NCBI GenBank assembly: GCA_024641705.1
Contig: JAHECO010000040.1
Span: 1-33,119 of the forward strand
Length of the DNA stretch: 33,119 nucleotides
Direction of reading: 5' to 3'
From: Candidatus Kryptoniota bacterium
Lineage (GTDB): Bacteria > Bacteroidota > Ignavibacteria > Kryptoniales > JAKASW01
Under the pieces are notes generated by a model. It was not told the origin of the DNA. It saw only the letters and a list, made by a program, of their open reading frames with translations, and did no database searches. Positions 1-33,119 of the stretch are shown piece by piece. Both the position numbers and the translations under genes were made by a program. How positions within the stretch are numbered: position 1 is the stretch's first letter; each line of letters starts with the position of its first letter.

Positions 1-263
1 GAAGCGGTTGGGGATTGAAGCCGGCATTTGCCGAACACGATGCCGAAAAGATCTTCGATGTCTCGGGAATAGAGACACAGGAGTCGCCTGTATGTATTGC
101 CGGCCAGATTATGCAAGGGCTCAAGAAGCCTCACGACTGCACAGCTTTCGGCAATGAGTGCAAGCCGGAGCATCCTCTCGGCGCGCCGATGGTGTCGTCG
201 GAAGGGGCTTGCGCGGCGTATTTCCATTATGGAAGGATAAAGGCCGAAAAAGGTGTTGAGTGA
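1..263 (+). CDS. hypD: HypD, hydrogenase maturation factor (3' end only)
   Basis: Only the C-terminal ~86 codons are in the window; the frame is open from base 3 to the TGA ending at 263. The tail contains the cysteine-rich HypD signature (GQIMQGLKKPHDC, then AFGNEC) and the conserved ending MVSSEGACAAYFHYGR. HypD is an Fe-S protein that forms a scaffold complex with HypC. On this complex HypE-derived cyanide and CO are attached to iron before insertion into [NiFe]-hydrogenase. hypE follows 160 bp downstream on the same strand, the usual order for this maturation cluster. The family call rests on the C-terminal motifs; the N-terminal catalytic cysteines lie outside the window. Confidence 0.93.
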   Translation, partial: SGWGLKPAFAEHDAEKIFDVSGIETQESPVCIAGQIMQGLKKPHDCTAFGNECKPEHPLGAPMVSSEGACAAYFHYGRIKAEKGVE

Positions 264-306
264 AGGATGAGGTAATTAGTTGGACCTCCAAGAATTCAAA
301 ATTCAA

Positions 307-407
307 AAGTCAAAGGTCAAAACTACATGTCAAAACTCAAAACGCACACTAGAGCATCTTTGACTTTTTAGTTGTACTTTTGCCCTTTGAGATTTGACCT
401 TTGACTT
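307..407. repeat. Large inverted repeat between hypD and hypE
   Basis: A perfect 15-bp inverted repeat has arms at 307-321 (AAGTCAAAGGTCAAA) and 393-407 (TTTGACCTTTGACTT), separated by 71 nt. Inside it lie nested shorter copies of TCAAA and its complement, for example CTCAAA against TTTGAG. The whole gap is built from TCAAA-type units. The right arm ends 16 nt before the hypE ATG, so a hairpin in the mRNA could affect hypE translation or the hypD-hypE balance. It may instead be a copy of a dispersed intergenic repeat. Function is inferred; the repeat itself is directly visible. Confidence 0.85.
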
Positions 408-423
408 ATGCAACGGTGACAAC

Positions 424-1488
424 ATGAACGAAAACGAAACGGTTGATTTCGCGGGCTTCGCCTGCCCCATTCCGAAGTCGGACTACACGAACGTCCTTCT
501 TGCCCACGGCAGCGGCGGGAAGCTGACTCACGACCTGATAGGCAAAATGTTCGTTCCACAATTTAGGAACGAGATGCTTGAACAGCTCCATGACGGTGCG
601 GTGTTCAGCGTGGGAGGGAACAGGCTTGCCTTCTCCACCGATTCCTACGTAGTCAACCCGGTTTTCTTCCCGGGCGGAGACATCGGCGAACTCGCCATCA
701 ACGGGACCGTGAATGATCTTGCAATGTGCGGAGCACGACCGCTCTATCTATCTGCCGGGTTTATAATCGAGGAAGGCCTTGCTCTGGACGATCTCTGGAA
801 GATTGTCCTCTCGATGCAGCAGGCGGCGAAGAATGCAGGGGTGCTGCTCGTTACCGGTGACACAAAAGTCGTGGACCGCGGGAAGGGAGATAAGATATTC
901 ATAAACACGTCCGGAATTGGAGTGGTCGATGCCGGTATCGACATAAGTCCGGGGAGGATAAAGGCGGGTGACAGAATAATTGTCAACGGCGACATAGGCC
1001 TGCACGGGATAGCGGTTATGTCGGTCCGCCAGGGCCTCGAGTTTGAGACTGAGATACGGAGCGATACGGCACCGCTTAACGGGCTTGTCGCGGAAATGCT
1101 CGAGGCAAGCAGGGAAATACACGTGTTGCGAGATCCGACGAGGGGCGGTGTTGCCACGACGCTTAACGAGCTGGCTGGGCAGTCGGGACTCGGGATCGTT
1201 ATTAATGAGGAGAGCATACCGGTGCGGGACGACGTCAAGGGAGCTTGCGAAATTCTCGGACTCGATCCGCTTTATATCGCGAACGAGGGAAAGCTTCTCG
1301 CCTTCGTTTCGGCAGGCGATGCCGGGAAGGTCCTCCAGGCGATGCGAAGGCATCCCTTCGGCAAGGGAGCGGTGGAAATCGGGGAGGTCGTCGACAGTCA
1401 CAAAGGTACCGTCGTGATGAAGAGCAAGATCGGCGGGACACGGGTAGTGGACATGCTTACGGGGGAACAGCTTCCCAGGATTTGCTGA
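424..1488 (+). CDS. hypE: HypE, carbamoyl dehydratase for hydrogenase maturation
   Basis: The protein has 354 residues from the ATG at 424, the usual length for HypE. It belongs to the PurM/AIR synthase-like superfamily and dehydrates a carbamoylated C-terminal cysteine to a thiocyanate, the source of cyanide for the [NiFe] site. Visible features are LLAHGSGGKLTHDLI near the N-terminus, STDSYVVNPVFFPGGDIGELAINGTVNDLAMCGA (ATP-binding AIRS part, residues about 70-105), RDPTRGGVATTLNE (C-terminal domain), and the obligatory last residues LPRIC with the acceptor cysteine at the very end. A longer TTG start at 394 lies inside the inverted repeat and is unlikely. The gene sits between hypD and nikR, which fits nickel-enzyme maturation. 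Confidence 0.96.
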   Translation: MNENETVDFAGFACPIPKSDYTNVLLAHGSGGKLTHDLIGKMFVPQFRNEMLEQLHDGAVFSVGGNRLAFSTDSYVVNPVFFPGGDIGELAINGTVNDLAMCGARPLYLSAGFIIEEGLALDDLWKIVLSMQQAAKNAGVLLVTGDTKVVDRGKGDKIFINTSGIGVVDAGIDISPGRIKAGDRIIVNGDIGLHGIAVMSVRQGLEFETEIRSDTAPLNGLVAEMLEASREIHVLRDPTRGGVATTLNELAGQSGLGIVINEESIPVRDDVKGACEILGLDPLYIANEGKLLAFVSAGDAGKVLQAMRRHPFGKGAVEIGEVVDSHKGTVVMKSKIGGTRVVDMLTGEQLPRIC

Positions 1489-1754
1489 TGGGGCGGGGAC
1501 TTCAGCCCGCATTCAGCAATATTTTGAGAGAGCAGCCAATCTAACCACGGAGGCACACGCCTGTGCGTCGGAACGACGCTTCGGTCGTCGACGTGACAAA
1601 GCCACTTTGGCGACGGCACGCGTGCAGGCGCGAGACACAGAGAGTCGGAAGCTGTCTTTCCGCTCTGTCTGTCTATTGGTTGGTCGTTTCTGCCTCTCGG
1701 GGTGAAGCTTGACTATCGTCCCACCGTGTGCTACAATTAGGAAAAAGGTGGCAC
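1489..1754. other. Structured hypE-nikR intergenic region
   Basis: This 266-bp gap has several dyads. Just after the hypE stop, GCGGG and CCCGC flank a 7-nt loop (about 1493-1511), possibly a weak hairpin without a T-run. Further on are ACGAC/GTCGT around GCTTCG, CAAAG/CTTTG around a 3-nt loop, and a perfect 10-bp palindrome GCACGCGTGC at 1616-1625. An imperfect stem pairs GAGAGTCGGAAG with CTTTCCGCTCTGTC at about 1640-1672. No open frame here looks like a gene. The last part holds the nikR promoter. The dense structure resembles a dispersed intergenic element, but copies elsewhere cannot be checked from this window. Confidence 0.5.
1709..1737 (+). promoter_or_regulatory. Sigma70-like promoter of nikR
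   Basis: TTGACT at 1709-1714, a 17-nt spacer and TACAAT at 1732-1737 give a near-consensus promoter (5/6 matches in each box). The expected transcription start near 1744 leaves only about 10 nt before the GTG at 1755, just enough for the AGG of the ribosome-binding site. This excludes the longer frame beginning at 1728, which would lie inside the promoter. Confidence 0.75.
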
Positions 1755-2168
1755 GTGCGACGCAATGAACTGATCCGGTTCGGAGTATCCATGGAAGGCG
1801 GCCTGCTCGCCAAATTCGACGAGATGATCGGGAAGCGGGGCTACACAAACCGTTCGGAGGCGATACGGGATCTTGTGCGGGAGAAAATCGTCGACGAAGA
1901 CATATCCGACTCCGCCTCGGCAGCGTTTGGCGTCCTGACATTCGTCTACGACCATCATGTCCCGCAACTCGAGAAGAGACTCACCGACTTTCAGCATGAA
2001 CATTTCGGAAGCGTAATCTCGGCCTCTCATGTTCATATCGATCACGATAACTGCCTCGAGGTAATAATCCTGAGGGGTGAGGCGGGAAAGATACGCAGGA
2101 TCGGAGACAAGATACTGAGTTACAAGGGAGTAAAGCATGGGAAGCTGAATCTGACGGTCTCACATTAA
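1755..2168 (+). CDS. nikR: NikR, nickel-responsive transcriptional regulator
   Basis: The protein has 137 residues from a GTG start chosen because AAAAGGTGG precedes it and the promoter lies just upstream. The N-terminal ribbon-helix-helix DNA-binding domain is seen as LIRFGVSMEGGLLAKFDEMI followed by RGYTNRSEAIRDLVRE. The C-terminal ACT-like nickel domain carries the ligand set: a histidine in QHEHFG, HVHIDHDNC (two His, then Cys) and CLEVIILRG. NikR tetramers bind Ni(II) and usually repress nickel uptake genes. The TonB-dependent receptor begins 28 bp downstream, so the two are likely co-transcribed or the receptor is its target. No convincing NikR operator palindrome was found by eye. Confidence 0.95.
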   Translation: MRRNELIRFGVSMEGGLLAKFDEMIGKRGYTNRSEAIRDLVREKIVDEDISDSASAAFGVLTFVYDHHVPQLEKRLTDFQHEHFGSVISASHVHIDHDNCLEVIILRGEAGKIRRIGDKILSYKGVKHGKLNLTVSH

Positions 2169-2196
2169 CATCCGCAAATCAGGGAAAGGGCTGTTC

Positions 2197-3900
2197 GTGC
2201 AATTCAGATGTTTATTACTCGCCTTTGGCTTATTCTGGTCATCGGCTTTGGCCGGGAATCCTGAGGGCGATTCCACCAGAACATACGCCGTGGATCCTGT
2301 CGTAATTACAGGTACGCAAACGGAGACGGCACTCAGATTCGTGCCGGCCAGTATATCCACAATTACGTCGCGGGAACTCGAGGAAAGCAGCAGGGTGTCG
2401 CTCCTGGACGCAGTCAGCGAGAAGGTGACGGGAGTCTTCGTTACTCAGAGGGGGGTGATAGGATTCGGCATCAACAATCCGGCAGGCGCGATCACCATAC
2501 GCGGCGTCGGCGGAAGCCCGAACACACAGGTACTCGTCATGATCGACGGCGTCCCGCAGTTCATGGGGATCTTCGGGCACCCTTTCCCCGACACGTATCT
2601 CACAGAGAACGCACGGCGGGTCGAAGTGATTCGCGGACCGGCATCCGTACTCTATGGTACTAATGCCATGGGCGGGGTCATTAACATCATCACGAAGAAG
2701 GAAGATGCGGAAGGGTTCCGGTTCAACGGCGGATCCTCCTACGGCACGTTCAATACGCAGGAATACAACGTAGCGGTAGGCTACGGCACGAGAAGATTCG
2801 ATATCCTCTTCTCCGGCGGCCACGACGAGACCTCCGGACACAGGGCCTACTCCGATTATAATGTCAACAACGGCTACATTAACGGAGGTTATGAGCTCAG
2901 CGATAATCTCATTCTCAGGATGAGCGGCAATATCAACAAATTCAGGACGTTCGATTCGGGTCCGGCATCTTCGCCGAAAATAGATAACTGGGTGGACGTG
3001 ATGCGCGGCACAGGCAGCCTATCGCTCGTAAATAAATTTGGGAATTTGGACGGCTCGGTCAGAACGTTTTACAACTACGGCGACCACGACATCTTCGATG
3101 GCTTCCACTCCATCGACAGGAATCTCGGCATAGTGGCTTTCGAGAACTTGCGGCCGTTCCGCGGCAATGTCTCGACGATCGGCGTAGACTTCCAGCATTA
3201 CGGCGGCTTCGCAGTGAACAACATCTCGCATGCGGATTTCGGCAGTCATTACATTGATGAGGTCGGCATTTACAATTTGGTCCAGCAGATGCTTCTGGAC
3301 CGTGTTATGGTCAATGCCGGTATGCGATTTCAACACAGCAGCGTGTACGGGGACGAGTTCGTTCCGCAGTTGGGAGTTGCCTGGGGCCTGAGCGGTTCAT
3401 CGACGGTCAGGGCATCCGTTTCAAAAGGTTTTCGAAGCCCCACGATACGCGAGCTTTACCTCTTTCCGGCTCCCAACGCGGGCTTGCGGCCGGAGCGCCT
3501 GTGGAATTATGAGGTAGGGTTGCTGCAGAGCGTATCTGACCTTGCCGGCTTTGAGATTACCGGTTTCGTTGCGGAGGGGAGCGACCTGATACTGACGGAG
3601 GGGGTGTATCCGAACCTGCGGCTCACAAATTCAGGGAGCTTCACGCACAGAGGCGTAGAACTGTCGGGACATGTCTTCGCACTGGAGGGATTGAGACTGG
3701 ACGTGAGCTACGGTTACGTCGACCCGCGCGATCAGACTTACGCAACACCCATGCATAAGCTCTTCGTCGGTTGCAGCTATAGCCGTCACAGACTGAACGT
3801 GAATCTCTCGCTCCAGTCGATTGCCGGACTCTACGGCGCTGACTATCACAGGAACCGGCTGCCCGATTATGCTCTGGCAGGAGCGCGGGCTTCGTACTAG
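2197..3900 (+). CDS. TonB-dependent outer-membrane receptor, cut by an in-frame stop
   Basis: The GTG start at 2197 follows GGGAAAGGG and gives a signal peptide ending near ALAG. The TonB box/plug region follows (about residues 30-160: VVITGTQTE, then DAVSEKVTGV, ITIRGVGG, VLVMIDGVP, EVIRGPASVLYGTNAMGGVINIITKK), then a barrel with SKGFRSPTIRELYLFPAPN and LRPERLWNYEVG. The type resembles BtuB and other metal-complex or vitamin receptors. Next to nikR the likely cargo is a nickel or cobalt chelate; this is inferred from context. The frame ends at TAG 3898-3900 after 567 residues, but the same frame continues 43 codons with a normal receptor C-terminus. The product as written lacks the last barrel strands and the terminal outer-membrane sorting signal. 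Confidence 0.9.
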   Translation: MQFRCLLLAFGLFWSSALAGNPEGDSTRTYAVDPVVITGTQTETALRFVPASISTITSRELEESSRVSLLDAVSEKVTGVFVTQRGVIGFGINNPAGAITIRGVGGSPNTQVLVMIDGVPQFMGIFGHPFPDTYLTENARRVEVIRGPASVLYGTNAMGGVINIITKKEDAEGFRFNGGSSYGTFNTQEYNVAVGYGTRRFDILFSGGHDETSGHRAYSDYNVNNGYINGGYELSDNLILRMSGNINKFRTFDSGPASSPKIDNWVDVMRGTGSLSLVNKFGNLDGSVRTFYNYGDHDIFDGFHSIDRNLGIVAFENLRPFRGNVSTIGVDFQHYGGFAVNNISHADFGSHYIDEVGIYNLVQQMLLDRVMVNAGMRFQHSSVYGDEFVPQLGVAWGLSGSSTVRASVSKGFRSPTIRELYLFPAPNAGLRPERLWNYEVGLLQSVSDLAGFEITGFVAEGSDLILTEGVYPNLRLTNSGSFTHRGVELSGHVFALEGLRLDVSYGYVDPRDQTYATPMHKLFVGCSYSRHRLNVNLSLQSIAGLYGADYHRNRLPDYALAGARASY

Positions 3901-4032
3901 GTTACTGAATATGCCGGCGTGTTCGTATCGGGTCAGAATCTCTTCAACGTCAGCTATCAGACGATTTATGATTATCCGATGCCGGGGAGGGTGCTGAAAG
4001 CGGGACTCAGTTTTGATATCGATGTAAAATAG
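3901..4032 (+). pseudogene. Detached C-terminus of the TonB-dependent receptor
   Basis: Directly after the TAG, the receptor frame stays open to a TAG at 4030-4032. It encodes typical C-terminal receptor sequence: VFVSGQNLFNVSYQTIYDYPMPGR and a final strand KAGLSFDIDVK. No start codon or ribosome-binding site precedes it. It is either separated by a nonsense mutation, reached by readthrough, or split by a single-base sequencing or assembly error. Full length would be 611 residues counting the stop position. Confidence 0.88.
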
Positions 4033-4115
4033 GAAAAGCCGAAATTTACGTCTGCTCCGTCACATGCTATCCCAATCTAAAGGATGTTGTGCTATCCGAG
4101 CGGCATCTCGTCCTA

Positions 4116-5261
4116 TCATGGCTTCGTAAAATCGCGGAGGATCAACGTGGTGGAAGTGGATACGTGGCTGCCGTACGAATAGTCGACACTAATAAGCCCG
4201 ACTCCGCTCACCCATTTGGTGGTTGAGAATAATGGCGCGCCGTTGTTGTATGGTGAAATCACCAGCGTGTCTCCTCCCGTGCCGTAGTACCTCGGAAGAG
4301 CATACTGCCACTCTGGAGAATTTAGTTCTATCGACGAATCACCCGTGACGATGGTGAAGTTGACCGTATCTACGTTCGTATAACTGGAATCGGTTCTGTG
4401 ACCATCGGTGTAGTGAATGTCGGTAGTATCGTTTCGGATGTCGGTCACTGAAGCGGTGATCTCGGTTCCAGAAGCGGAATTAGACGCGATTGTCCAGACA
4501 TGTCTGCCGCGTGTCACTTGCGACATGTAACTTGTCTGATCATAATACCCGTACTGGTAATCGTATTGCCAGATTGTTCCCACATCTGTTGGATATTTAA
4601 ACTCGCGAGGGATGGCCTTCACGCAAAAGCGGTAATCATTCGTTGTTCCGAAATCGTACGTTTCATTGGCGACGAATGTTGTGTCCCTGGAGGATGTGCT
4701 CTGGGTTGCATCAATATGAAGTGTATGAGTGCCCGCCGCCAGATAACCGCAATCAAAATTATGCAGGTCGCCCGTCGTTTGGAAAGAGAATCCCCCGTCG
4801 AGTACGACAGTAGTTTTCAGTGGAATCAACACACCAAATGCTGTCGGATTTTCGATGCTCACCGTTCCGCCGAATCGATAAAACACGAATTGGAAGTTCA
4901 GCGGGCTTGTGGAACTAGTGATATCCACCGACGTGTCTATCGGTACGATCCCCGAGGCAGATATTCTGATTGTATGTTTCCCCGGAGTAACTGAATTGAA
5001 GGAGTATCGACCCACACCATTTGCCACAACGCTTGTGGTATCCAGTGTTAACGTAGCCCCGGCGAGGGGAAGGACTGGATTGAGATCCGAATGGTACTGG
5101 GCATTGACTGTACCTGAGACATTGACCGGCTTTCCGGAGCCCGTTCCGAAAATGCCCTCATCTTTGCACCCGCCCATGAAAAACGCTAACATGAAAAGAC
5201 AAAACCAAATGAATCGCCGTATCGGACCTGCCGCTTTGTTCCCCCCTTCAGAGCTTAGCAT
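4116..5261 (-). CDS. Surface lipoprotein with carboxypeptidase-regulatory-like domain
   Basis: I set the start at 5261 (381 residues) because AAAAGGGGGCAAG lies just before that ATG; a longer frame to 5321 has no such site. The N-terminus has a basic stretch (PIRR), a hydrophobic segment and a lipobox-like MGGC, so it is probably lipid-anchored. After the cysteine, residues about 45-115 look like a carboxypeptidase regulatory-like beta-sandwich (VNVSGTVNA, LPLAGATLTLDTT, GRYSFNSVTPGKHTIRISASG), and a second related repeat follows (FRFGGTVS-type to GTHTLHIDA). The C-terminal half is Thr/Ser/Tyr-rich with no recognised catalytic motif. It converges with the TonB receptor. Specific function is unknown; a surface binding or structural role is a guess. 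Confidence 0.7.
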   Translation of the reverse strand: MLSSEGGNKAAGPIRRFIWFCLFMLAFFMGGCKDEGIFGTGSGKPVNVSGTVNAQYHSDLNPVLPLAGATLTLDTTSVVANGVGRYSFNSVTPGKHTIRISASGIVPIDTSVDITSSTSPLNFQFVFYRFGGTVSIENPTAFGVLIPLKTTVVLDGGFSFQTTGDLHNFDCGYLAAGTHTLHIDATQSTSSRDTTFVANETYDFGTTNDYRFCVKAIPREFKYPTDVGTIWQYDYQYGYYDQTSYMSQVTRGRHVWTIASNSASGTEITASVTDIRNDTTDIHYTDGHRTDSSYTNVDTVNFTIVTGDSSIELNSPEWQYALPRYYGTGGDTLVISPYNNGAPLFSTTKWVSGVGLISVDYSYGSHVSTSTTLILRDFTKP

Positions 5262-5590
5262 CTTGCCCCCTTTTCTGCGGAAACTTTGCAATACATATCT
5301 GAATGAATCCTCGGTCGCCACAGCTCAGCTGAACCTGTAAACTCGAAAAGGCACGAGCCCTTTTAGTTCCTTCGGAGTTTAGAACGCGCCACTCAAAGAA
5401 TCAAGAACGCCGCGGGTTTCAAATGTGGTACGCCCGAAACCCCGTGATTATGTGGTTAATACTGCAAACCAGGGCAAGGAAGAAACTACGCCATTGGATT
5501 AACAAGCATGACGTCAATGAAAACATATAATTGCACGACCGACTAAGGACATTTCTTCCGGCAGGGGTAGTCTCCTGCCGGATCCTCATT
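5262..5590. other. Intergenic region upstream of the lipoprotein and downstream of the GH20 gene
   Basis: This 329-bp gap has no supportable gene. It must contain the promoter of the lipoprotein gene (reading left), but I see no strong boxes. Its right end holds a GC-rich hairpin next to the GH20 stop codon, listed separately. Confidence 0.6.
5557..5582 (-). terminator. Hairpin just after the GH20 stop codon
   Basis: TCCGGCAGGGG at 5557-5567 pairs with CTCCTGCCGGA at 5572-5582 (one G-U pair) around a 4-nt loop. It begins 8 nt past the GH20 stop on the minus strand. No T-run follows in the direction of transcription, so it may be a processing or stabilising hairpin, not a full intrinsic terminator. 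Confidence 0.5.
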
Positions 5591-8344
5591 TCATCTCACG
5601 ATTACCTCGTCGGCAAACATAAACGACGGGCTGCCTGCCACCTGGTGCCAAGCAGGCAGCGGCCCGGGGTAGACGCCTACTATCCGGATATACCTCGTTC
5701 TTGAGCTGTCAAACTCGGCGGTGAAACGATGTATAATCGTGCCTTGCAGCTTTGGATCGATCGTGTTCGCGATGTCTTTGACTTCCTGGAAATTCTTTCC
5801 GTCGTCCGAGAAGAAGACTTTCACATCCTTCGGCATCAGTACCCACGAGTAACTGTTTTGCAGGAAGCGGATTGCTACGCTCTTCACATCTGTGATCTTC
5901 TTGAGATCAAGGACCAGGCTTAAGTTCTGCCCCTGGTAGCCCTGCCATCGTCCGTCGGCGAAGTTCGTGGAGCCCAGCAGCCCGTCCACGAGGGCTGAGT
6001 CGCCGCCGGCCGAGTACGCTGGATTGTAAGTGCTGTAGTGCGACTCGAGACGGTACAGGGTTCCGATCGCCTTGTCGACAAGAACATATTCATGCGCCGT
6101 TTCCACGACCTGTCCGTATTCGGGAACTCCTGCGTGAATCGGAGTCGAGCGATCTATGGTGAACGGCCCGGTGTACACGTTGGCTCCCAGAGTCGGCGCT
6201 GTCCCGTCCGTGGTGTAGTAAATGGGTCGGTCATGGAACACGGTGCTTAACGTAATCGCGCGCCTTCCATCGACAAGTTCGTTGGAAGGAGTAATCATTA
6301 CCGCTCTGTCGAGGTTGATGAGTCTGTTGCCGAGCTTGTCGTACTTGGCGAGAATTTTGTTCAACCACCAGGTCCGGTTTTCCTTTTCCCACAATCTGAC
6401 GTATTCCATTTCCAGACTATGCAACTCGTCGAGAAGAGGATCGATCTGTGTCTTCAATCCAGATAGGGATGTGGAATCGCCGCTCATGATTGCCTGTCTC
6501 AGCCTTATACTGAATATGTTCTTCTTGGTCTCGAACTCAACTCTTCTTGCCGCGAAGATGGCGTAGTCAAGTGTGCCGGCATTCCGTTCCACGGTCTTCT
6601 GCGAGCGCTCCAACTCGGCTATCACCCCGACCGCTGCCGTCCCCGCATTCGTGTTGTTGGTGATGTCTGAGTCGTTCGAGTTCTGTGCCTGGAAAGCCAG
6701 AGGCTCCTTCCAGAAACCGGGATCGTCGAGGATATTCCTTACCGGAATTTCTCTGATCGCGTTGAGGCGGAACAATGTCTGAGCGACCGAGTCGGCAGAG
6801 TTGCCATAGAATACCGCGTTGAAAGAATCGTTGAAATGCGAAAGTCTGTCACTCATCTCAAGATCGCCGGCCTCGCCGGTATCGGGTGGGGCGGGCTTCC
6901 ACGAACATTCCGCCCCCCAGATAAGCCCATGCCAGTTGTAATTGAAAAAATTCTCGCCGTCGTCGTCCCAAGCTGTATTCAACATCCCCATAGCGCCGTA
7001 CTTCGCTCCGTCTCTCACGAAGTTAGAAATATTGACGACAGCACTTTCCATGCTCGGCCAGATCTCGCTCCAGCATCCCACACCGGGAGAAACCATGAAT
7101 TTGAATCCCTCGCTGACGAACGGCACTATCATATGATCGAAGCTCTTGTCGGGACTGTAATTCCACGGCAGCATTATGATATCTTTCGGAATCATGCCCA
7201 CTATCGAAGTGTCCTGGTCGGCGATGTCGCCCCACATCATTATCTGTTTGTGGTACGGCTTCAGAAGGTCGTAGACCTTGTTGATGTGGTACGCGTAGAC
7301 AGCCCCGAGCCCGGCGCTGTCGACCCATGCCTTCGCTTTTCCCTCGCCAAGTTCGAATGTCTCGTCGCAGTTGATATTGAAGAATTTGCTGGAGTATGCC
7401 GGGACAATTTCGGAGTAGACCTTTTCGAGGTAAGTGTAGGTCTGAGGGGCTATCGGGCTGAGGACGTTTTCAGTCTCCCTCATCTCGTGGTAGAACGGGT
7501 GGCTGAGAATATTGTACTGGTGTCCGAACGACTGGAAATTGCCGACAACCTGTACATGGTACAGGGCAGCGTACTCAGTAAGCTCCCTTACCTGGTCTGC
7601 TGTTAATCCATCTTCCGGCGCGAGATCGGGGAAGGCCTTCAGCTTGAATACGTTCTCTGTGTATAGCGTGAGGAAGTTCAGCTTGTATCCGGCGAGCGTC
7701 CGGATTTCCTTCTTGAGCAGGTCCATAGTCGGAATGGGGCCGCGACTGATATCGTCCATCCAGCCGCGGTACTCCAGTCCCGGCCAGTCTACGATAGTCA
7801 GGCACGGTATACTGTTTCCTTTCCGGTCGGCTCTTATTATTTGTTTCAGGGTTTGGATCCCGTAAAACACACCGGTGGAAGTGTTTGCAGCGACTAGCAC
7901 CCGGTCATGAGAGATATTAAGAATGTATCCCTGATCGCCGAGCGAATCCGGCACGGAAATCCTGAGTTCGTGCAGCGCGCGATTGACTGCACGGTCCTTT
8001 CCTATACGTCCCATCAGAAAATAATTCCGTGAACGTCTCGCACCTGTGGCGATCTTTATTTTCAAGTCGGTCCATATCTCGTCGGCCAGCTCGCCGGCTG
8101 CGAACTTAGCTCCCCGATCGGCGGGGCGAGCCAGCACGATCCTCTCTATGGCGGATATCCTGAACTCGCCTGGGTGAATGAAGATTTTCCGTGGAGTCGG
8201 TATCAGGAAGAGTTTCTGCGGGAGACTTTCGGGGGAGGCTCTGTTCCGCGCACCCGTCATGTTGGCAGCCCGGGCCGGGGACCACGAAAAGAGAAGAGTC
8301 AAAGAGAAAAGTGGAACGAGTGCTGCAACAAATGTTCGGGACAT
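5591..8344 (-). CDS. Multidomain GH20 beta-N-acetylhexosaminidase, secreted
   Basis: This 917-residue exported enzyme starts with a signal peptide (hydrophobic core then SPARAAN). Residues about 45-180 form the GH20 N-terminal domain (LIPTPRKIFIHPGEF, VFYGIQTLKQII). Residues about 190-500 are the catalytic barrel (VDWPGLEYRGWMDDISRG, KLNFLTLYTEN, FFNINCDETFELGEGKAK). The catalytic Asp-Glu pair is D327-E328 and the tryptophans near MMWGDIAD and NTAWDDDGENF fit the substrate pocket. A helical region follows, then a chitobiase C-terminal-type fold (about 690-755, YYTTDGTAPTLGANVYTGPF) and a discoidin/F5-8-type carbohydrate-binding domain (about 758-917). It releases terminal GlcNAc or GalNAc from glycans or chitin fragments. 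Confidence 0.92.
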   Translation of the reverse strand: MSRTFVAALVPLFSLTLLFSWSPARAANMTGARNRASPESLPQKLFLIPTPRKIFIHPGEFRISAIERIVLARPADRGAKFAAGELADEIWTDLKIKIATGARRSRNYFLMGRIGKDRAVNRALHELRISVPDSLGDQGYILNISHDRVLVAANTSTGVFYGIQTLKQIIRADRKGNSIPCLTIVDWPGLEYRGWMDDISRGPIPTMDLLKKEIRTLAGYKLNFLTLYTENVFKLKAFPDLAPEDGLTADQVRELTEYAALYHVQVVGNFQSFGHQYNILSHPFYHEMRETENVLSPIAPQTYTYLEKVYSEIVPAYSSKFFNINCDETFELGEGKAKAWVDSAGLGAVYAYHINKVYDLLKPYHKQIMMWGDIADQDTSIVGMIPKDIIMLPWNYSPDKSFDHMIVPFVSEGFKFMVSPGVGCWSEIWPSMESAVVNISNFVRDGAKYGAMGMLNTAWDDDGENFFNYNWHGLIWGAECSWKPAPPDTGEAGDLEMSDRLSHFNDSFNAVFYGNSADSVAQTLFRLNAIREIPVRNILDDPGFWKEPLAFQAQNSNDSDITNNTNAGTAAVGVIAELERSQKTVERNAGTLDYAIFAARRVEFETKKNIFSIRLRQAIMSGDSTSLSGLKTQIDPLLDELHSLEMEYVRLWEKENRTWWLNKILAKYDKLGNRLINLDRAVMITPSNELVDGRRAITLSTVFHDRPIYYTTDGTAPTLGANVYTGPFTIDRSTPIHAGVPEYGQVVETAHEYVLVDKAIGTLYRLESHYSTYNPAYSAGGDSALVDGLLGSTNFADGRWQGYQGQNLSLVLDLKKITDVKSVAIRFLQNSYSWVLMPKDVKVFFSDDGKNFQEVKDIANTIDPKLQGTIIHRFTAEFDSSRTRYIRIVGVYPGPLPAWHQVAGSPSFMFADEVIVR

Positions 8345-8367
8345 GCTGGACCTCTGAGATTTGAATG

Positions 8368-8413
8368 AATTGTTCGTCTAATATAGTAGATTGATTCACA
8401 AGACCGAACAATT
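8368..8413. promoter_or_regulatory. Inverted repeat in the GH20 / transglutaminase-like divergent promoter
   Basis: AATTGTTCG at 8368-8376 and its exact complement CGAACAATT at 8405-8413 lie in the short region between the divergent genes. On the minus strand TTGTTC and TACTAT separated by 17 nt could be the GH20 promoter, with the right arm covering its -35 box. A shared operator controlling both genes is plausible but inferred. Confidence 0.5.
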
Positions 8414-8429
8414 GAATGGAATCCCCGAT

Positions 8430-9059
8430 ATGAGAGAGCATGGAACCGCAAAGTCAGGTCTGGGGCTGCTGAAACAATTCAGGAAGCCTCACGATGTGCA
8501 AGTATACCTGAACAATATCGGCTACAAGTCCGAGCCGGGCACGATATCTCCCGTTAAAGTAATGGATCGGCGCGAAGCGAATTGTTTTGAAGGAGCTATG
8601 TTCGCGGCCGCCGCGTTGAGAAAGCTTGGATACAGGCCCCTGATCGTCGACATGATTGCTGACAATGATGACGACCACGTAATAGCTCTGTTCAAAAAGG
8701 GAGGGTATTACGGTGCCGTGGCCAAGTCCAACACGACGACGCTCAGATACCGTGACCCTGTTTACCGGTCGCTGAGAGAGCTCGTGATGTCGTATTTCCC
8801 CTTTTATTTCAATACAAACGGCCAGATGACACTCCGCAGTTACTCAAACCCCGTCGACCTGTCGAGGTTCGACCGAGTGAACTGGATGGCAACGGATGAG
8901 AACCTCGATTTCATCGGAGACTACCTTTACGAGGTTAAGCACCACGAAGTATTGAGCGGTAAGATGCGAAGGTGGCTCAGCCGCGCTGATCAGGATCTGG
9001 TCGATCTTTGCTTCAGCGGAGCCAGAGCCGATGGGCTCTACAAACCGGAGAAATTGTAG
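8430..9059 (+). CDS. Putative transglutaminase-like / cysteine-protease-fold protein
   Basis: Start choice is uncertain. I use the ATG at 8430 (209 residues) because a TTG at 8391 would put the right arm of the upstream inverted repeat inside the gene; neither has a strong ribosome-binding site. The core shows a transglutaminase-like pattern: REANCFEGAMFAAAALRKLGY with a candidate nucleophile C52, then DDDHVIALFKKGGYYGAVAKSN with candidate H83. This Cys...His arrangement after a helix is typical of the superfamily. No signal peptide or membrane segment is seen, so it is probably cytoplasmic. The substrate is unknown. It is transcribed away from the GH20 gene across a shared dyad. Confidence 0.6.
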   Translation: MREHGTAKSGLGLLKQFRKPHDVQVYLNNIGYKSEPGTISPVKVMDRREANCFEGAMFAAAALRKLGYRPLIVDMIADNDDDHVIALFKKGGYYGAVAKSNTTTLRYRDPVYRSLRELVMSYFPFYFNTNGQMTLRSYSNPVDLSRFDRVNWMATDENLDFIGDYLYEVKHHEVLSGKMRRWLSRADQDLVDLCFSGARADGLYKPEKL

Positions 9060-9187
9060 CTTTCTGCAGTCGGCAAAACCCGTGCGAATTGATGCCAAGT
9101 ATCTTCCGCAGGGATCATTTGTTATTCCTTGGGATCGAACGAGGCATTTTCCCGTTTCAACGGAAGAAAGGAAAGGGCGGTAGCAAC

Positions 9188-10018
9188 ATGAAACGTCTCG
9201 TCATTGTCGTGGTCGCTTCTCTCGGTTTTCTGCTCGGGCTTGCCCTTCGAGCAGTTGACGAAAAGGGAGCCCAGGTCCTGAAACAGCTTGGGCTGACAGA
9301 AGAAGACGCTAAGGATTACATATGGCTCGATTTCAGTCATGCTGTGTTATCCTATCCCCGCACGGAGCAGATCCTGGCCGTCGCGAGGGGAGACCGTGTT
9401 GCGATCGTGAAACAGTTGGTCGCCCATGCGAAGGCATATACCAAAAGCCCGGAGTTCAACCGGCGTTACGAAACCTACCGTGAAGGGAAGAAGCCTGAGC
9501 GCCCCGAGCTGCCCAAGTCCATGGAAGAGATGCGCAGCGAACAGAAAGAACAGTTGAAGAAGAGCATCAAGGAAACGGAAGAGAACATGAAAACCCTCAC
9601 TCCGGAACAGCAGGAGCAGTTCAAGCCCGTGCTCGACGGCCTGCGCGCGAGTCTGAAATCGGTAGAAGATCCAAACAACCCTATGTACAGCAAGGATGTC
9701 GGGAAGATGTACCAGCAGGCGTACGAGGGACAACTGGAGACGTTCAAGAAAGACTCTGCGGAGTGGGATACCCAATGGCCGCCGGATCCGAAGCCGATGC
9801 TCATCCGTAGACTGGAGAATTTCCTCGAGGTTTCGGCGGACGTGGATTTCAACGCCAAGGTTGTAAGGGACAAGAGCGGATTCACTACGTTTGCCAACCC
9901 CACCTATGAAGGCAAGTCTTCGGACTGGAAGCTCTGCTACAGGGCCGGAAGAGAGACGATCGAAGCTGCAAGGGCGGCCGCCAAAGAGTGGCTGCAGGGA
10001 TTGAAATCCGGTAATTGA
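9188..10018 (+). CDS. Secreted protein of unknown function, charged coiled-coil middle
   Basis: The ATG at 9188 is preceded by AAAGGGCGGT and gives a signal peptide (MKRLVIVVVASLGFLLGLALRA), 276 residues in all. The middle (about residues 95-170) is very rich in Glu, Lys and Gln (PKSMEEMRSEQKEQLKKSI and following) and should be helical, possibly coiled coil. The C-terminal part has hydrophobic and aromatic positions (FLEVSADVDFNAKV, WKLCYRAGRETIEAARAAAKEWL) and looks folded. The gene stands alone between the transglutaminase-like gene and a doxX-like gene. I do not recognise the family. Periplasmic or exported location is likely from the leader alone. Confidence 0.75.
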   Translation: MKRLVIVVVASLGFLLGLALRAVDEKGAQVLKQLGLTEEDAKDYIWLDFSHAVLSYPRTEQILAVARGDRVAIVKQLVAHAKAYTKSPEFNRRYETYREGKKPERPELPKSMEEMRSEQKEQLKKSIKETEENMKTLTPEQQEQFKPVLDGLRASLKSVEDPNNPMYSKDVGKMYQQAYEGQLETFKKDSAEWDTQWPPDPKPMLIRRLENFLEVSADVDFNAKVVRDKSGFTTFANPTYEGKSSDWKLCYRAGRETIEAARAAAKEWLQGLKSGN

Positions 10019-10047
10019 CTTTGCCGCTCCATCAGTAATGCGCGGCC

Positions 10048-10073
10048 GTGGCTCATTCAGGGTACAGAGCCAC
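10048..10073. repeat. Hairpin downstream of the secreted coiled-coil gene
   Basis: GTGGCTC at 10048-10054 and GAGCCAC at 10067-10073 form a 7-bp stem with a 12-nt loop. It begins 30 nt after the stop codon and lacks a T-run, so its role as a terminator is uncertain. Confidence 0.4.
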
Positions 10074-10250
10074 CTGAACTTCCGCATTGCCTCGATAGCG
10101 TTGGACTTCCTTTCAGATTAATATTCTCCGGAACAACTCGTCGCGTCGCCGTGTTAGAAAGTGATGACGGAACCGCTCCCGGTACTGTGGAGTCGGAAGA
10201 AAAAACGCGGATTCACAAGCTTGGATGTTTAAGGACCAGAGGAGATGAAT

Positions 10251-10661
10251 ATGCATTTCTTCATGACATTACACCATACAAGTATTGCGCTTCTTATTCA
10301 GAGGTCATGTGTAGGCCTGATATTCTGGGTGCACGGAATGATGAAGGTGCCGATGAGAAAGATGCAGCCTTCCGAGCAGCTCCCTGCTTCGGCACTGCGG
10401 ACTCTCAAGACGCTTTCCATCGCCGAGCCGCTGGGTGCGATTGCGATAGTCCTGGGTCTGCTCACGCAGCTGACGGCGTTCTGCTTCGTCATAGTGATGG
10501 TGGGCGCGATCCGGTACAAACGCAGGACAAAAATGCCTTTCCTGGCAAAGGGATCCGCGGGCGGTTGGGAATTCGAGCTGCTGCTCCTGGTCGCCAGCTT
10601 TTCGATAATACTCCTCGGGCCCGGGAGGATTTCTCTTGACCATTTGTTGTTCGGGATTTAG
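10251..10661 (+). CDS. DoxX-family membrane protein (first copy)
   Basis: AGAGGAG at 10238-10244 is 6 nt from the ATG at 10251, which I prefer to the ATG at 10245 that abuts it. The 136-residue product has about four hydrophobic segments: residues 10-27 (LIQRSCVGLIFWVHGMMK), two around SIAEPLGAIAIVLGLLTQLTAFCFVIVMVGAI, and one near ELLLLVASFSIILLGPG. The pattern of a first helix ending in HGMMK, then EPLGAIAIVLG and GGWEFELLLL, is that of DoxX-like proteins. These are small inner-membrane proteins often linked to redox or thiosulfate metabolism, with poorly known biochemistry. A second DoxX-like gene lies at 14975-15391 and may be a paralogue. Confidence 0.82.
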   Translation: MHFFMTLHHTSIALLIQRSCVGLIFWVHGMMKVPMRKMQPSEQLPASALRTLKTLSIAEPLGAIAIVLGLLTQLTAFCFVIVMVGAIRYKRRTKMPFLAKGSAGGWEFELLLLVASFSIILLGPGRISLDHLLFGI

Positions 10662-10792
10662 AACGGGAATCGGACACGGATCGCACGGATCAGGCAGATT
10701 CCCGCGGATCTAACTAGCTCCGATATCCGCAGTATCCAGTATGCTCCTGGTTTCTTGCGTGGTGTCATTTGCATTTTCAAAAGGAAGTTTAG

Positions 10793-11464
10793 ATGAAAAT
10801 TGAAATTTGGTCGGATGTAGTATGTCCGTTTTGTTATATGGGGAAACGCAAGTTAGAGATCGCACTCGGGCAGTTTCCGCATCGCGACGAAGTCGAAATA
10901 CTCTGGCACAGTTTCCAACTCGATCCTGGTGCGAAGCGCATGGAGGGAAAAGACATTCATGATTACCTTGCGGCCAAGTGCGGGAGGAGCAGGGAATGGG
11001 CCATCGAGGTGAACGCCGACGTCGCCGCGAGGGCCGGGCAGGTCGGTCTTGAATACAACTTCGACAAGGCGATACCTGTTAATACCTTCGACGCGCAAAG
11101 GTTGATCCATCTTGCCGCCGGTCACGGGTTGCAGGCAAAAGCCGAAGAACGCTTGTTCGCAGCCTACTTTACAGAAGGGAGAGATATCGGTGAAATTCCC
11201 GCGTTGACCGAGATCGCCGATGAAATCGGTCTCGACACGGAGGAGGTGAGATCGATGCTTGAGTCCACCGACTACGCTGACTTGGTGAAGGGCGATATTG
11301 AAGAGGCTGAATCTCTCGGCATCAACAGCGTGCCGTTCTTCGTCTTTGACCGCAAGTATGCGATATCGGGTGCACAGCCGAGTCACCTATTTCTGGAGAC
11401 TTTGGAGAAGGTGTGGAATGAAGGTGAGCCAAACGGCCGGGACGCGGGCGAACGGGGTCGGTGA
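10793..11464 (+). CDS. FrnE-like DsbA-family thiol oxidoreductase
   Basis: The start is supported by AAAAGGAAG five bases before the ATG. The 223-residue protein has a thioredoxin-fold active site CPFC at residues 11-14 right after the first strand (MKIEIWSDVVCPFCYMGKRKL), a helical insert (about 60-165) and a cis-Pro loop in SLGINSVPFFVFD. A CPxC motif this close to the N-terminus, with no signal peptide, is typical of cytoplasmic FrnE / 2-hydroxychromene-2-carboxylate isomerase-type members of the DsbA family. The probable role is disulfide exchange or redox stress defence. It stands alone between a doxX-like gene and the acetate transporter gene. Confidence 0.9.
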   Translation: MKIEIWSDVVCPFCYMGKRKLEIALGQFPHRDEVEILWHSFQLDPGAKRMEGKDIHDYLAAKCGRSREWAIEVNADVAARAGQVGLEYNFDKAIPVNTFDAQRLIHLAAGHGLQAKAEERLFAAYFTEGRDIGEIPALTEIADEIGLDTEEVRSMLESTDYADLVKGDIEEAESLGINSVPFFVFDRKYAISGAQPSHLFLETLEKVWNEGEPNGRDAGERGR

Positions 11465-11543
11465 GCGGCATACGTGGGGCAGACCCGGAAGCCGCGGCGG
11501 CAGGGCTGTCCCAAGTTATTTCTGCAGCTTATTAGCCGGACCC

Positions 11544-11582
11544 TTGAGGCAAAGATACTTGTTCCCTATATTCAGAGTATAG
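11544..11582 (+). promoter_or_regulatory. Candidate promoter and overlapping dyad upstream of the acetate transporter
   Basis: TTGAGG at 11544-11549, a 17-nt spacer and TATATT at 11567-11572 fit a sigma70-type promoter. It would give a leader of about 120 nt. A small dyad, CTATA at 11566-11570 and TATAG at 11578-11582, overlaps the -10 box and could bind a regulator. Neither is tested. Confidence 0.4.
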
Positions 11583-11700
11583 CTCCAATGGAACGCGCAA
11601 CTCAGAAGTACCTTATCGTTACCTACCAAACCTACACTTTCCTAGGCGACAGAATTGCGCATCCCTACCTATTAACCAACAATATCAAAAGGAGGTAAAA

Positions 11701-12264
11701 ATGAACAGCAAGTATGCGAATGCTGTCCCGCTCGGTTATGCGGCTCTTTCCATTGTATTGTGGATGGGTATGATGATGTACGCAAACTGGTACACCCCCG
11801 AGGCAGGAATGTTCGGGGGAGTGCTGGCGTTCACGCTCGGCGGGTTGATACTCGGCATCGCAGGTATTTTCTCTTACCTCAACGGGAACGCCGTAGATGG
11901 GATACTCTTCCTGGTGAGTGCAGCCTTCCTGTGGGGAATATCCATGGTGAGCCACCATATGCCCGATAGTTCAGCTGCAATGGGAAACATGGCTGCCGCG
12001 CACAGCTATGCGGGCTGGGCCGATCTTGGCTGGGCCATTGTCGTGTTCTTCATATGGCTCGTGTCACTGAAGTCCGGCATTTTTAAGATGTTGTTCCTCC
12101 TTGGATTCTGGGTGACGCTCCTCTTCTTCACCGTTGCCGGATGGAGCAGCTCAGAGGTGATAAGGGTGATCGGCGCGTATGTAGGACTGGTCACAGCAAT
12201 TCTCGGCATGTTGTACTTCGTGGTAGAGACAATGAAACTCGGGAAGGGCGCTCCGTCGGCCTAA
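11701..12264 (+). CDS. Acetate uptake transporter, AceTr (GPR1/FUN34/SatP) family
   Basis: An ideal ribosome-binding site (AAAAGGAGGTAAAA) precedes the ATG. The 187-residue protein is almost entirely hydrophobic with about six membrane helices, the normal size and layout for this family. The family N-terminal motif NPAPLGL appears in modified form as NAVPLGYAALSIVLW, and the pattern FTLGGLILGIAGIFSYLNGN matches the second-third helix region. These inner-membrane channels carry acetate or succinate. The motif divergence makes the exact substrate uncertain. It is a single-gene unit with its own promoter candidate and a strong terminator. Confidence 0.82.
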   Translation: MNSKYANAVPLGYAALSIVLWMGMMMYANWYTPEAGMFGGVLAFTLGGLILGIAGIFSYLNGNAVDGILFLVSAAFLWGISMVSHHMPDSSAAMGNMAAAHSYAGWADLGWAIVVFFIWLVSLKSGIFKMLFLLGFWVTLLFFTVAGWSSSEVIRVIGAYVGLVTAILGMLYFVVETMKLGKGAPSA

Positions 12265-12291
12265 GCTGTCATCCGGTTGGAGTTAGCTTTG

Positions 12292-12327
12292 AAAAAAGTC
12301 CCGCCCTTTTGAGCGGGACTTTTTTTT
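12292..12327 (+). terminator. Intrinsic terminator after the acetate transporter
   Basis: AAAAAAGTCCCGC at 12292-12304 pairs with GCGGGACTTTTTT starting at 12313 around an 8-nt loop, and the right arm runs into an unbroken T-tract. Because the left arm is an A-run, it could also stop transcription from the opposite strand, where the prolyl oligopeptidase gene ends at 12378. Confidence 0.95.
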
Positions 12328-12377
12328 ATCTAATAATGTACGAAGCCGTGCTTAGCTCGCGGCTAATTTGCTCTATT

Positions 12378-14639
12378 CTACTTTTTGCTGCTTGACACAG
12401 GCATTTCCCTGATTCCCAGGTTGTACGCCATGAACGACAGCACATCCGCAGCCTGCGCGATCCGCTTGTCGGTAGGCATGTAATTGTGGCTTGTCTTTGT
12501 TTCTACCCTTATCAATATCGGGTTGCTGCAAGCCTGGTCGTGCTGCATCGCGGCGGCGAACTTGTAGGAGTGGCTCGGAACTACGCGGTCGTCATGATCG
12601 GCCGTCGTAATTATCGTCGGCGGGTAGCAGGTGCCGGGCTTCACGTTCTGGACCGGCGAGAATTTTATCAGCCACTGGAAATCGGTGGAATCATCGGATG
12701 AGCCGTACTCGGGGACCCAGCCTACACCGGCGGAGAACTTCTGATAGCGCAACATATCCATGACGCCCGCGCCGGCGTAGGCAGCGCCGTAGAGATCGGG
12801 GCGTTGGGTTTCACACGCCCCTATGAGCAGACCGCCGTTTGAGTATCCCTCGATACCCAGCCTCGGGGTGGACGTGTATTTCTCCTTGATAATGTACTCG
12901 GCGCCGGCGATGAAGTCGTCGAAAACATTTTGCTTCTTTCCGAGCATGCCCGCATGATGCCATGCCTCGCCGTATTCTCCGCCGCCCCGCAGGTTCGCGA
13001 CCGCGTAAATTCCGCCCATCTCGAGCCAGACCACGTTCACAGGGTTGAAAGAGGGGGTTATGCTGATGTTGAATCCGCCGTACGCATAAAGAAGAGTCGG
13101 GTTTTCGCCGTTGAGCTTGGTCCCCTTCTTCATCGTAATGAACATCGGGATGCGGGTGCCGTCTTTGGAGTGATAGAACACCTGCTTGGTCACATAATTT
13201 TTCGGGTTGAAATCGACATGTGGTGCCTGGAACGCCGTGTTCCTGCCGCTCTTGAAATTGTATTTGAATACCGTAGTCGGGTATAGGTATGATGTGAAAG
13301 CGTAGAACAGGTCGGGTGAGTCGACACGCCCGCTCAGTCCACCGACCGTGCCGATGCCCGGAAGCTTCAGATCGCTCTCGTGTTTACCTTTCAGGGAATA
13401 GAGTCCGACCACGCTCTTCGCGTCCACGAGATAATCTACCACTACGTGTCCGCCGGCGAGCATCGAGTTCTCGATAACATTCTTCGACTCGGGTACAACC
13501 GTCTTCCAGTCCTTCGGGGAAGGATCGGAGATGCTGAAAGAGACGATCCGGCGGTTTGGGGCATCGAGCGTTGTCTGCATATAGATCGTCGTTCCGACAT
13601 TGCTGAGAGGGTAATACTCGGCGTCGTCTTTCTCAAACAGCGGTGTGACGGGCGAGGAGAGGTCGGGATGTTTCGCATCCTTGAGGTCGACGTAAAAAAC
13701 CTTGTTCCTGGATTCCGTCCCCTTGTTGAGTATGATGAAGAGGTAATGACCGTCGTCGGTCACGCCGCCGCCGACATACCATCCCGGATAATCCTTGAGA
13801 TCATAGAACAACTTGTCCTCGGTCTGCGGGGTCCCGATCTTATGGTAGTACAGCTGCTGTCCGACTGCCTCTGACATCAGGGCCTCTCCCTTCTTCGGCT
13901 CGGGGAATCGGGAATAGAAGAACCCCTTGTTGTCGTTTGTCCAGGCGATGCCGGAGAATTTCACCCAATGAACCGTGTCGGCGAAGTCTTTTCCCGTGGC
14001 GAGGTCTTTCACATGGAACTCTTCCCAGTCGGCTCCTCCCTGCGAGAGGCCGTAGCAGAGATACTTGCCGTTCGGGGACGCCTCGTAGCTTAACAATGCA
14101 ATCGAACCGTCGGGCGAAAGCTTGTTCGGATCAAGAACCATCTTCGGTTTTCCCCTGGTCGACTTTTGCATGAAGACAGGGCTCTGGTTCTGGAGCCCGC
14201 TGTTCTTGCTGTAGAAGAGTTCGCCCTCATGCTGGCCGGGTATTCCGACCTTTTCATAATTCCACAGTTTCGTAATCCGTTTGTTGATCCACTTCCGGAC
14301 AGGAATCTTATCGAGGTATGAGAAGGTAACTTTGTTTTCCGCTTCGACCCACGATTCGACCTGCGGGCTGTTCTGTTCCTCCATCCATCGGTATGGCGCG
14401 GGCACTTTTGTCCCGAAGTAGTTGTCAACGATACTGTCCCTGTATGTTTCGGGATATTTGAGAGCCTGGGCTTTTGCCTTGAATGGTATGGTCAACATGG
14501 CGATGGCTATAATGAATCCTAATTTTGTGACGAGACTTGTCGGTGAAAAAAAGTGCCTGTCATCCTGCGGCCGCTCTCTGTTTGAGGCGGTGGCGCGGGG
14601 CGACCCGGCAGCAATGGAAGAGGGATTGCGGGAACTCAT
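12378..14639 (-). CDS. Prolyl oligopeptidase (S9A), exported
   Basis: AAGGAGGAAAA lies directly before the ATG at 14639, fixing a 753-residue product with an unusually long N-region (about 37 residues) before a hydrophobic leader ending in KAKAQA. The propeller domain (about residues 60-460) includes DNYFGTKVPAPYRWMEEQ. The C-terminal alpha/beta-hydrolase domain has the nucleophile S600 in GIEGYSNGG, the acidic member in TADHDDRVVP and the histidine in ETKTSHNYMP. The last motif departs from the usual GHG around the histidine. The enzyme cleaves short proline-containing peptides, here likely in the periplasm. It converges with the acetate transporter gene across the shared terminator. Confidence 0.94.
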   Translation of the reverse strand: MSSRNPSSIAAGSPRATASNRERPQDDRHFFSPTSLVTKLGFIIAIAMLTIPFKAKAQALKYPETYRDSIVDNYFGTKVPAPYRWMEEQNSPQVESWVEAENKVTFSYLDKIPVRKWINKRITKLWNYEKVGIPGQHEGELFYSKNSGLQNQSPVFMQKSTRGKPKMVLDPNKLSPDGSIALLSYEASPNGKYLCYGLSQGGADWEEFHVKDLATGKDFADTVHWVKFSGIAWTNDNKGFFYSRFPEPKKGEALMSEAVGQQLYYHKIGTPQTEDKLFYDLKDYPGWYVGGGVTDDGHYLFIILNKGTESRNKVFYVDLKDAKHPDLSSPVTPLFEKDDAEYYPLSNVGTTIYMQTTLDAPNRRIVSFSISDPSPKDWKTVVPESKNVIENSMLAGGHVVVDYLVDAKSVVGLYSLKGKHESDLKLPGIGTVGGLSGRVDSPDLFYAFTSYLYPTTVFKYNFKSGRNTAFQAPHVDFNPKNYVTKQVFYHSKDGTRIPMFITMKKGTKLNGENPTLLYAYGGFNISITPSFNPVNVVWLEMGGIYAVANLRGGGEYGEAWHHAGMLGKKQNVFDDFIAGAEYIIKEKYTSTPRLGIEGYSNGGLLIGACETQRPDLYGAAYAGAGVMDMLRYQKFSAGVGWVPEYGSSDDSTDFQWLIKFSPVQNVKPGTCYPPTIITTADHDDRVVPSHSYKFAAAMQHDQACSNPILIRVETKTSHNYMPTDKRIAQAADVLSFMAYNLGIREMPVSSSKK

Positions 14640-14974
14640 TTTTCCTCCTTGGTTTGCTTGCGGTGCGATACCTGCTTCGAGAATCTGGTCACCTGGGCGA
14701 GTGTGCTTCGGTGAATCGTGCTGACTGAAAACTCCCGGTCTTTCTGGAGGATTTAGTGCAGATCACGAGGTGTTGTTGCGTTGAAGAGGATACGATCATT
14801 TATCTAAATATCGCATTGGCACAACGGGGTTGCAAGTCGGCAATTGGCAAGGGCATCCGGTCGATTTGCTGTTGCGCATTTTGACCGACAGAGGCACTTC
14901 CGGGAACCGATTCGCACATGGCGGGGTTTCAGATACGTTGGTACACAGAAATGCAACCACTATGGGGAGTCAAT
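14640..14974. other. Divergent intergenic region, prolyl oligopeptidase / DoxX
   Basis: The 335-bp gap separates two diverging genes and should hold both promoters. On the plus strand TTGAAG (about 14781) and TAAATA about 18 nt later form a weak promoter candidate. The left end carries the strong ribosome-binding site of the peptidase gene. No gene or RNA is supportable. Confidence 0.45.
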
Positions 14975-15391
14975 ATGTTCGCAAACCAGACAAGTTCGCA
15001 AGACATAGGTAAACTCGTCCTGCGCCTGACCGTAGCCGGTCTCCTTCTATTTCACGGAATTTCGAAGCTAATGCACGGTGTGGCATGGATGGCCGGCCCA
15101 TTGGCTGCCTTTCATCTGCCGGCTTTCGTCTCTTACGGGGTCTATCTCGGCGAAGTAGTCGCACCTCTCATGATCATATTGGGAGTCTACACCAGAATCG
15201 CAGGACTTGTGGTCTCCTTTGATCTGTTCGTGGCGATAGTGCTGGTCTTGCATTCGCGCGTCCTGATGCTCAATCCGGGAGGCGGGTGGGGAATAGAGCT
15301 GGAAGCGTTCTTCCTTCTTGGCGGAATATGCATATACTTCCTCGGCGCGGGGAAGTACAGTCTTGGGGGAACGACGGGGAAGTGGAACTGA
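14975..15391 (+). CDS. DoxX-family membrane protein (second copy)
   Basis: GGGGAG at 14964-14969 lies 5 nt before the ATG at 14975, giving 138 residues; longer frames upstream lack such a site. The signature of the family is clear: LVLRLTVAGLLLFHGISKLMHG in the first helix, YLGEVVAPLMIILGVYTRIAG in the second, and GWGIELEAFFLLGGICIYFLGAGKYS at the end, about four helices in all. Closer to textbook DoxX than the copy at 10251-10661. It probably sits in the inner membrane; its reaction is not known. Confidence 0.9.
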   Translation: MFANQTSSQDIGKLVLRLTVAGLLLFHGISKLMHGVAWMAGPLAAFHLPAFVSYGVYLGEVVAPLMIILGVYTRIAGLVVSFDLFVAIVLVLHSRVLMLNPGGGWGIELEAFFLLGGICIYFLGAGKYSLGGTTGKWN

Positions 15392-15730
15392 AGCGCCACT
15401 ACAGGTATCCGACCCCGTTGGCGCGAGGAAGCAGCGTTGTCCGTGTGTTGCGTGTTGACACTGACGGAGCGGGAAACTAATTTACCGGTGAGGCCGCTCG
15501 CCGTTTGAGTCCGGCAGTCAATCCGAAAAGACTGACGCGGCACTGCGGGTGGTCTCCAGCGATATCGTCAGGGCATCTCGGTTTATCTTCGAGTGATGTT
15601 CAAGTCCGAACCTATTTAGCCAGCCTCCTTTTTTCCGCAGCACGTTTGTCTGATCGACCGGGGAATGCCCTCCGGAAGTAGTTGGAAGAGTCTCCAAAGG
15701 CTTAACTACTAATCTGGAAAGGAGGTCGCC
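15392..15730. other. Intergenic region before the YbaK-type gene
   Basis: No gene is supportable in these 339 bp. Near the right end TTGGA and TCCAA flank 6 nt (about 15681-15696), inside a wider TAGTT...AACTA pairing, just ahead of the ribosome-binding site of the next gene. This could be a small leader hairpin. Confidence 0.4.
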
Positions 15731-16195
15731 ATGACCCTCGAGAAGTTGAAAGAGTATCTGGACAATCACAATGTCAAGTACGTGGTCGTAAGTCATTCCC
15801 TCGGTTACACCGCCCAGGAAATCGCCCACTCCGCCCACATTCCCACCGATCAGCTGGCCAAGACGGTCATCGTGAAGATCGACGGAAAACTCTCGATGGC
15901 AGTTCTCCCGGCCTCACACAAGGTCGATCTCCATTTGTTGCGTGAGGTCACCGGGGCGCATAAAGTGGAGCTGGCCGGCGAGGATGAGTTCTCAGGAGTA
16001 TTCCACGGTTGCGAACTCGGGGCGATGCCGCCCTTCGGGAACATCTACGGCATGGATGTCTTCGTGTCCGGGCTACTCGTGGAGCAGGAAGAAATCGCGT
16101 TCAACGCCTGCTCGCACAGGGAACTCGTCAGAATGGCCTACAAAGACTACGCGAAGCTAGTCCAGCCCAAAGTCATAGAGTTGGCAGAGCCGTAG
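15731..16195 (+). CDS. YbaK/ProX-family aminoacyl-tRNA deacylase
   Basis: AAAGGAGGTCGCC precedes the ATG, a strong start. The 154-residue protein is a single YbaK/ProX (INS) domain: HSLGYTAQEIAHSAHIPTDQLAKTVIVKIDGK carries the conserved lysine, AVLPASHKVDLHLLRE follows, and GAMPPFGNIYGMDVFV forms the glycine-rich substrate loop. The family hydrolyses mischarged aminoacyl-tRNAs such as Ala- or Cys-tRNA(Pro). Which mischarged tRNA this one clears cannot be told from sequence alone. Cytoplasmic, stand-alone gene. Confidence 0.9.
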   Translation: MTLEKLKEYLDNHNVKYVVVSHSLGYTAQEIAHSAHIPTDQLAKTVIVKIDGKLSMAVLPASHKVDLHLLREVTGAHKVELAGEDEFSGVFHGCELGAMPPFGNIYGMDVFVSGLLVEQEEIAFNACSHRELVRMAYKDYAKLVQPKVIELAEP

Positions 16196-16270
16196 GCTGT
16201 CCGGAAACATGTCCTAATCGCGCTGACCGCCATATGCGGGCGCATGGCCGGGAAGGAAAGTCGTGTCCCT

Positions 16271-16300
16271 TTTGAGTGTCCACGGTTATGTTTATATTTG
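16271..16300 (+). promoter_or_regulatory. Candidate Bacteroidota-type promoter of the SDR gene
   Basis: TTTG at 16271-16274 and TATATTTG at 16293-16300 match the TTTG / TAnnTTTG pattern of Bacteroidota promoters, with an 18-nt spacer slightly shorter than usual. It would give a leader of nearly 90 nt. Confidence 0.3.
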
Positions 16301-16393
16301 TCCATCTAAGAAAGGCACGCATTCCCGAGGTATAGGGTCGGTACTGTCCATGCCTCCCGTATCTTTCAGAGTACTAGAGGAGAACCATTCGAG

Positions 16394-17314
16394 ATGAAGA
16401 TCTTCGTTGCGGGGGCAACGGGTGTGCTGGGCAAGAGGGTCGTTCCGAAACTGATATCGCTTGGTCACGATGTCGTAGGATTAAGCAGGACTCGGGAAAA
16501 TGAGGAGTGGCTTGCGGCTCACGGCGCCGAATCAAGGAGGGGAAATCTCTTCGACCGCGAGGGATTGTTTGCGGTCTCGGCGGACTGCGATGCGGTGATA
16601 CATCTGGCAACGGCCATCCCGACCAAAACCAGGACCATGCTCGACGACTGGGTTCTGAACGATCGTCTCAGAACCGAAGGGACCACCAACCTTATTGCCG
16701 CCGCACTCCGAAACAGCGTGAAGCTATACCTTCAGGGCAGCGTCACCTTCATTTACGGCAGGAGACACGGCGAATGGGTGGATGAGTCCTGCCCGCCGGC
16801 GGCCGACCTTCCCCCTATGATAAAATCGTCGGTCGAGATGGAGCGGCAAGTTCTCAATTCCATCGCGCACCACGGACTCCCTGCGATCATCCTCAGATTT
16901 GGAAATGTATACGGCCCGGATTCGGAGTACACGATGTCGATGTATGACCTGATCAGCCGAGGCAAATACCCGCTTATAGAACGTGGCCGGGTGTACTGGA
17001 ACCTTGTGACCGCCGACGATGCTGCGGCTGCCGTAATCGCCGCGGTGAGACACGGGTCGAAGAATATCGGGAAAGTGTTCAACATCTGCGACGACGAACC
17101 CGTAATGTACCGTGACCTTGTGGAGTTTGTGGCAAGGTCACTCGGCGCCCCCGCGCCCATGAGCATCCCGTCCTTTCTGGCGAAGCCTGCCATCGGCTGG
17201 CACACGGTGGAGTATCTCCTTCACAGCGTCAGGTGTATGAACAGACGTGCCAAGGAGGAGCTGGGGTGGAATCTTCTGTTCCCCACGTACCGCGCGAGGG
17301 TCACGAAGCCATAA
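16394..17314 (+). CDS. Atypical extended SDR / NAD-dependent epimerase-like protein
   Basis: The 306-residue protein opens with a Rossmann nucleotide-binding motif, MKIFVAGATGVLGKRVV (GxxGxxG), then DAVIHLATAIP and a strand GSVTFIYGRR typical of extended SDRs. LRFGNVYGPD and NLVTADDAAAAVIAAV are the usual downstream motifs. The YxxxK catalytic pair is missing: aligning PPMIKSSVEMERQV places M142 and S146 where Tyr and Lys should be. It therefore probably binds NAD(P) but is unlikely to do standard SDR chemistry; a sensor, binding or altered-reaction role is possible. GAGGAG about 10 nt upstream supports the start. Confidence 0.85.
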   Translation: MKIFVAGATGVLGKRVVPKLISLGHDVVGLSRTRENEEWLAAHGAESRRGNLFDREGLFAVSADCDAVIHLATAIPTKTRTMLDDWVLNDRLRTEGTTNLIAAALRNSVKLYLQGSVTFIYGRRHGEWVDESCPPAADLPPMIKSSVEMERQVLNSIAHHGLPAIILRFGNVYGPDSEYTMSMYDLISRGKYPLIERGRVYWNLVTADDAAAAVIAAVRHGSKNIGKVFNICDDEPVMYRDLVEFVARSLGAPAPMSIPSFLAKPAIGWHTVEYLLHSVRCMNRRAKEELGWNLLFPTYRARVTKP

Positions 17315-17369
17315 TGAGACAGTGGCACGCGCGGGACGTGAAAGATACCGGTTCGGGAATGCGGCCCGC

Positions 17370-17389
17370 AATTTAGAACTATCTAAATT
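17370..17389. repeat. 8-bp inverted repeat between the SDR gene and phzF-like gene
   Basis: AATTTAGA at 17370-17377 and TCTAAATT at 17382-17389 flank 4 nt. Outside them GGGAAT and ATTCCC form a second pairing. There is no T-run, so this is either a weak terminator or an operator-like site. Confidence 0.4.
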
Positions 17390-17508
17390 CCCGTTCTCCT
17401 GTTAACTTCAGTTCGGGCGGAGCCCGGTCATGCGTGCTTCCGGGTCGCGTTTAGCCTGTTCCATGAAATCCTCATCGCATGTTCTAAAAAAGAACGGTTT
17501 GACATCCA

Positions 17509-18288
17509 ATGGAAATTCCAATTTATCAAATCGATGCGTTCACCGAAGAGAGATTCCGCGGCAATCCTGCAGCGGTCTGTATCCTGAACGGGTGGCTCCC
17601 CGATGCGATGCTTCAGAATATCGCCGCAGAAAACAACCTCGCCGAAACAGCTTTTGTTGTGGAGAAGAACGGGGGCGTAGAGCTAAGATGGTTCACGCCC
17701 GCAATCGAGGTGGATCTATGCGGGCACGCTACGCTGGCGACCGCCTATACTTTCAAGGAGCACCTCGACTACAAAGGGGATGAGATTACATTCAGGACCA
17801 AAAGCGGCGCGTTGAAGGTCGTTTACGGCGGAGACATCATGTCGATGTTCTTCCCGCGCAGACCGGCGGTGCCGTTCCCGGAAGTCTCAGAAATCTCGGA
17901 GGCACTCAGGGCCAGGCCTTCGGAAGTGCTGAAGTCCAGAGATTTGATGGCGGTCTTTGCGGATGAAGACCAGGTGCGCTCGATTCAACCCGATTTCGAC
18001 AAGATCAAGGCTCTGGATTGCCTGGGCGTCATCGTCACCGCGCCCGGAAAAAGTGCGGACTTTGTCTCCAGGTTTTTTGCCCCTCAGGCAGGGATAAACG
18101 AGGACCCGGTTACCGGTTCGGCGCATACGACGCTGATTCCTTACTGGAGCCAGAAGCTCAGGAAGAAACAGATGACGGCTCTGCAGGTGTCGAAGAGGGG
18201 AGGGAAACTCTTCTGCGAAGACCTGAATGAAAGCGTGAAGATCGCAGGCAAAGCCGTGACCTATCTTGTGGGCAAAATAGTCGTCTGA
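17509..18288 (+). CDS. PhzF-family isomerase-like protein
   Basis: The 259-residue protein has the two-fold diaminopimelate-epimerase-like fold of PhzF. Visible motifs are QIDAFTEERFRGNPAAVCIL at the N-terminus, NNLAETAFVV with the catalytic Glu at position 46, RWFTPAIEVDLCGHATLATAY, and in the second half FFAPQAGINEDPVTGSAHTTL. PhzF itself isomerises trans-2,3-dihydro-3-hydroxyanthranilate in phenazine synthesis, but no other phenazine genes are here, so this is most likely one of the many PhzF-like proteins of unknown substrate. The ribosome-binding site before the ATG is weak. Confidence 0.92.
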   Translation: MEIPIYQIDAFTEERFRGNPAAVCILNGWLPDAMLQNIAAENNLAETAFVVEKNGGVELRWFTPAIEVDLCGHATLATAYTFKEHLDYKGDEITFRTKSGALKVVYGGDIMSMFFPRRPAVPFPEVSEISEALRARPSEVLKSRDLMAVFADEDQVRSIQPDFDKIKALDCLGVIVTAPGKSADFVSRFFAPQAGINEDPVTGSAHTTLIPYWSQKLRKKQMTALQVSKRGGKLFCEDLNESVKIAGKAVTYLVGKIVV

Positions 18289-18341
18289 ATTCAGGCGGAT
18301 GACAGATTAGTAGCCGTTCTGCGTCGGTCCCGCAGACCTGC

Positions 18342-18372
18342 TTGCCAGAACAGGTGATATACCTTAGCTTTG
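18342..18372 (+). promoter_or_regulatory. Candidate promoter of the GH3 gene
   Basis: TTGCCA at 18342-18347 and TAGCTTTG at 18365-18372 are separated by 17 nt. The pair can be read as a sigma70-type promoter with a poor -10 box, or as a Bacteroidota TTG / TAnnTTTG promoter (20 nt between TTG and TAGCTTTG). Expected leader is about 70 nt to the ATG at 18447. Confidence 0.4.
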
Positions 18373-18446
18373 TGAACCCGGACCGACACGGGGTGGCATC
18401 GTGAAAGGTGTCACGAGTCGTTTCCGGAAAAATTCTTGAGGACGAA

Positions 18447-20762
18447 ATGAGTCAATTGAGCTGCTTCTTTGTTGAACTTTCGCTGTTTCATTTGCCTACC
18501 CGCGCCCGGGCATATTCTCTGACGGCATTGTTGTTTGCTCTGCTTGTCCCTCTGCGTGTTTCTCTCGCGCAACAATCTGAGCGGACGAATGCGGCGAACA
18601 AGGCTTATCTCGATCAGAAACTGCCGATGGAGAAGCGTGTCGATGATCTATTGAGCCGCATGTCCCTGCAGGAGAAGGTGGGACAGATGTGCCAATACAA
18701 TGCCGGCGGTGCAAACGCGGAACAGCTGGCGGCCCAGGGTCTGGTGGGATCTTTCCTCAACGTCACCACACCTGAGGGGATCGATAAATTGCAGAAGGCG
18801 GCGGTAACCAGATCGAGGCTCGGCATCCCGATATTATTCGGGCTCGACGTTATACACGGCTTCTCAACGATATTCCCGATTCCGCTTGCGGAGGCAAGTA
18901 CATGGGACCCGGACATGGTGAAGGCGTGCGCCTCAATTGCGGCGAAGGAAGCGTTTTCCCAGGGAATAAGATGGACTTTCTCTCCGATGGTAGATATCAC
19001 GCGCGACCCGAGGTGGGGCAGGATCGCCGAGGGCGCAGGCGAGGACCCGTTCCTCGGCATGGCCATGGCGAAGGCTCAAGTCGAAGGATTCCAGGGGCCG
19101 AGGCTTACTCCTGAGAGCTACCTCGTAGCTTGCGCTAAACATTTCGCGGCATATGGTGCGGCGGAGGGAGGACGCGACTACAACACTGCAGAAGTTTCTG
19201 AACGCACGCTCCGTGAAGTCTATCTCCCGCCTTTCAAAGCCGCCGTCGACGCCGGGGTCGGAACCCTGATGAGCGCGTTCGACGACCTTGACGGGGTTCC
19301 CGCCACTGCCAACCCGTTCACGCTCAGGGATATCCTGAAGGGCGAATGGGGGTTCGATGGATTCGTCGTGAGCGACTGGGACGCGGTCGGAGAGCTGATC
19401 AATCACGGAATAGCCTGCGACTCTTCGCAGGCGACTATGAAGGCAGTGACCGCGGGGGTGGACATGGACATGGTCGGCCCCTTCCACAACCACCTTGCCA
19501 AGCTTGTCGAGGAAGGGAAAGTGCCGGTGAAGCTCGTCGACGATGCAGTGCGCCGGATACTGACCATTAAGTTCGAGCTGGGCCTTTTCGAACACCTATA
19601 CACCCTAATCGAGAATTCGAAAGCGAGTCTCATGCTCCCGGAATACAGGAAAGCCGCGAGGGAAGAGGCGCGGGAATCCATCGTCCTGCTGAAGAACGAC
19701 GAGAGTCTCCTTCCACTCAGCAAAGAGACGAAATCAGTCGCGGTGATCGGACCTCTTGCCGACAGCAAAGTGGATATGCTCGGACCCTGGCATTGCCAGG
19801 GGAAACCTGAACCGGTGGTAACCCTGCTGAACGGCATAAAGGCGAAGGTCTCGTCTTCCACGAAGATCTCTTACGCCGAGGGCTGCGGTATCAACGATAC
19901 GTCGACCGACGGTTTCGCCGAGGCTCTGAAGGTTGCCGGGAATGCCGATGTCGTCATACTTGCGTTGGGTGAAAGGGGAGACATGAGCGGTGAAGCCGAG
20001 TCCAGGTCCTCGCTCGACCTTCCCGGCGTACAGCAGCAACTTGCCAGGGCTGTCGCCGCGCTCGGCAAGCCGGTGGTGGAAGTCCTCATGAACGGGCGCC
20101 CGCTCTCCATCCAATGGTCGGCAGATCACGTACCGGCAATTCTCGAAACCTGGTTCCTGGGGACGGAAGCCGGAAACGCTATTGCCGACGTTTTGTTCGG
20201 CGATTATAACCCCAGCGGAAAACTCCCCGTGACGTTCCCGAGAACCGTGGGACAGGTACCGATTTATTACAATCACATGAACACCGGCAGGCCGCCATCG
20301 ACCGAACATTTCACGTCGAAGTATATCGACCTTCCCTGGTCACCTCTCTTTCCCTTTGGATATGGACTAAGCTACACGAAGTTTGAATTCTCCGATTTCA
20401 ATGTCGTCGCTGATCCCGGCGTAAAGGATCAATACCTGGTCACCGTGGACGTAACGAACGCCGGGAAGAGAAGCGGGGCAGAGATAGCCCAGCTCTATAT
20501 CCGGCAGAGATGCACGTCCGTTACGAGACCCGTCGAGCAACTCGCTGGCTTCAAGAAAGTCCAGCTTCCCGCGGGCGAGACCAAGACGATCAGTTTCATC
20601 CTTACGCCGTATGATATCTCGTTCATAAATGCGAACATGCAGCGCGTGGTTGAGGCGGGAGATCTTGAAGTGATGGTGGGCGGGAATTCGGTAGACCTCA
20701 TCTCAAAAACGGTTCAGATAGAGAAATCCATGCCCGTCGTGGACAGAGTGCCGGTTTTCTGA
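18447..20762 (+). CDS. GH3 beta-glucosidase, BglX-like, exported
   Basis: GAGG five bases before the ATG at 18447 supports this start (771 residues) over a GTG at 18408. The N-terminus has a hydrophobic leader (SLTALLFALLVPLRVSLAQQ) for export. The GH3 N-terminal barrel includes MSLQEKVGQMCQYN, GIPILFGLDVIHGFSTIFPIPLAEASTWDP, ACAKHFAAYGAAEGGRDYN and the nucleophile D310 in GFDGFVVSDWDAV. The second domain holds ESIVLLKNDESLLPLSK and SGEAESRSSLDLPGVQ (probable acid/base Glu near 516-518). A C-terminal fibronectin III-like domain (VTVDVTNAGKRSGAEIAQLYI) completes it. It hydrolyses beta-glucosides such as cello-oligosaccharides, probably in the periplasm. Confidence 0.95.
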   Translation: MSQLSCFFVELSLFHLPTRARAYSLTALLFALLVPLRVSLAQQSERTNAANKAYLDQKLPMEKRVDDLLSRMSLQEKVGQMCQYNAGGANAEQLAAQGLVGSFLNVTTPEGIDKLQKAAVTRSRLGIPILFGLDVIHGFSTIFPIPLAEASTWDPDMVKACASIAAKEAFSQGIRWTFSPMVDITRDPRWGRIAEGAGEDPFLGMAMAKAQVEGFQGPRLTPESYLVACAKHFAAYGAAEGGRDYNTAEVSERTLREVYLPPFKAAVDAGVGTLMSAFDDLDGVPATANPFTLRDILKGEWGFDGFVVSDWDAVGELINHGIACDSSQATMKAVTAGVDMDMVGPFHNHLAKLVEEGKVPVKLVDDAVRRILTIKFELGLFEHLYTLIENSKASLMLPEYRKAAREEARESIVLLKNDESLLPLSKETKSVAVIGPLADSKVDMLGPWHCQGKPEPVVTLLNGIKAKVSSSTKISYAEGCGINDTSTDGFAEALKVAGNADVVILALGERGDMSGEAESRSSLDLPGVQQQLARAVAALGKPVVEVLMNGRPLSIQWSADHVPAILETWFLGTEAGNAIADVLFGDYNPSGKLPVTFPRTVGQVPIYYNHMNTGRPPSTEHFTSKYIDLPWSPLFPFGYGLSYTKFEFSDFNVVADPGVKDQYLVTVDVTNAGKRSGAEIAQLYIRQRCTSVTRPVEQLAGFKKVQLPAGETKTISFILTPYDISFINANMQRVVEAGDLEVMVGGNSVDLISKTVQIEKSMPVVDRVPVF

Positions 20763-20860
20763 TCTTCCTCTGAGGAGGCGATCGGAGCCGGTCGCGGTCT
20801 GGACGATCGCTGGTCATTCTCCTCTTGCAGTTTACACGGAAAAATCGGAATTTCCTCCGT

Positions 20861-21418
20861 ATGAAGTACGGTGGCTTGTTGGCGGGCATGTTGTTACTCG
20901 TGGCTCTTCAGGCGGATGCACAGCAAAAGAATTCCGTAGAGACTGAGCCGGTGACGGTCGATTCTGTGGACCTGAACCGGTACGTCGGGACATGGTACGA
21001 GATAGCCAGGATTCCCAACTCATTCCAGAAGAAATGCGCCATGAATACGACCGCAACGTACCGGTTGAGGCCGGACGGTAACATTGACGTGATAAACCGC
21101 TGCGTGGAGAGTGACGGCAGCGAGAATATCGCGCAGGGAATCGCAAAAGTAGTCGATCCCAAAACGAACGCGAAACTTGAAGTGAGTTTTGTCAGGTTTC
21201 TCGGGATCCAATTGTTCTGGGGGGACTATTGGATCATAGGTCTCGACAGAGAATACCGGTGGGCGATCGTCGGCAACCCGTCGAGAAAATACGGATGGAT
21301 CCTCAGTCGGACGCCAACACTCTCCGCCTACGGCAGACAAGTGGTCACCGATATCCTTCTTAAACAGGGATACAATCCGGACGATTTCGTGCCAACGGAG
21401 CAATCCGGCGCGCAATAG
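20861..21418 (+). CDS. Blc-type bacterial lipocalin
   Basis: The 185-residue product from the ATG at 20861 has a signal peptide (MKYGGLLAGMLLLVALQADAQ) with no lipobox cysteine, unlike E. coli Blc, so it should be soluble and periplasmic. Lipocalin motifs are clear: DLNRYVGTWYEIARIPNSFQKKC (GxW motif), YRLRPDGNIDVINRC, and YWIIGLDREYRWAIVGNPSRKYGWILSR. The family binds fatty acids or lysophospholipids and helps repair membranes under stress. It starts 98 bp after the GH3 gene, so co-transcription is possible but not evident; the ribosome-binding site is weak. Confidence 0.92.
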   Translation: MKYGGLLAGMLLLVALQADAQQKNSVETEPVTVDSVDLNRYVGTWYEIARIPNSFQKKCAMNTTATYRLRPDGNIDVINRCVESDGSENIAQGIAKVVDPKTNAKLEVSFVRFLGIQLFWGDYWIIGLDREYRWAIVGNPSRKYGWILSRTPTLSAYGRQVVTDILLKQGYNPDDFVPTEQSGAQ

Positions 21419-21729
21419 GCCGATTAAACGTGCATTACACAATTCTGTACGGTAATTCTTCTCGTCAATAGGTAATAAGTTCCGCTCCCTGGTCGGCGCG
21501 CGCTCCCGAGCATGATACCGCCTGACATCACATCTTCGAGCTTATCAATGAGTTAGAGAGTTCCTCTTCCGTCTTCGGCGAAATGCGGAGGCGCCGGCAT
21601 CTTAATTGAGGCAATCTGAGATGTCCATAAACAAGAGCGTCGAAAATGAGTTCTAGTCAGCACCAGAAATATGAACGTCACTGTGTCCCATTGCGCCGGC
21701 CCTTGACCGCGAGAAGGAGGCGTTGAACT
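21419..21729. other. Intergenic region upstream of pilin-like cassette A
   Basis: This 311-bp gap holds no supportable gene. It ends with a strong ribosome-binding site (GAGAAGGAGG) for the first cassette gene. I see no clear promoter boxes, unlike the gap before cassette B. Confidence 0.5.
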
Positions 21730-22233
21730 ATGGGAACAGGCCAAACGCTTTTGACGATCGCAGCCGTCATGCTTCTGGGGACAGTAATCCTTTCCACAAA
21801 CCGCAGCCTCGGCGACACGAATCAAGTCCTGCTGAACTCAAACGTAGGGCTCGAAGAAGTGTCTCTTGCCACGTCCATAATTGAGGAAGCACAAGGGAAA
21901 ACCTTCGATGAGCAGACCGACACCAGCAATGTGACGGCCCTGAACCAGCTCACTCCTGCGAACCAGCTGGGACAGGAAGGCGGTGATTCGACCGACCTTA
22001 ACGACTTTGATGACTACAACGGACTGAACGGCAACGGTCGGCTGGAGGTGGACACCCTCAGTACCGGTATCTATTATGCCTACACGAGAGTACACTATGT
22101 ATCGCTAGGGAGCGGCCTCGACAACAACTCGAGCACCGCCACGTGGAGCAAGAGACTGGACGTCTGGGTGTGGAACAAGGACGTCCCCGACACCGTGAAG
22201 ATGCACACAGTTTTCAGTTATTGGTATTTCTAA
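21730..22233 (+). CDS. PilV-like minor pseudopilin, cassette A gene 1
   Basis: This 167-residue protein opens with MGTGQTLLTIAAVMLLGTVIL: a very short leader, then one hydrophobic helix, as in type IV pilin-like proteins. If cleaved after the second Gly, the mature protein would start QTLLTI, lacking the usual Phe1 and Glu5. The following segment, SLATSIIEEAQGKTFDE, resembles the LAQSxxE region of PilV/GspI-type minor pilins. The rest is Asp/Asn-rich (DLNDFDDYNG) and ends in WSKRLDVWVWN and FSYWYF. It is clearly paralogous to 24448-24990. Twelve bases separate it from the next gene. Pilus or secretion-filament role is inferred from order and N-terminus. Confidence 0.65.
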   Translation: MGTGQTLLTIAAVMLLGTVILSTNRSLGDTNQVLLNSNVGLEEVSLATSIIEEAQGKTFDEQTDTSNVTALNQLTPANQLGQEGGDSTDLNDFDDYNGLNGNGRLEVDTLSTGIYYAYTRVHYVSLGSGLDNNSSTATWSKRLDVWVWNKDVPDTVKMHTVFSYWYF

Positions 22234-22245
22234 GGAGAGAATGAG

Positions 22246-22848
22246 ATGGGCTCCAGTACCCTGATAGATATAGTAAGCTCGATGCTTATCAGCGGCTTTC
22301 TCCTTGTGACCGCGCTTCAGATGGATGAGAAAGCGGTACAGAACACCTACTACTCTGAAACGAATCTGACAGTCCAGCAGAACCTAACATCCCTCGTTCA
22401 GAATCTCGAATATGATTTCCGTAAGATGGGATACTGTGCTGACCCGAATCTGCAGCCGAAGACCTATATGTATTTGGTGCAGGGTGACACGAGTTCCATT
22501 TCGTTCGTAGCCGACCTCAATAATGTTGGTGTCCTTGATACCGTCAAGTACTATCTCGGAGGACATGTGCCCGGGTGTCCGAACCCGCACGTGAAGATGT
22601 TGTACAGGCAGGTCGACAGCGATCCGGCGGTCGGCTCGAACCTCGGGGTCACCGAATTCTACCTAAAGTATCTGGACTCGTTCGGGCAGGAACTTCCCGT
22701 TCCCTTTACAGCACCGTCACAGGTGCAAATGGTGGAGATCACCATCCGGGTAGAACCTGCTGCCGCATACGACGACACCACTTACAGCCAGAACTTTGCG
22801 CTGTGGAGGCAGACGAGATTGATTTCAAGAAACCTGAAGAACAGGTGA
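22246..22848 (+). CDS. PilW-like minor pseudopilin, cassette A gene 2
   Basis: AAGGAGAG precedes the ATG. The 200-residue product begins MGSSTLIDIVSSMLISGFLLVTALQM, a single hydrophobic helix after only a few residues. The next part, LTVQQNLTSLVQNLEYDFRKMGYC, matches the PilW-type pattern of a helix followed by a D(L/F)R..GYC motif. The C-terminal half is beta-rich (FYLKYLDSFGQELP, VQMVEITIRVEPAA) and ends LWRQTRLISRNLKNR, also PilW-like. It has exactly the same length as its paralogue at 25000-25602. No Glu5 or normal prepilin cleavage site is present. Confidence 0.68.
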   Translation: MGSSTLIDIVSSMLISGFLLVTALQMDEKAVQNTYYSETNLTVQQNLTSLVQNLEYDFRKMGYCADPNLQPKTYMYLVQGDTSSISFVADLNNVGVLDTVKYYLGGHVPGCPNPHVKMLYRQVDSDPAVGSNLGVTEFYLKYLDSFGQELPVPFTAPSQVQMVEITIRVEPAAAYDDTTYSQNFALWRQTRLISRNLKNR

Positions 22849-22857
22849 GGTGGAGCT

Positions 22858-24093
22858 ATGGTAGGGAGAGGTACATTACTCGTTATACTTGGATTCAGCC
22901 TTATATTCTCATTCGGAAGCAGGTATTGGGAGAGAACAAGCAACGAATCCGTCGACAACTTCGTCCAGTACTACAACCAGACGAACGCGCACAACATTGC
23001 CGTCAGCGCGGCCAACTTAGCCGCTGATTCTATCTTTCAAAATCCGAGCGTCACAAATCTTTCTTTGAGCGGTAATTTCTCATCGGGAACGTTCAGTATA
23101 TCCACGGCACCTTTCGATACAGCGGATATCCAGATCACTTCCATCGGTTCGTACGAGAGTACGAGGGACACCGTTCAGGTGGTCTTGAGCCCGTATTCCT
23201 TCACGAAGTATGCTTTCTTCTCGGTTGTGGAGTCGAACATATACTGGATCACCGGAGACACGTTGTGGGGTCCCTACCACACGGAGTCGAAGATAGACCT
23301 TTCGGGCAGTCCGGTATTTTACGGCAAGGTTACCACCAAGATCGGGACCAATCCGAAGCTCCCCAGCAAATTGGCTACTCCGTATTTCTACGGCGGTTAT
23401 CAGTCGGGAGTCAGCCTTAATCTGCCCAGCAGCCTGTCCACTCTCCAGAGCGCGTCAGTGGGTGGTAAGGACTTCGTGAATCCCGGGAGCGGAAGCTACG
23501 ACGTCTATCTGACATTCAACGCCGATGGAACGGTTACTTACAAAGACAACACAATGGCATCCGACTCGACAGTCCCGCTGAACACGCTTGCTCCAAATGG
23601 GGTTATACATGTTTCGAAGGGCAACGCTCACGTCCAGGGAGTCCTGAACGGTCGGGCCACAGTCGTCGCAGACGGAAGCTCCGGTGGGGGGTACGGCAAT
23701 GTGTGGATCGAAGGCAACGTTACATATGCCCACGATCCGCAAGCCGGTTCGAGTAACGATATGCTGGGTCTCGTAGCGAACAACAATGTGGCAATCAGGG
23801 AAACAACTCCTCCCATGCACGATGTCCACATCGACGCCGGGATCTTTGCCAGGACGGGATCTTTCACTTACCAGGGATACAACGACACCGGAGTCGGACC
23901 TCTCGGGACCATCTATCTCTACGGCTCCGTCACCAATTACCAGAGAGGTGCGGTCGGCGAGTTCGACCAATCCACCAATAGCCTGAAAGCCGGGTTCCAA
24001 AAGAACTACAAGTACGACGACCGTTTCTACGCCGCTGCGCCCCCGTTTTTCCCGTCGGCCAGCCAGTTCCAGATCGTTTCCTGGAGGGAATAG
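22858..24093 (+). CDS. PilX-like protein with beta-rich C-terminal domain, cassette A gene 3
   Basis: GAGGTGGAG lies before the ATG, 9 bp after the previous gene. The 411-residue product starts MVGRGTLLVILGFSLIFSFGSRYW (one membrane helix), then FVQYYNQTNAHNIAVSAANLAADSIF, a helix like the N-terminal part of PilX-type proteins (A.N.A.SGAN.A). Residues about 120-410 are beta-rich: VHVSKGNAHVQGVLNGRATVVADG and VWIEGNVTYA suggest a repetitive beta-helix, followed by LGLVANNNVAI, IFARTGSF, IYLYGSVTNYQRGAVG and a closing KYDDRFYAAAPPFFP...WRE. Paralogous to 25613-27067. Probably exported or anchored through the N-terminal helix. Confidence 0.66.
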   Translation: MVGRGTLLVILGFSLIFSFGSRYWERTSNESVDNFVQYYNQTNAHNIAVSAANLAADSIFQNPSVTNLSLSGNFSSGTFSISTAPFDTADIQITSIGSYESTRDTVQVVLSPYSFTKYAFFSVVESNIYWITGDTLWGPYHTESKIDLSGSPVFYGKVTTKIGTNPKLPSKLATPYFYGGYQSGVSLNLPSSLSTLQSASVGGKDFVNPGSGSYDVYLTFNADGTVTYKDNTMASDSTVPLNTLAPNGVIHVSKGNAHVQGVLNGRATVVADGSSGGGYGNVWIEGNVTYAHDPQAGSSNDMLGLVANNNVAIRETTPPMHDVHIDAGIFARTGSFTYQGYNDTGVGPLGTIYLYGSVTNYQRGAVGEFDQSTNSLKAGFQKNYKYDDRFYAAAPPFFPSASQFQIVSWRE

Positions 24094-24447
24094 CACGGCC
24101 TCTTCTGCCGGGACAATACAGCGGCCGCCACGGGAACGTGTTTATCACATGCATAGGGCTGTTTGACGCGGGACACAGGGGCATCTTCGATAGTTGCATC
24201 GAATCTGGTGCATAGATATATTTTCAGCGAGTAGGAATCTACTCGTGTAATGAGTCGTGTAAAAGGGCTATGAGTCGAGTCGAACATCTTATTCCTGGTT
24301 GGGGGAGCGCCGGTACCACCATTCACCCGGTACCACAAGCCTATACCATACAAGTGGTTACACTGACCGTCTAAGCTTTGGCTTGCGGGGGGATAGCCTC
24401 CTGCCGATTAAGTAGCCCGCGCGACGTGACAACTGGAAGGAGAAGTG
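24094..24447 (+). promoter_or_regulatory. Regulatory gap between the two cassettes
   Basis: The 354-bp gap contains TTGCAT at 24194-24199 and TATATT at 24217-24222 with a 17-nt spacer, a promoter candidate for cassette B. A 7-bp-stem hairpin (CGAGTAG / CTACTCG, 24228-24245) sits at the expected transcription start. Further down, CCGGTACCAC occurs twice in direct orientation at 24310-24319 and 24327-24336, about 17 bp apart. A leader of over 200 nt before the cassette B start is implied. No open frame here looks real. Confidence 0.5.
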
Positions 24448-24990
24448 ATGGGAACCGGTCAAATGCTGGTCACTATCGGAGCCATAATGCTCCTGGGAAC
24501 GGTGATCTTGACGACAAACAGGGGAATCACCGGCAGCGGTGAACTGATGCTAAAGACAAACTTCGGCTTGGAATCGACATCGCTCGCATCGTCTACTATC
24601 GACGAAGCAATGTATCTCCCTTTTGATGCTGCAACCGCAAACTCATTCGGCGAGGGGACAATGTACATAGCTATTAACCAAACGAACCTTCTCACGCCTG
24701 CGAACCTTCTCGGGAGCGAGAACGCTGATGATGCCGTGGCCCCGGACGACTTCGACGATTACAATGGTCCCGCCGGCGGGGCTAACAATTACCGGCTCCA
24801 GACGATAAGCGACAGCACAGGCGTTTACATGGTGAAGGCCCACGTTTGCTATGTAAACAAGAACAACCTGGACGGTACTTCAAATACTCAAACGTGGTTG
24901 AAGAGATTGGATGTGTCGGTGTGGAATACTGCCAATCCGCTTGATACCGTCAAGATGTCCGCGATATACGGTTATTGGTATTTTAGATAA
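24448..24990 (+). CDS. PilV-like minor pseudopilin, cassette B gene 1
   Basis: GGAAGGAGAAG precedes the ATG at 24448; a GTG three bases earlier is less likely because the paralogue begins MGTGQ. The product has 180 residues. It shares with gene A1 the leader and helix (MGTGQMLVTIGAIMLLGTVILTTNR), the SLASSTIDEA segment, LTPANLLGSE, DDFDDYNG, TWLKRLDVSVWN and the closing YGYWYF. It is 13 residues longer than A1, mostly in the variable middle (GEGTMYIAINQTN). The same caveat on the missing prepilin motif applies. Confidence 0.65.
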   Translation: MGTGQMLVTIGAIMLLGTVILTTNRGITGSGELMLKTNFGLESTSLASSTIDEAMYLPFDAATANSFGEGTMYIAINQTNLLTPANLLGSENADDAVAPDDFDDYNGPAGGANNYRLQTISDSTGVYMVKAHVCYVNKNNLDGTSNTQTWLKRLDVSVWNTANPLDTVKMSAIYGYWYFR

Positions 24991-24999
24991 GGAGGAATG

Positions 25000-25602
25000 A
25001 TGGGTAGTACAGCGCTTCTCGACATAATCGGCTCGATGCTCGTCGGAGGATTGCTCCTCCTCTCCGCGTTGCGAATGAACGACCAGGCTACGCAGAATAC
25101 TTACCACATGCAGGAAAACCTGACCGTCCAGCAGAATATGACGTCCATAATCGAAAGCATACAATGGGATTTTCGAAAGATCGGCTATTGCAAGGATCCG
25201 AAGCAAATAAAAGACCCTAAGTATTTCATCCTATATGGTGATTCGAATCAGATTGTGTTCCGGGCGGATATCTACAACGACGGTACGATAGATACAGTCA
25301 GATGGTATCTCGGGGGCTATATCGCGGGGCCGAACCCGCGAATACGAGACTTGTGCAGGCAAGTAAACTCGGAGCCGGTGCTTCACGCGAATCTTGGCGT
25401 GACGCAGTTCTCCTTGAAATACTTCGACGTTTGCGATAGTCTCATGCCTACAGTCATAGCGCCGCAAGCGAGCATTCCTCAGCTTGTCGAATTGACGGTC
25501 AAAGTCGAGCCGACCGCTTCGTACAACAGGGCTTACACTGAGAACTTCGCCTACTGGCGACAAACGCGATTGGTGTCGCGAAACATGATATTGCAGAGGT
25601 AG
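25000..25602 (+). CDS. PilW-like minor pseudopilin, cassette B gene 2
   Basis: Two adjacent ATG codons lie at 24997 and 25000. I choose 25000 because AAGGAGG then has a workable distance and the product matches the paralogue's first residues (MGSTALLDIIGSMLVGGLLLL). The 200-residue protein keeps ENLTVQQNMTSIIESIQWDFRKIGYCKDP, GVTQFSLKYFDV, PQLVELTVKVEPTASYN and the terminal YWRQTRLVSRNM. It carries a pair of cysteines near GYCKD and DLCRQ, and one in FDVCD, which might form disulfides outside the cytoplasm. Confidence 0.68.
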   Translation: MGSTALLDIIGSMLVGGLLLLSALRMNDQATQNTYHMQENLTVQQNMTSIIESIQWDFRKIGYCKDPKQIKDPKYFILYGDSNQIVFRADIYNDGTIDTVRWYLGGYIAGPNPRIRDLCRQVNSEPVLHANLGVTQFSLKYFDVCDSLMPTVIAPQASIPQLVELTVKVEPTASYNRAYTENFAYWRQTRLVSRNMILQR

Positions 25603-25612
25603 GAGGTGCATT

Positions 25613-27067
25613 GTGGTTGGTAAAGCATCTTTAATCGTAATACTCGGCTTTAGTATGATCTTCGGGATTGCAAGCCGGTATTGGAATAGAACAAGTACTC
25701 AGGCTATCGAGAATTTCGTGAATTATTATGACTCGACCTCCGCCCACGTCCTGGCAATAAGTGCCATCAACATTCTTGCGGATTCACTCTTCTGGAACCA
25801 GGGCGGCGGGGACATGACCCATCTGGATATAGGGCCTCTCTCTTTTCAGGGCGGTACCGTCCGTATGACGACAAAGCCGGATACGATAGACGGCGAGTTT
25901 GACGTTCTTGCCACGGCAGTTTCTCAATATGCCGGTTTCAGGGGCCACACAATCTACGACACTGTTCAGATACTCATGAAGCCCGGCAGGTTCAATGAGT
26001 GGGCGTATTTCACCGATAAAGATAGCGCGATCTACTGGACGACCGGGGAAACGCTGGACGGACGTTATCACACCAACGGCACATTATACCTTTATGGCGC
26101 CCCCACCTTCACCGACAACGTAAGCACCGGCGTGGGGTTGACTACGAAGCAAAAAGCTCCGGCACTTGTGAGTCCGAATTCGCTGCCGGATGCATATGGC
26201 AACAGGCTAACTGCTCCGGGCTACCAAAATGGTGTGCTCATTCCCATGCCGAACAGTCTTGCAAACTACAACAGCATACCAAACGTGACAATCTTGAAGG
26301 ACTCCTCGCACACAGGGAGCGGTTACGCGTATGATGTTTACATGACCCTTAGCGGAACAGATGTTTCATACTATACGGTTACATCAAGCGTGTCGACGTC
26401 ATGGTCAGGCGCGACATACACGCAGGTAAGCAGAGTCCCCGCTACCGGAACGACAACCGTTCCTATATCCTCGTTCGGCGACGCGGGTGGAAATGGGCTC
26501 GGGAGTGTCGTGGTGATACAGAACGGAGACCTCCACGTCTCCGGACAGATTGACGGAAAACTCACCTTGGTCGCGCAGCAGGGTACCTCGGGGCAGGCCC
26601 GTGTAAGCTCGAGTTCGTACGGCAGTAAAATAGAAGGACAGAGCGTCGACGTCGACATGACTTATGGCAACGGAAGCAGCAATCACAATAATGGCAACGT
26701 CATTATCAACGGAGACGTCACTTACGCTAATATGCCCACGGATTTAAGTGACGACCGGAACCTACTCGGTCTCGTTGCGGATAACAGTATAGCGGTGGGC
26801 AAACTGGCCTCTGCGAACCTAACCATCGATGCTTCGCTGTTTGCCCGGCAGGGAAAATTCTTCAACAGCAGGTATCAATCTGCGGCGTACGGTACCTTGA
26901 CTCTATTCGGCTCTATGGCGCAGAAGACCCGCGGCGCCGTCGGACTGGTGGGTAGCAACGGATTCGTTAAGAACTACAGCTACGACAAGCGCTTTGAGAG
27001 AACAATGACCTCGCCGCCCATGTCGCCGTCGACCGGGAGCTACAACGTAGTATATTGGCGGGAGTAA
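25613..27067 (+). CDS. PilX-like protein with beta-rich C-terminal domain, cassette B gene 3
   Basis: AGGAGG precedes the GTG at 25613. The 484-residue product starts MVGKASLIVILGFSMIFGIASRYWNRTS, here without any glycine at the usual cleavage position. FVNYYDSTSAHVLAISAINILADSLF follows as in A3. It is 73 residues longer than A3; extra sequence is concentrated in the Ser/Thr/Gly-rich middle (about residues 245-365), including a repeat-like YGSKIEGQSVDVDMTYGNGSSNHNNG. Shared blocks are DLHVSGQIDGKLTLVAQ, VIINGDVTYA, LLGLVADNSIAV, SLFARQGKF, LTLFGSMAQKTRGAVG and the end YNVVYWRE. Probable filament-tip or surface component, by inference. Confidence 0.66.
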   Translation: MVGKASLIVILGFSMIFGIASRYWNRTSTQAIENFVNYYDSTSAHVLAISAINILADSLFWNQGGGDMTHLDIGPLSFQGGTVRMTTKPDTIDGEFDVLATAVSQYAGFRGHTIYDTVQILMKPGRFNEWAYFTDKDSAIYWTTGETLDGRYHTNGTLYLYGAPTFTDNVSTGVGLTTKQKAPALVSPNSLPDAYGNRLTAPGYQNGVLIPMPNSLANYNSIPNVTILKDSSHTGSGYAYDVYMTLSGTDVSYYTVTSSVSTSWSGATYTQVSRVPATGTTTVPISSFGDAGGNGLGSVVVIQNGDLHVSGQIDGKLTLVAQQGTSGQARVSSSSYGSKIEGQSVDVDMTYGNGSSNHNNGNVIINGDVTYANMPTDLSDDRNLLGLVADNSIAVGKLASANLTIDASLFARQGKFFNSRYQSAAYGTLTLFGSMAQKTRGAVGLVGSNGFVKNYSYDKRFERTMTSPPMSPSTGSYNVVYWRE

Positions 27068-27101
27068 TCGTCGCTCCTCTTTTGGACTGAAACCGGTACT
27101 G

Positions 27102-27128
27102 GCGAGGACAACGGCCGACGTCTCGCCG
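27102..27128. repeat. Hairpin after cassette B
   Basis: GGCGAG and CTCGCC form a stem of at least 6 bp between about 27102 and 27128, some 35 nt past the cassette B stop. It lacks a T-run. It may mark the end of the cassette B transcript; the surrounding 222-bp gap has no gene. Confidence 0.35.
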
Positions 27129-27289
27129 TCGTCGGGCTTCACTTCGCGGATTCCTTCGGATTGGCCGTTGCTCATCCGCCCAAGCTCAAAACCGGCTGCC
27201 TACCGAGTGATTTTCTTCTCACATCTCCCTTTGCTCTTCTGCCCCCTTTCGCTATTTTCCTTTAGAGGAGAAACAGAGTCAGCACAAAA

Positions 27290-30200
27290 ATGCGTCGAAC
27301 GTCTTTGAAGGGAATGGCCCGACCGGAAGGCGGAAACCGTCTGCTGCTTGCGGCGTTTCCCATCCTCCTCATTCTCTTCTGCGGTGTCGCCGGGGCGCAA
27401 ATCTATGACTTCAAGACTTACTCCGTACGAGAAGGGCTCCTCTCGAACGCAGTCACCTCCCTTTGCCAGGATTCATACGGCTATCTGTGGGTCGGGACCG
27501 GCGACGGGGTAAGCTTATACGACGGCGAGGTCTTCAGAAACTACACCGTGGCAGACGGGCTTGCTTCCAGCCTGGTGAATTGCATCATCGAGGACCTGGA
27601 CAACAAGGGCGTCATCTGGATGGGAACGAACGGCGGAGGTGTGAGCCGGTTCAAGGCCGGGAAGTTCCGGACTTTCAAGATCGGCAACTCCGACTGGTCC
27701 GAAAGGGTGAATTCGCTGGCCGAAGACAGCTCCGGCACTTTGTACTGCGCCACCGACGACGGCGTCTACCGACTAAAGGATGGAATCTGCAAACCGCTTT
27801 CGAGCGAGGTCATGCACGGCACGTTCAATCAGGTCGTGCGGAGCGGCGATAGTTTGTTCATCGTGGATGGCAAGGGGGCTCTTCTTCAAGTTAATCTCGT
27901 CAACGGGCGCACTCGATCACTTGTGAAGGATCTGCCGGCGTCGCTCAGGGTGAGTAGAATATCGGTCGACTCAAAGAAGGAACTATGGCTCGTGTCAGAC
28001 GATGGAACAATGATGAACCTGACCGGGAGAGTATTGGCCCGCCGTGCAATTGGATCCGTCCCGAAATTCATTACGGACGACGGGGCCGGCGATATCTGGA
28101 TCGGCACCTCGATCGGGCTCTACAAGCTGGACATGAATTCATTTCCCTCGTCTCCGCTTGCGCTTCTGACTACGGCAAACGGACTGGAGCAGGACGACAT
28201 CACAGCCGGGCTTGTCGACAGGGAAGGAGATCTCTGGATCGGTACGGCGGGCAAGGGATTGGCGAAACTCGCAGACAAGAATTCGTTCGCGTTTCCGGTT
28301 GAGTACGGCCGTATAAGTGAGAACAATTCCCAGGCATCTTCGGACAAGTATGGACACATTTGGGTAGCCGGAAAAGCCGGCCTGACGGAAATCTGGAACG
28401 TGGGCGTGGGCGTACTTAGAAGGCATTTTCATCTGTACAGGGAAATGAACGTTGCGGCATCGTGCTTTTCCGCACAGGTATCGTCGGGGAACCGGTTATG
28501 GCTTGCGTCGGAAGATGGAGTGATACACTGCTTTTCTATACATAGTGAAGGAAACGAGGCTGAGAGACTGCGGGATGTGAGTTCATTTTCGGTGAACAGA
28601 ATGCTGCCCGGTAAGAACTTGCTTTGCCTGTATGTGGACGGCGAAGGGCGGGGATGGTGCAGCGTCGATCTCTCCGGCGTCCTCGAGTTCAACACCTCGA
28701 AAGGGTTGGAAGGTGCGAGGGTCTACACCACGAACGACGGTCTGCCGGACAACTCCGTTCGGGCGATATACAGCGACAGGGAGGGAAACGTCTGGTTCGG
28801 CGGATACATCGGTGGGCTGTCTGAACTCAGGGATGGCAAGATGACCCGGTTCACGCGCAGGGACGGCCTGCCCGACAACTCGATCCGCGCGATAGTGCAG
28901 GATGATTCGGGCAACATGTGGATAGGCACGAGGTATGGAGGCATCGCAATAATGGCGGGAAATCGATTCACCACGCTCTCCGTCAATGAAGGCCTGGTCA
29001 GTAACGGCATTTGGGCGATGTGCTTCAGCAGGGAACACGGGATCTTCTTCGGTACGCAGCGGGGGTTGCAGGAACTGCAGCGCAGCGACTGGCACTCTCT
29101 TGGCTGGCGCGCGTTCGGCGATGCCAACCCGTCTTACGCCTGCGGTACAGCCGTTTCATCAAGCGGCGGTCGGGGAACCGAACTCCTCTGGGCGAGCAAT
29201 GCCACGGGGATATTCCTCAGCAACTTATCCCGGGCGCCTCGTTCACGAGTGGCCCCCCTCGTATACATTACCGGACTTTTTGTCAACGGCAAGAAACTTG
29301 ACCTTGATTCCGCTGTCGCGAGAGCCGGACCGGAACTTCAGTCTTCGGAAAACACTCTGACGTTTGAATTCGCGGGAGTCAGTATGAGGGACGAAGGGAG
29401 TTTAAGGTACCACTATATCCTTCACGGTGCCGATGCCGACTGGCACCTCCTGCGGCGACGCCTGCCTATTACCTATGCCACGCTTCACCCGGGCAAATAT
29501 GTCTTCGAAGTGAGAGCCGTGAACTCCGCGGGGCTCGAGAGCAAGGATGTGGCGACGCTGCCGGTTGTCATCGTCTCGCCCTATTGGCGACGATGGTGGT
29601 TCGTGACTTCTGCGGCGATAATCATCCTTTCCGTCATTTATTTCTTGATCAGAGTGAAAGTCAGAAGGCTCCTCGAAATTGAGAGGGTGCGGGCGAGGAT
29701 TGCCACCGACCTCCACGACGATATAGGATCCGGGCTTACGAGGATCGCTATCCTGGCCGATGTCGCACTTCGCCAGACCGAGGCCAATGATGTCGCCGCC
29801 CGGACGGGGTCCCTCCATCGTGCGCAGGGAAGCGGGGAGAGCTTCTCCGCGCACAGCCTTGTGCAGAAAATAGGAACGAACGCGAGAGAGCTTGTCGATT
29901 CAATGAGCGATGTCGTCTGGTCCATCGATCCGAAGAATGTGACAGTTGGTGACCTCGTAACGCGTTTCCGTTCGTTTGCCTACGAGATGTGCGAAGCGAA
30001 GGGAGTCAATCTGCAATTTGAAACCGATCCTGAACTGGAGACTTTGCGCCTCGACCCCGGAATCATGAGAGCACTTCTGATCATCACGAAAGAGGCGTTG
30101 AATAATTCGGTCAAGCATTCGGATTGCGGGAACGTGAGGATCGGTATAAAGTCGAAGGCAAAGGAGATTCACCTCCTGGTGTCCGACGACGGCCGCGGTT

Positions 30201-30340
30201 TCCAGGCAGGGGGACATCCGACGGGCCACGGGCTCGAAAACATGCGAAAACGTGCCGAGAAACTCGGAGGAGAGTTCAGACTTAGGACCTCCCCGGGTGC
30301 CGGTACCATCATTGAGATAACGGTGCCTTTTTCCACGTAA
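27290..30340 (+). CDS. Double beta-propeller / Y_Y_Y sensor histidine kinase
   Basis: This 1016-residue kinase has a signal peptide or first membrane anchor (LLLAAFPILLILFCGVAGAQ). Then come about a dozen Reg_prop propeller blades (YGYLWVGTGDGVSLYDG, VIWMGTNGGGVSRF, GDLWIGTAGKGLAKL, GNVWFGGYIGGLSEL, GNMWIGTRYGGIAI), a Y_Y_Y domain (about 689-757) and a transmembrane helix (about 770-790). The HisKA_3 domain has the phospho-acceptor H809 in ATDLHDDIGSGLTRI; the HATPase domain shows EALNNSVKHS, SDDGRGF and GHGLENMRKRAEKLGG. It is built like the sensor half of Bacteroidota hybrid two-component systems but has no receiver or AraC part. Its ligand, perhaps a glycan fragment, is unknown. The start is uncertain: GAGGAG lies 19 nt upstream. 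Confidence 0.93.
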   Translation: MRRTSLKGMARPEGGNRLLLAAFPILLILFCGVAGAQIYDFKTYSVREGLLSNAVTSLCQDSYGYLWVGTGDGVSLYDGEVFRNYTVADGLASSLVNCIIEDLDNKGVIWMGTNGGGVSRFKAGKFRTFKIGNSDWSERVNSLAEDSSGTLYCATDDGVYRLKDGICKPLSSEVMHGTFNQVVRSGDSLFIVDGKGALLQVNLVNGRTRSLVKDLPASLRVSRISVDSKKELWLVSDDGTMMNLTGRVLARRAIGSVPKFITDDGAGDIWIGTSIGLYKLDMNSFPSSPLALLTTANGLEQDDITAGLVDREGDLWIGTAGKGLAKLADKNSFAFPVEYGRISENNSQASSDKYGHIWVAGKAGLTEIWNVGVGVLRRHFHLYREMNVAASCFSAQVSSGNRLWLASEDGVIHCFSIHSEGNEAERLRDVSSFSVNRMLPGKNLLCLYVDGEGRGWCSVDLSGVLEFNTSKGLEGARVYTTNDGLPDNSVRAIYSDREGNVWFGGYIGGLSELRDGKMTRFTRRDGLPDNSIRAIVQDDSGNMWIGTRYGGIAIMAGNRFTTLSVNEGLVSNGIWAMCFSREHGIFFGTQRGLQELQRSDWHSLGWRAFGDANPSYACGTAVSSSGGRGTELLWASNATGIFLSNLSRAPRSRVAPLVYITGLFVNGKKLDLDSAVARAGPELQSSENTLTFEFAGVSMRDEGSLRYHYILHGADADWHLLRRRLPITYATLHPGKYVFEVRAVNSAGLESKDVATLPVVIVSPYWRRWWFVTSAAIIILSVIYFLIRVKVRRLLEIERVRARIATDLHDDIGSGLTRIAILADVALRQTEANDVAARTGSLHRAQGSGESFSAHSLVQKIGTNARELVDSMSDVVWSIDPKNVTVGDLVTRFRSFAYEMCEAKGVNLQFETDPELETLRLDPGIMRALLIITKEALNNSVKHSDCGNVRIGIKSKAKEIHLLVSDDGRGFQAGGHPTGHGLENMRKRAEKLGGEFRLRTSPGAGTIIEITVPFST

Positions 30341-30358
30341 CTGTACATTTGTTCAGTT
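30339..30358. promoter_or_regulatory. 20-bp dyad, copy 1, upstream of the response regulator gene
   Basis: AACTGTACATTTGTTCAGTT is a dyad of AACTGnAC and GTnCAGTT half-sites around 4 nt. It overlaps the kinase stop codon and lies 11 nt before the response regulator gene. The same sequence with one change recurs at 31114. A regulator-binding site is the likely meaning; which protein binds is inferred. Confidence 0.65.
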
Positions 30359-30369
30359 GCTCTTTTTGA

Positions 30370-31080
30370 ATGGGACATTTAGGATTGAGATTGGACGACA
30401 AGAAAGACAAGAAGATATCTGAAATGACCTCTTTGCCTTCGGACGAAAACATCATCCGGGTAACCATAGTCGAGGATGACGACGAGATTAGAAACGGGCT
30501 GTGCTGGCTGCTGAACCATTCGGACGGCTTTGCCTGCATGGGTACGTGCAGGAATTGTGCGGAGATCATGAAGGGCATCGAAGAAAACACACCGGACGTG
30601 ATTTTGATGGACATAGGTCTCCCGGGCAAATCCGGCATCGAGTGTGTCCAGACAATCAAGGAGCACTACCCGAGAGTGGAAATCCTCATGGTGACGGTGT
30701 ACAGCGATGAGGAGAAAGTCTTCCAGTCTATCAGAAACGGCGCGGTTGGCTATATTCTAAAGAATACATCCTCGGAGAAACTCCTCGATGCCATCAGAGA
30801 GGCTTACAGAGGCGGAGCGCCCATGTCTCCGGAAATCGCAAGGAAGGTCATCAGGTACTTTCACGGGAGTGACGGAGGCGAGTTGACTGCACCCCTGTCT
30901 GAAAGGGAAGTTGAAGTACTCCAATGTCTCGTCGACGGCCACTCCTACAAGTCGATCGCGGACAAACTCTATATCAGCGTCCACACCGTCAGGTTTCACC
31001 TTCACAACATCTATGAGAAACTCCACGTCAGGTCACGGGCCGAGCTCGTGGCAAAGACCGTGAAGAACAAGCTCGTCTAG
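30370..31080 (+). CDS. NarL/FixJ-type response regulator
   Basis: The 236-residue protein (or 218 from an alternative ATG at 30424, neither with a strong ribosome-binding site) has a receiver domain and a LuxR-type helix-turn-helix. The receiver shows VTIVEDDDEIRNGL (acidic pocket), the phosphorylated Asp in VILMDIGLPGKSG (D81 by the longer numbering), the VTVYSDEEKV switch region and YILKNTS with the conserved lysine. The output domain has LSEREVEVLQCLVDGHSYKSIADKLYISVHTVRFHLHNIYEKL. It starts 30 bp after the kinase gene, so the two form a two-component pair with the HisKA_3 kinase. It probably controls transcription at the two flanking dyads. Confidence 0.94.
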   Translation: MGHLGLRLDDKKDKKISEMTSLPSDENIIRVTIVEDDDEIRNGLCWLLNHSDGFACMGTCRNCAEIMKGIEENTPDVILMDIGLPGKSGIECVQTIKEHYPRVEILMVTVYSDEEKVFQSIRNGAVGYILKNTSSEKLLDAIREAYRGGAPMSPEIARKVIRYFHGSDGGELTAPLSEREVEVLQCLVDGHSYKSIADKLYISVHTVRFHLHNIYEKLHVRSRAELVAKTVKNKLV

Positions 31081-31090
31081 TTCCACCTCT

Positions 31091-31102
31091 TGATCTAGAT
31101 CA
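31091..31102. repeat. Perfect 12-bp palindrome after the response regulator gene
   Basis: TGATCTAGATCA is self-complementary and begins 10 nt after the stop codon. The 9-mer TTGATCTAG at 31090-31098 recurs in direct orientation at 31351-31359, just before the ribosome-binding site of the next gene. Confidence 0.6.
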
Positions 31103-31113
31103 CGTTTCCCGCA

Positions 31114-31133
31114 AACTGTACATTCGTTCAGTT
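31114..31133. promoter_or_regulatory. 20-bp dyad, copy 2, upstream of the T9SS substrate gene
   Basis: AACTGTACATTCGTTCAGTT differs from copy 1 at one position in the 4-nt centre; the match continues two bases further (GC) in both copies. It lies about 240 nt before the ATG of the secreted protein gene, in the position of an upstream activator or operator site. Confidence 0.65.
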
Positions 31134-31375
31134 GCAACAGGTTCTCATTATCCCAATTTTCCTCGTGGGAGATGAGGAACGTACTAACTCGGAAATCCTG
31201 GACAATTATTGCCGGGAAAATACCGGCCCCCCAGTCCGGGATCCATCGATTCGACGTACCGGTAATCCGGCTCCCGGAGTTGCACATGTACAACCTGCAA
31301 GAGAGCAGCGGCAAATGACTTACCCTGTGATTTCGACATACAATTACAAATTGATCTAGGAGGACTAAACGAGTC

Positions 31376-33119
31376 ATGAAACGCTTCGTATCCACGACGT
31401 GTGCCGTCTTCGTTGCAATTATCTCCCTGGCTGTTGTGCGGGCAGGATACTCACAGAATCTCCAGGACATCCTTTCACCGAGGGTTGCTTACTACGGCTG
31501 TAATTTCAGCACGGCGACGACCGATACCGGTGCCCCTTATAGAGCAATGCAGCTGAGCACTCACTTTCTCTACCAGGCCATAACCGCAGATACCACGACG
31601 AAGCAAGTCTACTTCTTTTCCTATGCAAACGCCGGAAGCGACAGCGTAGATAATCTCATAGCGGGAGGTTGGACCCCATCGCCCGACACAGGGACAATCT
31701 TCGGCACTGAGTATTATGTGGTCGGCACGGTCACGGGCAATTCAGGAGGTTACACGCTGACAGTCGGGTTGAAGGATGCCCGGTCTAAAGCCGATATCGC
31801 CACAGGATCCGCGACTTTCACGACATCCGATACGCTCGATATAAAAAGCGCAGCCGCGCAGGCTGCTGCCGGGATACTTCCGCTTATAACGAAAATCAGA
31901 ACTTACGAGGCTCAGGAACGGAGTGCAAATCCCGATCTTTCCATCGATCCTCAGGTGAACATCACACTGCCGGGACTAAAGGCGGCAGCCGACCAGAGCA
32001 TTAATGTGGCTATCCAGACCGTCGACTATGACGGGTACCCCCTCAAGAACAAAAAGGTGAAGCTGCACTCCTCCAGAGGATCGTTCGCGGCGTCAGAGGT
32101 CCAGACGGATGGGAGCGGCAAGGCCACCGTCGGATTTAATCCGGGCAGCGGCAACGGAATAGCCGTCATCTCGGCATCGATGGACAGCACTATAACCGTA
32201 TCCGGGCTCGTCACGAACGCCGATAAGGAGGCGTTCATGCTCGTCGGCAACGTGTCTCTCTCCGATTCCTCCCAATATTACACCACGCGGCTCTACCAGC
32301 TCGACTTTACGATGACGGTAAAGGTCGCAGGGTACAGCGACCAGAGCAACGTCGATCCGACAACCGTGACGTGGGTGCAGTCAAACTGGGCGGACGTATA
32401 TTCGGCTTACGGAAGTATACCCGGATATGGATTCGCCAGCACCCTCGCAAACAATTTCGAATTCACCGCCGATACGGGTGCCGTATGGGGGAGGATGTTT
32501 AAAACGAAGTCCGATCATAATGTCGGTATCCATGACGGCGATCCTTGTTTCGATTGGGACCTCTTCGAAGTCCAGACTTACAACGGCATAGTAGACACTA
32601 ATGAGCTCCACCAGAACGCGCCCGGGCATTTAAGCTACAACGGTTCCGGGTCTCCCGGCGATATTTACGAGGCCTATTACGAGATTCCTTTCATCTATCA
32701 GGGCAATGATGATTCATGGGGGCTCCCGGGAGGAATTGAGGATCAGAACGGGAACTGCCAGCGTGATGACGCGACATCGCTTCTGTATGATGTCGACCAG
32801 ACCTACAGTTTCTATGAGGATTTTCACGACACGGATCCCGGCGCTTCCTTCATGAAGAGCGGCGACAACTACACCATCAGTTTCACCAAGGTGGAGGTCA
32901 CCGAGGACACGGCTACCAGCCTTACCGGGTACACCTACCAGGTGATCGTCACAAATTACAACGCCACGTTGAAGCCGATTCAGCCGCTGACGGCCGTCGA
33001 TACATCCAGGGCCAGCACACTCCCGCACACTTTCGAATTGGGCCAGAACTACCCGAACCCTTTTAATCCTTCAACCACAATCAGGTACAGTCTGCCGAGA
33101 ACCTCCCGCGTCACGCTGA
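31376..33119 (+). CDS. Secreted type IX (Por) secretion substrate with Ig-like domain, truncated by window end
   Basis: CTAGGAGGACT precedes the ATG, and the frame is open to the end of the window (581 complete codons, no stop). A signal peptide (MKRFVSTTCAVFVAIISLAVVRAGYSQ) is followed by a Thr-rich N-terminal region. A bacterial Ig-like (Big_1/invasin-type) domain spans about residues 195-290 (YDGYPLKNKKVKLHSSRGSF, TDGSGKATVGF). A beta-rich middle (about 300-530) contains several Asp-rich turns (DGDPCFDWDL, DQNGNCQRDD) that could bind calcium. From about residue 549 a type A T9SS sorting domain begins: ELGQNYPNPFNPSTTIRYSL. It should cross the outer membrane through T9SS and be anchored or released. 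No catalytic motif is seen. Confidence 0.9.
   Translation, partial: MKRFVSTTCAVFVAIISLAVVRAGYSQNLQDILSPRVAYYGCNFSTATTDTGAPYRAMQLSTHFLYQAITADTTTKQVYFFSYANAGSDSVDNLIAGGWTPSPDTGTIFGTEYYVVGTVTGNSGGYTLTVGLKDARSKADIATGSATFTTSDTLDIKSAAAQAAAGILPLITKIRTYEAQERSANPDLSIDPQVNITLPGLKAAADQSINVAIQTVDYDGYPLKNKKVKLHSSRGSFAASEVQTDGSGKATVGFNPGSGNGIAVISASMDSTITVSGLVTNADKEAFMLVGNVSLSDSSQYYTTRLYQLDFTMTVKVAGYSDQSNVDPTTVTWVQSNWADVYSAYGSIPGYGFASTLANNFEFTADTGAVWGRMFKTKSDHNVGIHDGDPCFDWDLFEVQTYNGIVDTNELHQNAPGHLSYNGSGSPGDIYEAYYEIPFIYQGNDDSWGLPGGIEDQNGNCQRDDATSLLYDVDQTYSFYEDFHDTDPGASFMKSGDNYTISFTKVEVTEDTATSLTGYTYQVIVTNYNATLKPIQPLTAVDTSRASTLPHTFELGQNYPNPFNPSTTIRYSLPRTSRVTL

Follow-up and report, generated by a model that had tools for sequence, protein, structure and literature searches.

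If an outer membrane receptor gene is interrupted by a single in-frame stop codon, and the codons behind the stop still resemble the end of the protein, has the gene been broken, is the stop read through, does the shortened protein suffice, or is the sequence in error? This question arises in a stretch of DNA of 33,119 nucleotides from a Candidatus Kryptoniota bacterium (the window), the whole of which is contig C24 of a 4.62 Mb draft genome with 95 contigs. From the contig start, the genes follow in the order hypD end, hypE, nikR and receptor frame, with these features:

15 to 263, + strand: hypD 3' end, the contig starting within the gene (Pfam HypD profile positions 279-351 of 351; TIGR00075)
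424 to 1488, + strand: hypE, intact (TIGR02124 hypE, 478 bits, cut-off 251.6)
1709 to 1737, + strand: sigma-70-type promoter-like site TTGACT-17-TACAAT, 10/12 matches
1728 to 1754, + strand: NikR operator-like inverted repeat GTGCTAC-N13-GTGGCAC, which overlaps the -10 element of the promoter and extends up to the nikR start
1755 to 2168, + strand: nikR, intact nickel-responsive regulator (Pfam NikR_C and RHH_1; NF003381, 182.9 bits, cut-off 105)
2197 to 3900, + strand: TonB-dependent receptor frame, ending at the amber stop, with a signal peptide-like start, plug and predicted barrel strands 1-20
3898 to 3900, + strand: in-frame TAG, which coincides with the final residue of predicted barrel strand 20
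3901 to 4032, + strand: untranslated remainder of the receptor frame, predicted barrel strands 21 and 22, natural TAA

An in-frame stop in a NikR-linked receptor gene

The receptor frame starts with GTG 31 bases downstream of nikR and is open for 567 codons (2197-3897). This part matches the Pfam families Plug and TonB_dep_Rec_b-barrel, the latter match being cut short at residue 567, which corresponds to profile position 421 of 436. Beyond the TAG, the same frame continues for 43 sense codons to a TAA at 4030-4032. An end-to-end alignment with five relatives contained small gaps only, and no further frame break was seen in it. By its Pfam matches and the read-through model, the frame has the plug and the 22-strand barrel of TonB-dependent receptors; the complete C-terminal strand is absent from the translated product and present in the read-through frame only. 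The first-pass annotation, which had described a TAG splitting an otherwise intact TonB-dependent receptor frame beside nikR, was thus correct in this respect.

FrpB4 of H. pylori is a NikR-linked TonB-dependent receptor; there, as in Caldithrix abyssi and in the window, the receptor lies behind nikR or a NikR site. The window copy differs from these receptors in being broken by an amber codon, and nickel is its putative substrate. Among 40 receptor loci, 21 have a same-strand nikR at most 800 bp upstream; contig ends truncate several of the remaining 19. Both the upstream nikR and the operator motif at 1728-1754 place the window receptor in this NikR-linked group. The promoter-like site is weak on its own, since four such sites were found versus 1.9 expected in shuffles. 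The inverted repeat stands at an equal distance from nikR in near relatives and agrees in form with the delta-proteobacterial NikR site, which PMC545781 gives as GTGTTAC-[N13/14]-GTAACAC. We searched the genome with the pattern GTGYTAC-N13-GTRGCAC, a consensus picked with the delta-proteobacterial site in mind. Without mismatch it occurs genome-wide only at two nikR genes, and with one mismatch at two more places (C28 and C75). Because a backward control pattern gave 13 matches at up to one mismatch, only the exact matches are informative.

The hypD fragment scores under the whole-protein cut-off of TIGR00075, as only the gene end is present. We do not favour a contaminant origin of the contig: hypE is 76-82% identical to its congeners (those with a near-full-length match), these being its nearest matches, and this identity assigns the contig to the same genus. 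In nine congener loci examined around hypE, no nikR was found within up to 1.5 kb behind this gene, so the place of the nikR-receptor pair behind hypE may be special to this species.

Further observations concern the surroundings of these genes. The hypD-hypE intergenic stretch (window 300-410) contains inverted repeats of the type CAAAAGTCAAAGGTCAAAACT / AGATTTGACCTTTGACTTATG (21 nt, 90%), the exact core of which occurs only in loci occupying the same place. A palindrome-rich stretch, GCGACGGCACGCGTG, lies in the gap between hypE and nikR (window 1547-1680). Farther along, window 27290-31080 encodes a large sensor kinase of 1016 aa and, behind it, a response regulator of the NarL type.

The codons behind the stop encode the receptor end

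When the stop was replaced by X, the read-through frame aligned to relatives across the stop. The tail keeps 17 of the 19 columns that are invariant in the five nearest relatives, compared to 208 of 258 in the part before the stop. In a leave-one-out count, intact relatives kept 19 of 19-22 invariant tail positions, the same range as in the window. Three tail columns, N581, Y587 and G603, are invariant across a 49-row alignment and all are kept. While 43 open codons alone would mean little, their homology identifies the 43-residue tail as the true C-terminal end of the barrel, and the view of the first-pass annotation that these codons encode typical final barrel strands and end normally holds. 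The only oddity of the tail is a K at one position where the five relatives have F. This change slightly exceeds one-step drift and could mean either that constraint had already relaxed before the stop or that the strand has genuinely changed.

Comparison of the codon with relatives, as the first-pass annotation had proposed, marks the stop as special to the window copy. A tblastn search gave 79 rows, of which 13 end short of the TAG column, one represents L001, the copy in the window, and 65 are other loci; these include distant receptors, several per genome in places, and hence count as loci, not independent species. None of the 65 has a stop at this column, nor does any of the 46 loci with at least 340 bits. 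Polar residues dominate there (Q 14, R 11, K 9, H 5, E 4, S 4, D 3, A 3, L 3, G 3, N 2, T 1, Y 1, I 1 and one gap).

Two other measures were discarded. Pairwise dN/dS was unusable for estimating constraint, with synonymous changes saturated in 8 of 10 comparisons, and the third-position G+C of 0.68 before versus 0.54 after the stop is not evidence, given that relatives vary both ways.

A second, intact nikR-receptor operon

NikR_C has two matches in the genome, namely the nikR genes of C24 and C61. The second nikR is located at C61:15148-15549 and is followed by a second receptor, which starts at C61:15655 and has a complete tail. This operon is intact and carries the same operator motif as the window operon. 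Window and C61 copies are 60.0% identical in their receptors and 65.7% in their regulators. The C61 pair is nearer to the pairs of congeners (receptor identity 64-77%), and the window pair branches outside them; a close copy occurs in only four of 12 congeners (G002, G006, G010 and G012). Among the relatives of this receptor group, one genome (G075) belongs to a different family, which makes transfer between lineages likely.

At least two full-length matches to the [NiFe]-hydrogenase large subunit in the genome indicate that the organism needs nickel. According to the first-pass annotation, the strain may have lost the uptake of nickel complexes. Such a loss does not follow, because the same genome holds the intact C61 operon, which can presumably still serve nickel uptake across the outer membrane. 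At only 60% identity, however, the C61 paralogue may transport a different complex, of nickel or of another metal.

Two nikR genes in one genome, each with its own operator and receptor (G000 C24:1728-2168 and C61:15116-15549), are an observation in their own right. In the class search, only one other genome (G066) had a second full nikR match among 50 genomes with a match. For Caldithrix abyssi, too, PMC5317091 describes a genome with two receptor loci that have NikR sites (Cabys_1319/Cabys_2622).

On the 3' side of the C61 receptor (L086:15589-17677) lie a 149 aa ORF that matches no Pfam family as well as an ABC ATPase and a permease of the ABC-3 (zinc/manganese) type, and the same ATPase-permease pair stands behind the receptor in G002. 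ATPase and permease are a possible inner-membrane partner for nickel.

Predicted structure of the receptor

An AlphaFold2 model of the read-through frame, built with 48 relatives, reached a mean pLDDT of 86.2 and comprised 22 barrel strands. In this model, strand 20 spans residues 558-568, and the TAG codon is residue 568, its last. Exactly the last hairpin, that is strands 21 (573-583) and 22 (598-610), is predicted to be lost at the TAG. According to the current view (PMC10945584), the beta-signal for BAM resides in the last strand, although equivalent signals recur in internal strands. From such established knowledge, the truncated receptor would likely fail to assemble in the outer membrane.

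The nearest solved structure is BtuB, the vitamin B12 receptor of E. coli, which has the 22-strand barrel and the plug in common with the window receptor and was the best match both by profile (5.7e-46) and by fold (TM 0.82/0.87, 21% identity). Identity as a BtuB is not supported: TIGR01779 (TonB-B12) gave 120 bits versus a cut-off of 599.7, scored on the truncated frame, and the neighbouring gene is nikR.

Origin of the stop

In the receptor tree, the window branch measures 0.41 from the shared node, versus 0.37-0.62 for intact relatives (summed branches). With a tail that has not decayed and a branch no longer than theirs, constraint must have persisted until recently, and the lesion is either recent or an error. 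As judged from the letters, the consensus fits a fixed mutation, a variant within the population or a consensus error alike.

A one-base mistake of consensus or assembly, leaving the gene intact in the organism, would account for the single lesion, the fully conserved tail and the lack of any rate increase in the tree; the absence of a second lesion is likewise expected from a sequence error, and the genome is a draft of 95 contigs. Short-read consensus errors of the one-base nonsense kind are rare, however, the adjoining hypE and nikR are open at full length, and an intact paralogue makes real loss tolerable, so we regard an error as unlikely. Read-through of a suppressed or programmed amber, yielding the full-length receptor, would also predict the conserved tail, and near-cognate tRNAs could conceivably misread UAG naturally at a low level. 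Yet TAG is an ordinary stop in this genome. Of 40 long ORFs picked mechanically from the window and L086, some of which may not be genes, 11 end in TAG, and the TAG-ended ABC-3 permease of C61 equals a TAA-ended relative in G002 in length. A suppressor tRNA, for which the first-pass annotation had advised a search, did not turn up: none of the 47 tRNA genes has a CTA anticodon (48 tRNA-model hits, 47 above the cut-off and confirmed by ARAGORN, covering all 20 amino acids; the 48th is weak, below the cut-off and unconfirmed by ARAGORN). C93 carries an intact RF1 (527 bits, cut-off 423), and PylS has no match above the cut-off in the genome (two weak matches of 24 and 22 bits versus 178). RNA after the stop is no more stable in structure than shuffles (z -0.23). 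Together with the lack of this stop in the 65 other loci, these results led us to reject amber recoding, and we give read-through hardly any credence. From the origins listed by the first-pass annotation, a recent pseudogene and a one-base error thus stand, while the programmed or suppressed amber falls.

A functional role of the shortened receptor with its 20 strands is also very improbable. The break does lie at the periplasmic end of an even strand, exactly where strand 20 ends, the product terminates in an aromatic residue (...ARASY), as outer membrane proteins often do, and the truncated protein was modelled with the same 20 strands. However, of the 137 one-step changes that could create a nonsense codon in the barrel, 24 (17.5%) hit such a turn, so we rejected the position of the stop as a signal. 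Loss of the neighbouring strands lowers the model confidence of the last strand from about 94 to 84, no protein among the 48 relatives behind the fold stops at this point, and an old short form would leave the conservation of the downstream codons unexplained. That the truncated receptor inserts and works, or acts as a gated leak, after shedding its last hairpin in one step and closing via strand 20, has in our estimate an even slighter chance.

We therefore favour a recent nonsense mutation that broke a NikR-linked TonB-dependent receptor gene present as a redundant second copy, with a probability of about 0.78. By this account, one mutation would have struck a redundant copy not long ago, in an operon that appears from its sequence to keep promoter, operator and intact nikR. 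Translation would end at strand 20 of the model, so that the truncated receptor would lack both the last hairpin and the C-terminal beta-signal strand, and periplasmic degradation would be its most likely fate. The intact C61 operon would then cover nickel uptake across the outer membrane, given its presumed function. An ordinary nonsense pseudogene of a redundant copy likewise has a single in-frame stop, a conserved frame and an intact paralogue, and we found no difference between such a pseudogene and the window receptor. Our literature search retrieved no paper on premature stops, readthrough or pseudogenization in TonB-dependent receptors. The finding looks like an ordinary gene break of the nonsense type, not a new genetic mechanism.

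For the organism, the presence of an intact copy with the same operator corrects the inference of lost nickel uptake. The genome documents two nikR-receptor operons, one of which is apparently on its way out, and the two-operon arrangement behind hypE offers a modest lead on nickel supply in the genus.

What the first reader, a model, noticed from the sequence alone, without database searches (positions are those of the whole stretch)
21730..27067. Duplicated PilV-PilW-PilX-like cassette without canonical prepilin signals
Six genes form two tandem, diverged copies of a three-gene unit. Order, size and N-terminal regions resemble pilV-pilW-pilX minor pilins, yet the leaders are only 2-5 residues, lack the G-F cleavage context and lack Glu5. 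Gene B3 has no leader glycine at all. The third protein of each copy carries a large beta-rich domain. No pilus motor, platform or peptidase genes are nearby. This could be a noncanonical filament-tip complex or a cell-surface assembly particular to this lineage, with two copies for two substrates or conditions.
Basis: partly seen in the sequence, partly recalled or inferred. Interest (0 to 1): 0.8.

Follow-up and report, generated by a model that had tools for sequence, protein, structure and literature searches.

The report
Leaderless pilus-tip genes, no processing enzyme
The six genes are two copies of a three-gene set for the tip of a retractable surface fibre (type IV pilus) whose building blocks, across many Bacteroidota, are made without the cleavable start-piece, mostly in genomes with no detectable cutting enzyme, two features thought to be universal for such fibres.

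Summary
The six ORFs are real: two diverged copies (43-53% identical) of a minor-pilin cassette. Gene 2 belongs near PilW/PpdB/GspJ (PRK10557 hits 7 of 12 members, best 1.8e-8; predicted fold Z 9-10 to GspJ structures). Gene 3 resembles ComZ, the proposed tip DNA receptor of the Thermus pilus (Z 10.7). Gene 1 is pilin-like by position and N-terminus only. The machine is elsewhere in the genome: an operon with a 'MGQQQLLLIVLG' pilin, PilC, PilB, PilT-like ATPase, PilM/O and secretin. In other genomes the cassette lies inside that operon. The pilins have no leader: in 50 of 50 major pilins no start codon lies upstream in frame, and the frame closes about 4 codons upstream. In 197 genomes of the class, the major pilin (103) tracks gene 2 (103/103) and PilC (101/103), but only 8 have a prepilin peptidase, and those 8 also carry canonical prepilins. 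Phylum-wide, 115 of 130 leaderless genomes lack the peptidase, 13 single-contig genomes among those without it. The window's own lack is probably an assembly gap. Best reading: a type IV pilus variant that dispenses with prepilin processing. Unproven: that pili are made, and the true mature N-terminus.

The parts
21730..22233 (+). Gene A1, 167 aa, MGTGQTLLTIAAVMLLG..., short minor pilin (PilV/GspI position), leaderless
   Evidence: SD AAGGAGG upstream; frame closes 1 codon upstream; Q5 conserved 25/25. No family hit; pilin assignment by position and N-terminus only.
22246..22848 (+). Gene A2, 200 aa, MGSSTLIDIVSSML..., PilW/PpdB/GspJ-type minor pilin, leaderless
   Evidence: PRK10557 E 1.5e-4 (family best 1.8e-8); model: long N-terminal helix plus beta sheet, VIA Z 9-10 to GspJ structures; D8 = Glu+5 register.
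22858..24093 (+). Gene A3, 411 aa, MVGRGTLLVILGF..., large pilin with beta-solenoid-like domain, ComZ/PilX-like, leaderless
   Evidence: DUF4900 weak (8 of 11 family members, best 4e-7); model matches ComZ 6qvi Z 10.7 and EpsI/GspI.
24094..24447 (.). Gap between the two cassettes (about 350 bases) with SD AAGGAG before the conserved ATG at 24448
24448..24990 (+). Gene B1 from the conserved ATG (ORF opens at GTG 24445), MGTGQMLVTIGAIMLLG...
25000..25602 (+). Gene B2 from the conserved ATG (ORF opens at ATG 24997), MGSTALLDIIGSML...
   Evidence: PRK10557 E 2.9e-5.
25613..27067 (+). Gene B3, 484 aa, MVGKASLIVILGF..., second ComZ/PilX-like tip pilin, GTG start
27290..30340 (+). Neighbour, not part of the pilus: sensor kinase (Reg_prop propeller, Y_Y_Y, HisKA_3, HATPase); possible regulator
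   Evidence: a similar gene follows the cassettes in relative L004.
30370..31080 (+). Neighbour: LuxR-type response regulator

Best explanation
The two cassettes encode alternative minor-pilin (tip/initiation) complexes of a type IV pilus whose pilins are leaderless. SHOWN from sequence: translation can only begin about 3 residues before the position equal to mature residue +1 (register read from gene 2 against PpdB), so no basic leader and no conserved Gly/Phe cleavage site exist; the major pilin (MGQQQLLLIVLG) likewise has no leader. That pilin sits in one operon with PilC, PilB, a PilT-like ATPase, PilM/O-like proteins and a secretin. Most such genomes have no detectable A24 prepilin peptidase. 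INFERRED mechanism: the N-terminal hydrophobic helix is inserted as an uncleaved signal-anchor (N-in, C-out); methionine aminopeptidase probably removes Met1 (residue 2 is Gly, Val, Ser or Ala in nearly all), giving a near-mature N-terminus without prepilin processing or the linked N-methylation. PilC/PilB then polymerise subunits. Genes 1-3 form a priming tip (gene 2 in the GspJ/PilW role, with Asp8 doing the job of Glu5; gene 3 exposing a ComZ-like beta-solenoid that binds a ligand such as DNA, a surface or a polymer). Several cassettes per genome would give pili with different tips. Retraction by the PilT-like ATPase would allow uptake or twitching.
For: Operon: L020:9173-18276 with Pfam T2SSF 6.8e-33, T2SSE 3.8e-107 and 2.1e-34, Secretin 1.4e-27, PilO 1.8e-3. 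The cassette sits inside the operon in L008 (3 MGQQQ pilins - PilC - PilB - genes 1,2,3 - PilT) and L135, and within 8 kb of PilC in 21 genomes. Co-occurrence in 197 genomes: major pilin 103, gene 2 in all 103, PilC in 101/103 versus 3/94 of the rest, Fisher p about 1e-50 (genomes share ancestry, so p overstates). Leaderless: 50/50 major pilins without an upstream start, median 4 codons to a stop, 46/50 with SD; 14 more genes, 9 of them outside the class, likewise without upstream start. Peptidase: 8/197 genomes, all 8 also with canonical N_methyl prepilins; nothing above cut-off in 9 closed or near-closed genomes at E<=10; phylum 130 leaderless, 49 A24, 15 both. Folds: gene 2 Z 9.1-9.9 to GspJ/XcpW/EpsJ and TTHA1219, non-pilins 4.5 or less; gene 3 Z 10.7 to ComZ. 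Register: PpdB 9-73 = gene 2 5-69, E 0.0012 versus 0.76 for the best of 200 shuffles. Leaderless PilBs group apart from canonical GspEs (92/86). Conservation is highest at the N-terminus (major pilin residues 1-12: 95% top residue), as for a buried helix and unlike a discarded signal peptide.
Against: No experiment shows that pili are made. Models have low confidence (pLDDT 57 and 61, 8 and 7 sequences); plain Foldseek did not list pilins among its 50 best for gene 2. Gene 1 and the major pilin have no fold test and no significant profile match to canonical pilins. The window's own genome very probably has a peptidase: its T2SS gspE runs off a contig end just where gspG-pilD lie in sister genomes, and it has canonical pseudopilins. 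A peptidase of a family other than A24 would be missed. MetAP processing and membrane topology are untested; the first residues carry no positive charge (genes 1, 2, major pilin), which leaves N-in insertion unexplained.
Confidence: 0.76

Rival explanations
1. The pilins are still processed, but by an unrecognised prepilin peptidase (a very divergent A24 or a non-A24 enzyme) that cuts a leader of 2-4 residues.
For: Gene 3 keeps an invariant Gly at position 3, which would be -1 if the PpdB register holds for it, and Gly2 is invariant in the major pilin and gene 2.
Against: No protease-like gene seen in the operons read (most but not all genes there were checked by family search); no above-cut-off A24 in closed genomes; where A24 exists and was read it sits in canonical secretion loci; the residue at -1 varies (Q in the major pilin; F, S, T or Y in gene 2).
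Confidence: 0.12
2. The N-terminal hydrophobic stretch is an ordinary signal peptide cut by signal peptidase I, and the proteins are secreted or periplasmic rather than polymerised.
For: Short N-terminus followed by a long hydrophobic stretch; small residues follow it in the major pilin.
Against: The stretch is the best-conserved part; no basic n-region; the predicted helix runs unbroken from residue 3 to about 60 (low confidence there); near-perfect linkage with PilC.
Confidence: 0.05
3. The cassettes are pseudopilins of a type II secretion-like piston rather than of a pilus.
For: Gene 2 resembles GspJ best; secretin present.
Against: A second PilT-like ATPase is in the operon, usual for pili and not for T2SS; the T2SS-like set of these genomes is separate, canonical and peptidase-linked; ATPases group apart.
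Confidence: 0.07

Closest known systems
Type IVa pilus and the type IV filament superfamily (PMC6668835)
   Same: PilB, PilC, PilT-like ATPases, secretin, PilM/O-like proteins, several pilins, minor-pilin cassette
   Different: Pilins have no class III leader; the major pilin and genes 1 and 3 lack Glu5; most genomes have no detectable prepilin peptidase, which that survey counts among the core components
PpdB/PilW and GspJ minor pilins
   Same: Gene 2: PRK10557 match, GspJ-like fold, shared '-GYC-' motif, acidic residue at +5 (Asp)
   Different: Starts at about -3: 'MGSS' stands where PpdB has 'EQGF'
ComZ of Thermus thermophilus (PMC6561018)
   Same: Gene 3: pilin-like part plus large beta-solenoid-like domain; best structural match; ComZ too lacks usual pilin motifs
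   Different: 411-484 aa, identity about 19% over the aligned part; DNA binding untested
Melioribacter roseus pilus genes (PMC3534657)
   Different: The authors took the set to be incomplete; here the pilA role is filled by a leaderless pilin and pilD may not be needed (M. roseus itself was not checked)

Membership tests
Type IV pilus (type IV filament superfamily) | Assembly ATPase and PilC/GspF platform | tested here: met
   L020 Pfam T2SSE 3.8e-107, T2SSF 6.8e-33; 101/103 leaderless genomes have PF00482
Type IV pilus (type IV filament superfamily) | Secretin (diderms) | tested here: met
   Secretin 1.4e-27 in the operon
Type IV pilus (type IV filament superfamily) | Pilins with class III (prepilin) leader: basic leader, G/F-type junction | tested here: not met
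   no upstream start codon, no leader; canonical pilins of the same class have 9-34 residue leaders with 1-7 K/R
Type IV pilus (type IV filament superfamily) | Prepilin peptidase (A24) in the genome | tested here: not met
   Not detected in 95/103 (class sample) and 115/130 (phylum sample) leaderless genomes; 13 single-contig genomes among those without it. For the window's own genome the result is inconclusive because of a contig gap
Type IV pilus (type IV filament superfamily) | Pilin fold (N-terminal helix packed on a beta sheet) | tested here: met
   Genes 2 and 3, on low-confidence models; gene 1 and the major pilin not folded
PilW/PpdB minor pilin (gene 2) | Match to the curated family model | tested here: inconclusive
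   PRK10557 best E 1.8e-8 but the window proteins score about 21-24 bits against a curated cut-off of 120
ComZ-type tip pilin (gene 3) | Beta-solenoid inserted in the pilin fold | tested here: inconclusive
   Z 10.7 over 177 residues to ComZ, but the model is poor at 112-188, where a linker would lie
ComZ-type tip pilin (gene 3) | DNA binding, role in transformation | not testable with these tools
   Needs an experiment
Type II secretion system | Major pseudopilin GspG with canonical leader and GspO in the same set | tested here: not met
   Those belong to a separate locus type; leaderless ATPases group apart

The most novel reading that the evidence does not exclude
A whole branch of type IV pili, spread over several classes of Bacteroidota, has abolished prepilin processing: major and minor pilins are translated at or within about three residues of their mature N-terminus, no prepilin peptidase or N-methylation is used, and Asp8 (gene 2) or no acidic residue (major pilin) replaces the Glu5-N-terminus pairing thought to guide assembly.
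Probability: 0.65. Interest if true: 0.9.

Novelty: new variant of a known kind. Interest (0 to 1): 0.8.

Why it matters
Cleavage by a prepilin peptidase and a Glu5-bearing N-terminus are textbook requirements for type IV filaments. A widespread machine without them would show which part of processing is truly needed for membrane insertion, extraction and polymerisation. It would also explain why genome surveys report pilus motors without pilins or peptidase in this group (for instance Melioribacter roseus, PMC3534657), and it gives a search signature (MGQQQL; MGTGQ; MGxxTLxD; MxG[RK]) for pili that leader-based pilin finders would miss.

Tried and rejected
Peptidase absence in the window's own genome as evidence: rejected, because gspE runs off contig C26 where gspG and pilD lie in sister genomes. 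Longer leader from an unrecognised upstream start: rejected for nearly all genes, since the frame closes within 10 codons in 48/50 major pilins. Ordinary signal peptide: disfavoured. Profile searches of solved structures with genes 1, 2 and the major pilin gave nothing relevant. Plain Foldseek with the gene 2 model gave no pilin among the 50 rows shown; the pilin match came from the second-look aligner. Profile-profile comparison of genes 1 and 3 and the major pilin with canonical pilins of the same class was not significant; only gene 2 versus GspG was (P 1.5e-4). Literature: no paper holds MGQQQLL; searches for leaderless pilins found nothing relevant. The library holds open-licence papers only, so prior description elsewhere is not excluded.
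Full report
WHAT WAS CHECKED. The six ORFs exist as stated. For B1 and B2 the ORF opens one codon early; the position conserved in relatives, better spaced from the Shine-Dalgarno sequence, is ATG 24448 and ATG 25000. The two copies are 53, 49 and 43% identical (genes 1, 2, 3). Copy A is 79-87% identical to the first cassette of relative L004 (genes 3 and 2), while B is only 42-56% identical to L004's second cassette. The copies are therefore old and diverging.

COPIES. The genome (G000, 4.6 Mb, 95 contigs) has six copies of gene 2: two here and one each on C69, C83, C37 and C28, each in a gene 1-2-3 order. Sister genomes G107 and G122 have three in tandem on one contig.

THE MACHINE. The genome has a pilus operon on contig C83 (L020:9173-18276, minus strand): a 152-aa protein MGQQQLLLIVLGVIIVGIAIAVGISMFK..., PilC, PilB, a PilT-like ATPase, a PilM-like protein (NCBIfam Amuc_1101 PilM-like, 1.6e-7), a PilO-like protein and a secretin. 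In relative L008 three MGQQQ pilins, PilC, PilB, genes 1-2-3 and a PilT-like ATPase lie in one run. L135, from another class of the phylum, has the same order with two sets of minor-pilin-like genes. In 21 genomes gene 2 lies within 8 kb of PilC (coordinates typed from the tables). The cassettes are thus minor pilins of this machine that in the window's genus have moved away and multiplied.

LEADERLESS. In the major pilin the frame closes a median of 4 codons upstream of the conserved ATG, 50 of 50 have no upstream start codon, and 46 of 50 have a Shine-Dalgarno-like sequence in place. The 30 loci were picked by profile score, not by the MGQQQ pattern, and the hits in all of them start so. Genes 1, 2 and 3 behave alike: 23/25, 32/37 and 18/22 without an upstream start. 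Canonical prepilins of the same class have leaders of 9-34 residues with 1-7 K/R. Aligning the gene-2 profile to E. coli PpdB gives the register directly: gene 2 residues 5-69 match PpdB 9-73, so Met1 lies at -3 and the invariant Asp8 at +5. The NCBIfam model PRK10557 ('prepilin peptidase-dependent protein') hits 7 of 12 gene-2 proteins, best 1.8e-8.

PEPTIDASE. In 197 genomes of the class, Peptidase_A24 is found in 8, the major pilin in 103, gene 2 in 105, PilC/GspF in 104 and canonical N_methyl prepilins above cut-off in 11. Cross-tables: major pilin with gene 2 103/103; with PilC 101/103 against 3/94; A24 genomes all have canonical prepilins (8/8), and only three others do: G000 (gap), G033 (a lone gspG; no peptidase ORF in its 3-kb locus) and the 85% complete G035. 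All 8 A24 genomes have the leaderless pilus too; in the loci read, the A24 gene sits beside T2SS-like genes. Seven single-contig genomes of the class (G032, G108, G113, G143, G155, G170, G173) have leaderless pilins and no A24 above cut-off; at E<=10 the best match in nine closed or near-closed genomes was 0.055, below cut-off. In 394 genomes of the phylum, 130 have the MGQQQ-type pilin, 49 have A24, and 15 have both. Six more single-contig genomes outside the class (G199, G220, G252, G282, G332, G341) have the pilin profile match without A24. The six out-of-class loci read all start MGQQQL.

CAVEAT ON THE WINDOW'S GENOME. Its own A24 absence is not evidence. Its T2SS gspE runs off the end of contig C26, exactly where gspG and pilD stand in sister genomes, and it has canonical pseudopilins on C31. 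The claim rests on the other genomes.

FOLDS. AlphaFold models from the window and the search for related loci sequences have low confidence (pLDDT 57 for gene 2, 61 for gene 3). Gene 2: a helix 3-59 and a beta sheet; the eleven best rows of the second-look aligner are all pilins (EpsJ 9.9, XcpW 9.5, TTHA1219 9.6, GspJ 9.5), the best non-pilin 4.5. Plain Foldseek did not rank them high. Gene 3: helix 3-61, a small sheet, then a beta-solenoid-like domain; best match ComZ of Thermus (Foldseek E 4e-3, Z 10.7 over 177 residues), with EpsI, GspI and PilA matching the N-terminal part. ComZ carries a solenoid inserted into a pilin, binds DNA, is argued to sit at the pilus tip and was missed by a pilin finder (PMC6561018).

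ORIGIN. In a tree of 22 ATPases the leaderless-operon PilBs form one group (92/86), the canonical GspEs of the same class another (88/81). One origin of the leaderless machine within the phylum is the simplest reading; the sample is small.

MECHANISM. Shown: gene content, start sites, linkage, absence of A24 by profile search. Inferred: uncleaved signal-anchor insertion; Met removal by methionine aminopeptidase (residue 2 is Gly in the major pilin, gene 2 and most of gene 1, and Val, Ala, Gly or Ser in gene 3; three gene-1 sequences have Asn); polymerisation by PilB/PilC; genes 1-3 as tip complex; different cassettes as alternative tips. Not explained: how N-in insertion is set without basic residues, and what replaces the Glu5 contact in the major pilin.

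KNOWN OR NEW. The type IV filament survey of Denise and colleagues counts the peptidase among the core components and notes MSH loci without their own but in genomes that have another (PMC6668835). Here most genomes have none. The Melioribacter roseus paper reports pilT, pilQ, pilB and pilC with pilA and pilD not found (PMC3534657). This finding offers the explanation, though that genome was not checked by name. By the membership test two defining features (leader, peptidase) fail, so this is called a variant that works like a type IV pilus, not a plain member.

Noticed in passing
G107:C10:78372-84254 and G122:C79:21113-27123: Three tandem copies of gene 2 (cassettes) in two sister genomes; copy number per genome in the class sample ranges from 1 to 6.
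   Followed up: partly
L136:7127-8656; L140:9035-10567: A gene next to the MGQQQ pilins: the L136 copy matches O-antigen ligase (Wzy_C 2.3e-13), the L140 one is similar in size and place; could be pilin glycosylation enzymes.
   Followed up: partly
L136:12583-13086; L139:3993-4514; L140:4441-4938: Small gene between pilB and pilT in the out-of-class operons; the L136 copy is a cyclic-nucleotide-binding protein (7.9e-11); a possible regulator of motor switching.
   Followed up: no
G170:C1:2518637-2519617: A second, T2SS-like gspF with an in-frame stop in a closed genome without A24: looks like a decaying canonical T2SS.
   Followed up: no
L111 (G033:C6:31832): A lone canonical gspG in a 99% complete genome with no A24 hit: probably a relic.
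   Followed up: partly
L028:7854-9982 (G000 C28): Most diverged cassette of the genome: gene 2 starts MDTMMD (no Gly2), gene 3 is short (331 aa) and lacks much of the large domain.
   Followed up: no
L020:11738-13264: PilM-like protein with its best NCBIfam match to the Akkermansia Amuc_1101 family (1.6e-7).
   Followed up: no
window 31376-33118: Long ORF (at least 581 aa) running off the contig, no Pfam match.
   Followed up: no
window 18408-20762 and 5591-8344: A beta-glucosidase-like protein (by eye) and a GH20 hexosaminidase lie upstream; a similar glucosidase-sized gene and a lipocalin-like gene also precede the cassettes in L004.
   Followed up: partly
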